Assembly (NCBI GenBank): GCA_029964075.1
Contig: CM057147.1
Span: forward strand, 11,801,513 to 11,865,512
DNA length: 64,000 nt
Direction: 5' to 3'
From: Patiria pectinifera
Taxonomy: Eukaryota; Echinodermata; Asteroidea; Valvatida; Asterinidae
Under the pieces are notes generated by a model. That model saw only the letters and a program-made list of their open reading frames with translations, was not told where the DNA came from and did no database searches. Made by a program: the position numbers and the translations under genes. Of this stretch, positions 1-64,000 are shown one piece after another (the first letter of the stretch is position 1; each line of letters opens with the position of its first letter).

Positions 1-122
1 TCCTCATTACATGATGCAGCTTGCACAAGGCGGAGGTTGTAGGACTTGATTCCACTCTCATCATCTCTGTAATCCTCCCACACCACGGAGACAGACTCAG
101 AGCTGTCAGTATAGGCAACAGG
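1..122 (-). CDS. Gene A exon 25 (cut by window edge)
   Basis: Acceptor 'atttgcag' before 122, phase 0. It encodes 'VSVVWEDYRDDESGIKSYNL' and stays open to base 1. The gene continues to the left of the window. Confidence 0.82.
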
Positions 123-3100
123 CTGCAAATACAGGATTCAAAAGTCAACAGAGAGGTAATTCAGTGCGAGTGTGATTGGTGGGTTTTAGTCAGTTGCATG
201 AAATATTTGCAAGAACAAATTATAGTTGCCGTTTTAAGTGTCAGAAAAAGACATTGAAAGATGCTGGCAACTACGGTTACACCTCTATGTTCCGACACCC
301 CTATGTTCCGACTGCACATATTCCTATTCCTAACCCTAACCCTAACCCTAACCGGGAGTAACACAATCTAGGTTGTCGGAACATAGGGGTGTCGGAACAT
401 AGACCAGTCACCGCAACTACCTTAGATTCTAGACATTGTTACACAAGACAATGATAATGATATAGTTCTTATTATCAACATGAGGATTTATTTTTGTTAA
501 AAAGTGTGGCACTGGTTACTAAACTTCTGAGTTCAGCAGTAGTGATAAATGATTGCAGCACCTTATTAAAATGTGTATTTCAGGCACATACTGGACAGAA
601 GTTTGAAAAACACTTCATGTCAAATTTAAATTAAAACTGGGCATAGCTTCTGTAAGCTTAGAGGTTCTGATGATTACTATAGCATGACCACCCCCCCCCC
701 CAAAAAAAAAAAAACCACACCCCAGCCTTTTCACTACTGTAATGAGTGTAAAAAGCATGTAGGAGATTGGTCCAGCATGCAACCAAGCCTTAATGGCAGG
801 ATATGCGACAATGCAGCAACATGATACACTGATCTCCTGATGACTTACCATGTCATAGAAAGGTCCAACACGCAGCCTACCCTCAATAGGTGGTGTGATA
901 TCCACAGAGAAGTAACTAGTGGAGGAGTTACACTGTCCGCCTTCGTTCATTCCTAGAAAGACAGGAGCATGAGAAGCGTTTTCCATTAAAAGATATCACC
1001 TTTGATTTTCATTTAAGTGAACTACTAGGGAGGATATGTGTGTGAGTAGAATTAATTATTGCACTGACCACATCTCATGGTCAGTGTTGGTCAATGGCCC
1101 CACATCCTGTTTCCAACTACTCTCCCTCATGAATCCTGGAAACAGATGTGCCATGAAATGGGTTGATACTGTTGAGGCAAGTCTGATCAGCTTCACTCTG
1201 AGACTGGTCAGCAATGGCTTCAATGATTTGCTTTCATTAGACAGATTAAGTTAAGTGCACTATGATGCACAGTCAATATTTCACAACTCATCCTCTCTCT
1301 TGTAGGTGCACAATGAGTTACATATTCACCCACCCACAACAGTGACATAGTAGGATCCTTCCTGCATCAGATTCAGGCCCTTGACCTCCACAAAGGTGTC
1401 TTTGCCTACAAAATGCATCGACCTCTCATGGAATGTAGCCAGGGCCTGCGTTGTCCCCAACAGCATATCCAGGCAGTCCATATCTTCAGGCGGGATGGAG
1501 GAAGTGGATGGTTCACCCAGACCAACGTAGTACAGCAGGATGGGGAAGGTGGATTGAAATTTAGCCCACATGAGTTGCACCTCAGAGACAGAGTTTACAT
1601 ACTCTGGCACTTCCACCTCACTTCCTGAACAGATGTAAAAAAAAAAAAAAACAATCAAGAGAAACTTTCAGCTGGTGTGCATTATTAACGGTTACACAAA
1701 AAATTATTACCTACTGGCTGCAGAAAACAAATTAAAGCAAACTAGAGAATGCAAGTTTTAAGTTTGGAAAATGAAAGACAGTACTTACACACATAGGTAA
1801 TTAATTTGGTAGTACTAAAATATATCTTATAATAGATCTTTTATTGTAAAGTTTAAGTACAGGCAGGGTTCTTCCCCACATACTAATGTGCGTATCAGCC
1901 CAATACACTGGAATTGCTGCAGGCCGATACGCAGAAAAAATTACATCACATTTTTCAGCCCCGATATGCAAAGTATGATTATTACACACTTCATTAACAT
2001 GCCATCATGGAATCGCTTTGCAGCAGTGGTAGATTGGTTCCTACCGCACGCTAAAAGTTATGATGAACTGGTCTATAGTAAAAATACCAAACAAATATCG
2101 ATGGAGAAACTTTCTGCGAGATAATTCCCAGAACGTGATCTCTCTTTTCTTTGTAGGTATTTTCTTTTTAAGTGTATTTCTAATGACATTGTGCTGCTCG
2201 TAATTGATGCGATACAGCGTTGCGTGTTTATGCAAAATTTTATTTATGGCAAAATAAAAACCTTTCTGACCTACCGACCCTACTTTTGAAAGGTATGTTT
2301 ATCGAAGCAGAAGCAATTTGTTTTTCTTGGCCTTATTTCTTAATTTGAAACTTACTTTTAATCCATACATTCCAGTACAGGAAGTTGCAATGTTTATCTG
2401 CTTAGATATCTCTAACATGAGAAGAAAAGTCAAAACGGAGAATAACCTACCAAGCACTGTGCTGTCTATACCAACATTGATCCCTGTTGATGTCACCTCA
2501 GCTGAAGCAAAGCTAGCACTATATCCCCTGACTGTTACGTAATATGTTGAGTCTCGTGCAATGAGGTTGAGGTTAGTGAAAGTGACTGTTGTGTTCTTTC
2601 CAACATAAGTGAAGGGCACCACGTTGTCTCTGGTCTTAGGGTAGCGACGGTCAGTTCCAACTGCAGCCTCATAGTAATCCACAGTTTGCTCTGTGATGTG
2701 GTCTTCGGTGACTTCAGCATTTCCTGAAGGGGGATTCAGGGCAATGAATGTAGGAAAATGAACTAAAAAGTCTAAAGCACTACAGTTGAAAACTGCTATA
2801 ATGAACATCACTGTACCAAACATTCAGCTATATCTAATGGGCCGATTCTACTAGCGAATACTTACCTGTAGAGTATTACCACATATGCATTATTCCCTAG
2901 AGGGTGCCTGCCATACGCAAAGATTTATTACCCACAGTACCTTGCGGCAAGCCCGTACTTCTGTTATCAGTTATCTGTTATCAGTCAGATAACAGGAGGT
3001 GAAGGTGTTGTAGGACTTCCAACATGCCGCTTGAATAATATCTGCAAGGGGCACTCCTTTGCAAAAGGCCCAAGAAGTCACCATGCTGCGAATTTCGTGG

Positions 3101-6100
3101 GAATGTACACTGTTCTGGAAAGGCCAGTCAGACGATGCAAGTCATATGGCCGTCACGCCCCAGCGAGCGATTGTATCACGGGACGCTGGACGATGTAATG
3201 AAACCGTAGTTATGAACAGTTCTTGGTGGTCATCGTGGATCGATGCAGTTTGATGGAGGTACCACTTGAGGGTTCGGACAGGACACCAGAACTTATCCTC
3301 TTGGACAGAGGAGGACTTCATAGCAGGAACGATGATGTCAGGCGGGGAGAATGTAGCCGACTGGTTCTTCATGAGGAAAGAGCAATGGGGGATCAGGCGG
3401 ACCCCACCAGGCTCCCAACGCAATTGTCCTTGACTTATGGTCAGAGCAGAGAGTTCACTCATGCAGCAACTGTACATGTAGCTGCCATCAGGAGGAAGGC
3501 CGTTTTCAAGGAAAGTTCTTTAGAGTGGCCTGACCGAGAGGTTAAAAAGGAGGTCAGGCGAGAGCTTGTAAGACCTGCCTAAGATCCCATGATGGTAGGA
3601 GTGCATGTTAGGGTGGTCGAGAAACATACATGTTGGACAATGGCCAGCACGTCAGGTGTAGGCACGTTGGTTCTGGGTGAAGCAGACCCGACTGAGGTTG
3701 ACAAAGAATGTCTGGCCTTGTGAACTCCAGGTAGTAGCCGAGTGAGATGGTGGCAAGTACCCACCGGTCAGACGTGATGTGGACCCAGGACCCTGCGAAA
3801 TGGGCCAACGGGCCCACATGGGTTCAAGTTGTAGACCTCCACGTGGTGAGCCCTGCCAACTGACTTCTGTCAGGCGAACAACAACAACAGAGATAGCAGA
3901 AGCAGAATCAATCTACAGCTATTTCCCGTAACGTCAAACAATTACATCCTCAATAATGCAACCTCAGCCACCGCAGCTCGATGCCAACCCGGAGCATGCG
4001 CCCTTATCAGGGCGGTCACTTACAAGTGTCGTACGGGACGGCATCTCCCTGTTGCAGTTGAATGTGGAAGGCATAACAAAGGCCAAGATTAATGTCATCG
4101 AGCACCTGACACAAACCCACAAAGTCAGTGTTATCCTCCTCCAAGAGACCCATGTCAGCAACTCTTCCCTCCTGAAGGTCCCAGGTTACACCTTGGCAGC
4201 CTACACTGAGAGTAATATCCATGGAATCGCAACGTTTGTGAAGAACACAGTTAAATGGTTCGCAATTGCAGTGTCCCCTCCAGACTCGGAAGTGGAGTGG
4301 TCAGCCACGAAAGTTGAAGGCATCACTGTCGTCAACGTTTACAAACCGCCTCCCTCCAGACTGCACGGAGACTCCTTCCCCTCCTATGGCCCTCCTTGCA
4401 TGTATGCCGGAGATTTCAACTGTCATAGCACAACATGGGGATACAGCTCAACCAATCAAGATGGTACTACCCTGGAAGACTGGGCCTCAGCCACTGGCAT
4501 CTACCTCCTCTATGACTCTAAGCAGCCTGGCAGCTTTCACTCTGGCCGTTGGAACACCACCTCCAACCCCGGATTTGGCTTTTGTTAACCTGAATGGTCC
4601 TCTTCCTCACCGTACCATCCTCGATCAGTTTCCAAGATCACAACACAGACCATCCTTGATCATCCCTGACAACCCAATTGAACCGGTCCCAACCAAACCC
4701 GTTAAAAGGTGGAACTTTCGCAAGGCCAGATGGGACCATTTCACAAGCCTTGTGGATGCTGGGGTTGACAACATACCCTACCCCACCCCCAACAACCTAG
4801 ATACAGCCTACTCAGCCCTCTGCAGTCTTCTCATTGAGGCAGCGAAGAAGGCTATTCCTCGTGGACACCGTCGCAGATACATCCCTGCATGGGATGAAGA
4901 GTGTGATGCATGCTACGACGCCTTTCTGCAAGCTGAACCAGGCGAGGATGCAACTACGAAGGCTACAGACCTGACAAACTGCCTTGACAAAAAGCGCAGA
5001 GATCGCTGGGAAGAGACAGTCCAGGGAATCGACTTCGCACACTCCAGTAGAATAGCCTGGAAAACCTTCAACCGTCTTACTGGCAGAAGTACTCGCCCCA
5101 AGCACTGTACTGTCACTGCTAACTCCATCGCTCAGCAACTCCTCGCCAAATGGACACTGCAAAGTTGCAGACAAGAATCACGCCCGCACAGTGAAACAGG
5201 AGACCACAAACCTGTGGAAGGCACCCGGCGTTGACGTGCATATGTCATCTCCATTCTCCCTCGCAGAACTCTCTGCTGTCATTTCCCAACTGAAATGCGG
5301 GAAAGCTCAAGGTCCTGATAACATCCCTCCAGAATTCTTGAAGCACTGTGGTCCCAGATGTCTAGCTTGGCTCCAAGAATTCTACTCTTCCTGTCTTGCC
5401 GGCCAGTCTATACCCAAGATTTGGCGGAAAGCCACTGTCATCACATTGCTGAAACCAAACAAGGCTGCTGATGATTCCAAGAGCTATCGTCCGATTTCAC
5501 TTCTTTGTGTCCCGTACAAGCTTCTTGAACGGCTTCTTCTGGCTCGGTCTGACCCAATCATCGACCCCCAACTGCCTGATGAACAAGCTGGCTTCCGACA
5601 TGGACACTCCACAGTACAGCAAATTGTTAAGCTGACCAACAACATCGAGGACAGCTTTGAAGCACGCAACAAGGCAGGTGTCGTACTAGTGGACCTCACC
5701 GCTGCCTACGACACAGTGTGGCACCATGGCCTGGTCCTGAAACTTCTTCGCTCCATTCCTGATCAGCACTTTGTGCGGTTCCTCGCCAACATTATTTCCA
5801 ACCGCAGTTTTGTCCTCAAGACCAGTGATGGTCAGACAAGCCCACCACGTCGTCTGAGGAATGGTGTACCCCAAGGCTCAGTACTGTCCCCCACCCTCTT
5901 CAACATCTACATAAGCGACCTACCGAACACCACAGCGAGGAAGTATGGCTATGCTGACGACTTGGCCCTCCTGTACACAGATAGATACTGGACAAACGTG
6001 GAGAAGGTGCTCTCAGCTGACATGGAATGCATCGCAGACTACCTGATGACATGGAGACTAAAGTTGAGCGTGGCAAAAACTACTTCATCTACCTTCCACC

Positions 6101-9100
6101 TAAACACCAAGGAAGCCCAACGTCAGCTGACTGTCACCCTAAACGGGTCTCCCCTGCCTCCTCTCCCTTGGGGTAAGACTACTCACGTACAGGAAACATC
6201 TGGAAGCCCTCCGTTCTAAGGTTTCAGGGCGTAACAACCTCCTGCGTCGGCTGGCTGGATCATCATGGGGTGCCAGGACATCCACCCTTCGAACTGGTGC
6301 TCTTGCCTTCGTTTACAGTGCTGCCGAGTACGCTGCCCCAGTATGGAGCCGCAGTGCACATGCCAGGAAGCTTGATGTGGCCCTCAATGAAACCATGCGT
6401 ATCATCACTGGCTGCCTACCCTCTACTCCAATAGACCTCCTGCCTGTTCTTGCAGGTATCGCACCTGCAAAGCTTCGCAGAGAGAGCCTCACTGACAGGC
6501 TTGCGTCCCAGGCCGAGGCAAACTCCGATCACCCTCTGCATCAGCTGATCCAAGATGCACAACAGCTTGGTCGTCAACGCCTGCCCTCTAGTCGCCCCTT
6601 CTCCCGTCATGCTGCAGCCCTCTGCAACTCCAACTCCACTTTGCGTAGTGCGTGGGAGGCTGACTGGGAGCAGACTGCCCGACCTGATCAATTTACTGTG
6701 ACCCCCGACACCACAGCCCCACTCGGCTCAGACCTTCCTCGAAAGGAATGGGTCACCCTGAACCGCTTGCGTACAGGAGTCGGCCGGTTCAATGCCAGCA
6801 TGTTTCGTTGGGCCTACGTCCATCAGCAGCCTGCGTGTGTGGAGCATCACAGCAGACAGCACAGCACATCATCAACGAATGCGCTGCACTTGGGCCCCCA
6901 GCTGACACGGTGGACCTCGCCATTGTCAGCGAACAAACAAGAACATGGCTTAGACAACTGGACGGAATAGCCTGACCTTCTGCTGCCTCAAACGAAAGAA
7001 GAAAAATGGGTCTTGTGATGGGGGTCCGTTGTTGGTGAGCATAGTCACTTCTGCCAGCCAAACCGCTGCCGAAAGGCGGTGGTCAAGGCTGAAGGGCGGG
7101 AGGTGGCACGTGGAATGGCAGGACGTTGAGAGGTGGAATGAAAACCACGGCTTGCCGGCTGTGGTGGGGGACGACTGGGTCTTGACGAGTGGGAGGCTTG
7201 ACAGGAAGGGCCAGCAGCCGGAGGGTGTCTCCAGGAGCCCCGACCTCTGGCTGCAGGTAGTACCCGACAAGGTTGTGGAGGCGGTTTGGGATGAACCTTC
7301 GCCAAATTAATCTTCTCCGTAGCCTTGATATGATCAGCTTCAGCCTGCATACGAGACTGAATCTGGCCTGCAAAGAGGTCTCGTCCCTGGAAGGGAAGGG
7401 ACTCGAGATGCTTGCGAGCTCCATCGGTGGGCAGAAATATGGCATCCAAAATTGATGCCCGCCGGGATGGTGGAATCAGTTTGACACCCCTGGAATAAGT
7501 ATTCGGACAGTAGGAGCAAAAACGCTATATGGGTTAAACCCAAATGAGCGGCGCCGTTAATATTTTGAAGCATCTTCTCAGTTCTGAGCAGCGTCCAGGA
7601 ACAAGGACGTAGTCGAAGCCCGATAACCAGAATTGGAGGGAAGTTTATCATGCACGTTGTCAGCAATGGTAGGCGTGGTAAGATACTGGGTTGTCTCGTC
7701 TACCGGGAAGGAGTATAAAGTTGAGCAGCGAATAGAATACGCAGTTTGGGTTGGTCGAACACAGACTGAACCTGTTGCGAGCAAACCCGATCAAAGGGAA
7801 CCACAGGGGTGGGATCGGGAGTGACTGGCGAGTCAGGAGCCGTTAGTCATTTGAACGATTTCGGCTGTTTAGTAGGTGCGGGCTTAATGGGTTCAGGGAA
7901 CCCGAATACATGTGCCATGTCTCGTTGTACCAAGCGAAGGAGCGTGGCCATGGAAGCTGGCATACTCAAGTCCTCTTCAGGTTCGGCCTCGGCCTCACGA
8001 AGTGACTGAGAAGAGGCAACATCTTGGTCTTCGGCAGTTCAGACGGCAAGTCCAAAGGAGCGCAGAGAGAGAACTATGGGCGAATACCGACACGATTGGC
8101 GAGTCTGTTGGATGGGAAATCGTGTGAGTTATGTTTGGGTTTGGAGGCAACCGAGGCTGGGAAGGGGGCGATGGGGCCGGATCAGCCGCGGTAGTCTGTT
8201 TGGAGAAGGCTGACAAGGTTTCAGACAATTTCTGAATTGATTGAAGCAAATGCCGTGTCCTTATGAGAGGACTTACGTCGCTTGTGGCCGACAGAACTAT
8301 CAGTGGCCATATCTGTCAACTTGCGTTTCTTCTTCTTCTTCGTAGGAGAAGAATCAGCCTCAGATTGTAGAGGGAATCCAGAAGCAGCCAGGACGTCTGA
8401 TGTTACTGAACCACTTGGAGAAACCAAACGTTGGGGTGAACAAAGTTGAATCACCGTCCAAGCAGGCAGGGCCCTGGCACCTGAATCACTGGATATTGGG
8501 GCACTGGATACGGCCGATGAGACCGGCAGAGTAGCAGCGGGTGGCAATGGGCTAAATCTTTGAGGTGTTCCTGGGTTTGGAAATCACCGAAGATTTCTTC
8601 TTTGGGGGCCCCATGAACGACATGACTTCAGAACAGGGAAAAACACCCGTATAAAAAGGTCTGTAAAAACGGACGGCAACCAAAATAATTGGAACGGCCG
8701 GAACAATAGTGTGGCAGCCGGCACAATATTCGGGTGGCTAGTGAACTAGCCTGAAAAAGAACGATAGGCCTATATAATGAAGTATGTATCGCTCTAGCAC
8801 TCTAGTATAAAGTAAGTAGTACATGTATGTCAGAAACGTAACACTGTCGAAAGTGTGGAGATAATGAACCTGCTGGTTAAATAACAGTGAATCGCCGGTT
8901 AAATAGCGGCGTTCGTGTTGAAGAAAAAACACTGATTTGGTGCAGCGTTAGGGATTAGCTAATAGTGAAATATCACACTGACTGGACAGTAACTGGAAGT
9001 GTAGGTAAGGGGGGAGTGGCTTGCAACTCGGGCAATGTCTCATTCGTTCTGTACACCAACACTGCTGTAAGACAACGAAAGATGCCTTTTAAATGACAGC

Positions 9101-12100
9101 AAAACGCCGGTTAAATAGTGGCGTTCGTGTTGGCGTGAGGGCTCACTCGTTCGGTACAGCAAAACAGCCGTGAGACAACGAAACTGCCAGTTAAAAAACA
9201 CAGTACCGCCGGGTAAATAATCACAGTCATTTTGAAGACGAAGACTCCAAATAGTCGGTGCAGCGTGAGGGATTGGCTAAGTAGCGAATATCACGCTGAT
9301 GGGTCGGTTGGTAGTGATTGAGCGACTTGCAACTTGTGCAACGCTCCCCCTGCAAATCCTTGTCCGTTCCGAACAGCTTGAGTAACTTTCAGCCTGTGTA
9401 AGGCCTCACGCAAACGGTCATGACGTACAAGCATAAAGTGAGTAGCCAGCAACCTGTGCAAAGCCCCACTTGCTCCGTACCACGTGAGCTACCTGCAGTC
9501 TGCGCTAAGCCTCACGTTAAAAAGTGGTAGTGTAAATGTGGAAAGCAAGCAGCTTTCAGCCTGTGTGAAGCCTCGCTAGATGGGTACGGCGTGAGCTACT
9601 TGCAACCTGTGCGAAGCCTCAGGCACACGGTCTCGTACCGTAAGAACCGTGTAACAGGAGTGAGGGACCGGCAACCTGTGCTGTGCGAGAAGTCACTCCC
9701 GAAATGTACCCGTAACGACCCAACAAATATCAGGAAAAACCGACCAAAATATTACAAAAACTTACTAAACTTGTAGAAACAACAACAGAAGACAAGTAGT
9801 AGAATAAAACTATGAACTTAACTATAAAAATGGCCGAGTAAAGACTGAGAAAAATTTGCAAAGCGAGAGTTCTGTAAATATACATCTTTCACAAAACGCC
9901 GCTAAGAGAAAAGAGGAAGTATGGCAGGCGGGCCGCAAGGTACTGTGGGTAATAAATCTTAGCGTATGGCTGGCACCCTCCAGGGAATAATGCACATGTA
10001 GTAATACTCTACGGGTAAGTAGAGCGCAGTAGAATAGAGGTTACAAATACACCAAACATTTCATAATTTTTGTCCATTTTGCTTCTCAACTACATCTGGA
10101 GGTCTACAATGCTTGAAACTTTTAGGTAGATCCTGCCGACTGGTTATTGCCACTACAGATATAATGGTCGAATAATGGAACCAGGAACCATTCAACAAAA
10201 CTGGGCTCAGGCAACGTGGCAGATAAGAACTGTTTTAAATAACAATGTAAAAATACGTCAAACAAACAGTGTTTGCAATGATCTAAAAGGTAAGACTTTG
10301 GCGAGTCATTTATGAACACAGGATTCGTGTTTTTTTCTGTGTATGTGCTTTTTCTGTTTTCTTGTTTTTTTATTTCTCCAGAGATTTTAACAATTAGTTG
10401 TCATAATGATGAGCGAAGGTGATTATTGCCATGGCAGTGCATGCCCGTTGATACTATTGGGTACTGTATTAAATTGAAATGTAAAAGTGCTTCCTTGAAT
10501 CCTGTAACTCTACACATATATATAAGCATCAAATCTCTGTAAATCCTAGCACAGAATGCCAGTCCGTCACTAGTTATCCTCAACCTGTGAGAAGTCTGCA
10601 GAACACCTTGTGAGTGATTTACTCAAAAAACATTTCTTGTGAAGAACCAGCATTAGAACCATCATGCCCTGACCATCTTCAATCTCCTCATTAAACGTCA
10701 GAGCCTACTGACTGGAATGTTAAGGCAATACTTCAGCAATGCATTTCCTGGTTGGGTACTGGTATAATCAAATTATTTCTGGTCTAGTCATTTTTTTTCA
10801 AGCTACTAGCCATCTAATCTAGTTGACTTTAACCTAAAATTCAAACCCATAAACAGAAGACTGTCTCTACATTCCATCTGTCATTACCTACCTGTGTGAT
10901 GGATAGTTTCTTTAATCGGCATCCCTTGTCCAAAGCCCTTCCAGCTTGCTGATATCCTATCAGTCTCCTTCTGGTAAGTCAAATCAAAGCCTACTAAGAG
11001 GCCATCATAGACCTGGCCAGGTATCAAGGGATCACGCTTGATGGTGATTCCATCAGATCTGACTGTGACAGCCAGGCCCAGGGCATTAGTAGCCCGCACC
11101 AGGGTGTAGTATGTCTCACCATCTGTCATTCCAATGTCTGTGTTGGTGTCTGAGGTTCGCTCTAAGTCAAAAATAAATCCATGCAGACGCATAAATTAAA
11201 CTTAGAGTTATGACCCGGAAGTCACAGGCCCTTAAACAAGTACAAAGAAGTCAATATATCCTTCCATTGAACATCCACTTTCATCTGAATGTCAAACTTT
11301 GTGTTACACAAAATGAAGCATTTTCTTTCTTATGCATACAGATAATGAATGAGTGAAAACAAAATGGCTTAAGATCTAAAGTCGGGCCATATAGAGACAT
11401 GGCTATTTGTCAATTGACATCAAAAACTAGACAAAATGACTTTGTGGATTGCATGTTCTTTCAGCACACTGACAAAAACATTTCCTTTATTAAACATTAA
11501 GTAATATTGGGGTAATGGTAAAACAGCACCAGAAGTAATATATTTTGTACATGTCGTTAGTCGCACTATGAAGTGACATATCGTGTGCACAGTCCATAGA
11601 CGATACGTCACTTCTTGGTACACCCGAAGATGTATACCGAAATGGTCTTGAAACAAAAAGTGACTCTAGTTTAATGGCAAAGTTATGTTATTACCTTGAA
11701 CATTGGTAAATGGTTGAATCTCCTGCCCATCAATTCTGTAAATGGCCCATTCATACTTCTTCATTGGACACGGATCCCCGCTGAAATCCCAGGATGCACT
11801 CATCTCATGCAGCGAGGTCTGGAAGTCTGAGTCTTCCAAGTCTAAATCAGTGACTCCATCTTTGACTTGGAATGGTCTGAGCGGTGAAAGTCCTGCACTG
11901 AACCGGCTGACATAGATGCCATTGGATACTGCAGTGCTGGTCAGACCGGCTTCATTGTAGCCTCTCACTGTGGCGTAGACTCTACTGACACTGCTCAGAT
12001 CAATGTTGGTAATAAGCTCCGAGGTCTGGTCCTTGGACACCTCATAGAAAGGTCTGATTTGAGACCTTCCTGGTGTGGTGCCCAGGGCAACCTCATACTT

Positions 12101-15100
12101 AGTGATCATAGTGTCCTCGTCAGTGAACGGCTGCCATAGGATCTGCAGCTGGGTAAGCGATTCCAGACACTCCCCGTCCAAGCTCAAGCATTCCTCATCG
12201 TTTGTGCACTCCAATTCTGGCAGGTCGATAGGATCACTGAAATTGAAGCTGTACACACCAGATAGCTCCACTACAAGGCCGTATCTTGGAGGTGTATCAT
12301 CAATCTCAATAGGACCAGAGAATGCCATTGTGCTTTGGTTGACAGCATTGAAGGCCTCCACAGTGACATAGTAGACTCGGTTGTGAATCAGATTCAGATC
12401 TGTCAACATGTTAGTTACTATTAATATTATATTCGACTATTATATTAGTTTGATACGTTTGAGACATTTACCATGAATACCATATAACAATTTTGGGGAT
12501 GGCTTATTCTTAAAGTTGTGTTCCCCATGCTTTTTTCAAGTTTCATCCCGAGAAATTTGATTCCTTTTCTAAATAGCAATTTTTCTAGCACGACAAAAGT
12601 TATTCGCTTTTGAATGAGACATCAACCAAAAAAATACCAAATTGGCCCATGTTTAGTCACTGAATTATTACTTTACTATTTTCAATTATTGGCTGCCTGA
12701 CAATAATTCCATTTGGCGGGGTAGGTTGGTTCCTGCCTCACATTCAGTATCGCTAATGTACGGATGGGGGGCCAGTTTGCTTGTTAAGTGCATGTTTGTG
12801 CCAAAAAACAAAATCTAAATCCCCCCAGAAAAGGATTTTTTTTACTGGAATAAAAACACACAAGTTAAAAATTGAGAATGAGGAAAAAAGAGAGAATTTA
12901 TTGAAGAGCATGGGAACGCAACTTTAAGTGATTTGGAAGAGTCAACAATATTTATACAGTTAGTGAGAACCAACTTTCAGCAGTGTTTTAGTCAAGTCCA
13001 TCACAAATCTGCTTGGTCTTATTAGTCAATCTTAAGTCCATTTTATGCATCCAGTCATATTTAGCTGGGGATAGATAATAACAAATAGATGTCTTGTCAC
13101 AGTTAATATTTGAATAGCTTGTGACTTGGTACTGTATGGCTTGTGAGGACTTGAGATGGCTCAACTACACCAATGACATTCAGCATATATGGCAATTTGG
13201 GGAAAATATAAATAACTTTACAATAATTTGGAAAACTGTGACTAATAACAGCACTTTCTTGGAGATACTCTCAGAAAGTTTCCATTGAAATGTTTGGTTT
13301 CAAATGTCTGTTGCTCACTTTCTGTAACTCTGTAGTGAGTGAGGTAGCCAGGCAGATCATCAGACTGGAACACGTCATTTTGTCCCTGGGCCGTCCCAAC
13401 CAGAAAAACCACATGATCAATGCCAGACTCAGCATCCAAGAAACCAGTCCAACTACACAAGAGGGCGCTATTGGCATGGAGGAAGGCAGGACACTGAACC
13501 TGTAAGGGCAGACAGGAAAAGGGCAACCGTTAGTTGGATGATGCAGCGTTTTACAACAAGTCATCTGGTGAGAAGGTGCTTCCAAGATTTCATGTGGATT
13601 GGCTGTGATATACCACTCCATGCTTTTAGCTCAGTAAATAGAAGACAATTTTCTGGACGATGAAAATTTGAGAAGCCTCCTTGTTTAAAATTGTTTTTAT
13701 TCCCAGCAGTTAAAGTCGCACTTTTATTATTCAATTCATTGGCTCTTCTTTTTTTAAATCCGTTTTTACAGGTACTCTTTTTTTATGGTCATGTTAACAG
13801 GACATTGTGATTGGCATTCTCTTATTATCAGATCCTACTGGTTCCCCAACCCCTTTTGTCAAAAAGAGGAGGTCAGATATATTCCCCAATGCACGGGATT
13901 GACATTCTTGCTCCTGCACATTTGGGGAAAAAATTAAAAAGTCCCACAACATATACATGTACATGTACTAAGAATACATATATTTTAAATTGTGCCCACC
14001 ACTACATGCAAAAAAAAAATTCTCATCAGTCACAAAAATGGAAACTGGCCAACACAGTCTGTACCGAGTGGTATCAGCGCGCATGGACTGTTATGAGAAC
14101 AGGCCACGTGCAAATACCAGTGTTAAGACCTCGAAGTAAAACAAAGCCAAACAAACATACACAGAAAAGATGGATAAAATTCTGCAAATTATTACTTGCA
14201 AACATCTTCTTTCTCCACAAATGTTTTTGTGAGATTTGTACCATGTCAAATTCGACTGCTTTAAACTATGTAGGCCATGACCAATACCGCACATGCAGTC
14301 GTGTCTGTATCCCTATGCATTCATGCATATGAAAAAAAACTACGGAAGCAGAGTAATAGCCCAGAATAGATAGAGGGGCCCTATGTGCTCCATGTGCCAA
14401 CAAAAGAGGGCGCTTTTTTACCACTTTTTGAGCGCCCTGTGTAGGGGACACACAGCGTGTGCGTACTGTACTGCACTGGTTCGTGCGCGAAGTACGCACG
14501 ACTTCCTGAATGTGCCAAAGCTATTAGCCACAGCGTCTTCACGTGAGCATCAGGCATCGTCGGCATGCGGGTGCATTAGAATTTGTCTTGCGATGGTCTC
14601 CCAGACTAATCCCCACCCCCAATAACTTTGAATCATTTGAAATACACAGTGGTTCAACCGGGAACCAGTCTAGGTCTCCCCCAACTCGCCTTTTCTGGCC
14701 GTTGAAGGGGTACTGATGTGCACAGAGCCCATAGCAACAGGTTCATTCACAAAAACAGCCAGACTGTTGGAGAATGCCTACAGAGTCTGTGTCCTGTTTT
14801 TTATGCTTTTATATACGTACACAGCAATATCAGATTTTTTCACGACTGGATTTTTGATAACACGGAAATCAGCGGATCTGCACGAAAATAATTTGGTAGT
14901 TTCATTTTTTAATGCTTGCAAATATTGTACAGTACCTTTACAGTGCCGCATCTTAATGTTAACTGTGTGATACTGTATTATGCTGTGTTTTTGACTGTCA
15001 TACGCAAGAGAGTTGACTAATCCATACCTGTCCAACAGTAGGTGGAGTATTATCTACGGTCAAACTGGTGGCATAGACAGTTCTTCTCAGCCCAACACTG

Positions 15101-18100
15101 TTGACTGCTTGAATGCTCAGAATATTAGGCACTCCTAGATCAAAAAAAAAAATGAAATTAATGAGCATAATTTGGTTGTCATTTGTCTACAAAAGCATGA
15201 CGTCTGACAGTACAGGAAATGTTTTTTATTTATTCATTTACTACAATTATTTATCCAAGGTGTGTAATACAAAGTAAAAACTGGTTTTAATTGGGGCCCT
15301 GCATACATTACTAAATAGTAAATCCAATGAAATTATAGTAAAAGTATGACAAGAAAATATGGTATTGCAGACAACACAATCATTATAAATCATTGAAAAG
15401 AAAATGATAAGGCGGACTAAAAGAAAACTATAGGCATTAATGCAAAAGAATACAATATAAAGCATAAACAACTTGATTTTAGGATTGGCGAAAACACACA
15501 CAAACACACAAAATTGCATAAAATGTTCATCTGGCTCCAACTGTTGAATTATACCTATGTCAGCAGGAGTCATCAGTGCTGATGGAATGTAGGATTTATT
15601 AGTTGCTGTCACAGGGAAGACATCTCCACTCCCTGGATAGCGACCCATGGAGAAATAAGTAGTCATGATGTCACTTTCTCCTTCACTCACATCCCACATG
15701 GCATCGATGGAGTCTGTGTTAGACTGATACAGGTGAAGTCCACCATCTAAGCTCTGTTAATAAACCACAAACAAACCATGGCTGAATGTGAACCTTGGAC
15801 ACTTTTAAAGTGTCACACGGAAAGCCAATGTACCCTTCTTTTAAGTTTTTAGATTTGCCACTGACTGGTTACTTTGGAAACTCAACTGTAGTAAAACTTT
15901 GAAAAGCTGTCCACATAAACTAAATTTTCTAGTCGGGACCTTCAGTTAGTCCAGTCAATGAATCCTGTATGGATCTCTCATGAGTGGTGGCAAAGCACCA
16001 TAAACTGTTAATGCACAGAGAGTGTAGTCTATAGAGCATGATGAGTTACTTGGCCACCCAGGAAGATGTTTTAAGAGAAACGAATTGTTGCAGGCCAACA
16101 TTTATTACTGGGTTTGTGCACATTCAGATAACAATTAGTTGTGCGTACATGTACTTTGTACAACAAAAGTGGGAAACTGTTAATCCAAATTGGGTGTCCC
16201 TCCTACTGGAGCTCTCATGAGTGGTGTTGAAGTAAAAGTAAGTAAAGTCTGTCACTAGCCAATGTGGCCCATTCTTTTCTTTTCCCTCACCGGAAAAGAA
16301 AGTACAATTGGGGATATCTTATGTGCCCGTAAGGTCGGAAGTTTAGTTGATTTTCCGGGAGCCTCCCGGAAAAATCAGGAGGGTTGGCATCTCTGCTATC
16401 GCAGGTTACTCCCCTACTAATGCCAGTACCCCTTTATACTCCTAGGTGGAGAGAGGCAAGCGGGGTGAAGTGGCTTGCCCAAGGACACAGCATATGACTA
16501 GGAGATATATTTGAACCCCAGACCCTCTGACCATGAGTAACAAACCCTAACCAATAGTCCACATTCCCCCTGTTGAAGTACTCTGCTCTGTAGTAAAGTG
16601 AGAATGTTGCTTAGAATGTTGGACTTCTGCTAAACGACAGCCAACATAATCCACTCACCAGGTCCACGCTTGCATCATACTGGCCCAGGTCAGTGATCAT
16701 AATCTCTGGTGGAGTGATGTCCACTGTGAAGCCATTGGAGGTGGATTCTAAGACATTGTCTGCATTGGTGATGGCTCGTAGTGTGCTGTAGTAAGACACT
16801 CCATGCTGCAGGGGCAGAGGGGATTGGGCCTTGCCTTTGCCTGCCAATCCTATGATAAATATACATTATGCCACTACATGTCCCAGTATCCACATCACAT
16901 ATTTCAACAAGATATATACAACTGCATTCTGTATCATAATGTTGGGTGAATAAATTATATGCATGTATTTGCTTATTGTCCCTCTTCATGATCCAAAGAA
17001 ATAAAAAAAGCAAGTTGTAATTGATTCCAAGATCAATTAATCAGACCAATCTGTATGCCCACACGTACCCTGGATAGTGTACTATTTGAAGATAATTCGA
17101 TTCCCACCATTTTTATTTCCATCTTACAATGGAAAATTTCCATCAACCTTCAGTACTCTTAATGTTGTCATACCTACATTAAGGTATTCGCCAATCAAGG
17201 AACAGAGTACCATACAAATTCCTCAAGCATTGTGTAACCTATTGTACAACATGACTGGTCCATACAACAGTTTCTCTGAACAGGAGCTGGCACGAATCAT
17301 TATTTTTGTGCGGCTAGGAAGATAAATAAAAAATCTTCACTGCTCTTTCAGTCAACTTTATTTTAGTGTCAACATTCAACTATATTCAGCCAAGGACTAA
17401 CCCTGGATATCGATCCTCAGCAGACGACATCATCACTAGACCCTACACTGGGGGAAAGGGGGAGGGGAATTGTGAACAAACCATCCCACCTTCGCTTTTA
17501 CCACCCAATGTGTTTCAGTCAATTTTTTTCCTCCTATTTCACAATGTACAAAGACTGCCAGTAGGATACACTGCATATACATCAAACATCCTTCAAAACT
17601 GAATTACCATCTGTCAATCCTTCAGTGAGTTACATGACAGGGACTTCATGGATATAAGCCTGTCAAAATTTTACCAAGCGACAATATTCCTCAAATTTCA
17701 CAATTTAAAGCCTCTCAATATTTGTTTTATATTACTGACATATATAGATGTATTTGAATTTCAATAAAAAATTGGTATGTATTTCTCTCTTCGAAACTAC
17801 CCCTTCACAAAATGATTGAACCCTACTCTGTTGCGCTGGCTGTTAGGAATATGTGCTACGCGCAACGCGCACACCAGCATGTATTTGCACACAAATACCA
17901 CGCCATGGAACAAGGATGATCCTAACTGTTGAATAATAAATCCTTTCCACCATGGGCGTATGGGACTTTTTGAGCCCCTGCGTGAATGGGAGAAATAACG
18001 AATGTCAAGTGATGTGAGTCCCTCTAATCAAATGACACGGTTCTGTATGTCAGTTATATAAATGGCAACCATACCATGCACATCGTCATCACTGCCAGGC

Positions 18101-21100
18101 ACTATTCCATCAGAGGTCATAGGTTGGACGTCCTCCCCCCCAGGGGTTGTACCCACTGCCCATTCATAGTGAGAGATGCCATGCAGTTGGCTCTGTGGTT
18201 AACAAATATATATATCACTCTTTTTTTGTAGATAATTTCTTCATTGATGCACACTACTGATAACTCTGCAATTAATAAAAACAATTAGCATTAGCAACAT
18301 GTTTCTGAGCAAAATCAGTTTTGACGATTAAAACTCCACATTTTGTATGCACAACTGCGATAATAATTATTTCCTGAAACCACTAGAACCATATGAAAAC
18401 AACTGCATAGTTACTCACACAAGTCGTACAGATTTCCACATGAATTTCCTTTATTTATCATGATTTCTTGCTTTCCATAATAAATATTGTTAGAGTAATC
18501 CATTAAAAATCAGTTCACTGAAGCTTAGTTCACATCATGAGGGATCAAGAGAGTATTACTAGATATGTATTACACCCTAGAGGGCACTAGCCACTCGCTA
18601 AGATTACTCACAGTACAATGTACCTTGTGGACCACACGCGATACTTCCTCTTTTCTTGAGCGTAAGGTGCGTATTAAAGTGAACGAATACGTGAGTGGGA
18701 AGGCGAGTGGGCACTCTATGGGTAAGTACTTGCTAGTACAATCGGCCCACACCTTTGTGGGGAGGGATTCTATTGCGCTCAACTTACCCATAGAGTATTA
18801 GTACATGTGCAGAATAGCACCGTTTTAGGTAGGTGGGTTCGCGTACAACACGAGAGTGTACGATGTGGAAGGCGGCCGCAAGAAAGTGTGAGCCCTAGCT
18901 AAGTCAACAAATTAAACCACCTGGTACCACTTTGGATAAAGAGTGGGAATGTGAACGGAAGTGAGCCAACAAATGTAATTGGAGTGGGTGCATAAATAGT
19001 TGGCACATCGGAACTAAGTCCGTCAGGCTCGCCAGAAGGCTGACGAGAAGCAACCAAGCCAGCACTGAGCTGTTGGTTGTTGTAAGAGGAGGGAAGCGCA
19101 TTGACTCATTGACTTGTTGGATTTGGACTCGTTGATGAAGAAACCCAGGCCTTCAGCAAGGGAGCGGGTCTGACGGACTGCATGAACAGCTGACATCCGC
19201 GATTAATGAGCCAGTTGTCTAGGTAATAAACACATGTAGACCTTGAAGATGGAGAACACTGTATGGCCAGCATCTTAACAATTCTGATGAAGACTCGAGG
19301 GGCAGTGGACAAGCCGAAAGGAAGGGCTTGGAATTCGAATGTGGTGCCTTCGTAGGAAAAGGCGAAGGAACCTGGTGTGGTTTGGGTGGATCTAAACATG
19401 TCAATACGCATCATAGACATCCAGGGAGGCGGCCCACAGGGGACCGGCATAGAGTCCAGGACAACCCTGAGGGTGTCCATACGAAAACCGCGAGGATTTT
19501 ATGAAGCGGTTGAGGGGCTGTAGATTCAAGATCAGGCACCACAACTGTGCATCCTTCTTGGATGCCAGGAATATTAGAAATATGTGTGGAGCAAATCATC
19601 CCCCGTTTGAGGATCTTGTGTGGAGGATCTGTGAGGGATCTAGTTGAGGATCAAGTTTTATTTATAGATAGAATAAACGTTGAAAAGATGGAATAAAGAT
19701 AGCTGCGCTAACATCATTTATCCTATATGACGTCATAGACACTAAATAGAGAAATGACAACGATTTAAAAAGAATCTACCACAATTGCTTCTTCATTTTC
19801 TGTGCCATGTGTATTCTTTGTTCAATCACATTTTTATCTTTTTTAACAATGAATAAACACATACGAGTAAACACATCAGAATTAAATAAATGTATTGGAT
19901 TAAAGCTGCATCAATGCAATTATATACATCAGGAAGTAAACATGAAGTGAAGCTGTGTAATGAATAATTTAAATGTACGATTCATTTTCTAGGGTGGATA
20001 CCTAAATAAGGCCACAATCCGCAACACATCACTACACTTGCTGGAATGTATAGTCTTGAAGTTATATATGTTTATTCAATCTGAGTTCTTGTTAGCAATC
20101 TATTTATAGATAGAATAAACTTTTAGAACATTTAATAAAGGCAGTGGCGATGACGTCACTTGTCCTATACATCGTCACAGACAATAAACGTGTACATGAC
20201 AACGATTTCAGTCCGGTTGGCTGGACGGTTCAAGTCTAAATAACAGCAGCGCGTACCGCAACCAACCTTTTTGCCGGGAAATGTACGTTTTATGTTTGAT
20301 TTTTCCCTTCGCCGACGTATTTGTATAGTTTAATTGAAGAGCCCGTATTTCTTTTTTCATTTCCTCATCAGCCGGTTCTTTTAAATGAAACTATGATGGT
20401 CAATTACACATTCTGTTAGTGTACATATGTTTTAACTTCTGGTCATTGTGACTCATTTCATTGCTCTTTTACTCATTTTACTCATTGCGCTTCTTATTTA
20501 CTTATTGCACTTAATGCACTGCTCATTTGGTCATTGCGCTGCTCATTTTACTCATTGCGCTTCTTATTTACTTATTGCGCTGCTCATTTGGTCATTGCGC
20601 TGCTCATTTTACTCATTGCGCTTCTTATTTATTTATTGCGCTGCTCATTTGGTCATTTCGCTGCTCATTTTACTCATTGCGCTGCTCATTTTACTCATTG
20701 CGCTTCTTATTTATTTACTGCGCTGCTCATTTGGTCATTGCGCTGCTCATTTTACTCATGTTGTGATCATCTTACTCATGTGTTGATCATTTCACTCATT
20801 GAGCTGCTCATTTTACTCAGTAAATAAGCAGCGCAATGAGTAAATGAGCAGCAAAATGAGTAAATTAGCAATGAAATGAGTAAATGAGCAATGAAAAGAG
20901 TAAAATGAGCAATGAAATGAGTAAATGAGCAGCAAAATGAGTAATGATCAATGAAATGAGTAAATGAGCAATGAAATGGGTAAAGTGAGCAGCGAAATGA
21001 GTAAAATAAGCAGCGAGATGAGTATATGAGCAATGAAATGAGTAAAATGAGCAATGAAATGAGTAAAATGAGCAGTGAAATGAGTAAAATGAGCAGCGAA

Positions 21101-24100
21101 ATGGGTAACCTAAGCAGCGAAATGAGTAAATGAGCAATGAAATGAGTAAATGAGCAATGAAATGAGTAAATGAGCAATGAAATGAGTAAATTGAGTAAAA
21201 TGAGCAATGAAATGAGTAAAATGAGCAGCAAAATGAGTAAATGGGTAAAATGAGTCGAACAAGAGTACGCATGAGCCATCAATCCATCGATTTATCAAAC
21301 TATCAATCCGCCAATCCACCCATCCATCAATCAATTAATAAAGGGCGTCTTCAAGAGTATTCAAAAATCATAATGACCAGAACTTAAAGAAATCTACACT
21401 CTAGAATGTGTGATTGACCATCATAGTTTCATTAAAAGGTGAAGGGAAAAATTATCGTGACTTCATCGCCGCCGAAATATTTAATGTTTTAAGAGTTCAT
21501 TCTATCTATAAATAAATTGCTAACAAGAACTCAGATGGACCTCGACGACGGCGAGGAGAAAGAGAACATGCGCGCGCGCAACTTGGAACTCCTTGAAGGA
21601 GGAGGCTGGTGGCGGTGGCAGTGGTGTTGTCTGCGCATGTGTAGACTTTGTGTAGGAAAGGCGGTTTGATTGAATAAACATATATAACTTCAAGACTATT
21701 CATTCAAGCAAGTGTAGTGATGTGTTGCGGATAGTGGCCTGATTCAGGTATCCACCCTAGAAAATGAATTATACATTTAATTAATTCATTACACAACTTC
21801 ACTTAATGTTTACTTCCTGATGTATATAATTGCATTGTTGCTGCTTTAATACATTTATTTAATTCTAATGTGTTTACTCTTATATGTTTATTCATTTTTA
21901 AAAACGAAAAAAATCTGATTGAACAAAGAATACAAATGGCACAGAAAATGAAGAAGCCATTGTGGTAATTTGTTTTTTTTTAATTGTTGTCATATCCATA
22001 TTTATTGTCTATGACGGCATATAGGATAAATGATCTATAAATAGAATTTGATTCTCAACTAGATCCTTACAGATCCTCCACTAAAGATCCTCAAACGGGG
22101 GATGATTTGCTCCACACACACTACATATATTGAATGGAACCCCGGAGAAGATCCTTCTCAGGCCTGTACAACTCTGATAGCGTTCTTTGTTAACAATGCC
22201 GCTATTTCATCTTAAAGTGCTTGCCATTTGTGATGTCCAGGAGGTAGCTGAGTGAGATGGCGGTGAGTACCCAGTGGTCGGAAGTGATTTGGTCCCATGA
22301 CCCAGCCAAATGGGCCAAATGGGCTCCTACAGGACCTGTGATGGGTTGTTGGTGAGCATAGTCACTTCCGCTAGCCGTACTGCTGCTGAAAGGGGGGTGG
22401 GGCACTTATCTCCAGGAGGTAGCTGAGTGAGATGGTGATGAGTACCCAATGGTCGGAAGTGATTTGGTCCCACATGACCCGGTTAAATGGGCCAAATGGG
22501 CTCCTACAGGGCCTGTGATGGGTTGTTGGTGAGCATAGTCACTTTCGCCAGCCGAACCACTGCTGAAAGGTGGCAGTCGAGGCTGAAGGGCTGGAGGTGG
22601 CCCGTGGATTTGTGTTGAGCAGTGGAACGAAAACCACGGCTTGACGGCTGTGGCACAGGACAACTAGGTCTGGACGGCTGGGAGGCTTAGACTTGAAATC
22701 AAGTAATTAAACACGGTCATGTTTTGTCTGACAAGGCCCCCAATATCCCTCGCTAGCGCCGTGTATCGTGTTTACACATCCAGCATGCATCCGACAGGTC
22801 TAACTATGATTTCGGATGGTTATTAATTTATGCACCCAGGGAAATGCAAATGTGATCTCCAGGAGGTAGCTGAGTGAGATGGATGGCATTACGTTTCCGT
22901 TGAGAGGGTCAATGATAACCCGGCTGGGTCGCTGCTTAGCATCTATTATAACAGTGGATACATAACAAATATTTAGATACCTTTTTGGAATCAAAAATAT
23001 TGCAGTGACGTAGCTTTCGATGTCATCGCGACATCTTCATTCAGCGTAGTGAATGAAACCACTCTAGTCATGTGACCACCTTTTGGGTGATCACAAACCA
23101 GCAGGTCATCGAAGATGGATGGCAGGTCCTGTCCGGTGTCTCTCTCATTAGGGATGGCTTTTGTGTCCTGATTTTGATTGCTTCGCATATTTTCCTTTTC
23201 CAGAACTGGTACTCCCTGGTATGACTTGACATATTCCAAGCTGATGGAGTGTTGGTGATAGTGGATGTGTTCGCCACCTGCTACAACCGGATACGTGATT
23301 ACGATATTAGTGGTTTAATTCACTACAATGAATGAAGATGTCACAATGACATCGAAAGCTACGTCGCTGCAATATTTTTGATTCCATAAAGGTATCTAAA
23401 TATTTCTTATCATCGTGATGGAATCCTCTATTAGTATACATGCTGCTAAGTTGGGATACAGTTCGCAGCATGCTTGATCATTGCACCCTCCTTTTTTTCT
23501 CGCTCTCTTGTTAAAATTATTTTCATTAACATATATCGTCCAACATCATTTTTTTTAATAAGAATATAATGATGCATGGATTCAAAACGACCCAGGATTT
23601 ACCCCATGAGCATTCAATTTGCTCTGGGCTATTCACTGTCAGTGAAATGACACCCGTGGGAACGTAACACTGCATGCACCGCGCAGACACGCGTAGATTT
23701 TTTTGTCAGGTAATATAAATATTCATATCCCACTGATTCTTAGCCAATCAGAGCGCCCTGTCCAATTTTGGTAGCAGCTCCATTGCCTTGTGCACAGAGG
23801 GTTGCAGATTATTCAAGTCAGTAATTGGAAGCGATGTATACGCATATGGGGCTGAGGATGCAGGAATCGTTCCTAGCATGTTATTATACTTGATTTCAAG
23901 TCTACCGGGAGGTTTGAAAGGAAGAGATAGAAGGCGGGGGAGGAGGGGGCATCTCTGGGGGCCCCCGAATGTGGCTGCAGGTAGTGCCTGGCGGGGCTGG
24001 GGAGGCAGTTTGAGATGAAAAATCAACTTCAGCCTGAATGCGAGTCTGAAACTAGTCTGCAAAGAGGTCTCGCCCTTGGAAAGGAAGGGACTCGAATGAG

Positions 24101-27100
24101 ACGCTTGCAAGCTCCATCGGAGGGCAGAAATATGGCATCCAGAATTTGCTGCCTGTCGTGTCTCTATACTGTGACGACAAACAAGAGTAAGTTCACTGAG
24201 AACTGCCCGAAGTGAGCTGTCCAGACAGCAAAAGGCGAAGTCTAGCATGTCGGCTGGGATGGTGTAATCGGCTTGACACTCCTGGAATAAGTGTTTGGAC
24301 AGTAGGAGCGAAAACGCTGTATGGGTTATTCCCAAACGAGCGGCGTTGTCAATGTTTTGAAGTGCCTGCTCCTTACAGTTCTGGGCAGCGTCCGGAAACA
24401 AGGACGCAGGCGAAGCCCGATGACCAGAGTCGGCGGCAAATTTATCATGCACGCCGTCATCAATGGTAGGCGTGGTAAGGTACTGGGTTGTCTCGTCTGC
24501 CTGGAAGGAATACAAACTCGAGCGACCAGTAGTACGAAGCAGTTTGGGCTGGTCGAACATAGACTGGATCTGTTGAGAACAAACCCAATCGAAGGGAACC
24601 ACTGGGGTGGGATCGAGGGTGACTAGTGAGTCAGGAGCCGTTAGTCGTTTGAATGATTTTGGCTGTGGATAGGTGCAGGCTTCACAGGTTCAGGGAACCC
24701 CAATACATGCGCCATGTCTCGTTGTACCAGGCAATAAAGTGTTGCCATGGAGGCTGGCATAGTTGTGTCCTCTTCTTGTTTGGCCTCCTGAGACGACTGA
24801 GAAGAGGCAATATCTGGGTCCCTGGCGGGAGGTTCAGATGACAAGTCCATAGGAGCAATGAGGGGACTTGGGGTGAATACCGACAAAACTGGAGAGTCTG
24901 GCAGACAGGAAATCCTGTGGGGTATGTTAGGGTTTGGAGGCGGCCAAGGCTGATAAGGTGGCTGGTACCCATAATATAATAATATATTATTATATGGACA
25001 ATTTCGATTGTAATGGTTGTTGAGCAGGTTTTCTGTGGTGGGATGAATGTCAGAAGAACTCTATAAACACTTCAGATCTTTGTTGACAAAACAAATTGTC
25101 AAAAAAATCCAAGGCAAAGTGCCCCCCCGGCAAAGTGCCCCCCTGCAAAGTGCCCCCACTGCCCCCCCACTGGATACGCCACTGGTAAAAGCGTGAGGGA
25201 TTTGCTAGGTACCGTAGCAACATATCATGTTGATGGGTCAGTAACTTGTAGCGTAGGTAAGGGGTGAGTGGCTTGCAACTCTTGCGACGGTCCCCCCGTG
25301 TAAAGTCTCACTCGTTTGGTACAGCAATACAGCTGTGAGACAACGGAACTGCCGGTTAATTAACAGGGTTTTGCCGGGTTAAATAACGACATTCGTTTTG
25401 AAGAGGAAAACACCAATTATTCGGTGCAGCATGGGAGATGTGTTAAGTAGCGAAATGTCATGCTGATGGGCCGGTGACTGGCTTGCAACTCTTGCGACGG
25501 TCCCCCCGTGTAAAGTCTCACTCGTTTGGTACAGCAATACAGCTGTGAGACAACGGCACTGCCGGTTAATTAACAGGGTATTGCCGGGTTAAATAACGAC
25601 ATTCGTTTTGAAGAGGAAAACACCAATTATTCAGTGCAGCATGGGGGATGTGCTAAGTAGCGAAATATCATGCTGATGGGTCGGTAAGAAGTGGGAGAGT
25701 GGCTTGCAACTCGTGCGACGCTCCCCTGTGCATAGCCTTGTCTGCTCGGTACAGCCTGAGTGACTTTCAGCCCGTATAAAGCCTCACGTAAACGGTCGTA
25801 ACGTACGAGCGTATAGTGAGTAGCCAGCAGCTTTTGCAAAGCCTCACTCGCTCAGTACAACATGAGTTACTTGCAGCCTGTGCAAAGACTCACATTAAAT
25901 AATGGTCGGGTAAATGTGGGAAGTGGGTACCTTGCAACCTATATGCGAAGCCTAGCTAGTTGGGTACAGCGTGAGTTACTTGCAACCTGTATGAAGCCTC
26001 AGGCACAGTCTCGTAAAGACCGTGTAACGGGAGTGAGCGCCCAGCCCCTGTGCTGTGCGAGACCTCACTCCCGAAATGAACAAGTAGAGACTAAAGAAAT
26101 ATCACAAAGAAAACAACCAAATTTCACAGAATCTCGCTCAACATGCAGATACAGCTACAGAAGACCAAATAGTTGAATAAAAACCATGAGCTTAGCTATA
26201 ATGAATGGCTGAGGAAAGACTTGGAATGAGCAAATCGAGAGCTCTGAAAATATATACGTCTTTCACGAAATGCCGCTTAGAGACAAGAGGAAGTATAGCG
26301 GGCGGGCCACAAGGTACTTTGGGTAATAAATCTGAGCGAATTGCTAGCGCCCTCTAAAGAATAAGGCATATGTACACTGTTAAAATTATGTTGTTTTACA
26401 GCAGATTACAGCAAAAATCTGTAAAAATCAACGAAAAGAACAAAAAATTGGTTGTTATTGCTTAAATACAGTGAATAACTGTTGGTGAACAAGTATTGTC
26501 GAAACTGTTTGTAATTCTACAGCATCCTTGTTAAGCAACAAAGGGTAATAACAAATGACATAAGAATCTTTGTGAAATAACAGCGATATTTTTAACAGTG
26601 TAGTAATACTCTACGGGTGAAGAGCGCAGTAGAACTGAAATTATGAGAAAGGTTTTACCTCAAAGTCATCAAACCAGATGGAGACTGTTGTTCTCTCGTG
26701 TTGTGCATCTATATCCTGTACCATACTTGGGCCATCAGTCACATAACCTACCAAAAACAAAATTGGCAGAGGGAGTCGTATAATGTAGTCAACTACTCCA
26801 AAGCTGTGAACTTAACTAATCTGCAAAACTCTTCATCTATTCATACAAGTAAACCAAACTGCTGGGTATGTCAGACACATATTAAATGTCGGGCCAAATT
26901 GCTACTTCTAGGTCCTTTACCTAGCAAAAGAGTAGATCATTTGCAGCTATCCTCTTTAAAAGTCCAAACATTAGAAGAACAAAAGAAGAGAACAATAATG
27001 TCCACAGAAGTAGAGTAAAACCAGACTGTGTGTGTGTTTGTGTGTCTGATTGCCTCTTTGTGCTTCAAACTTAATAATGAGGCAATTTGCTCCCATAGAA

Positions 27101-30100
27101 TGGAAGTACCAGGGCTGCAGGGCTAGAAAACATGAAATTATTGCAATACACCAAAATACTCAAGTTGCTGTAGCACGTGTTATGTATGTTGCAATTAAAT
27201 GTACATTGTGATCACCACTAAACAGCACTTGCACAACAATCCGCGACCAGTTCACTTAGCTTTTAAGCTATTGTTCGCCGTACAATATAAATGTAGTGAG
27301 TCGATGCAAAAACTTACGTTTGATCGAGTGCACTAGGTACAAGTCTGGCACACTGACGCGTAGCAAATAACCAATTTTCTCATTGGCTCATGAGCGACGA
27401 TCAAACAACGCTTAACAGAATTTTGTTTTTATTTCCTTTAAATGTGTTTTTCTCTACATGCGTGCAAAACGAGGATTTATTTTCTGGCTGGCTTTTTTTT
27501 CTCAAAAAAAAATAAATAAATAAATAAAAAATGAAAAAGCCCGAATTCTGGCTAGCTGGTAAACTGGCATCCCTGCATGGCGTTCAGCCCAATTTGAAGC
27601 ACTGAGAGTGAAAGCAGATATCACATTTTCCTAAATAATAAATTTTAGCAACCAACCTGTCTGATCTTCCTCCACCACTCTGATTGGTGAGGAGCAAATG
27701 ACATCACTGAATGCTCCTGCGCCATTCTGACTCTTGACACACACGTAGTAGACGGGCCGACAACCCACAGTGAATGCCTCATCACTGCATGTTGATGAGT
27801 CAGTAAGTTGGAGGTTCAGGTCTGATAGGATACCGTTGCTCTTGGGGCCCAGGGAGGAGAAAGGTTGGATATCTTCAAAATCTAGAACAAAATATATCAA
27901 ATATCCAAATATCAGACAAACATCCTCATAATTTCCCACACAAGAATCGTAAGTCCTTCAGTTTCAAGTCACAAGCTATTCTACTGAGCTATGACAAAGG
28001 CATCTGTTTGTTTGTAGTTCATCTCTTGTTACACATGATTTTACTTGTGATGGACATGAGATGTGACATATGAAGGACTCAATTACAATTCTGCTACTTA
28101 CTCTATGATGATCATCACATCAATCACAAGGAAAACGTCACTGTGTCCAACGTTTGAGACATATTTTATCTTTTTGGACACACAATTAATGATCCCAAAT
28201 AGCTACACTTAAAACAGTGTTCAACTAACATAAAGCTGATATATAGCTCATATTCTCCAACTGGAGCCATGTTCAGCCGACATATCTAGCTTGCTGTACA
28301 CAAAAACGTTATACTGACATGGAGCAGTTCCCACTGCCACCCAGTAGCTCTTGATGCCACTCTCTCCATCTATAGCCAGCCAGGAGGCCTGGATGGTGCC
28401 GAGACTGTTCTGATACAAATATCCATTGATGACTTCTTCCACTTCCCCATCCAGATTGCCTCCATGGACATATCTCATCTTTAATCAAAATCAAATGGAT
28501 CAAAATCTTTTACATTCTACAAAGTCACATTAGTGTGTAAGGCTTTAGTCAACTGAAAATGATAATTATCAATTCCAATGGTTGTCTCTTGTGTCCAGTT
28601 TAATAATAAAGTTTCACCGTCATGACAACTACAAGCGATGGAAACCTAATTATAGTCATGATCTACACAGGTCAATCAGCTTTGACAGATCTTCCAATAA
28701 CAATGTGCGTTAGTTTTTTTTTACACCAGCATTCCAACATGTGAAAGGCAAAAGGTCACATGTGTCCAATGTCCCAAGAATGTCCTGTGACACTTAATAT
28801 TGGCAACCTTAGTCTTCTGACCTTCAATGATGTAACTTTCTTGTACTTCTATCACTCATTAAGAAATACAGTGTGTTCAAACTAGAAAATGGATACATTA
28901 CTAGAAAATGGATACATTACGAACCGGATCCAGTTTTGTTGTGAATAATGACAGTATGAAGAATTTTGTTAAAAGACACTTTTCTCTGAACCCAACACCT
29001 CTGGATATGAAATCATTATTAAAATTATAATGCCTATAGTGCTTTCCATCATATCAACCCGTGTTCATCGGGTCACAAGACCAGGGGGGGGGGGGCAGCC
29101 GATATCAGCGGACATTCGGTCCATTACCTTCCCAGGTACCCATACATACTCCTGGATGGAGAGAGGCAATTGTAGTTAAGTGTCTTGCCCAAGGGCACAA
29201 ACACCATTTTCCTGGCAGGGTTCGAACCCCCGCACCATCGTACATGAGTCAAACACCGTAACCACTGGACCATAACCACTGGCCCATGGCATTCTGTACT
29301 CCCACTATCTTAACTCTACTCACCAAAGGAGGGCTAGGGTCCACCTTGATACCACTGGTTTCATGAGAGGCAACTAGTTTGGCCTGGTTCCTGGCCTTGA
29401 CTCGCGTCACGTACAGGGCCCCTGGTTGCAGTGTCAGCCCAGTTTGTACATGGGATTGAGCCGTGATGTCAGTAATCAGTTCAAAGCTATTTGGATTTTT
29501 GTCTGAAAAAGGTAACAAGAAAACAAAAAAGGGAAATGCCATACCATGTTACAGCCACTCGTTTTGGTGTAAAATCAAAGAGGAATAGTAGCTGATGTTT
29601 AATACTGCAATGTTTTCACTGAAATCGCAGAAAGCAGGACTTACCCATCGGGAAGATCTTGTGTTTGTTTCCTTCTGTCATCTCATAGATTGCCAACTCA
29701 AAGGACTCGATACCAGACTCATCATCAAAGTAGTCCCAATGCACAGCAAGATAATCAGAATGCGACTAGGGAGATGAAGGTAGAATATAACCACATCAAG
29801 AAACCTAAGACTTCAAAAATGTGTATACTAGAAGCTTTCTACTTCAGTAATGGACCATCATCACTGTGGTTGGTATGTGCTCACTAACATAAGGAAGAGC
29901 TGTTTAGTGCAGGAAAGAAGAATTCACTTGCAATTATGATTATGCAACTCACCTGCAAGTCAGTATCTTGACCAATCACCAGCCAATCTTCAAGGGTTTA
30001 GTGTCAGATCCTCCAAGACGTCATTCACCACATAATTAAATTTCAAACCTAATCAATGCATAATCATCCCATCTCCTGGAATTTGCAGCAAGAACCCCTT

Positions 30101-33100
30101 CATTCAAGTATCTATGTGATTCACACCTGGACCTACAGGGTCATGTTGACTCACCTGGAAATCAGCATCTTGACCCATCACCAGCCCATCTCCTAGTGTT
30201 CTCAGCATTGGGGAAGTCAGGTCTTCCAAGAACCCATTCATTTGAGTATCAACATGATTCACACCTGGACCTACAAGGTCATGTTGACTCACCTGGAAGT
30301 CAGCATCTTGACCCATCACCAGCCCATCTCCTATTGTTCTCAATACTGGAGGAGTCAGGTCTACCAAGAACCCATTCGTCGGAGTATCGATGTGATTCAG
30401 TGCCTGGTTGATGGTGCGGAGGTTGACATAGACCTGGTCCTTGTGATGGAGATGGAAGTGATGCCACTCAATGGAGGATGTCTCAATGCCCACTGCCTCG
30501 GTCTCATGGATGACTTCAAAGTCGTTTGTGTGATTGGCACTACACAATATGAATAAAATGAAATTATCAAAATAAAAAATTCCTCATTTTTTAAACAAAC
30601 ACCCAATTTCTCACCACAAAAGGATATTAATATGTGGTGCTATCAAAGTCTCAAAGCACCTAGCAAGTATTACCCCTGTTCATGAGACCAGTTTTCTTCA
30701 GCAGCTCAAGATCAGTCCAAATTGGTTTCTACCCTCCCATGTACCCATTTATACTCCTGACTGGAGAGAGGCAATTGCAGTAAAGGCAGAGCTGTAATGA
30801 CTTGACTCGAGTCTGACCAGAGTCACAATTTTTGGTGCTATCAACTCGATAGTCCCAACAGGTAACTGACTCATCGGGAGACTCGACTCGACTTGAGTCA
30901 AGGCCCATAACACTTGAGTCCCAAAAACTGTGCGAAAATGTATTTGCAGTGACTTACGATACAAACTCATTAATGTTTGCACGCGTTACCGTCCAGTTGT
31001 GGCCGCTTATCTCGTACAAATATACGCTGTATCATACGGACTCTTTAGACCCATCTCATGCTTTTATGCTGTCCTGGAACCAGACTTTAAATGTATTTTC
31101 AAATTGCAAAATTGCTGTCCTGCTTTGAAAAAATAATTAGATATTTTCTATACGATCAGAATCAGTTTCGTATGTTGCAATTTGGTTTTGATATTATCAG
31201 CGTAAAAATTATTCCAGACCCGAAGCCAAACCAGAGATAAAACTGAAGTTTCACTTCTTGTTAATTGTTACATAGATCTTTGGTAGAACCCTCCAGCAGG
31301 AACTGTCTATTGGGTACCTGCAGAATATTTTAAGTCTTTGATATTCATAATAAACTGGCGCCTTGTGTTCATTCTTCCATGGTGTTCAAAAATCGGTGAC
31401 TCCAATTGACTCAAGTATAAATTTGACTTTACTCGACTTGACAACACACTGTGACTCGACTCGACTTGACTCAACCTTCTTCACCTAATAACTTGCCTTG
31501 ACTTGAGTCATTTCCTTGAAATAACTTGACTCGACTCGACTTGTTTAAATCATAAAACTCTGAGAAAAGTGTCTTGCCAAAGTATACAAGCACCACGTCT
31601 CCCTCAGGGTTCAAACCAAATTACCATTGCACATGAGTCAGACACCCCAGCAATTGGACCACAGCACTCCAACCAGTTATATCGCAAGTACCTTCTGCCA
31701 AAAGTGTACATGTATCTACACATCTATCACATAAGTAGCCAGTAAACTTCAAACATCTCCTATAAAAACAACTTTTTCATTCAATATCAAAGAACAGTAA
31801 CTTTCTGTAACATTAAATGGAAGTCCAAATCCTTTCAAGCTAATCTTCACCTCTCATCATGCTTGCGATAGATAGTAACCTGGTAGTCTTCGATACCAGA
31901 ATCAGGATCAGAGAATCCTTTCCACTGAGCCTCCACTGTGGCTGGGCTTGAGGAGAAGTCTAGATCTGTAGGTCCTGGCAGCAGGCCGTCATAGACACTG
32001 CCTTGTATCGGTGGAGTCAGATCCACAGTCGCTGAGGAGATGAAAAGAGACATCAATATATGACACATAAGACGGATTTTATTTATATGATGACAATGGG
32101 CTGTGTCTGAAATGGACGATTTTGTTTGCAACTACGGCTATTCATTGTTGAGTCAATGTAAAAATAACCAAAACACAGCCTTATCTACAAAATAAATGTT
32201 TCTGACACTGCCACAGTTAGGATATATATTTTTTTTGTGGGTTGAGTTCACCAACTTCTGCGAGGATAGAGGGGTGAGATAAAACTGAGGATTATGATAG
32301 TTGTAATTTATATGAAAATGATGATGGCAAAACCATATACAAAGACTTCCTTACATAGCGAGTCTCAAACAAGATGTAGCAGCCAAGCAACATTTTTTTT
32401 CAGAAGAAACTAACTCTTTTGTTTTGTTTAATTACTTTACGGTTGACAGGATTTTTGTAGTGTGATTTGGACCTTTTGCTTAAAAGTTACGGCAAAGCTT
32501 GTAAAGACTGTCAAAATCTGTTTGGGCCACTTTCTTCCCCTTCTTGGTATGTCAATACCTTTTATTAGATAGCAAGTGGCCTAACTAGAAATTCAAGTCA
32601 TTTCATTTTTAATTAGCTGTATCTCTTGACTGGGGTGTCTAAATGAGATGGGATAAAGACCATTGTGTAGACTATTTACCACACCTTCAGACTCTATAGA
32701 AATGTTTTGCAAAAAGGAGAGTGTTAGGATTTTTTTTTTAATATTTATGGATTGACTGCTACCTTTTTTGAGACACCCTCTATCAGCAGATTTAGAGAGC
32801 CAGTAAACTGAAAAGATAATTGATAATATGATGGTAATAGTGATGATTGGTGATGTTGAAAATAAACAGACAGTTATGATGACAATGATGTTGATAATTT
32901 GACAGCAATGGAAATGATAGTATAGTAATGTCAATGAGAACAATTGTAATTTAAAAGATAATGATGGTGATGATAATGATGGAGTGGTAACAACTGTTAT
33001 TGTGACAGCAATGGCCAAGATAATGAGAACAATGATGATTTAATGACGATGACAACAATTACAATTGTGACAATGGTCACAGTGACAATGTATTGGCAAT

Positions 33101-36100
33101 GACACTCACCTCCATCTGATGAAGCTGACACGTTGAGTTTATCATATCCACCATGGAAGGCTGTAAGAGTTGAGTAGTACGTCTCCCCGTGCTGTAGGGT
33201 CACATAGCCAGAGCAGGCACTGTGCTCTTGACGAGACACTTTGACAAAGTCTACCACGTTACTCAGGCCAGGCTGGGTCCCCACCGTCCACAGGTAGAAG
33301 AAGATCCCAGACTCAGGGTCAAACCAGTTGTGCCAATTGGCACAAATCTAGCCAACAATGCAGGGAAATAAAGCAAAAATTAATAATTTAACGTAATCCA
33401 CTAATCAAGTAAAAGTAAGCTTTCTTTTATGGCAGATACAGTATGTAATATTTTGCAAGAGCATGGCATTTTATTTTGTCCGGACTCACGTTCAAATCAA
33501 ACTCTCTCTAATTATTTGCACTCCCTACAGCATTAGTCTGTATAATGTAAACATTTTGTGCTTGAAAAAAACGGAACTTTTTTGTGTGTGAAAAAGCCAC
33601 TCCGTGTCCGACACAAAGTCCCCGTTGTCATCTTTATCTTGTAGCCAAGCCAAGTTCTGTTTATTTTTTAATTTTGCTTCCATGGGCTTTAAAGCTGTCG
33701 GTTCGTTCAATCACTTTGACTTTTTCCATATTCCTAATATTTATTCTGCTTACCCGAATTTCCAACGTAATATTCGACACGAAACATGCATGATTCCACA
33801 ACACTGCTGTCGGTGTACATGATCATTGCACTACGCGATGCGCTCAACGAAAACATGGTTGGTACCCACAGTTTTTGTATTCACATATAATATCACTGCG
33901 ATCGGAAACCACCGATAGCTGAAATGATAGACTTGATTTCCAGGCTGATTGCTACGTGTGCTTGGCACACAACACGCCCGCACGCGGTGAAGCATGCGCG
34001 AGGCGCCGTTGTATACTGCGTGCAAGTACGTTGGCCGCTTGTATCGCATGCGGGCTCGGCAACAACATACACAAAGACTGTTTATAAGACTACTTCAACG
34101 AACAACGCTGTGCCATGCGTGCGCCTAAATGTACTAAATCGAGGTAAAAATCAACACATTTCCACAGTTTTTCTTCTCTTTTTCTGGTTAATTTGACGGC
34201 CGGAATTTTGTGACATTTTTTTTAAAAACCGGAATTCCGGTTGAAACCGGAAAAATGGCATCTCTGCCCTACAGCATTAGTCTGAATAATCTTACTATGT
34301 CTGTGAGATCTTACTATGGCTGTGAGAACATCAGGCATGCAGTTGTGCCTTATAATAAGGAAAACAGTTCCAACTTTGTCAATTCACGGATAAGGCATTC
34401 TTATAAAGGTACATTGATAAAAATGGTATTCTTAGAATGAGAATAAAATGAGAACAAAATCTTATTTCAAGAAAACAATTCTTGTCTCACTACTTTTCTA
34501 GGGAGTGAGACAAGAAAATATTCCTTGAAACAAGAATAATTTTCTGATATTAAGAAATGTGAGAAAATCATTTTTATAGTATCAATGAACTATATCCAAT
34601 TACACGGATAAGGCATTATTATAAAGGTAGTATCAATGAACTGTTTACAATTACACTTGAACCAGCCAGCAGACCCCGGCAGGCTCAGTGGTCGAGTGGT
34701 AAGACGTCTACACTAGTAAGCAGGAGGTCGTGGGTTCGAGTCTACACTAGTAAGCAGAAGGTCGTGGGTTCGAGTCCCACCTAGGCAAGCTTGTAACTTT
34801 TTTTTCTCGCAAGCCCTAGGACAAAACCGAGTATACAGTATACATTTTGTATATAAATACGTTGGCAAAAACCAAATATAAAACTGTATACATCTTCAGC
34901 GCATTCAGCAGTTGGGTGAATACCAGTATGTGTACTCCATAATTGTTCATCAGTATCATTCACTCAGAGAGCCAGTCCATTTACCTCATTTCTGTCTTTG
35001 GTAAACACGAGATCTTTACCAGCGTAGGGTCCATCAAACAAGTCTCCAGCAATTGGCGGAGTGTCGTCTACGAGAATTGGCTCATCAGCATGGTCTATGG
35101 TGCGTAGGTCAACTAAAAATAAAAACAAAGGCATGTAATAACATAAACAAATCATGTACATTTGTGTATTATGGCAGTGATTAACCTCATGAAAGTTTTC
35201 TTACCGTTGTTGACTGCTCTGACTTTAACCCAGCAGGGTATGCCATTGGGTATCTTGAAGTCTATGAAGAGCTGTTCAGCCAAGACGTGAGCCTCCCAAT
35301 CACGCAGTGACTTATCCCTGGGCGTCCTGCCTGCTGCTAGGTGATACTCAAACAGATGGGACTCAGGATCGCTGCTCAATTTCAAACAAAGAAGGTTAAG
35401 AATGTTATTATTATGGACTCCAGCAAAAGAATTCCTTTTAAGCCGGCCTCAGGTCGACCTGCGACTTGTTTGCGCTTTGACGAAACCGTTGGCATCAAGC
35501 AGAAGTCCCTCCGGTTCTTTTCAGAACCAGCACATACAGTACTCACGAAAGAAATTTATTCACATGGTGGCACCGCAAACTTATCTTGTCTTAGTATCTC
35601 TTCACCTTGCAAACCTTCAAATCTTAGAAAAATAATGCTTCTTAGGTCAAAAAAATGAGAAATCGACTCGACACCAAATAATTGTAACCATGCTCATGTC
35701 ACCCACGACGCGCAATCCATGACGATTCCATGGCATTGACAGTCATGTGACTTCTTAAACAATAAGGGAATAAATCAGTGCGTTCGATTACTTCCCCTGC
35801 GCTTACTCATGCAAGCGCAACAAGGTTCGATTTACCTCTCACGTGACTTCTTGTGCTTACTCGAGCCTGGCCCTAGTGACCCACTCGCCGAGCCGGTTAC
35901 TTAGGGAAGTATCCCATAAGGCCATGCAACGTCCAGTGGGCACCTCATCAGGCCGTGTCCGAAATGGGCTTCCACGAAGCATAGAGCTACAAACCCTATG
36001 TAGCTCTATGCACGGAGCTACGGCTAGGAATTATTGTCATCGCGTCCCCGTGTATTTTCAGTGGGTGTGGACGTGCTCTAGACAGTTAATTGATTCGGAT

Positions 36101-39100
36101 GCAGCCTGGGAAAAATGTTGCAACCTAACGCCACCTCTGCAATTGTGTACAAAGTCTATGGAGAGTCAAGACATTTTTTTCCTAACAACATTGGAAATAA
36201 TAATTTCTCAGTCCCAGATTCATATCTTATCATCATTTTGCAATGAATATGAAGAAAAACGTGGCGTCATGTTGCAACATTCACCACCCCCCCAAAAAAA
36301 AGCAAAAAAGGAAGAAAACAAAGAGAGAGAAAAAAGAAAAAAGGCGAGAAGTCGTATTCATGGAAATTTAATGGGTGGGAGGCAAAATGTCCTTTCCCCC
36401 TTCTAAAACTGATAAATCGAGAATATTTTGAGAAAAACAGGATTTTTTTTTGTAAAACATGTTTTGCCCCCCTCTAGAAAAAATCCTGGCAATGCCCATG
36501 TTTTCAGCTCTTGCACAAAACTTTACCCGAAACCGTTCGTTTATTTAGCTCCATTGCGCATGTCTGTCATTACCCGAGGAGCAAGGCGCGAGTAAGCTGG
36601 GGGGAGTAATCGAACACACTCAATATGTGCTTGGCCAGTTTGGCTTGGGCCATTATCAGCGTGCATTCCCCTGATATGGTCTTAACTATCTTGTATTTGC
36701 ATTAATTAACACCTTCGAGGAAAAAAAGTGGAAACAAGTCAGAAATTATAAATTTCCAACAATTTTGTTCAACATTTTTACTTCATGTTTTTTAAACACC
36801 CCTTTAGCTATGGTGTGGTGTGTGCCTCTCCCGAGTAGTAGTAAACAATCTCCTTATGGCGCGTACTGCGTGATGTGGTGCAGAATGTAGAGCACCGGTG
36901 TGGTGTGCTGATTGGCTACACAATGAAAAAGGAAGATTTTGATGCGCGCATGAGTTAGGCCAAAAAAATAAAAATACTTCTGCTTCCGGTTTTCCTACCT
37001 ACCCTATTCTGAGAGTCCCTATCCTAATTTTTTTATGGGAAAAATGAGAAAAAAACACCCAAAACCATAAATTTTTACCTTTTACCCTTGACTGCACGCA
37101 GACGCCTCCATATGATCGTACACAAAACAATTGGCCAAAAAAAAAAAAAAATCCCTACCTACCTACCTACCTACCCTATTTTCGAATGCCATGTAATCGG
37201 AAGCAGAACTATTGTTTTTTTGGCCTTAATGACGTGGTGCCGCATGACGTCGTAAATAAATACAGGTCGACTGCGATTAATTCCCGCCTGTCGGGAGACG
37301 TCATAGAAGTTGAAATGTTCCTACTCTTACAACTGTTTTTTTTTGTTAGGTCCGACTGATTCCAATCGCAACCCGCATGGCTCTCATGTATCGCAATCTA
37401 AAGGTACCTTAACATAAATAGTTTTGGACAAACTATATCTGTTGAAAGCTGATGAATAGGTCAAGAAGCTGGCAAATCAGCAAGGTTCTAGACTTGAAAC
37501 TGTTGGAGAAAACGTCAGATGTAGTACATGATGCCACAAGTTTCGTTTTTGAGCAGTAAATCCCATAGCTCGGCCTGTCAGCTCCAACCCGCGTGGCTCT
37601 CATGTATCGCAGTCTAAAGGTACTTTTAAATAGATAGTTTTGGACAAACTATATCTGTTGGAAAGCTGATGAATAGGTCAACACGCTGGCAAATCAGCAA
37701 GGTTCTACACTTGAAACTGTTGGAGAAAACGTCAGATGTAGCACATGATGCCACCAGTTTCGTTTTTGTGCAGTAAATCCCATAGCTAGGCCTGTCAGCT
37801 TCAACCCGCATGGCTCTCATGTATCGCAGTCTAAAGGTACCTTAATATAAATGGTTCTGGACAAACTATATATTGTTGAGAAGCTGATGAATAGGCCAAG
37901 AAGCTGACAAGTCGGCAAGATTCTAGACTTGAAACTTTTGGAGAAAACGGCAGCTGAACTGCCAAAGAGAGAGATTTTATGACAAACACTTGAATGCCAC
38001 TGCCACAGTAATTGGTTGTGAACATTTGTCGTTTGTTCATTGCTTAACTTAAGAACAAACCCTTAACAGGCTCTTTTTTTTCAACTACGGCCAGATGGAT
38101 TTAAACCCACAACCTCCTGCATAGTGCAGAATATATACACCATGTCATCAACTGTTTTGACTTATTTATCTTTGGGATGGCGTGAGTGAACAATTTTCAA
38201 TTCAGTGACAACTTTCAAACACAAGAAATACTCTTTTAAAGATGAACAGCGCAAGGTGTCCAAATTTAAATTCACTAGTTCTTCTCAGTACCACACACAA
38301 CTACATGTCAAAAAATAGAGATACACATTTATAGTACATTCATCAAAAATTCCTTACTGATTGATTCACCACCGGAATAACCTTCAAGTTTTGTTCAAAG
38401 TTGAAAAAAAGTTACTCACGTTGCATTGACCTTCAATCCAATTCTACCAATGGACGAGTCATAGGTGATGTCATCGATGCTATAAATGATGGGCGGAGTA
38501 TTGTCAATAATCAGAGGGGTGCTGTGACACACAGTGAGTGCCATAGGACCGCCAAACTCGACCTTGTTGAGAGCACGTACAGTGATGTAATACGCACCAT
38601 CTGTCGAGCAAGATAACTTGCATTACACAATATGTGACCCATCTTGGAAACAAGTCCGAATCGTTAAAACTTCAAATAGGCCCCCATTTGGTATATCTTG
38701 TGAGACATTAATATAGCTGACCATTGGCAATAACTTTATTGGCAGATGTGATTTTGTTTTATATCAAAATAATGCTTGATTCAATGAAAAGTTTTATGTC
38801 TAGCTCCCAAGAAAAAATCTGGACAGCGGGACATGAAGATACCTTTATAAGTTAAAATAAATTTGTTCTGATTGTAGGAAAACTATTTTTGACAGTGTCT
38901 TGTTCAGGGTGATGTTCACTGATTTACTGACACAGACATGACAGAAGAATTTGATTTAAAGACAAAGAAGAATTAACACATTACCAAAAAGTTACCTGTA
39001 CTTCTCGTGGAATTAATATTTCAAGAACTTTTATTGTCTGATAAAACTTTGCAGAGTGTGACAACATGCCATCAGCCACAACTGCCAGCATTGTACGAAA

Positions 39101-41499
39101 GTGTTCCACATATTGCGATTCATGCGCAAAGCTTAAGTATGTGAAGACATGAGCACACGAACTAGAGTGAACCAGAACAAAGACAGCTGACTTCAGGCTT
39201 AGATTCTCTATTATCTCTCTCATGTTCCAACACTTGGGAACAGAGGACAAAAGCACCGGGCAGATTCAAGTTAATATGTAAGTCCCCTGATGGGTCCATT
39301 CTGAGTCATTAAACAAATGAGCATGCATATGGGATCAATCTAGAACACTCAATGGAACCCCTTGTGGAGATAGTTTCACTACACCGCTCATAACAGTCAT
39401 TCCATCATGGTCCATTAAAACTGTTTGGCAAACAACAAGTCCCTTGATGGGTTCACTCTGACTCATCAAACAGATGAGCATGAGGATCGATATAGAACAC
39501 CCAATGGAACCCCTCGGGAAGACAGTTTCACTATATACCACTTAAAGCAGTCAATAGTTGTATTCCATCATGGTCCACTAAACAATGCATAATACTTCGA
39601 CCATTGATGAAGATTTACCTGGCAGATTGACATTGACAACCAGTCCCTGGTGGGTCCACTCGGACTCATCGAACAGATGAGCATGAGGATCAATATGCAT
39701 GCTGACATCATCATCACAGACAGCGTTACCAATGGACCAGGTGTAGCCATGGATACCAGTCTCATTGTCATGGATACCTTCCCAGTTGGCTGTAAAGAAA
39801 TGAAAATGTTACACAGGAAGATGTCAGTCGAGACAAGGTTCAGCTGTGGAGACATGTCTGGCAGGATAGTACAGTGCTGTGGTGACACTGTGTTTGTAGG
39901 GCCAAATTTCTTGGCTCTGTTTGATGAGCCAGTATTGTGGTACATGTAGCATTCTATGGTTTGTAGGGTCATGAAATACAGAGCTATAATGGTCATACCA
40001 AGAAAGCACAGGTACCATCCATTTATGACGAGACTGCTCCCATGCCTAGCGGTTATAATGGTATTGCTTCAGGCAAATATGACAGGGACATTTTTTTCTC
40101 ATGATATTTTTAAAAATTGTAAAATTAGCGACGTAAATACTATACACCAGGTTATAATAATAAGTGCGCCTCATGTTGCTGTGAGCCCCCTTCCATCCTT
40201 ACCTGCCATGAAGGTATTGCTTCTTGTATACAGCATGTCAACAAGTTCCTCATGACCATTAAACACCGTCATAGATCCCGGACCATCAGTGATGTAGCTG
40301 TAATTAAATTACATGATAATGAAAGTCAAGAGTAAATGTCACAAAACACATCTACATTTATGACCAGATATGCCTTCTTTGATGAGACATACACAAGATA
40401 TAAGGCACAACCGAGCATTCAAATTTTGGAAGAGTAATCAACCTGTCGCTAAAATAGCACAGAATATGAATGGTTTGCCATGAAAGGAAGTGCCTTTAAG
40501 AAGTCAATGCAGAGTGGCACATATGATTAGTTAATACTCAAAACTGTGACTATTAAAAAAAAAAAGAAGAAGAAGAGTTTCAGGTAATTATGAAGGTTTC
40601 AAAGTAGTCAATTCATTTCTGGTATGCACCTTTGTCGTACACAAAAGCACTCTATTCTTGTATATAAACTTAAGCCATTTATGATATGTGTCATTTATTG
40701 ATTACCTTGACATCATCCTACTTGTTCGTTTAGTAATAATAATAATAATAACGGAGTCTTATATAGCGCACGTATCTACCAACAATTAGGTTCTCAAGGC
40801 GCTGGAAATTATGTCTATTATTAAAGAAAGGTAAATAATATATATGAGAAATATGAAATATGTAGCACCTTCTAAGGGTTGACAAGGTGCTGCGGCGCAC
40901 ATTGCAGCCACTGCCAGAAATACCGGGGCAAACCCCTTCTTTTAGCGATAAGTGTTACTGGGTTCTTTAACGTGCAATACACAACACACGGGACCTACGG
41001 CTTTACGTCCCATCCGAAGGACGAAGCAATAATGGTAAAGTGCCTTGCTCAAGAGCACAAGCACCATGTTCCCACGGTCAGGATTCAAACTCATGTACCA
41101 CGGCACACGAGTCGAACACTGCTACCATTGGACCACAGCACCCCACTTTAGTGACATTTTCACACTTTAGTGACATTTAAGCATCACTTTAAGCAGTACG
41201 CACCGATGGTTCATGAGCGGTGTGTCTTCAATGCATTGTCTCTCCCATTCCTCTGGTGTGAACTCCACACACGCTTCACGCACCACCTCATCCCTGGTCC
41301 CATTCACGATCAGCCCTGGTTCCGGTGTCGTGAAGTCCGCTATGATTCCGACGGATGAAATGATGTTCTCATACGCCACGTAGTTCAGGAGCTCTATGTT
41401 GAAGTAGTAGAGGTTGTTGTGGACGAGATTGAGGGATTCGTGATTGAACTCTACAGCATGGCCCACACCAAGCCGCTCATAATGGGTGAAGAGTCCAGA
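1..41499 (-). CDS. Gene A: multi-exon FN3-like repeat protein (25 exons seen, both ends missing)
   Basis: Twenty-five minus-strand exons join with matching splice phases. The 24 complete exons total 4,908 nt (1,636 codons), and about 40 more codons run off the window edge. The product is about 15 fibronectin-III-like modules. Each has a Trp strand, a 'DPESGIxxYxxAVGTxPG' loop, then 'YYVTVRAxN' and a linker 'VDxTPPxxGxVYDG'; a module is usually split over two exons. Such modules occur in large secreted or cell-surface proteins of marine invertebrates, so an extracellular adhesion or scaffold role is inferred. No signal peptide, membrane segment or enzyme domain is visible. Exon 1 starts in phase 0 after an AG, so upstream exons exist but were not found in 41.5-46.8 kb. 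Introns hold two DIRS elements, MITEs and a SINE. The exons show no stops or frameshifts, so the gene looks functional. Confidence 0.85.
285..402. repeat. Telomere-type repeat flanked by a 28-bp perfect inverted repeat
   Basis: A 28-base stretch at 285-312, itself two copies of 'ctatgttccgac', is repeated exactly in reverse complement at 375-402. Between the arms lie about four units of CCTAAC (332-355). It sits in the intron between gene A exons 24 and 25. It looks like a small MITE-like dispersed element that carries telomere-type sequence. Confidence 0.75.
849..952 (-). CDS. Gene A exon 24, inter-module linker
   Basis: Acceptor 'tttctag', donor 'gtaagt', phase 1 in and 0 out. It encodes 'SYFSVDITPPIEGRLRVGPF', the standard linker with Val-Asp-Ile-Thr-Pro-Pro. 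Confidence 0.83.
1334..1624 (-). CDS. Gene A exon 23, FN3-like
   Basis: Acceptor 'ctgttcag', donor 'gtgggt', phases 1 to 1. It encodes 'VQLMWAKFQSTFPILLYYVG', 'FVGKDTFVEVKGLNLMQEG' and 'SYYVTVV'. A second GT four bases on would give the wrong phase for exon 24. Confidence 0.82.
2248..2332. mobile_element. Short copy of a GGCC-ended MITE
   Basis: Internally deleted relative of the MITEs at 36958-37225 and 43634-43893. It starts 'ggcaaaataaaaacc', keeps 'gacctaccgaccctac' and ends 'gcaatttgtttttcttggcc', followed by TTA. It lies in a gene A intron. Confidence 0.55.
2451..2723 (-). CDS. Gene A exon 22, FN3-like
   Basis: Acceptor 'cccttcag', donor 'gtaggt', phases 1 to 1. It encodes 'VDYYEAAVGTDRRYP', 'VVPFTYVGKNTTVTF' and 'ARDSTYYVTVRGYSASFA'. 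The intron before it holds the whole first DIRS element (2838-10035). Confidence 0.85.
2838..2955. repeat. Left inverted terminal repeat of DIRS copy 1
   Basis: Contains 'gtagagtattaccacata' and 'gatttattacccacagtacc', matching in reverse complement 9928-10035 with a few differences. Confidence 0.85.
2985..3570 (-). pseudogene. DIRS tyrosine recombinase remnant
   Basis: The minus strand reads 'KTAFLLMAATC', then 'CPVRTLKWYLHQTAS', 'RPASRDTIARWGVTAI' and 'HEIRSMVTSWAFCKGVPL' followed by 'ADIIQAACWKSYNTFTSCYL'. These are the ordered blocks of the DIRS YR C-terminal catalytic domain, including the terminal Tyr region. A stop follows 'GVTAI' and another lies near 3440, so it is not intact. It normally integrates the circular DNA copy of the element. 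Confidence 0.8.
3600..3822 (-). pseudogene. DIRS reverse transcriptase N-terminal remnant
   Basis: The minus strand reads 'GPLAHFAGSWVHITSDRWVL' and 'ATISLGYYLEFTRPD', the typical start of DIRS RT/RNase H proteins ('RLxHFxxxWxxITSDxWVL'). The same block occurs twice in DIRS copy 2 (22.2-22.6 kb). The RT palm is absent here and the sequence passes almost straight to the recombinase. Confidence 0.75.
3823..7005 (+). mobile_element. LINE (APE-endonuclease non-LTR retrotransposon), nested in DIRS copy 1
   Basis: A 3.2 kb plus-strand insertion between DIRS sequences that are continuous in copy 2 (compare 3720-3822 and 7006-7100 with 22240-22390). A 6-bp target duplication 'atgggt' lies on each side (3817-3822 and 7006-7011 approximately). 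The 3' end is A-rich, 'cgaaagaagaaaa', with no long poly-A. It holds one endonuclease/RT reading frame broken by about four frameshifts. Endonuclease and RT motifs place it in the Jockey/I/CR1 group; the exact clade was not resolved. Confidence 0.85.
3956..6975 (+). pseudogene. LINE endonuclease-reverse transcriptase ORF, frameshifted
   Basis: From 3956 the frame encodes an AP endonuclease with 'LLQETH' and 'YAGDFNCHSTTWG'; the usual SDHRP motif appears as SQHRP. The frame shifts near 4565 and near 5150. The RT then follows, with 'KCGKAQGPDNIPPEFLKH', 'YRPISLLCVPYKLLERLL', 'DEQAGFRHGHSTVQQI', 'VVLVDLTAAYDTVW', 'NGVPQGSVLSPTLFNIYISD' and the catalytic 'YGYADDLALL'. Further shifts lie near 6175 and near 6815. 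The C-terminus has a CxC...H...C knuckle, 'CVCGASQQTAQHIINEC', before the stop near 6970. It would copy LINE RNA at the target site, but this copy cannot make the protein. Confidence 0.87.
7040..8630 (-). pseudogene. DIRS gag-like ORF remnant, copy 1
   Basis: Starts near 8629 with 'MSFMGPPKKKSSVISKPR', followed by a Ser/Pro/Lys-rich region including 'SPTKKKKKRKLTDMATD'. A later part matches copy 2 block by block ('DETTQYLTTPTI', 'LLLSEYLFQGCQTDSTIPA', 'SLPGTRPLCRPDS'). Frame changes break it into pieces. The function is inferred to be a gag-like nucleic-acid-binding protein from position and homology to copy 2. Confidence 0.65.
8640..9925. repeat. DIRS 5' noncoding region with short internal repeats, copy 1
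   Basis: Contains repeated phrases such as 'cagcctgtg(c/t)aaagcctca', 'gcttgcaac' and 'gccggttaaatag', all recurring at 25.2-26.3 kb in DIRS copy 2. No convincing protein is present. It lies between the gag-like ORF and the right terminal repeat, so it probably acts as the element's leader or promoter region. Confidence 0.6.
9928..10035. repeat. Right inverted terminal repeat of DIRS copy 1
   Basis: Reverse complement of 2838-2955: 'ggtactgtgggtaataaat' through 'tagtaatactctacgggtaa' and 'gcgcagtagaat'. Its 'catgtagtaatac' is the empty site for the MITE found in copy 2. Confidence 0.85.
10892..11161 (-). CDS. Gene A exon 21, FN3-like
   Basis: Acceptor 'tgacttag', donor 'gtaggt', phases 1 to 1. 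It encodes 'GETYYTLVRATNALGLAVT', the linker 'DPLIPGQVYDGLLVG' and the next Trp strand 'ISASWKGFG'. Confidence 0.85.
11695..12399 (-). CDS. Gene A exon 20, long exon with about two FN3-like modules and a Cys insert
   Basis: Acceptor 'gttgacag', donor 'gtaata', 705 nt, phases 1 to 1. It holds a module end ('NRVYYVTVEAFNAVNQ', 'IEIDDTPPRYG'), a full module ('ITKYEVALGTTPGRSQIRPF', 'YATVRGYNEAGLTS') and the start of another ('MKKYEWAIYRIDGQEIQPF'). Before the middle module lies a small Cys-rich insert, 'LECTNDEECLSLDGECLE', possibly a disulphide loop. It is the only long exon of the gene, which suggests introns were lost here. Confidence 0.87.
13319..13499 (-). CDS. Gene A exon 19, FN3-like first half
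   Basis: Acceptor 'ccttacag', donor 'gtgagc' chosen because it gives the phase 1 needed by exon 20. It encodes 'LLCSWTGFLDAESGIDHVVF' and 'LVGTAQGQNDV'. The joined reading 'YRVTE' + 'NLNLIHNRVYYVTV' matches the equivalent junction inside exon 22. Confidence 0.8.
13500..15027. other. Gene A intron without recognisable gene
   Basis: Between exons 18 and 19. It contains a few chance open frames (for example 13811-14332) with no family signature, and runs of A and T. No repeat family was recognised beyond a short inverted stretch around 14460-14510 rich in 'gtacgcac'. Confidence 0.5.
15028..15134 (-). CDS. Gene A exon 18, FN3-like second half
   Basis: Acceptor 'gatctag', donor 'gtatgg', phase 1 in and 0 out. 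It encodes 'ILSIQAVNSVGLRRTVYA' and the linker 'LTVDNTPPTVGQ'. Confidence 0.82.
15555..15753 (-). CDS. Gene A exon 17, divergent FN3-like first half
   Basis: Acceptor 'ttaacag', donor 'gtataa', phase 0 in and 1 out. It encodes 'DAMWDVSEGESDIMTTYF' and 'SMGRYPGSGDVFPVT', the module start with the usual ESGI loop changed to ESDI. Confidence 0.8.
16360..16570. repeat. Dispersed repeat fragment (same family at 29.05, 30.7, 31.6 and 40.9 kb)
   Basis: Carries 'ctcctaggtggagagaggca', 'cttgcccaaggacaca' and 'tttgaacccca', the same order of short blocks seen at 29140-29240, 30740-30785, 31565-31650 and 41030-41130. It looks like the 3' part of a SINE-like family in gene A introns. Confidence 0.55.
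16659..16840 (-). CDS. Gene A exon 16, FN3-like second half
   Basis: Acceptor 'attggcag', donor 'gtgagt', phase 1 in and 0 out. It encodes 'QHGVSYYSTLRAITNADN' and the linker 'GFTVDITPPEIMITD'. Confidence 0.85.
18075..18192 (-). CDS. Gene A exon 15, FN3-like loop
   Basis: Acceptor 'accacag', donor 'gtatgg', phase 0 in and 1 out. It encodes 'ISHYEWAVGTTPGGEDVQP', an exact fit to the module consensus. The intron before it is about 8.5 kb because of the second DIRS element. Confidence 0.83.
18535..18845. repeat. Rearranged DIRS terminal repeats in opposite orientations
   Basis: 18552-18656 matches the reverse complement of the right terminal repeat ('gagtattactagatatg', 'tacttcctctttt'). 18715-18755 is an outer end in the other orientation ('ctctatgggtaagtact', 'caatcggccca'). 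18769-18825 is again a left end ('attctattgcgctcaactta', 'catagagtattagtacat'). So at least three terminal segments are packed into 300 bp. Confidence 0.65.
19090..19620 (-). pseudogene. DIRS reverse transcriptase core remnant
   Basis: The minus strand reads 'FLASKKDAQLW' and 'LNLQPLNRFIKSSRF', then after a frame change 'MMRIDMF', 'FAFSYEGTTFEFQALPFGLS', 'TAPRVFIRIVKMLA' and 'CVYYLDNWLI'. 'LPFGLSTAPRVF' followed by the YLDD box is characteristic of DIRS RT; here the second catalytic Asp is Asn (YLDN). The upstream part of the same gene is separated from it by the 2.5 kb palindrome. It would make element cDNA but is clearly inactive. Confidence 0.8.
19583..22122. repeat. 2.5 kb palindrome (fold-back element) inside the DIRS RT gene
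   Basis: The left arm starting 'tgtgtggagcaaatcatccc' at about 19586 is matched in reverse complement by sequence ending near 22122. Further arm pairs: 19905-20060 with 21690-21850 ('acatcaggaagtaaac', 'ggtggatacct'), and 20390-20460 with 21350-21430 ('tatgatggtcaatta'). The centre, near 20820, is a tandem array that flips strand. The left arm has about 50 extra bases near 19670. No transposase frame is present. It splits the RT coding region, so it was inserted after the DIRS element. Confidence 0.8.
20448..21262. repeat. TCATTGCGCTGC/TCATTTTAC tandem array with a strand flip
   Basis: Before 20818 the units read 'ctgctcattttactcattg'. After it they read in reverse complement, 'gagtaaatgagcaatgaaat'. 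Units are about 17-20 bp and imperfect. Long open frames on both strands across the array are products of the repeat, not genes. Confidence 0.85.
22225..22680 (-). pseudogene. Duplicated DIRS RT N-terminal blocks, copy 2
   Basis: Two tandem copies (22236-22400 and 22405-22575) read on the minus strand as 'GAHLAHLAGSWDQITSDHWV' and 'LTAISLSYLLDI', the start of the DIRS RT protein also seen at 3600-3822. A third short fragment ('ctccaggaggtagctgagtg') lies at 22856. Confidence 0.65.
22689..23903. mobile_element. 1.2 kb TIR element inserted at the end of the DIRS gag region
   Basis: Bounded by exact 17-bp inverted repeats (22689-22705 and 23887-23903; 'agacttgaaatcaagta'). The flanks are near-identical 'gggaggctt' and 'gggaggttt'. 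DIRS copy 1 shows the unfilled site 'gggaggcttgacaggaag' near 7190. No transposase was found. A flank duplication of about 9 bp would suit a Mutator-type element, but the type is not established. Confidence 0.65.
22961..23412. mobile_element. 450-bp element with about 100-bp inverted repeats
   Basis: 22965-23065 ('aaatatttagatacctttt', 'cgtagctttcgatgtcat') pairs with the reverse complement of 23310-23412. It lies within the 1.2 kb element, so it is either nested or part of its interior. An open frame crosses it but has no recognised domain. Confidence 0.6.
23904..24972 (-). pseudogene. DIRS gag-like ORF, copy 2
   Basis: The frame open from 24602 reads 'MFDQPKLLRTTGRSSLYSF', 'DETTQYLTTPTIDDGVHDKF' and 'LLLSKHLFQECQADYTIPAD', and ends near 'LSLPFKPPGR' where the 1.2 kb element begins. 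Upstream blocks in another frame include 'PLIAPMDLSSEPPARDPDIA'. It is homologous to the copy 1 region at 7040-8630. The call as gag-like rests on position upstream of RT and on this shared structure. Confidence 0.65.
25190..26280. repeat. DIRS noncoding leader with duplicated units, copy 2
   Basis: A stretch of about 215 bp beginning 'ggcttgcaactcttgcgacg' (25270) is repeated almost exactly from 25482. Phrases match 8.9-9.7 kb in copy 1. No gene was recognised. Confidence 0.6.
26285..26640. repeat. Right terminal repeat of DIRS copy 2, split by a MITE
   Basis: 26285-26374 and 26603-26640 together match the right repeat of copy 1 ('aaggtactttgggtaataaa' ... 'gtaatactctacggg'). It ends about 20 bp from the donor of gene A exon 14. 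Confidence 0.8.
26375..26600. mobile_element. 226-bp TA-flanked MITE (Tc1/mariner-like)
   Basis: Starts 'cactgttaaaa', ends 'tttttaacagtg', and is flanked by TA on both sides (26373-26374 and 26601-26602). DIRS copy 1 has the empty site 'catgtagtaatac' with a single TA. TIRs and a TA duplication fit non-autonomous Tc1/mariner elements. Confidence 0.85.
26659..26747 (-). CDS. Gene A exon 14
   Basis: Acceptor 'tttggtag', donor 'gtaaaa', phase 1 in and 0 out. It encodes 'YVTDGPSMVQDIDAQ' and 'TTVSIWFDDFE'. The terminal repeat of the second DIRS element ends only about 20 bp beyond the donor. Confidence 0.8.
26748..27656. other. Gene A intron, no recognisable gene
   Basis: Between exons 13 and 14. 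An open frame at 26698-27018 overlaps exon 14 on the other strand and lacks domain features. An A-rich stretch with 'aaataaataaataa' lies near 27510. Confidence 0.5.
27657..27881 (-). CDS. Gene A exon 13, FN3-like second half with cysteines
   Basis: Acceptor 'gttctag', donor 'gttggt', phases 1 to 1. It encodes 'DIQPFSSLGP', then 'CRPVYYVCVKSQNGAGAFSD'. Four Cys in the exon suggest a disulphide-stabilised variant of the module. Confidence 0.8.
28319..28478 (-). CDS. Gene A exon 12, FN3-like first half (3' end approximate)
   Basis: Acceptor 'attaaag'. It encodes 'ASWLAIDGESGIKSYWVAVG'. The donor chosen ('gtcagt' after 28319) is the one that gives the phase 1 required by exon 13. The open frame runs about 70 nt further without a better donor, so the end is less certain than for other exons. 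Confidence 0.7.
29040..29290. repeat. Dispersed SINE-like repeat with G-run
   Basis: Contains a 13-G run (about 29083-29095), 'ctcctggatggagagaggca', 'gtcttgcccaagggcacaa' and a B-box-like 'gggttcgaacccccgcacc'. The same blocks occur at 16.4, 30.7, 31.6 and 41.0 kb. Confidence 0.6.
29324..29502 (-). CDS. Gene A exon 11, FN3-like second half
   Basis: Acceptor 'tttttcag', donor 'gtgagt', phase 1 in and 0 out. It encodes 'LQPGALYVTRVKARNQAK' and ends in the linker 'GIKVDPSPPL'. Confidence 0.83.
29645..29765 (-). CDS. Gene A exon 10, FN3-like first half
   Basis: Acceptor 'ctccctag', donor 'gtaagt', phase 0 in and 1 out. It encodes 'VHWDYFDDESGIESFELAIY', the Trp strand and ESGI loop. Confidence 0.83.
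30016..30292 (-). repeat. Tandem copies of the 3' part of gene A exon 9
   Basis: One full copy (30156-30292) and a more diverged one (about 29947-30110) of the exon 9 end, each with 'gtgag' or a similar donor. The first is offset by 138 bp, a multiple of three, and remains open ('GFLEDLTSPMLRTLGDG'). Confidence 0.75.
30293..30539 (-). CDS. Gene A exon 9, FN3-like second half
   Basis: Acceptor 'ttgtgtag', donor 'gtgagt', phase 2 in and 0 out. It encodes 'DQVYVNLRTINQALNHIDT' and the linker 'GFLVDLTPPVLRTIGDG'. The 3' part with its donor is duplicated at +138 bp (30.16-30.29 kb). The frame stays open through the copy, so a second in-frame donor after 30155 would give an isoform 46 residues longer. 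Confidence 0.8.
30790..31560. repeat. GACTCGACTTGA-rich repeat flanks in a gene A intron
   Basis: Short degenerate units such as 'gactcgactcgacttgagtc' occur at 30795-30910 and again at 31420-31550. The sequence between them has no recognisable gene. It resembles a dispersed non-coding element. Confidence 0.45.
31851..32031 (-). CDS. Gene A exon 8, linker plus FN3-like start
   Basis: Acceptor 'tctcctcag', donor 'gtgaag'. It encodes 'VDLTPPIQGSVYDGLLPG' and then 'AQWKGFSDPDSGIEDYQVTI', the best example of the linker-to-module junction in this gene. Confidence 0.85.
33110..33347 (-). CDS. Gene A exon 7, FN3-like module
   Basis: Acceptor 'ttggctag', donor 'gtgagt', phase 0 in and 1 out. It encodes 'WFDPESGIFFYLWTVGTQPG' and later 'GETYYSTLTAFHGGYD', nearly a whole module. 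The adjoining downstream intron (32.6-33.1 kb) is rich in imperfect GATGAT/AATGATGAT repeats. Confidence 0.83.
34678..34790 (+). repeat. tRNA-derived SINE head with an internal duplication
   Basis: 'ggcaggctcagtggtcgagt' contains a pol III A-box-like 'tggtcgagtgg', and 'gggttcgagtcccac' is a B box. About 35 bases, 'tctacactagtaagcag' through 'gggttcgagtc', occur twice, so there are two B boxes. It is not a functional tRNA because the cloverleaf is broken by the duplication. Confidence 0.65.
34985..35112 (-). CDS. Gene A exon 6, inter-module linker
   Basis: Acceptor 'atttttag', donor 'gtaaat', phase 1 in and 0 out. It carries 'ILVDDTPPIAGDLFDGPYAG', a close match to the recurring 'VDxTPPxxGxVYDG' linker. 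Confidence 0.82.
35205..35371 (-). CDS. Gene A exon 5, FN3-like
   Basis: Acceptor 'ttgagcag', donor 'gtaaga'. It encodes 'DPESHLFEYHLAAGRTP' followed by 'IPCWVKVRAVNN', so one exon covers both the loop and the 'VRAxN' strand of a module. Confidence 0.82.
36958..37225. mobile_element. GGCC-ended MITE, copy at 37 kb (Harbinger-like)
   Basis: Begins 'ggccaaaaaaataaaaatac', carries 'gcttccggttttcctaccta', and ends 'gaactattgtttttttggcc'. TTA lies on each side. TIRs starting GGCC with a 3-bp TTA duplication suggest PIF/Harbinger. The same family is at 43634-43893 and 2248-2332. Confidence 0.65.
37365..37960. repeat. 216-bp tandem repeat, about 2.8 copies
   Basis: 'ggctctcatgtatcgca' recurs at about 37378, 37594 and 37811, spaced 216-217 bp. 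Units share 'ggacaaactatatctgttg' and 'ttgaaactgttggagaaaac'. It lies in the intron between gene A exons 4 and 5. No coding potential was recognised. Confidence 0.8.
38420..38600 (-). CDS. Gene A exon 4, FN3-like second half
   Basis: Acceptor 'ctcgacag', donor 'gtgagt', phase 1 in and 2 out. It encodes 'GAYYITVRALNKVEFGGP' and the linker 'IIDNTPPIIYSIDD', the F/G strands and Pro-Pro linker of the module begun in exon 3. Confidence 0.83.
39270..39505 (-). repeat. Two degraded copies of the 3' part of gene A exon 3
   Basis: 39280-39350 and 39428-39505 resemble exon 3 bases 39635-39705 ('gggtccact', 'actcatc(g/a)aacagatgag', 'gagcatgaggatc'). They lack an intact module and are probably exon-duplication relics. 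Confidence 0.6.
39619..39789 (-). CDS. Gene A exon 3, FN3-like first half
   Basis: Acceptor 'tttacag', donor 'gtaaat', phases 1 to 1. It encodes 'WEGIHDNETGIHGYTWSIGN', the Trp strand and ExGI loop typical of the first half of each module. Two degraded partial copies of its 3' part lie just downstream (39.28-39.50 kb). Confidence 0.82.
40203..40297 (-). CDS. Gene A exon 2
   Basis: Acceptor 'aattacag', donor 'gtaagg'. It continues the frame as 'YITDGPGSMTVFNGHEELVD'. The 'TDGPSM' motif recurs in exon 14, where it also joins a linker to the next FN3-like module. Confidence 0.8.
40733..41150. repeat. Dispersed AAT-ended repeat
   Basis: Starts with (AAT)n at 40734-40751, then 'cttatatagcgcacgtatc' and 'ctcaaggcgctgg', and ends with the 'cttgctcaagagcacaagca' block shared with the repeats at 16.4 and 29.1 kb. 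A related 'gcgctttataaatatccatt' with (ATT)n lies at 57448-57480. Confidence 0.6.
41204..41499 (-). CDS. Gene A exon 1 (first exon seen)
   Basis: Acceptor 'attgcag' before 41499 and donor 'gtgcgt' after 41204. It holds the second half of an FN3-like module, with 'NNLYYFNIELLNYVAYE' and the linker 'ADFTTPEPGLIVNG', then a Cys-containing stretch ending 'PLMNHR'. It starts in phase 0 and ends in phase 2, fitting exon 2. There is no in-frame Met before the acceptor, so this is not the first coding exon. Confidence 0.8.
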
Positions 41500-42492
41500 C
41501 TGCAATTAAAGAGAAGCCTCAATGATCATACCAACAAAAAGAATACATATCCTTTACAAGAGAGGGATCTGGTTGATTGTCCTTGGTCTTCTACACTTGT
41601 AATCCAGGGTTCAAATCCCATCCATGAGGAATTGAACATTAAAAGTCACCATGTATTAAATAATTAATCAAAATTTGACTGAAGCTAAATTGCCTGTGGG
41701 ATTGATGGTTTTATTTATACCAGAAACACTGTCACAATAAACTCATCACAGTCAATACCAGAAACACTGTCATAATAAACTCATCACAGTCAGCCTATTG
41801 GATTGCTTAGAAGCAAAACAGAAACAAGTAGAGATCTATGTCTGTTCCATGAACAGATCACATTGGGCTTTCTGCAATTAAAAGTTTTGTAAAGTTTATG
41901 CTTTTTTCATTCATTTTCATTGATGTTATTTGTTTTCATGTTCAATTAATGCCATATGATGTAATCATCAAAACTGCAACAACTATACGAAATTACATGA
42001 TGACGTCATAATGACGTCACCTTCATTTTCATACACAACGCATCAGTATCTGTTAACATGCATAGATTCAATGCAATTGGGCTTTTAGTTCTCTACACCT
42101 TTATGATGATGCCAAATGCCTGTGATGATGTCATGACGACGGCACTTGTCAATACACATATTTATAATTTGGTCTTGGTCAGTTTAGAGTTGATTTAAGC
42201 AAAAACAGTGACTAATTATTTGAGTAGAATGAAATATTAAAATTTTAAAAATCATTAAACTCAATTGATGATGCATCTTGACTCACTTCAGATTTTGCAT
42301 ATAAATATTATCAAGCGTTCCACCAAGTTTCATAGCAATAGGACCTTCCTTTTTATTATGTGAATTAAAATTCACATGATGACGTCACCATGACATCACC
42401 TCAATTTTACCAATTTTAACTATACATGTATAGCACGCCCCTGTCTACAAACATACAAAGTTTAAACATAACCAAACGTAGTTCTCTAGTAT

Positions 42493-42650
42493 ACACATAT
42501 GGACTGGCAATGAGGTCACTAGTGCACGTTTATGTGCCCCAAGGGACTGTGAGTGACCGAACAGGGTGTAGAACCCTCTTCTGGTCATTCACAGGACCGA
42601 GGGGGGCAGAGACGTGCACTAGTGACCAAATTATACCAGTCCATATGTGT
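42493..42650. mobile_element. 158-bp palindromic MITE
   Basis: 'acacatatggactgg' and 'gtcactagtgcacgt' near the left end are mirrored by 'acgtgcactagtgac' and 'ccagtccatatgtgt' at the right, so the element can fold almost completely. Flanks are AT-rich and no clear target duplication was defined. Confidence 0.7.
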
Positions 42651-43149
42651 CTTATAACTCACCTCTCTCCAAAATGTAAAATAAGAAAAGAAACTCGTTC
42701 AGGGTTTCATAATTTAACTGTTTTTAGTTTAACAATTAACTCATAAGCAATTCAATTATAAGCAATATAACAATTAAAGGACTGCTTTTAGTTTCCCTAG
42801 ACTCAGTTTTTGAGTTAGAGTTTTTGAGAGGGTGCTGTAACCAGAGAAAACATTTTGAGTAGTGCCCCATCGGGCACAATACTCTGGAAATTATGCGCAC
42901 GCGATGTCTTGACGCACGTCTAGTTCACGCTGACAGGAATTTCATTCACTAGCTTACATGTATATGAGTGAACCACACGTGACCACACCCATACTTACAC
43001 GAAGGCATATATGGGGTACCAGATTGTGGGGTACCGATGTAAGTACAATTGCTCCTTGTGGGCCCTGAATATGGGGTCCTCAATTATTCCCCACAAGGAT
43101 TATCAGTGTTTCAAAAACACAAAATACCCCACAAAGTTACGAGTAAACA

Positions 43150-43633
43150 AAACTGTGCTTGAACAAGAAGCTCTTTAATAAATGAAACATTGAAAACCTT
43201 AAGTACAAAAACTATGCTTGTACAAGCATGGAGGAATTCCTCCATGGTACAAGAAACTCTTTAATAAATGAAACATTGAAAACCTTAAAAGTACACAAAC
43301 TATGCTTGTACAAGCATGGAGGAATTCCTCCATGGTACAAGAAACTCTTTAATAAATGAAACATTGAAAACCTTAAAAGTACAAAAACTATGCTTGTACA
43401 AGCATGGAGGAATTCCTCCATGGTACAATAAACTCTTTAATAAATGAAACATTGAAAACCTTAAAAGTACAAAAACTATGCTTGTACAAGCATGGAGGAA
43501 TTCCTCCATGGTACAATAAACTCTTTAATAAATGAAACATTGAAAACCTTAAAAGTACAAAAACTATGCTTGTACAAGAAAATCTTTAATAAATGCAACA
43601 GTGAAAACCTTAAAAACACGAAACTTTATGGTC
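43150..43633. repeat. 88-bp satellite, about five copies
   Basis: The unit has 'ctctttaataaatgaaacat', 'aactatgcttgtacaagc' and the perfect 20-base palindrome 'catggaggaattcctccatg'. Open frames repeat every 88 bp and are not genes. The array resumes at 43894 after an inserted MITE. Confidence 0.85.
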
Positions 43634-43893
43634 GGCCAAAAAAAAAGTTTTGCTTCCGGTTTACCCGACCTACCCTATTCGAACAGCCTCGGGCTATTTT
43701 TTTCAGGAAAAAAGGACCCTCCCCCCCCAAAAAAAAAACACCCACCCACAACATAAATTAGGCCCCTACTACCTTTAATATTTAAACCTCGACTACACGT
43801 AAGCTGTGTGCAAAAGAAATTCCCTACCTGGCTACCTACACATTTTCAAGTACCATGTAATAATGAATCGGAAACATAACTATTTTTGTGGCC
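43634..43893. mobile_element. GGCC-ended MITE inserted in the 88-bp satellite
   Basis: Begins 'ggccaaaaaaaaagttttgc', ends 'cataactatttttgtggcc'. TIRs and interior ('cggtttacccgacctaccct') match the copy at 36958. The satellite unit 'ttgtacaagaaactcttt' continues directly after it. Confidence 0.65.
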
Positions 43894-45474
43894 TTGTACA
43901 AGAAACTCTTTAATAAATACAACAGTGAACAATCAAATAAAAATACAAAATTTTGAAATTTCTGGTAAAGTTCTAGGAATGGATGCATGCAGCTGTGGTG
44001 CTTTGCCCAACTTCTCGTTCAGGAATCCCTTTGGTTCAGGAAAGAACTGAATCGTTCAATGCATGACTTAAAAGCATCCATAATGTCTGACCAGTCAATA
44101 GCCAATAACAACACATACTGTTGGGAAATGGCATGACATAAAATCATTCAATTTAAAAGAAAAAGATGCCATATAGACATATTGGTTTATTTTGCTTGCT
44201 CGATTGAGCAAGCTGCGTCAAAGGCAACAAGACTACAAGTTATTAAAAATGCAAACATCTGGGCTGTTTTCCAAACCCCAGCTTAGGCTCCATCACTATT
44301 GCCAAACTGCATGAACGAAGCCAAAGCGGAGACGAAGCTGGGGTTTGGAAAACGGCCACTGTGTTCCAGAAGATAAACAAAGGGATAGTTTGGAGGCCAA
44401 GTTGCATATATGATGGCAGGCTGATTATATGTAACAGTTGAAATTGTTGGTTTTGGCTAATACATTCAGATCTTGAAATATTACCCCCAAAACGGGTACC
44501 CGTAAAAGAAACCCTACCCCCCCCCCAAAAAAAAACAAATCTCAGAAGTTCCGTTTCAGCTTGTTTATAAATGAGTTTGCTTTATAAAGATGGAAACTGC
44601 AAATTCGCAAGTGTCATCAATTTGAAACATATTTTGTTTTCCTATGAAGCCTGGTTTCATTTTGAAAATTCCGATCAAATGACATTCAAAACCTTTTGCC
44701 TTCATCATCTGAAAAGTTACTACGTAGTTTACATAAAATTGAAAACGGGTACTCGATTCCATAATCTGGAATCGGTTCCTGACATCAACGGTCGGGTACC
44801 CGAGTACCCGGTTCCGATGCACAGCCCTACTTACTAATGAGTTTCCATTTCATGAGTTGTTATGTCGTAATACATTTGTAATTGTTAATATTTTTTCCTT
44901 AAGCCAGTATGTATTTTTTTTGTTATTTTGACATTTTCCTCATGAAATGACAATCTTTTGTGCAGATATATTTTTGTCTAGTGCGACAGTTTTATTTTTT
45001 ACTATGTACGTATCTCTAATAAGCGTGTTTGTATTTGGTGGTGGTGCAATGCCTTGCAAATGTAATATTTCCACAAACAATGATAACCATCCCATGGTAT
45101 GTAAAGAATTACAATGTATTTTTTTGTGTGCGCGTTTCCAGTCTACTGTTTTTTTCTTTGATGTGCTGGTGTAGCATAAATTTAAGACTCTATGAAATAC
45201 GGCCTCATTGGTAGTATTACGCATGCTTAATTAAGTGATGATCAGGATAATTAGGAGAGTGACCGGCACGTGAGAGGGTTTAACCAATAATATGGAAAAT
45301 GGGTACGATTTTCACTGGAGTCTTTTTTTCATATCATACCGTTACCAACACGTAAATTTGGCTGTATTAATCTAAAGCTATAAAACAGTAAATACACCAC
45401 GTGAATTTCCCGCTCGTTTTTTTTTCCGGTTATTTTCAGTTTATTTCTTCTTTTTTTTCACAACATAGCTTACC

Positions 45475-46110
45475 TGACCCGACCCGAACCAAAAATCCCA
45501 AAGCAAAACTTGACTGAAATGATGGAAAAACCGACCCGACTCGACTGAAATGATGGAAAAACCGACACAACCCGACTGAAATGATGGAAAAACTGACCCG
45601 ACCCGACTGAAATGATGGAAAAACTGACACGACTGAAATGATGGAAAAACTGACCCTACCCGACTGATATGATGGAAAAACCGACCTGACCCGACTGAAA
45701 TGATGAAAAAACCGACCTGACCCGACTGAAATGATGGAAAAACCGACACGACCCGACTGAAATGATGGAAAAACCGACCCGACCCAACTGAAATGATGGA
45801 AAAACCGACACGACCCGACTGAAATGATGGAAAAACCGACACGACCCAACTGAAATGATGGAAAAACCGACACGACCCGACTGAAATGATGGAAAAACCG
45901 ACACGACCCAACTGAAATGATGGAAAAACCGACACGACCCGACTAAAATGATGGAAAAACCGACACGACCCGACTGATATGATGGAAAAACCGACCTGAC
46001 CCGACTGAAATGATGGAAAAACCGACACGACCCGACTGAAATGATGAAAAAAACGACACGACACGACTGAAATGATGGAAAATCCGACACGACCCGACCC
46101 GGTCAGTTTC
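45475..46110. repeat. 31-bp satellite, about 20 copies
   Basis: Unit 'gaaatgatggaaaaaccgac' plus 'acgacccgact' (31 bp). Because 31 is not a multiple of 3, all three minus frames give related open frames (such as 45441-46112), which are not genes. Confidence 0.85.
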
Positions 46111-46844
46111 AAGTTGGGTCGGTATCGGTTCTGTTTTGCACATTACTTGCAAGTGTGTCTGCATGGAGTCCAATTCTCTGTGTACTGGACTAAGGTCAAA
46201 ATTCTACGTAAAATTGGCAGCAGGTAACGTTTACTTTAAGCTATAGATTTGGATACAGTCATAGCGACTAGGCCTAGAAACAGCCCTGTTGCAGCACTGC
46301 CATGTTTGAAAATGGCCATAGTAAGAAATTACTTCACCATCAAGAAAAGATTTTGCCATTTCTTACAGTAAATGTTCCACCAAGTAATGCATCGAGATGT
46401 TACAATTATTAACTTTTCACTATGGAAATCAACTTCAATTTCTTTGTTTCACAAACGCCCATATTAAAACCTGCAGTATCTATTGGTTGTCCACTTCATC
46501 TTCTAAATGAAAGTCAGAACATTTTAATTGGTACATCAAAGCAAAGTAAAATTTTTGACACGATATGGCTTACACAAAAATAAGAAAAAAACATGTACCC
46601 ATATAAAAAACTTTCACTGGGTATTCCAACATCATAATTTGTTCCTTCATCCTCATGCCATGCATAAATGGACAATAACAGTCTGTGTTTGCACTTCAAT
46701 CAAGTGCAACCTGCAAAATATGGACAGAGATGATCCTATTTGATACATGTATAAAATAGGGACATTTGCTGTAATGTGGAATAAATGTTAAAGTTAACAT
46801 TTTTCAACTGCCACAAGGATCAACTATGCAACTCGATGAATGTT

Positions 46845-47068
46845 TCAGTTATTTTCTTTGTCCCGTTCGATGCCACATAGAATAGTTTTCACCTTGTACT
46901 TAACATCCCTCCACGACCGCTGATTGAGAGCAGGATGCATTTTTTCCATGCATGCTTCACACTCACTTTTACCAGGAACTCTGTGACACTTTATTATTTC
47001 GTGTAGTCCTGTCCAAACAGCCGAAGTTTCGGATTTGCTCCATGGCCTTCGAGATTTGGGGGCAGTGC
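46845..47068 (-). CDS. Gene B last exon S8, Myb/SANT-like domain and stop
   Basis: Acceptor 'tctttcag', phase 1, stop TGA at 46845-46847. It encodes 'RRPWSKSETSAVWTGLHEII', 'CHRVPGKSECEACMEKM' and 'LNQRSWRDVKYKVKTIL', with the spaced Trp residues of a Myb/SANT-like (MADF-like) helix bundle. Such domains bind DNA. It matches the C-terminus I recall for related recombinase-like proteins. Confidence 0.8.
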
Positions 47069-50000
47069 CTGAAAGAAAAATCAATGCACACTGCAACTGA
47101 GAACTCGGGCAAGATTACACAACACAAAGTGGCTTTAATAAACAGATGGCTTTTGCTAGTTTTGTTCATTACATAAAATACGCCATTTGTGTGCAAGGAT
47201 TGAATAATCCAATGTTCACATTCCACATTCAAATTGTAGCCTTTAATAGTTTTGCTATTTCAATGGTCTCATAGACTGCTAGCTATTTGACCATCTCGAT
47301 ATATACATGTATAGACTGGGTTGAAACTGGTTACTGCAATCTGCCTTGTTGCTCAAATGATATAAGGAAAATGAGTTAAACCAACCATTGGACTTTCCTG
47401 TTGGCCTGGGACCTGGTTCTGGACACTGCATCGGGCTGGACACTACAGAGGCACGGACATCTGTCACATCTCCAGTGCGTTGTTTCTTCCTGGTGTGCGT
47501 TGTGGACCCTGCTGCTGCTTTGGAAGTACCGACAAAGCAAATATATATTATACAGCAAAGCAAAATGTTTTAATGTGTTTTAGAAGATATATCATTAGCC
47601 ACACCTTCCTGTTTTGGTAGTTTTGGTAGTTTTGGTATTATCTGCCAAGTCCCGTAACAAACAATCCATTACATTGTCTTGTACACAGCAGTAACCCCCA
47701 GCATGCTGTTCGATTTGCTTCCATCAAACACAGATTCCGTTGTTATTTGAGTTCCACTCAGGTACTGCAATTCGTCATTGCCGTTGTGAGTGACCACTTA
47801 GGTCTATCCAAATTTGTTTGTAAAACAAGAAATAATCTAATGCATTAGATCACTTTGATCTGAAATTACTTAAGTTTGCGACTTAATTAACATATGTCAC
47901 AAATAAGTATTTTGTGAGATGGTTTCAAACAGGCCTGCAGTACAGTAGCTTTCAAAAAGATAAGCTTTTTGCCGTTTCTGTGTCTTCAGCCTTTACGTAT
48001 TCTACCCCCTTTAAGAGTAGCACCAGTACTCAAATACAGTAGCGAGAATGAGTTAAACCAACCATTGGACTTTCCTGTTGGCCTGGGACCTGGTTCTGGA
48101 GACTGCATCGGGCTGGACACTGCAGAGGCACGGACATCTGTCACATCTCCAGTGCGTCGTTTCTTCCTGGTGTGCGTTGTGGACCCTGCTGCTGCTTCGG
48201 AAGTACCGACTGGATTATACAGCAACAGATTAACAATTGTGCATCAGCAGAAAACAATTACATTTCAGTTGTATTACATGCACATTTGTAAATTGTTTGC
48301 ACTAGGTTGGTCTGCAAATCTTTTTGACAGCAGCTGTTGCGGTAATGAGTTGCTTCTTCTTATGTGCTGGGCTGTTGCATTATACCAACATTTCTGGAGG
48401 AAAACCAGTAGTACACCCAAGGAAAAACAAACAAACAGTCATGTACATTATGCATGTATACAGCAAAAGGGGATTTTTCTCAGTAGGGTACTGTGTACAA
48501 AAACTAAAGAGGTATGTGTTTATAATGTTAAACACAAAGACACAATGGGACGTCCTTAGTTTGAGCCCATATACACAATTATTTGCACACATGTATGTTC
48601 ACTGCAGTGATGAGCCAAGCATTAATTCAATTCCTGAACCGGCTATTTACACTTGGTAGTTCTTGGCAAAGCAATTTAGCAAGAGTGAATCAATAATGCA
48701 AGAACATCACCCATTTCCAAACACAAATAATGGTTCTGGGCATTCAATATTAGAAACGGTTGTAACGGAAGTATGTACCTTGCGCTTCTTCAGTGTCTGA
48801 ATCCATATCTGGCACAGGAATGTCTGTAAGCAAAATAGTGAAAAAAAAAACCCAGAATAATAAGTTTACAAAATATACATTCAAAAACTTATGCATAAAA
48901 TATGCATGCTAGATTCCATCAAAACACCTGCAGCTACATGTATGACTGGGCATGGAAAAATACGGAACAATTCATAACTTTGAGTGTCAACACTAATATC
49001 AATCATGTGGCATACACAACATCAAGTGACGCGGCAATGATGAATTAAATCAATTATCAGGAAAACAAAGCTTGTGTACATGTACTATGAATTTAGTCAA
49101 AATTTACTGACAGGTTTGTTTGCAACTTTCCAATGATGGAATGCAGCTGTTATTTTATATTTACTTGGGCATAATAAGGAGAAAAGTAGGAGATACGCAT
49201 TCTGATCACTAGGTAAATCTTAAATTGTCTAAGCTCCACATGTATCTAAAATGATTGAAAACTTAATGAGCAATTCTAGTTATGAGCTGTTGCAAAAAAT
49301 GAATGCAAAGTTGAGGTCGGTGGCATGACAGTATAAGGTGCAGGGTCTTCATCAGAGGCTAAATTCAAGACCCTGATGAAGACCCTGCAAGGGGTAAACA
49401 TTAGGCTACTGACTACAACCTCTAAAGCTTGAATATATGACACTCACCATCAAGATCTATTTCGTCCAGGGACTTCCCCACAAACTTCCCTACATTGCCA
49501 CTGTCAATGGCCAACATAAGTTTGGCTACTTTTGTCAGTTCGATAGTGGGTGCAGAGAGACGATAGTAGTCTCTGTGAACATTGATGCTGTGTCCAAGAT
49601 GGTCTGCTAACCAATCCAACTGAGAGTCCTTGAGGTTGAGGATCTGGCTGACTGTTGCTGTATACTTTCGCATTTTTGTGGTGCGAATTAGATGCGGTTT
49701 CTGCAAATTGGCTTCCTTAGTGAGTTCTCGCAGACTATCACAGGCTCGTAGGTTGGTGTTACAGCCAGGTCGAGCAAAGAAGTATGGATTCTCTTTGGGT
49801 ACCCCACAAACATCACGACAAGTTGTCAGCTGATCCATCGCTGCCTTGGTCTCTGCCGGAATCAGAATGGGTACTTTCCTCCCGCGTTTACCACGTGTAT
49901 ACACCATATCCAATTCCTGCATTAGGTGGCGTTCAAGAGGCGTCAGATACTGCTTTATGTCGGAGATACTTGCTGCATCCCAGTTGGGCCGACTTGTATA

Positions 50001-53000
50001 CGACTTGAGACTACATGCAAAAAAAGAGGGTTTTTTAAGTACATGTTGAAGTGTAATAATAGGGTTTAAAAAGATTTTAACATTTGCTTGGTGGAAAGAC
50101 AATATACACTAGTTAGAGGTTTGTGGATGCACAATGTGTTTCATCTCTTTTATGGTTACATGTATGTGTGGCTCTGAGAAGAACCAGGTTTACTCAACAT
50201 ATATCAAACATATGTATGCTCTGTTTGCATTCAGGAGGCTGAAGATGGATAGAGCATACTGTTTGAAATGTCGAGTAAATGTGGCCAGTTCTTCTCAGAA
50301 CCACATACATGTATACTCACCAAAGAGATCAACAAACCTCTAGTGTAAGGGGTTGAAATACATTTTTATTGCCAATTTCATAACCAATTCACAATGAACA
50401 GGCATACATCATTGATTCTAGTCGTTGGTGCACCATCTGATATTTTTAACTGACAAACATAGCTGGGCACATTTATCGTTACATGTTTTCAGTGGTGGCT
50501 GACATGTCCACTATTAAGTACTCAATGTTGGCAACACCCCGATGAAATTATCAGCTAAACCATAATGCATAAAAGATGTCAAGCAGGAAAAGTGTATTAT
50601 TATCCCAGAGAGAAAATTGGGTATTGACTCCAAGATGTTTGTGACTATTAAACATTTTAGGAAGTTGATAAATAAGAGCAAATATGAGCAAGTCCTTGTG
50701 ACATTAACACAACTTACGCAAGCTGCTCTGTTTCGCCTGTTCTTCGTTTGTTGAAGGTTGTGAGTCGAGCAAGGACTAACTCACTACATCTCCGAAAATT
50801 CACGGCAGATGCTCGTTGTTCCAGGTTCACCGTTGCTTTCTCGATGTTTTCTTGCAGGAATGATGTGAACATTTTTACATCATCAGATTCAGGAAGCTCT
50901 GTAACCTTGTTATACTTGCGCTGAGAAATTTTGCCAAGGACTTCTGATGAGATCTGCTCGGCCCATTCAGCTTCTTTGAGCTTAAGGAAACACTTGGCCT
51001 CCTGCTCAGCTTTCTTGTCTCCTCTTCTCAGGGCTGAACACCTTTTGATTGCCGCCAATTTGGAAAGAGTCTGGCCCAGTTTTAAGGCAACTGAAGGTCG
51101 CTCATTTTCATCAGTCTGGCCTGATGTCAAGCGCACACCACGTACCACAGCGTCAAACTTCTGGGGCTCAATAAAGTCATCTACTAAAGCATTTGACTGT
51201 GTGATCTCATGTAGATTGATCATAAGCCTTGCAGCCAGTCGCATTTCTTGAGCAACATAATGCCTTTTTCTCTGCGGTCCATCCCAAAAGTGCGACGACT
51301 ATGTGCATTTCCCAGCTGAATTATTAGGGATCTTGCTTCACCACTTGGGATATCTTGTCCTGCTTCATTCCTACTAGAACAGTTTTCACCAATGTGGATG
51401 CTTCTGCGAAATCATTCATGAGTAGACAACTTTCAAGCTTTACATCTCTGAAACTGTCTTCGTGTCTATTTCACTTTCCTTGGCAATGCAGTAGTACTTC
51501 ATGTGCTTTCGAAAGTCACTGGTGCGATAAAACCCCAAGCAATCTGGGCAGGGCCCATAGTCTGTGCTGTCACTACCATCATCTGAAGGTCTTCTAACCA
51601 GTATGAGCTCTCCTTGCTTCAATTCCTTGACCATTTTGTTGTGGTAAAATTTCCACGATGTCGCAAAAGTTCAAAAGCTTTGGCCCTCTCTGTGGTTTTA
51701 ACTTCCATCGATGCAATCCTTTTCACTTCTTCTTCATCTTTGTGAGCATGTAGTAAATGCTTGCTGATTTTTGTTACAAGTTTAGAACAGAAAAGCAAGC
51801 CTGACGCTTGTTGTAAACTCTCTGTTTTGTTTCTTTACTTCTTGAGACAGGGGGGAAATATATCGTATCTCTATCAGGAGGGATTTTGGATTCATCAGAA
51901 AAGTGCATGTCATCATCTGAAACACACAGAGATTCGTCACTACCATCAGGGGTGTTGCCATCACCATGTCCATCAGAAGACTTCTCATCAGGAACTGTCG
52001 AGCCATCAAGACAAGAACCAACAGGACAGGCCCTATCAGTAACTGGCAAACATGAAGATGGTGAATATCTCACACTGGCATGTGATGCAACACCACTTAC
52101 AATGTGAGCAGTACTACTAGCCCTTTCCCCTTTGCCAGTGGGACAGTTTTGCAGTACACAAGAATCAACAAGCTTAGAAGAATCTCCATTTGCCTGAGAA
52201 TTATTGTCATCACAAGCAGTGTTTTCCCCCGACACAGAAATCAAGTGTTGACAATCTCCAGCACTGTCATTTTGCATACTCGCCAACAAAGACATGACGT
52301 CACAACTTACGAACTGTGCCACACCATCAGCAGCAGGTGACATGGCCATGTCTGCATGAGCAACTTCTGTACCAAGTTCTTGAGGGGTAGAGCATGATGA
52401 ATTGAGGTATGTTTCATTGTACAGAAATACAGGAACTGTGGCTCTGTCTGAAGTTTCCATCAATGGTTTTCTCGAGTTGCACGGTAGTGGAATGATGAAA
52501 GAGATCTCTGAACTTGTATCAGAGTCCTCTACATATGACTTGTTTGGAGAAACATCAGCAGGGCATTTCCTTTTGTCACTGGCTACGGAGTCCTTAGTAG
52601 CCTGAGCGTCAGCACAGTATTCCATGTGGCCATCGGCTGTAAAGTTCCTGTTAACCCAGGTGTCAATCAGCAAGATATCACCATTGGCTGCAGAGTCCCT
52701 AGATGCCTGAGTGTCAGCAGGGCAATCCACGTGACCATAGACTGCAGTGTCCCCAGTAGCCCGAGTATCAATAAGACTTTTCATGTGGCCATCGGCTGCA
52801 GAGTCACCAGAAGCCTGAGTTTCAGCAGGGCATTCCATGTGACCATCGGCTGCAGAGTCACCAGAAGCCTGAGTTTCAGCAGGGCATTCCAAGTGGCCAT
52901 CGGCTGCAGAGTCACCAGAAGCCTGAGTTTCAGCAGGGCATTCCATGTGGCCATCGGCTGCAGAGTCACCAGAAGCCCGAGTTTCAGCAGGGCATTCCAA

Positions 53001-56000
53001 GTGGCCATCGGCTGTAGAGTCACCAGAAGTCTGAGTTTCAGCAGGGCATTCCATGTGACCATCGGCTGCAATGTCACCAGAAGCCTGAGTTTCAGCAGGG
53101 CATTCCAAGTGGCCATCGGCTGCAGAGTCACCAGAAGCCTGAGTTTCAGCAGGGCATTCCATGTGGCCATCGGCTGCAGAGTCACCAGAAGCCTGAGTTT
53201 CAGCAGGGCATTCCATGTGGCCATCGGCTGCAGAGTCACCAGAAGCCTGAGTTTCAGCAGGGCATTCCAAGTGGCCATCGGCTGTAGAGTCACCAGAAGC
53301 CTGAGTTTCAGCAGGGCATTCCATGTGACCATCGGCTGCAGAGTCACCAGAAGCCTGAGTTTCAGCAGGGCATTCCATGTGGCCATCGGCTGCAGAGTCA
53401 CCAGAAGCCTGAGTTTCAGCAGAGCATTCCATGTGGCCATCGGCTGCAATGTCACCAGAAGCCTGAGTTTCAGCAGGGCATTCCATGTGACCATCGGCTG
53501 CAGAGTCACCAGAAGCCTGAGTTTCAGCAGGGCATTCCATGTGGCCATCGGCTGCAGAGTCACCAGAAGCCTGTGTTTCAACAGGGCATTCCATGTGGCC
53601 ATCGGCTGCAGAGTCACCAGAAGCCTGAGTTTCAGCAGGGCTTTCCATGTGACCATCGGCTGCAATGTCACCAGAAGCCTGAGTTTCAGCAGGGCATTCC
53701 ATGTGACCATCGGCTGCAGAGTCACCAGAAGCCTGAGTTTCAGCAGGGCATTCCATGTGGCCATCGGCTGCAATGTCACCAGAAGCCTGAGTTTCAGCAG
53801 GGCATTCCATGTGACCATCGGCTGCAGAGTCACCAGAAGCCTGAGTTTCAGCAGGGCATTCCATGTGGCCATCGGCTGCAGAGTCACCAGAAGCCTGTGT
53901 TTCAACAGGGCATTCCATGTGGCCATCGGCTGCAGAGTCACCAGAAGCCTGAGTTTCAGCAGGGCATTCCAAGTGGCCATCGGCTGCAGAGTCCCCAGCA
54001 GCATGAGTGTCAGGCTGAAACACAATTATAGTATTTTCATTAGATGAATTACACTAGGACTCGTTTAAAAATTGATGATAAGTGTTGATGGTGTTTGATT
54101 ACGACAGTGGTTGTAGTGGTGCATCTGCTCCACCACTCGTCCTTTTGACTGCAATCAGCATTTTCTTTAATGAAAAAAACAGAGAAATGTTTGTGTTTAC
54201 CTGCAGCTGGTTCCATGGGAGGTCTTTTTCAGAAATCCCATAATCATACAGGATCTCTTGTCCAGGAGATATATTGCGCAGGGCAAACAGGCAGAGTGTT
54301 GGCTGTGAGTCTATTCGAAGCACCTTTACATGTGCATTCTGTTGTCGTTTAGTGCCATGGTTGACTAGCCTCCCTAAGATCAGTCCTTCCCCATCAGGTT
54401 CTCTGGTTGCATCCACACTTGAATAATAACAATGGGAAAAACAACAAATCCATTTTAAATGGAATCACATAGTGATGCAAATTGGTTGTTGAACAGTCGT
54501 GTACATTTGCACAAGCCATGTACATTTGCACAAAAACATACCCCACATGGTAACCAGTGTGGGGTTGGTTGGTTGTGGGAACCATTTACATGCAGCACAC
54601 AATGTTTGACTGTTACTATCGTATTTGAACAAGTACCCCACATGGTAACCAGTGTGGGGTTGGTTGGTGGTGGGAACCATTTACATGTAACACACAATAT
54701 TTCACTGTTACTACCGTAATTGAACAAGTACCCCACATGGGTGCAGACCAGTAAATCGGTCCGAAATTGCCTGCGCCGGCCAATCACGATTTGCATGCCC
54801 TCAAAATCTTCGGTATTTGAGCATGCTGTGGGCCATGAACTTGAGGGTTTGTTAAAAATATGGATGGAAACCGTGCACAGGACTTGGAGCTTGCAGTTCT
54901 GTGTAATTTTGATGTAATTTGGACCCTAAAAGCGCTCTACTTTGCAATGGAGTGTAGGCGTCCATTTTCAAAATGGCGATGGGCTTCAGGACTATTTTCA
55001 GGGGTGATCGTCTTCAGATGGAAATTTCTCCTAAAAGTCATCAGTTGACCCCCCGTAAATTTAACAGAAATTGAAAGATGATGAAATAAGCTTTAATTTG
55101 ATGTGTGTCTCTAACACCTTGGAGAGTTGTGAGTATTTTTCCCGAATTTTTGAAGTGGGAGCATTTACCATTGGGGTCTATGGAAGTTTATTTACTGGTC
55201 TGCTACCACATGGTCCCCAGTGTGGGGTTGGTTGGTTGTGGGAACCATTTACATGTAGCACACAATGTTTGACTGTTACTACCGTAATTGAACAAGTACC
55301 CCACGTGGTCCCCAGTGTGGGGTTGGTTGGTTGTGGGAACCATTTACATGTAGCACACAATGTTTGACTGTTACTACCGTAATTGAACAAGTACCCCACA
55401 TGGTACCCAGTGAGGGGTTGGTTGGTGGTGGGAACCATTTACATGTAGCACATAATGTTGACTGTTACTACCGTAATTGAACAAGTACCCATGGTACCCA
55501 GTGAGGGGTTGGTTGGTGGTGGGAACCATTTACATGTAGCACACAATGTTTGACTGTTACTACCATAATTGAACAAGTACCCCACATGGTACCCAGTGAG
55601 GGGTTGGTTGGTGGTGGGAACCATTTACATGTAGCACATAATGTTGGACTGTTACTACCGTAATTGAACAAGTACCCCACATGGTAACCAGTGTGGGGTT
55701 GGTTGGTTGTGGGAACCATTTACATGTAGCACACAATGTTTGACTGTTACTACCATAATTGAACAAGTACCCCACATGGTACCCAGTGAGGGGTTGGTTG
55801 GTGGTGGGAACCATTTACATGTAGCACATAATGTTGGACTGTTACTACCGTATTTGAACAAGTACCCCACATGGTAACCAGTGTGGGGTCGGTTGGTTGT
55901 GGGAACCATTTACATGTAGCACACAATGTTTGACTGTTACTACCGTAATTGAACAAGTACCCCACATGGTACCCAGTGAGGGGTTGGTTGGTGGTGGGAA

Positions 56001-59000
56001 CCATTTATATGTAGCACATAATGTTTGACTGTTACTACCGTAATTGAATAAGTACCCCACATGGTCCCCAGTGTGGGGTTGGTTGGTGGTGGGAACCATT
56101 TACATGTAGCACATAATGTTTGACTGTTACTACCGTAATTGAACAAGTACCCCACATGGTACCCAGTGAGGGGTTGGTTGGTGGTGGGAACCATTTACAT
56201 GTAGCACATAATGTTGGACTGTTACTACCGTAATTGAATATTGGTAACCAGTGTGGGGTTGGTTGGTGGTGGAAACCATTTACATGTAGCACATAATGTT
56301 GGACTGTTACTACCGTTTTTGAACAAGTACCCCACACTTTACAAAGCAGAATTAGAGTAAAAAAGATTGGAATATGTTTTTTGGAAAATGGAAAGCATTT
56401 TTGAAGATCAAACTTGTTTTTAAATGCAATGCATTTAAAATCAGAACTTGTTTCAAAACATCGAATGTATTTTTCCAAACCGGATGAAATTTTACATACC
56501 GAACATCTATACGATTCGAACGCATTTCCTAAAACTGAATGCAATTTAACAGACCTGTAACATCTTTTTACAATTCGAATGCATAATTTCTTAAAACAGA
56601 ATAAAATATTACAGACCTAATATGTTTTTACGATTCAAATGCATTTCTCAAAATCTAATGCAATTTTACAGACCTAACATATTTTTAAAATTCGAATGCA
56701 TTTCCTAGAACCGAATGCAATTTTACAGACCTAACATGTTTTTACAGACCTAACATGTTTTTACGATTCGAATGCAGTTCAAACCTAATGAAAGTTTACA
56801 AACCTACACTCCAATGCAGATAACCCGACATGAAACAGCCGTATATGTTTTGAATTTGAAAAGCGTTTCAATCTTTTTGGCCACATTCAGCCCGAATTTT
56901 ACCGATGATCCGAAGTGCACCCAAACCTGCGTGAACCTGGCCGCGTATTCGGCCCGATCCTCCAGCCCCGTATTCACGTAGTACGGAGGCCAATAAACAA
57001 CACTATAGTTATGACTTTTAAAAACCATTGTTTCTGCAACAAAACCGCCACATTGAGGACTAACATGACTAAAGAGCAGTCAAAATGCCCATGACATAAA
57101 AAAGGGTGTTGCCCTGTCTACACTAGTTTTTTCCCTGTTTTAAAGGGGTATAGGTTTTCCCCCTACAATTTGTTGTTCCTTTTACTCAGTCTTGTGAATT
57201 TCTCATTTCTTTTGTTGGTTTACTGGGATGGGTCCACTAGGTCCCCTCGTAGTTTACTTGTTTTCAATATTTAAATGTTTATATTTTTCATATTTTAATT
57301 TTTGATATGAAATGCCTTGTATTGATATTTTTACATCTTTTTAAGTATGTTTTCCTACAACTGTTTATTATTTTATGTTTAGATTGGCTTATTTTGTAAA
57401 AACTGCAAAGTGCCTTGAGGGTCTTTTAGGCGGATTTTGGCGCTTTATAAATATCCATTATTATTATTATTATTATTACACTTTATTTTGGTTTCAGCTG
57501 TATGAGGTGTTGCACATCAAGTTTTGCAGTTTTTACAAAATAAGCCAATCTAAACATTATAATTATAAACAGTTGTAGGAAAACATACTTAAAAAAAGAT
57601 GTAAAAATATCAATACAAGGCATTTCATTGAAATATGAAAAAATATAAACATTTAAATATTGAAAACAAGTAAACTACGAGGGGACCTAGTGGACCCATC
57701 CCGAGTAAACCAACAAAAGAAATGAGAAATTCACAAGACTGATTAAAAAAAGGAACAACAAATTGTAGGGGGGGGAACCCTATACCCCTTTAAAACAGGA
57801 AAAAAACTAGTGTAGACAGGGCGACACCCTTATTTATGTCATGGGCATTTTGACTGCTCTTTAGTCCTCAATGTGGTGGTTTTGTTGCAGAAACAATAGT
57901 TTTTAAAACTCATAACTATAGTGTTGTTTATTGGCCTCCGTACTACGTGAATACGGGGCTGGAGGATCGGGCCGAATACGCGGCCAGGTTCACGCAGGTT
58001 TGGGTGCACTTCGGATCATCGGTAAAATTCGGGCTGAATGTGGTCAAAAAGATTGAAACGCTTTTCAAATTCAAAACATATATACGGCTGTTTCATGTCG
58101 GGAAATCTGCATTGGAGTGTTAGGTTTGTGACCTTTCATTCGGTTTTCGAACTGCATTCGAATCGTAAAAACATGTTAGGTCTGTAAAAACACGCTAGGT
58201 CTGTAAAAATGCATTCGGTTTTAGGAAATGCATTCGAATCATACAAACACGTTCGGTCTGTAAAATTGCATTCGGTTCTAGGAAATGCATTCGAATTGTA
58301 AAAACATGTTAGGTCTGTTAAATTGCATTTGGTTTTAGGAAATGCATTCGAAAATCATAACGCCATGTCCAGCTGCGAAACACGAAACGAATTCCAGTGT
58401 TGTTATTCCGCGAAGTTATGATGGGCTTGATAAGTCGATGTACGTGATCGGTCCATCGCGCTGCGCTATTGGTGGATTAAAAAGGCAAGTAACGTTCGAG
58501 TTATCCTACACAAGCAACCCATCGCGCAACACAGATCTGCGCGATCATCCAATAGTGCAGATTGGCCAGATCGCGCTCAACATAAACGTGCACACAATCA
58601 TGAGTATAAACTGGTTTCCTACTTCGACTACGTAAAGTGTATATGAGTTTTGTGGGAATCATCGAAATTGCAGTTTCTCACATACTGCATACGTATAAGC
58701 CGGACATGGCTTATACATTGCCTAACGCTATGTATGAATCGAATCCTTGTACACGTCCATGTGGCATAGGAATTAAGTGCTGTTTTTGTGTGCCGGTGGG
58801 GCCAGGGACGGGCGAACTTCCCATGCGGTGCGCCATCAAAAATCATGGTACTCTCGCTATTTTACCCTACTTTATTTTATTTTCCCCTCATGTGTTCAAA
58901 AATCATACTCATATGATTTTCAAAACTTTTAACACTTAAAAATTGTAACAAATACGATAAAATCGTACTAGTTGGCAGGTATGCTACCGTATTTGAACAA

Positions 59001-61925
59001 GTACCCCACATGGTAACCAGTGTGGGAGTGGTTGGTTGTGGGAACCATTAAATGGTGTGCTAAAGGTAAATTTTACCTTTAGCACACAATGCTTGACTGT
59101 TACTACCGTATTTGAACAAAGTACCCCACATGGTAACCAGTGTGGGGTTGGTTGGTTGTGGGAACCATTTACATGTAGCACACAATATTTCACTGTTACT
59201 ACCATATTTGAACAAGTACCCCACATAGTAACCAGTGTATGGTTGGTTGTGGGAACCATTTACATGTAACACACAATATTTGATTCACCGTATTTGAACA
59301 AGTACCCCACATGGTAACCAGTGTGGGGTTGGTTGGTTGTGGGAACCATTTACATGTAGCACACAATGTTTGACTGTTACTACCGTAATTGAACAAGTAC
59401 CCCACATGGTACCCAGTGAGGGGTTGGTTGGTGGTGGGAACCATTCACATGTAACACACAATATTTGATTGTTACTATCATTGAACAAGTACCCCACATA
59501 TGGTAACCTGCAGTGTTGGAGCAAAGGCTTTAACCCTCAAGGCCAAGGCCAAGGCCAAGGCTTTGACCCTCAAGGCCAAGGCCAAGGCCAAGGCTTTGAC
59601 CCTCAAGCCTCGAGGCCAAGGCCAAGGCTTAACCCTCAAGGCCAAGGCCAAGGCCAAGGCCCTGTTTTATGATATGACCACTGATATAGAACTAATTATA
59701 GTCACATGAGTGACACATCATCACGCAAGGGCGTCTCCAGAACACACATTTTTTTGGGGGGGGGCAAAGAAATTTTGGTCCCCCAAAAAAGTGGGTTAAA
59801 AAATTACGGCTTGGGCTTCGGAGCCCGCTTAAGGGCCCCGAAAAATTTTGGATTCGAGATGCTCTGTGGTGCGATTTGAGGCAATTTCTGACCATTTTAA
59901 CCGATGTTTTTTGAGGAAAAGATGGTGGTGTACTCATTGCCTGCCTTTATTACGACGTCACATAAAAACAAAAAATGGTTTCGTTTTTTTTTTGAGGGGG
60001 GGGGGGGGGCATGGCCCCTTTTGGCGCCCCTGGATCCGCCCTTATCATCCGGAATTGCTTGTTACGAAGAACAACATTTCTTTAATTGCAATCAACATGC
60101 TCGCATAGGCCTACACTGTTTTATGACTGCATCTATTAATTATCTATTAAAGTATAAGTTCAGGTCTTCAGTATGGTTTAACTAAACAAAATAATGATTT
60201 ACTTCTATATTGACACACAATTCTCCCAAGTGTAACAAAAGGGGATCCAAGAAACTGATTTGGGAAATTTTTATTTGCTGGCCCAACATGGTCAGAAATA
60301 TCAGCATTATCTAAAACAGATACATGCAAATCTTTAGCACTTATCAGGGAGACATACATGTATACAACCAATCAGATCTATTCCATAGTTATATGCAATT
60401 AAAGTGATCATCTCATTAGCTCCACAAGTGTACAGACTATTTTTGCAGCAAATCTACTACAATGGTAACAAAATGTGATGCTACAAAAGTGGACGTGTGC
60501 CCAACACACAAATCTATAGGGTGCTTCCCTCCTCCATGGTAATACGATTAAAATGGTAACAGCAAAATTTCGAACAGATTTATCTGGAAAATGCAAAAAT
60601 CTATGGGCCTTGAAGAGCCTTGACTCAAATTTGCAAGGCCCTGAACCCTCAAGGCCAAGGCCAAGGCCAAGGCTTTTGCACTCAAGCCTCGAGGCCAAGG
60701 CCAAGGCCCTAAAATCCAGCCTTAAGGCAGCCTTAAGGCCAAGGCCCAGCATCAAGGCACTACATCACTGGTAACCTGTGTACATGTGGGGTTGGTTGGT
60801 TGTGGGAACCCCTTTGCATTCATTGTTAAACAGCCATACATTTCCACAAGTACCCCACGTGGTAATACCAGTGTGGGGTTTTGTGGAGTTGGGTGACTCT
60901 GGAACCAATCAATTGCCAGTCATTGCTTTACAGGCCCAGCACATTTTCAATTGCACATGGCGGTTGTTGTTATCATCTACATGTAGCACCCACTGTTTTT
61001 TACAAGCGTACATGTACAGTACATTTGCACACAAGTACCCCACATGGCAAGCAGTGTGGACTTGGCTGGTGTTGTACTATTTGGCAGTTTGTGCTTCACA
61101 TACCGGGCCATTTTTAACACCCCCACCTCCCAACAGTTACAAGTCTGTTTTAGTTTTCAAAAACAAAACATGTAATACAGTAATTCCCAGGATAGAAGTA
61201 AAAATAAAATAAAACTTACCACATCCTAATTATTCTATTGTGTGAAGTGCTTGGAGTGGTGAAGAAAAATCGAAAACATGAGCCTTCTTCCTTCTCTCTT
61301 TGCCTTCCCTCTTCCTCTGATATGAGGTCGCCATTATATATGCACAGAAATTCCCCCTTATGAATTTGTTCAGTTGCAAACACACCTCTTCCTGTTGACA
61401 TGGCAAAAAGTGAACAATTCTGTAAATATACCATTTGTTCATTGTAGTCACTGAAAATAGAATTGTCCCATTCAAAGCTGTTTAAAATGTGCAACTTGAT
61501 CAGAACTGCGAATACTATCGGACATTGAGTCAACTCAATGTTCTACAGAAAGATCAGCTGAACAAGTACTTTTGAGGTGCAGTATATCCACGACCTAATA
61601 ATGAATCATCTTGGGCTTCTATCTTGGTCAGCAAAGACTGGAATCAGAGATTTCAGGATAAAATCTCAAACACCAAACCAAAATACTAACATATACTTCC
61701 CTAAACCTTATAAAATGAGCTTTCGCTTCAAATTTCTTGCAACAAATAGTATTTTATAGAAAAACCAATGTGCGATATGTCTTACCTTTAGAAACTGTTT
61801 CCTGCACGACAAACTTCTGCAGGTCCCTCCCAGTCCGTTTTGATGTTGTAGCAACATCAATTGGGTTCACTGCACCACTTCGAGCAGATTTGCGAGTTTT
61901 CCTTGGTGATCCACCAGGATGGACT
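46845..61925 (-). CDS. Gene B: SET (KMT5A-like) + 18-aa repeat + zinc fingers + tyrosine-recombinase-like + Myb/SANT-like protein
   Basis: Eight minus-strand exons join with consistent phases, except for frameshifts inside exon S4. Domain order: basic N-terminal tail, SET domain (S2-S3), about 27 tandem 18-residue units and acidic linker (S4), C2H2- and C2HC-like fingers and a helical region (rest of S4), tyrosine-recombinase-like catalytic fold (S5), low-complexity linker (S6-S7), Myb/SANT-like domain and stop (S8). The SET part should methylate a lysine and the other parts bind DNA, but activity is unproven: SET 'NHS' reads NHG and the recombinase box II His is Tyr. I recall related recombinase-like proteins in fish and cnidarian predictions, often labelled KMT5A-like; this needs a search. 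The first exon is not in the model (S1 starts in phase 2 and lacks Met). It may be a domesticated Crypton-type element or a mobile gene. Confidence 0.75.
47386..47532 (-). pseudogene. Duplicate of exon S7 with a broken splice acceptor
   Basis: About 95% identical to S7 with the same length and donor 'gttggt'. Differences include RKKRR to RKKQR and S to C. At the place of the acceptor AG the copy has TG ('gctttg' before the exon), so inclusion by normal splicing is unlikely unless another AG is used. Confidence 0.72.
48063..48209 (-). CDS. Gene B exon S7, basic linker
   Basis: Acceptor 'taatccag', donor 'gttggt', phases 1 to 1. It encodes 'GTSEAAAGSTTHTRKKRRTG' and 'SPEPGPRPTGKSN', a Pro/Ser/Lys-rich linker with a nuclear-localisation-like RKKRR. 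A near-identical copy lies at 47386-47532. Confidence 0.75.
48779..48823 (-). CDS. Gene B micro-exon S6 (45 bp)
   Basis: Acceptor 'cttacag', donor 'gtacat', phases 1 to 1. It encodes the acidic 'DIPVPDMDSDTEEAQ'. Clean splice signals and matching phase on both sides support it. Confidence 0.7.
49448..50010 (-). CDS. Gene B exon S5, tyrosine-recombinase-like domain
   Basis: Acceptor 'tgcatgtag', donor 'gtgagt', phase 2 in and 1 out, fully open. It encodes 'YLTPLERHLMQELDMVYTRG', the beta-strand 'KRGRKVPILIPAETKAAMDQ', 'ENPYFFARPGCNTNLRACD', and box II 'TTKMRKYTATVSQILNLKDS' then 'LADHLGHSINVHRDYYRLSA'. The pattern R..(H/K)..A...LGH(S/D)...Y fits phage-integrase/Crypton recombinases, with Arg, the LGH His and the nucleophile Tyr present and the box II His changed to Tyr. 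It would cut and rejoin DNA if active; loss of activity with retained DNA binding is plausible. Confidence 0.8.
50718..54014 (-). CDS. Gene B exon S4: 18-aa tandem repeats, acidic linker, zinc fingers, helical region; about five frameshifts
   Basis: Acceptor 'gtgtttcag', donor 'gtaagt', phase 0 in and 2 out. It begins with about 23 near-identical units 'ASGDSAADGHMECPAETQ' and four decayed ones, followed by an acidic Ser-rich linker. Next come two finger-like blocks (C-x2-C...H-x4-H ending 'KLVTKISKHLLHAH'; and 'CPDCLGFYRTSDFRKHMKYY' plus Cys). Helical segments follow, 'CLLMNDFAEASTLVKTV' and 'MRLAARLMINLHEITQ', ending at 'RTGETEQLA'. To keep these blocks in one protein, one base must be missing at about 51791-51794 (T run), 51646-51649 (T run), 51446, 51327-51329 (C run) and 51294. 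Without correction, translation stops at 51774. Confidence 0.72.
52770..54010. repeat. 54-bp coding minisatellite within exon S4
   Basis: About 23 copies of a 54-bp unit ('gtcaccagaagcctgagttt', 'cagcagggcattccatgtgg'). The unit is 18 codons, so other frames stay open on both strands too. Single-base variants (gca/gta, gag/atg, gac/gcc) distinguish units. Older units at 52620-52770 are strongly diverged. Confidence 0.92.
54201..54417 (-). CDS. Gene B exon S3, C-terminal half of SET domain
   Basis: Acceptor 'attattcaag', donor 'gtaaac', phase 2 in and 0 out. It encodes 'VDATREPDGEGLILGRLVNH' and 'LCLFALRNISPGQEILYDYG', the KMT5A-type 'VDATRE...GRLxNHS' and 'EELLYDYG' blocks. The catalytic-region Tyr of YDYG is kept; the Ser of the NHS motif is Gly (NHG). 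Confidence 0.87.
54530..56340. repeat. 95-bp satellite, main array
   Basis: The unit contains 'gaacaagtaccccacatggt', 'gggttggttggttgtgggaa' and 'ccatttacatgtagcacaca', repeating every 95 bp (open frames step by exactly 95). The part 'ccccacatggt-accagtgtgggg' can form a hairpin. It lies in the intron that splits the SET domain. A 460-bp element interrupts it at 54743-55203. Confidence 0.92.
54743..55203. mobile_element. 460-bp TIR element inserted in the 95-bp satellite
   Basis: Ends are exact 14-bp inverted repeats, 'gcagaccagtaaat' and 'atttactggtctgc'. Satellite sequence ('ccccacatgg') lies on the left and 'accacatggtcccc' on the right. No transposase frame, so it is non-autonomous. Confidence 0.72.
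56341..58983. mobile_element. Fold-back element with about 0.9 kb arms inside the satellite
   Basis: The left arm (about 56510-57412) and right arm (about 57524-58352) are reverse complements at high identity; for example 56930-57030 pairs with 57895-58000. The loop of about 110 bp holds (ATT)n. Outer arm parts are tandem units of about 58 bp ('cgaatgcatttcctaaaac', 'acagacctaacatgttttta'). Long inverted repeats with repeated outer ends resemble FB/Galileo-type elements. The 58.35-58.98 kb segment has no mirror partner. Confidence 0.75.
58984..59510. repeat. 95-bp satellite, second block
   Basis: Resumes with 'accgtatttgaacaagtacc' after the fold-back element, five to six units, some shortened. 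One unit has 'taaaggtaaattttaccttta', a perfect small palindrome, at 59060-59080. Confidence 0.85.
59511..60770. mobile_element. 1.26 kb hAT-like non-autonomous element
   Basis: Begins 'cagtgttggagcaaaggc' and ends 'gcactacatcactg', with an exact 8-bp target duplication 'gtaacctg' at 59503-59510 and 60771-60778. An 8-bp duplication with CAGTG termini is diagnostic of the hAT superfamily. Near both ends are tandem AAGGCC/CCAAGG units (59525-59665 and 60630-60750). No transposase was seen. Confidence 0.85.
60771..61070. repeat. 95-bp satellite, degraded end
   Basis: 'tggggttggttggttgtggg', 'aagtaccccacgtggtaata' and 'aagtaccccacatggcaagc' mark decayed units before exon S2. Confidence 0.7.
61220..61391 (-). 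CDS. Gene B exon S2, N-terminal half of SET domain
   Basis: Acceptor 'gtcaacag', donor 'gtaagt', phase 1 in and 2 out. It encodes 'GRGVFATEQIHKGEFLCIYN' with the SET GxG cofactor-binding motif, then 'GDLISEEEGRQREKEEG', matching the KMT5A pattern 'GDLI...AKxRE'. Confidence 0.85.
61786..61925 (-). CDS. Gene B exon S1, basic N-terminal tail
   Basis: Acceptor 'aattacag', donor 'gtaaga', phase 2 in and 1 out. It encodes 'VHPGGSPRKTRKSARSGA' and 'TSKRTGRDLQKFVV', a Lys/Arg/Ser-rich tail like those before KMT5A-type SET domains. No Met occurs, so an upstream exon is required. Confidence 0.7.
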
Positions 61926-62884
61926 CTGTAATTTCCAAAGCATTTTAGTTGTTTTAAAATTTCAAAAGTGAAAGGGGGGGGGAGGGGGCATAAATTTTCG
62001 GTGCCCCCACCACACAAAAACTTGGTGTGCGTGTGCAAAAAAAGACGGCGCTGTCAAAGTGAATCCATGCGTGCGTGCTGCAGGCGGGGATCACAAAACG
62101 TCTTTAAACCAAGACTACAGTGCGCGTTGTCAATATCAGTGAAGTCACCATCAGCGATACGTGAATTTCAACCTGTGAACATTGCTCCACATTTTGAGGC
62201 CTCATTTTCTCACTTTTTTGAAAGGTAAGAATTAATACACCGATAGTGTTCGTGTCTTCCTTGATCCTTAGCGCTTTGTGGGGGCAAGCAGCAGTTTTGT
62301 AAGCGGCCGTTTTCCGTGACTTTTTGTGGCGATTAGTGTGGTAGATCATGGGGGGTTCGATGTGCAGACTTTTTGAACAACATCTCGTAGGGCTCTTGCT
62401 TGGACCCTACTAACTATCACCCGACCATGTCCAAATATTAAAAAGGTGATAAGTTGGGTCCAAGTTACGCGGACTACGATATTGTTGATGTATCGGATAG
62501 CATGCAAAATGTCGTTTGAAAAAAATTGACTCCCTTTGGAACATCAGAACTTTCAAAAAAAAAAGGTGTAATTTCACCAAATTTTCAACGTGTTGTAAAG
62601 TTCACATAGGCCCTAACTCGTAGGTGGGTGATTCCATAAATTTGGGGTCCACTTTGGTGTCCCAGTTACATCTGACATAATGTAAGATTTTGTAATTCAG
62701 TACACATGTCTCTAAGCGTGATTGCAGTTGTACAGCATTATGGAGAAACACGTTGCATCGTAGAGTCGTAGCTTTTTCGACAGTGGGATTTTGGACTTCC
62801 TGATCCAGATTTTCCAAAAGGACTGGAAGGCTATGTTGCCAATTACATGACGTGCAGTACATGTAGGTAAATGTACTACCGGTA
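61926..62884. other. Upstream region of gene B exon S1, no exon recognised
   Basis: The missing upstream exon of gene B should be here or farther right. G-runs occur at 61974-61990. A donor-like 'gaaaggtaagaat' lies on the plus strand near 62221. No coding signature was recognised. Confidence 0.45.
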
Positions 62885-62887
62885 CAT

Positions 62888-63905
62888 GTAGGTCTAATAC
62901 TAGTCCGAGTAACTTGGCCGCACAAATCGCCTTTTTTAACATTTGGACAGGTTTGGCGATAGTAGCGTCCAAGCGCAAACTCGCATTGAAATCCCTGTGT
63001 GTGACACGCGTCCACAAAAAAAACAAAAAAAACCTTGATCATTTTCAGCCCCCAAATAGCCGTAAAACGACAAGATATGCAGCCTAAGACATGTAAGATA
63101 TCTGTAGACTTCCCTGATTAAGTGGGTGGTATACTGGTTGACTTACCATCTGGACGGAAAGTTGAATTTGCAGCTATATTCCGACAAGTTATTCTCACCG
63201 TACCACTGCGTCGCGTCGTTCACATAAAATTTATTTGAATTGTCAGCTACATTGTTGTTATGTTATTGTCATGTGACCCCGGGGCTCACGTGACGTGACG
63301 TGCATAATCCCATTTAGGGGGGGGGGGAACAATTTTCTCATGCGATAAAAAGGAGTTTTTGGGCATCCAATCTTAACATCTTGTCTTTTATAGTTGACAA
63401 AAAGGTTGTTACTTCTAAAGATGTTTAGATTGGATGCCCAAAACTCCTTTTTATTGCATGAGAAACTTTTGTCCCCTATTTTAAGAATGGGATTATGCAC
63501 GTCATGTCACGTGAGCCCCGGGATCACATGACAATAACATAACAACAGCTGACAATTCAAATAAATTTTACGTGAACGACGCGACGCAGTGGTACGGTGA
63601 GAATAACTTGTCGGAATATAGCTGCAAGTTCAACTTTCCGTCCAGATGGTAAGTCAACCAGCATACCACCCACTTAATCAGGGAAGTCTACAGATATCTT
63701 ACATGTCTTAGGCTGCATATCTTGTCGTTTTATGGCTATTTTGGGGCTGAAAATGATCAAGGTTTTTTTTGTTTTTTTTGTGGACGCGTGTCACACACAG
63801 GGATTTCAATGCGAGTTTGCGCTTAAGGACTCTACTATCGCCAAACCTGTCCAAATGTTAAAAAAGGCGATGTGTGCGGCCAAGTTACTCGGACTCGTCT
63901 AATAA
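62888..63905. repeat. 1 kb near-perfect palindrome
   Basis: The left arm (about 62888-63378) and right arm (about 63416-63905) are reverse complements with few differences, for example 'gattaagtgggtggtatact' against its partner near 63665. The centre is near 63397. Each arm holds the same short open frame ('WYGENNLSEYSCKFNF') ending in a 'gtaagt' donor, and another ('VDACHTQGFQCEFAL'). The short spacer and high identity imply a recent fold-back element or inverted duplication. Confidence 0.85.
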
Positions 63906-64000
63906 GGGCCTAATTTTGACAAACTTACCTTATGCAATATTTAGAACGATAGACAGCCATATAATTGTACTAAAGCAACGAATGTACCCAGCAGCAAGCC

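Follow-up and report, generated by a model that had tools for sequence, protein, structure and literature searches.

The window, i.e. the whole stretch of 64,000 bases analysed here (C19:11801513-11865512 of the 613.5-Mb genome of the sea star Patiria pectinifera), carries a fused gene on its minus strand, at 46845-61925. The eight exons of this gene are bounded by AG acceptors and GT donors, with phases matching at all junctions, and exon 8 closes at a stop codon. They encode a SET domain, a repeat linker, zinc-finger-like motifs, a tyrosine recombinase (YR) and a putative Myb/SANT-like domain (Table 1). The gene is itself included in an element of about 21,900 bases (21.9 kb).

Table 1. Features of the fused gene and of the element that carries it (window positions).
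Feature	Position	Strand	Description
Left end	42986..43034	+	Six variable bases, then TACTTACAC, then two TGGGGTAC motifs
Mobile element	42986..64000, running on for 869 bases beyond the window to C19:11866381 (window coordinate 64869)	gene on -	Same two ends in five copies, different flanks
Exon 8	46845..47068	-	Myb/SANT-like C-terminal domain (label from motif spacing) and stop
Exon 7	48063..48209	-	Linker
Exon 6	48779..48823	-	Short acidic linker
Exon 5	49448..50010	-	Remaining YR catalytic domain (Lys, TxxR, LGH, Tyr)
Exon 4	50718..54014	-	About 25 18-residue repeats, two zinc-finger-like motifs, YR N-terminal part with Arg I
Exon 3	54201..54417	-	SET domain, second half (VDATRE, VNHG, YDYG)
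95-base tandem arrays	54539..56336	+	Unit carries the subterminal motif GTACCCCA
Exon 2	61220..61391	-	KMT5A-type SET domain, first half
Exon 1	61786..61925	-	Internal exon of the model; basic N-terminal stretch ahead of SET

Outside the element, a LINE-type element with an endonuclease and a reverse transcriptase (Pfam) is found at 3932-6970. Its frame presents three changes, each opposite in direction to those of exon 4 described below (by eye). On the minus strand, between 1326 and 42000, many exon-like frames contain repeated VTVRGYN-like motifs and perhaps belong to one large extracellular protein; the two frames that were scanned had no Pfam match. A single tRNA-like Rfam match (34682-34788) contains a duplicated 34-base piece, and ARAGORN detected no tRNA at this position.

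Structure of the fused gene

The translation of the spliced exons 1-3 is a complete SET domain (Pfam E 9.6e-22), in agreement with the SET motifs listed by the first-pass annotation. The best PDB match of this domain is KMT5A (5w1y, E 2.2e-18). Among solved SET domains, the KMT5A/SETD8 chains come at the top with 66.6-70.2 bits, the next one reaching 48.5, and the KMT5A type already attributed to this domain is thereby supported. Like KMT5A/SETD8/PR-Set7, the SET of the window has GRG, VDATRE, NH and YDYG motifs; unlike them, it sits in the first exons and is fused to a YR, whereas the SET of canonical KMT5A is located at the C-terminal end (PMC10368294). The NH motif is altered in two relatives, L032 and L033 (on C20 and C10), so that methylation may not persist in all members.

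Exon 4 contains, at 52681-54013, about 25 copies of a 54-base unit encoding 18 residues. These units form a coding minisatellite. The length of the exon varies from 2762 to 3297 bases across the five copies of the element, and two relatives display different repeats where the window has its 18-residue units. The two zinc-finger-like motifs of the same exon were recognised by eye. The domain encoded by exon 8 has no Pfam match; the Trp-spaced C-terminal domain noticed earlier ahead of the stop is present, and it is called Myb/SANT-like from motif spacing only. Of its 19 matches in the genome, 16 lie downstream of a YR match at a distance of 20 kb or less. Weak matches to CTD9, CagY_I, Lactonase, Rdx, TDBD and the like were set aside as chance or repeat effects. 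Two other repeats affect this region. The exon 7 region is duplicated (47352-47533 vs. 48029-48210, 94.5% identity), the copy at 47352-47533 having no AG acceptor, and the large intron contains an inverted repeat pair of about 840 bases (56574-57409 and 57523-58352, 90.7% alike).

A simple scan 5' of exon 1 found no upstream coding exon with an ATG. As exon 1 starts at an acceptor, the 5' end of the gene is therefore missing from the model. Moreover, in the window copy the frame of exon 4 shifts five times in the interval from about 51790 to 51280, each time in the same direction. The consistent phase announced for the eight exons by the first-pass annotation is thus verified at the junctions and fails inside exon 4. 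The other copies of the element show one change (C20, C15 and C21) or none (C8) in this exon, and the five changes are therefore private to the window copy. They may represent either true decay or errors of the assembly consensus; as assembled, the window copy is unable to make the full protein. All YR searches with the window gene used only the sequence past the last of these frame changes.

Copies and ends of the element

From about position 42986 on, the DNA of the window recurs on C20, C15, C8 and C21 together with its introns and spacers. Counting these copies and comparing their ends, as the first-pass annotation had proposed, gave five full copies of 20197-21884 bases, all with the ends found at window coordinates 42986 and 64869 and each in different flanks. 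Two more copies, both partial, are located on C7; one of the C7 regions that were fetched (L026-L027) contains no matching block of at least 150 bases. Long matching blocks between copies are mostly 98-99% identical, and identity ranges from 95.5% to 99.3% when all blocks of at least 2 kb are considered, the lowest ones crossing or adjoining repeat-rich parts.

With the large tandem arrays left aside, the other copies differ from that of the window by 0.12-0.39% of substitutions in exons, against 0.35-0.81% in introns and 0.23-1.34% in the rest of the element. Judging from these values, the copies are recent and their coding part is the slower-changing one. Indel events are not fewer in exons (1.19-2.09 per kb) than in introns (1.07-2.15 per kb), all of these comparisons being influenced by the frame changes that only the window copy has. 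Exon lengths in the four other full copies are identical to those of the window in 27 out of 28 cases (seven exons compared, exon 4 excluded). The sole exception is exon 7 on C20, shorter by one base; on C15, exon 5 keeps its length but shows two gap positions. All the compared exons retain their AG acceptor and, ahead of an intron, their GT donor. Ends that are identical while the flanks differ, together with the low divergence, argue that these copies moved recently. At the level of DNA sequence, the mobile nature of the element is shown. The mobile origin suggested by the first-pass annotation is supported against a single-copy one; its other suggestion, a domesticated gene, is unsupported for these copies.

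Ten other open frames (of more) were scanned in the window part of the element, with no Pfam match better than E 0.013; to judge by these scans, the fused gene is the only recognised gene of the element. An imperfect palindrome of about 1 kb with arms 91.4% alike is also present inside it (62899-63898).

The left-end query has nine matches in the genome, i.e. the five copies and four members of a second element family, whose left end is 76-78% identical over up to 92 bases. All nine left ends present about six variable bases, then TACTTACAC (TAATTACAC in one of them), then TGGGG motifs. The right-end query has six matches, corresponding to the five copies and to one site on C7 at 97%. The motif T(A/G)TGGGGTAC is found twice in the first 300 bases of the element and three times, inverted, in the last 300 bases, which also contain one direct copy. 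The interior of the element carries 19 inverted copies, mostly in the 95-base arrays, and the 42.9 kb of the window to the left of the element carry none. No terminal inverted repeat was seen by eye in the five copies. Where the short (4-6 base) terminal direct repeats of a Crypton would be expected, the element shows six variable bases at the left end and an imperfect likeness at the right end. A script search for target duplications in the copies found only short or low-complexity matches, none of them clear.

The 14 bases preceding the left end contain on average 8.67 CA/AC steps, against 1.86 for the window background, a value reached by 0 out of 200000 resamples. Taken singly, seven of the nine left flanks show a clear CA enrichment (background P <=0.0053), the flank on C20 is borderline (P 0.052) and one flank on C7 is not enriched. 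The left flanks on C15 and C8 share a related repeat, and these two insertions may consequently not be fully independent. By eye, three of the five right flanks are CA-rich. Such ends and such a preference for CA would fit a YR that needs only a short likeness between a circle and its target.

A distant recombinase family and its association with SET domains

We searched the genome with the exon 5 protein and obtained 104 matches of the YR family. Fifteen of them were fetched for their long open frames and their spread of identity; a near-duplicate (L040) was dropped and the remaining 14 were aligned with the window sequence. The residues R186, K235, R308, H334 and Y343 are identical in the 15 aligned members, a choice of relatives made partly on open frames being favourable to intact motifs, and the usual first His of HxxR is a Thr in all 15. 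The recombinase-like box with LGHS and Tyr described by the first-pass annotation is present.

The family was compared by hhalign with a reference YR alignment containing XerD, lambda Int and Cre, without XerC, and eight YRs of the same genome (ten fetched, two near-duplicates dropped). The alignment of the two profiles covers 192 columns and keeps the catalytic residues in register (E 0.001, score 34.1); the probability that hhalign itself attaches to this match is 21.5%. In comparison, the maximum score was 19.1 for 100 column shuffles and 26.0 for 100 block shuffles, and reversed profiles scored 12.9 and 11.6. The match to the eight YRs of the same genome alone is weak (E 0.15). In PDB, the family profile matches XerA best, with an E of 0.072 for the whole sequence and of 1.9 for the best single stretch. 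Phage_integrase (Pfam) matches 1 out of 15 members (E 0.001), as does XerC of NCBIfam (E 0.015), the latter no better than unrelated families. The window YR alone gave no useful match in Pfam, PHROGs or PDB, and close-likeness searches of viral contigs, phages and prokaryote genomes found no relative. From the controls and the invariant residues, the assignment of this putative enzyme to the YRs is well supported, though distant, and the group appears to be hardly recognised by Pfam. The genome has 113 Phage_integrase matches, none of which overlaps one of the 104 family matches or lies within 2 kb of them.

The Crypton type proposed by the first-pass annotation is unsupported in the strict sense. 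None of the 15 family YRs matches DUF3504 (PF12012) at E up to 10, and the 45 DUF3504 matches of the genome are all more than 20 kb away from the 104 family YR matches.

Among the 87 SET matches found in the genome (scores were obtained for 150 of 169 candidates), 54 have a YR match on the same strand within 20 kb downstream. This number falls to 2 when the YR is searched upstream and to 0 when the strand is flipped; it is on average 0.45, and at most 4, in 2000 random shifts. These counts are those of exon pieces and involve 38 distinct YR matches. For the remaining 33 SET matches, which include host genes, no YR of this kind lies in the same 20-kb interval. The association of SET with a YR recurs in diverged family members of this genome: even for YRs only 28-30% identical to that of the window (on C4, C21, C7 and C12), a SET match is located 7.5-8.7 kb upstream. 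In addition, relatives on C20 and C10 encode the second SET half, the zinc-finger-like motifs and the YR in a single open frame of 1359 and 1117 aa, respectively; here the fusion is supported independently of any splicing. On C10 the first SET half occupies a separate frame, and it was not detected in the stretch fetched for the C20 relative. As far as genomic sequence can tell, the fusion is demonstrated, and the union of a chromatin-modifying domain with a recombining one claimed earlier is supported, with SET, YR and the Myb-like domain in one gene.

The distribution of these sequences between chromosomes is uneven. C7, which measures 44.85 Mb (7.3% of the genome), carries 54 of the 104 family YR matches, as well as 21 of the 113 Phage_integrase and 5 of the 45 DUF3504 matches; it may be a repeat-rich or a sex chromosome. 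Two further pairs of KMT5A-like SET halves, L004 (C7:18506717) and L005 (C7:6581668), have stops between their two halves, as an intron would give, and no YR match within 20 kb downstream.

Origin of the fused gene and significance for KMT5A-like families

We consider, with a probability of roughly 0.84, that an animal DNA transposon moving by its own YR has recently inserted at five or more places, the window holding one of these insertions, and that its gene combines SET, a repeat linker, zinc-finger-like motifs, the YR and a Myb/SANT-like domain. The zinc fingers and/or the Myb-like domain would bind the TGGGGTAC motifs near both ends of the element. The YR, with its R, K, R, H and Tyr nucleophile, would cut and join these ends, and movement would probably go through a circle. 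Insertion at CA tracts would then leave about six variable bases beside the conserved end and no clear target duplication. SET may methylate H4K20 or another lysine on the bound chromatin, aiding access, expression or escape from silencing.

Several known elements can be compared with this one. Starships are fungal giant YR elements with a DUF3435 captain, and DUF3435 is absent from the Pfam matches of the 15 members. With the Tn916-type YR transposons, which are bacterial and conjugative and in which short variable stretches adjoin the conserved ends, the likeness would lie in the ends alone. SETMAR likewise has SET and a transposon enzyme in one protein; it is a single domesticated gene, in which SET is fused to a mariner transposase, a DDE enzyme. 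Its SET chain 3bo5 is among the PDB matches to the window SET. Polintons (Mavericks) have a protein-primed polymerase, a DDE integrase and long inverted repeats; no such Pfam match was obtained in the frames scanned. It is very unlikely that the gene is a passenger of a larger element mobilised by a different enzyme, e.g. Polinton-like or DDE, with an incidental YR: the large size of the element (about 20-22 kb) and its long non-coding arrays might suggest it, but the ten other frames tested (of more) gave no second recognised gene, and neither a terminal inverted repeat (by eye) nor a clear target duplication (by script) was found. A remnant of a DIRS- or Ngaro-type retroelement, or a true Crypton, is very unlikely. 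Such an origin would account for a YR without classical inverted repeats, and conventional YRs and DUF3504 domains do occur in the same genome. However, the same ten frames contain no reverse transcriptase, the introns kept in the copies argue against copying from spliced RNA, and no member matches DUF3504, the domain that Kojima and Jurka report for the YRs of animal Cryptons (PMC3212892). The element resembles the Cryptons of animals (CryptonA) as a YR-encoding DNA element in which no terminal inverted repeat is seen by eye; these authors describe animal Cryptons as having no terminal repeats found and no C-terminal domain, and their movement is thought to go through a circle (PMC3212892). 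The Crypton catalytic residues R-H-R-Y are present in the family as R186, R308, H334 and Y343. The gene of the window differs from Cryptons by its introns, its SET, its zinc-finger-like and Myb-like parts and a YR that does not match DUF3504.

It is also unlikely that the gene belongs to a host family of H4K20 methyltransferases, in which a C-terminal domesticated recombinase would only bind DNA and the copies would come from segmental duplication. Genes of similar layout have been interpreted as a host family in Hydractinia, Hydra and sea urchin, where some are activated in the embryo (PMC10368294), and the slower accumulation of substitutions in exons than in introns goes in the same direction. 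Nevertheless, the ends are the same on five chromosomes although the flanks differ, and the left end has a related counterpart in a second family; both facts are against it, and domestication with segmental duplication is ranked lower because these ends are shared among copies. Moreover, the catalytic residues are invariant in 15 out of 15 members, whereas DUF3504 domains have lost most of theirs (PMC3212892).

The transposon reading may also concern other animals. According to a 2023 study of Hydractinia embryos, KMT5A-like genes number 65 in Hydractinia, 24 in Hydra and 61 in the sea urchin S. purpuratus, and most of those of Hydractinia and sea urchin have an N-terminal SET of the SETD8 type (PMC10368294). 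The longer genes have a conserved C-terminal end in common, and the thirteen activated early in Hydractinia are non-adjacent and highly divergent (PMC10368294). All are treated there as predicted H4K20 methyltransferases, and the words recombinase, integrase, Crypton and mobile are absent from the main text of this article (PMC10368294). By their published description, on which this comparison is based, the genes of Hydractinia and sea urchin show a striking match of layout with the window gene. In zebrafish, Region-2 of chromosome 4 contains four SET genes of one gene tree (PMC11075544). In the open-licence PMC literature, as far as it was covered, no published SET-YR element was found.

With slightly less than even confidence, we tentatively propose that an old class of animal YR transposons carries its own KMT5A-type methyltransferase, and that the "expanded H4K20 methyltransferases" of Hydractinia and sea urchin, perhaps together with the SET genes located on chromosome 4 of zebrafish, belong to it. 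Such elements would mark chromatin by H4K20 methylation for their own movement or for expression in the early embryo. The element of P. pectinifera probably represents a new form of YR transposon in an animal, one that joins its recombinase to its own histone methyltransferase domain. It would also be a warning for annotation pipelines that label such genes KMT5A-like, and some of the gene families counted as chromatin enzymes may be mobile DNA.
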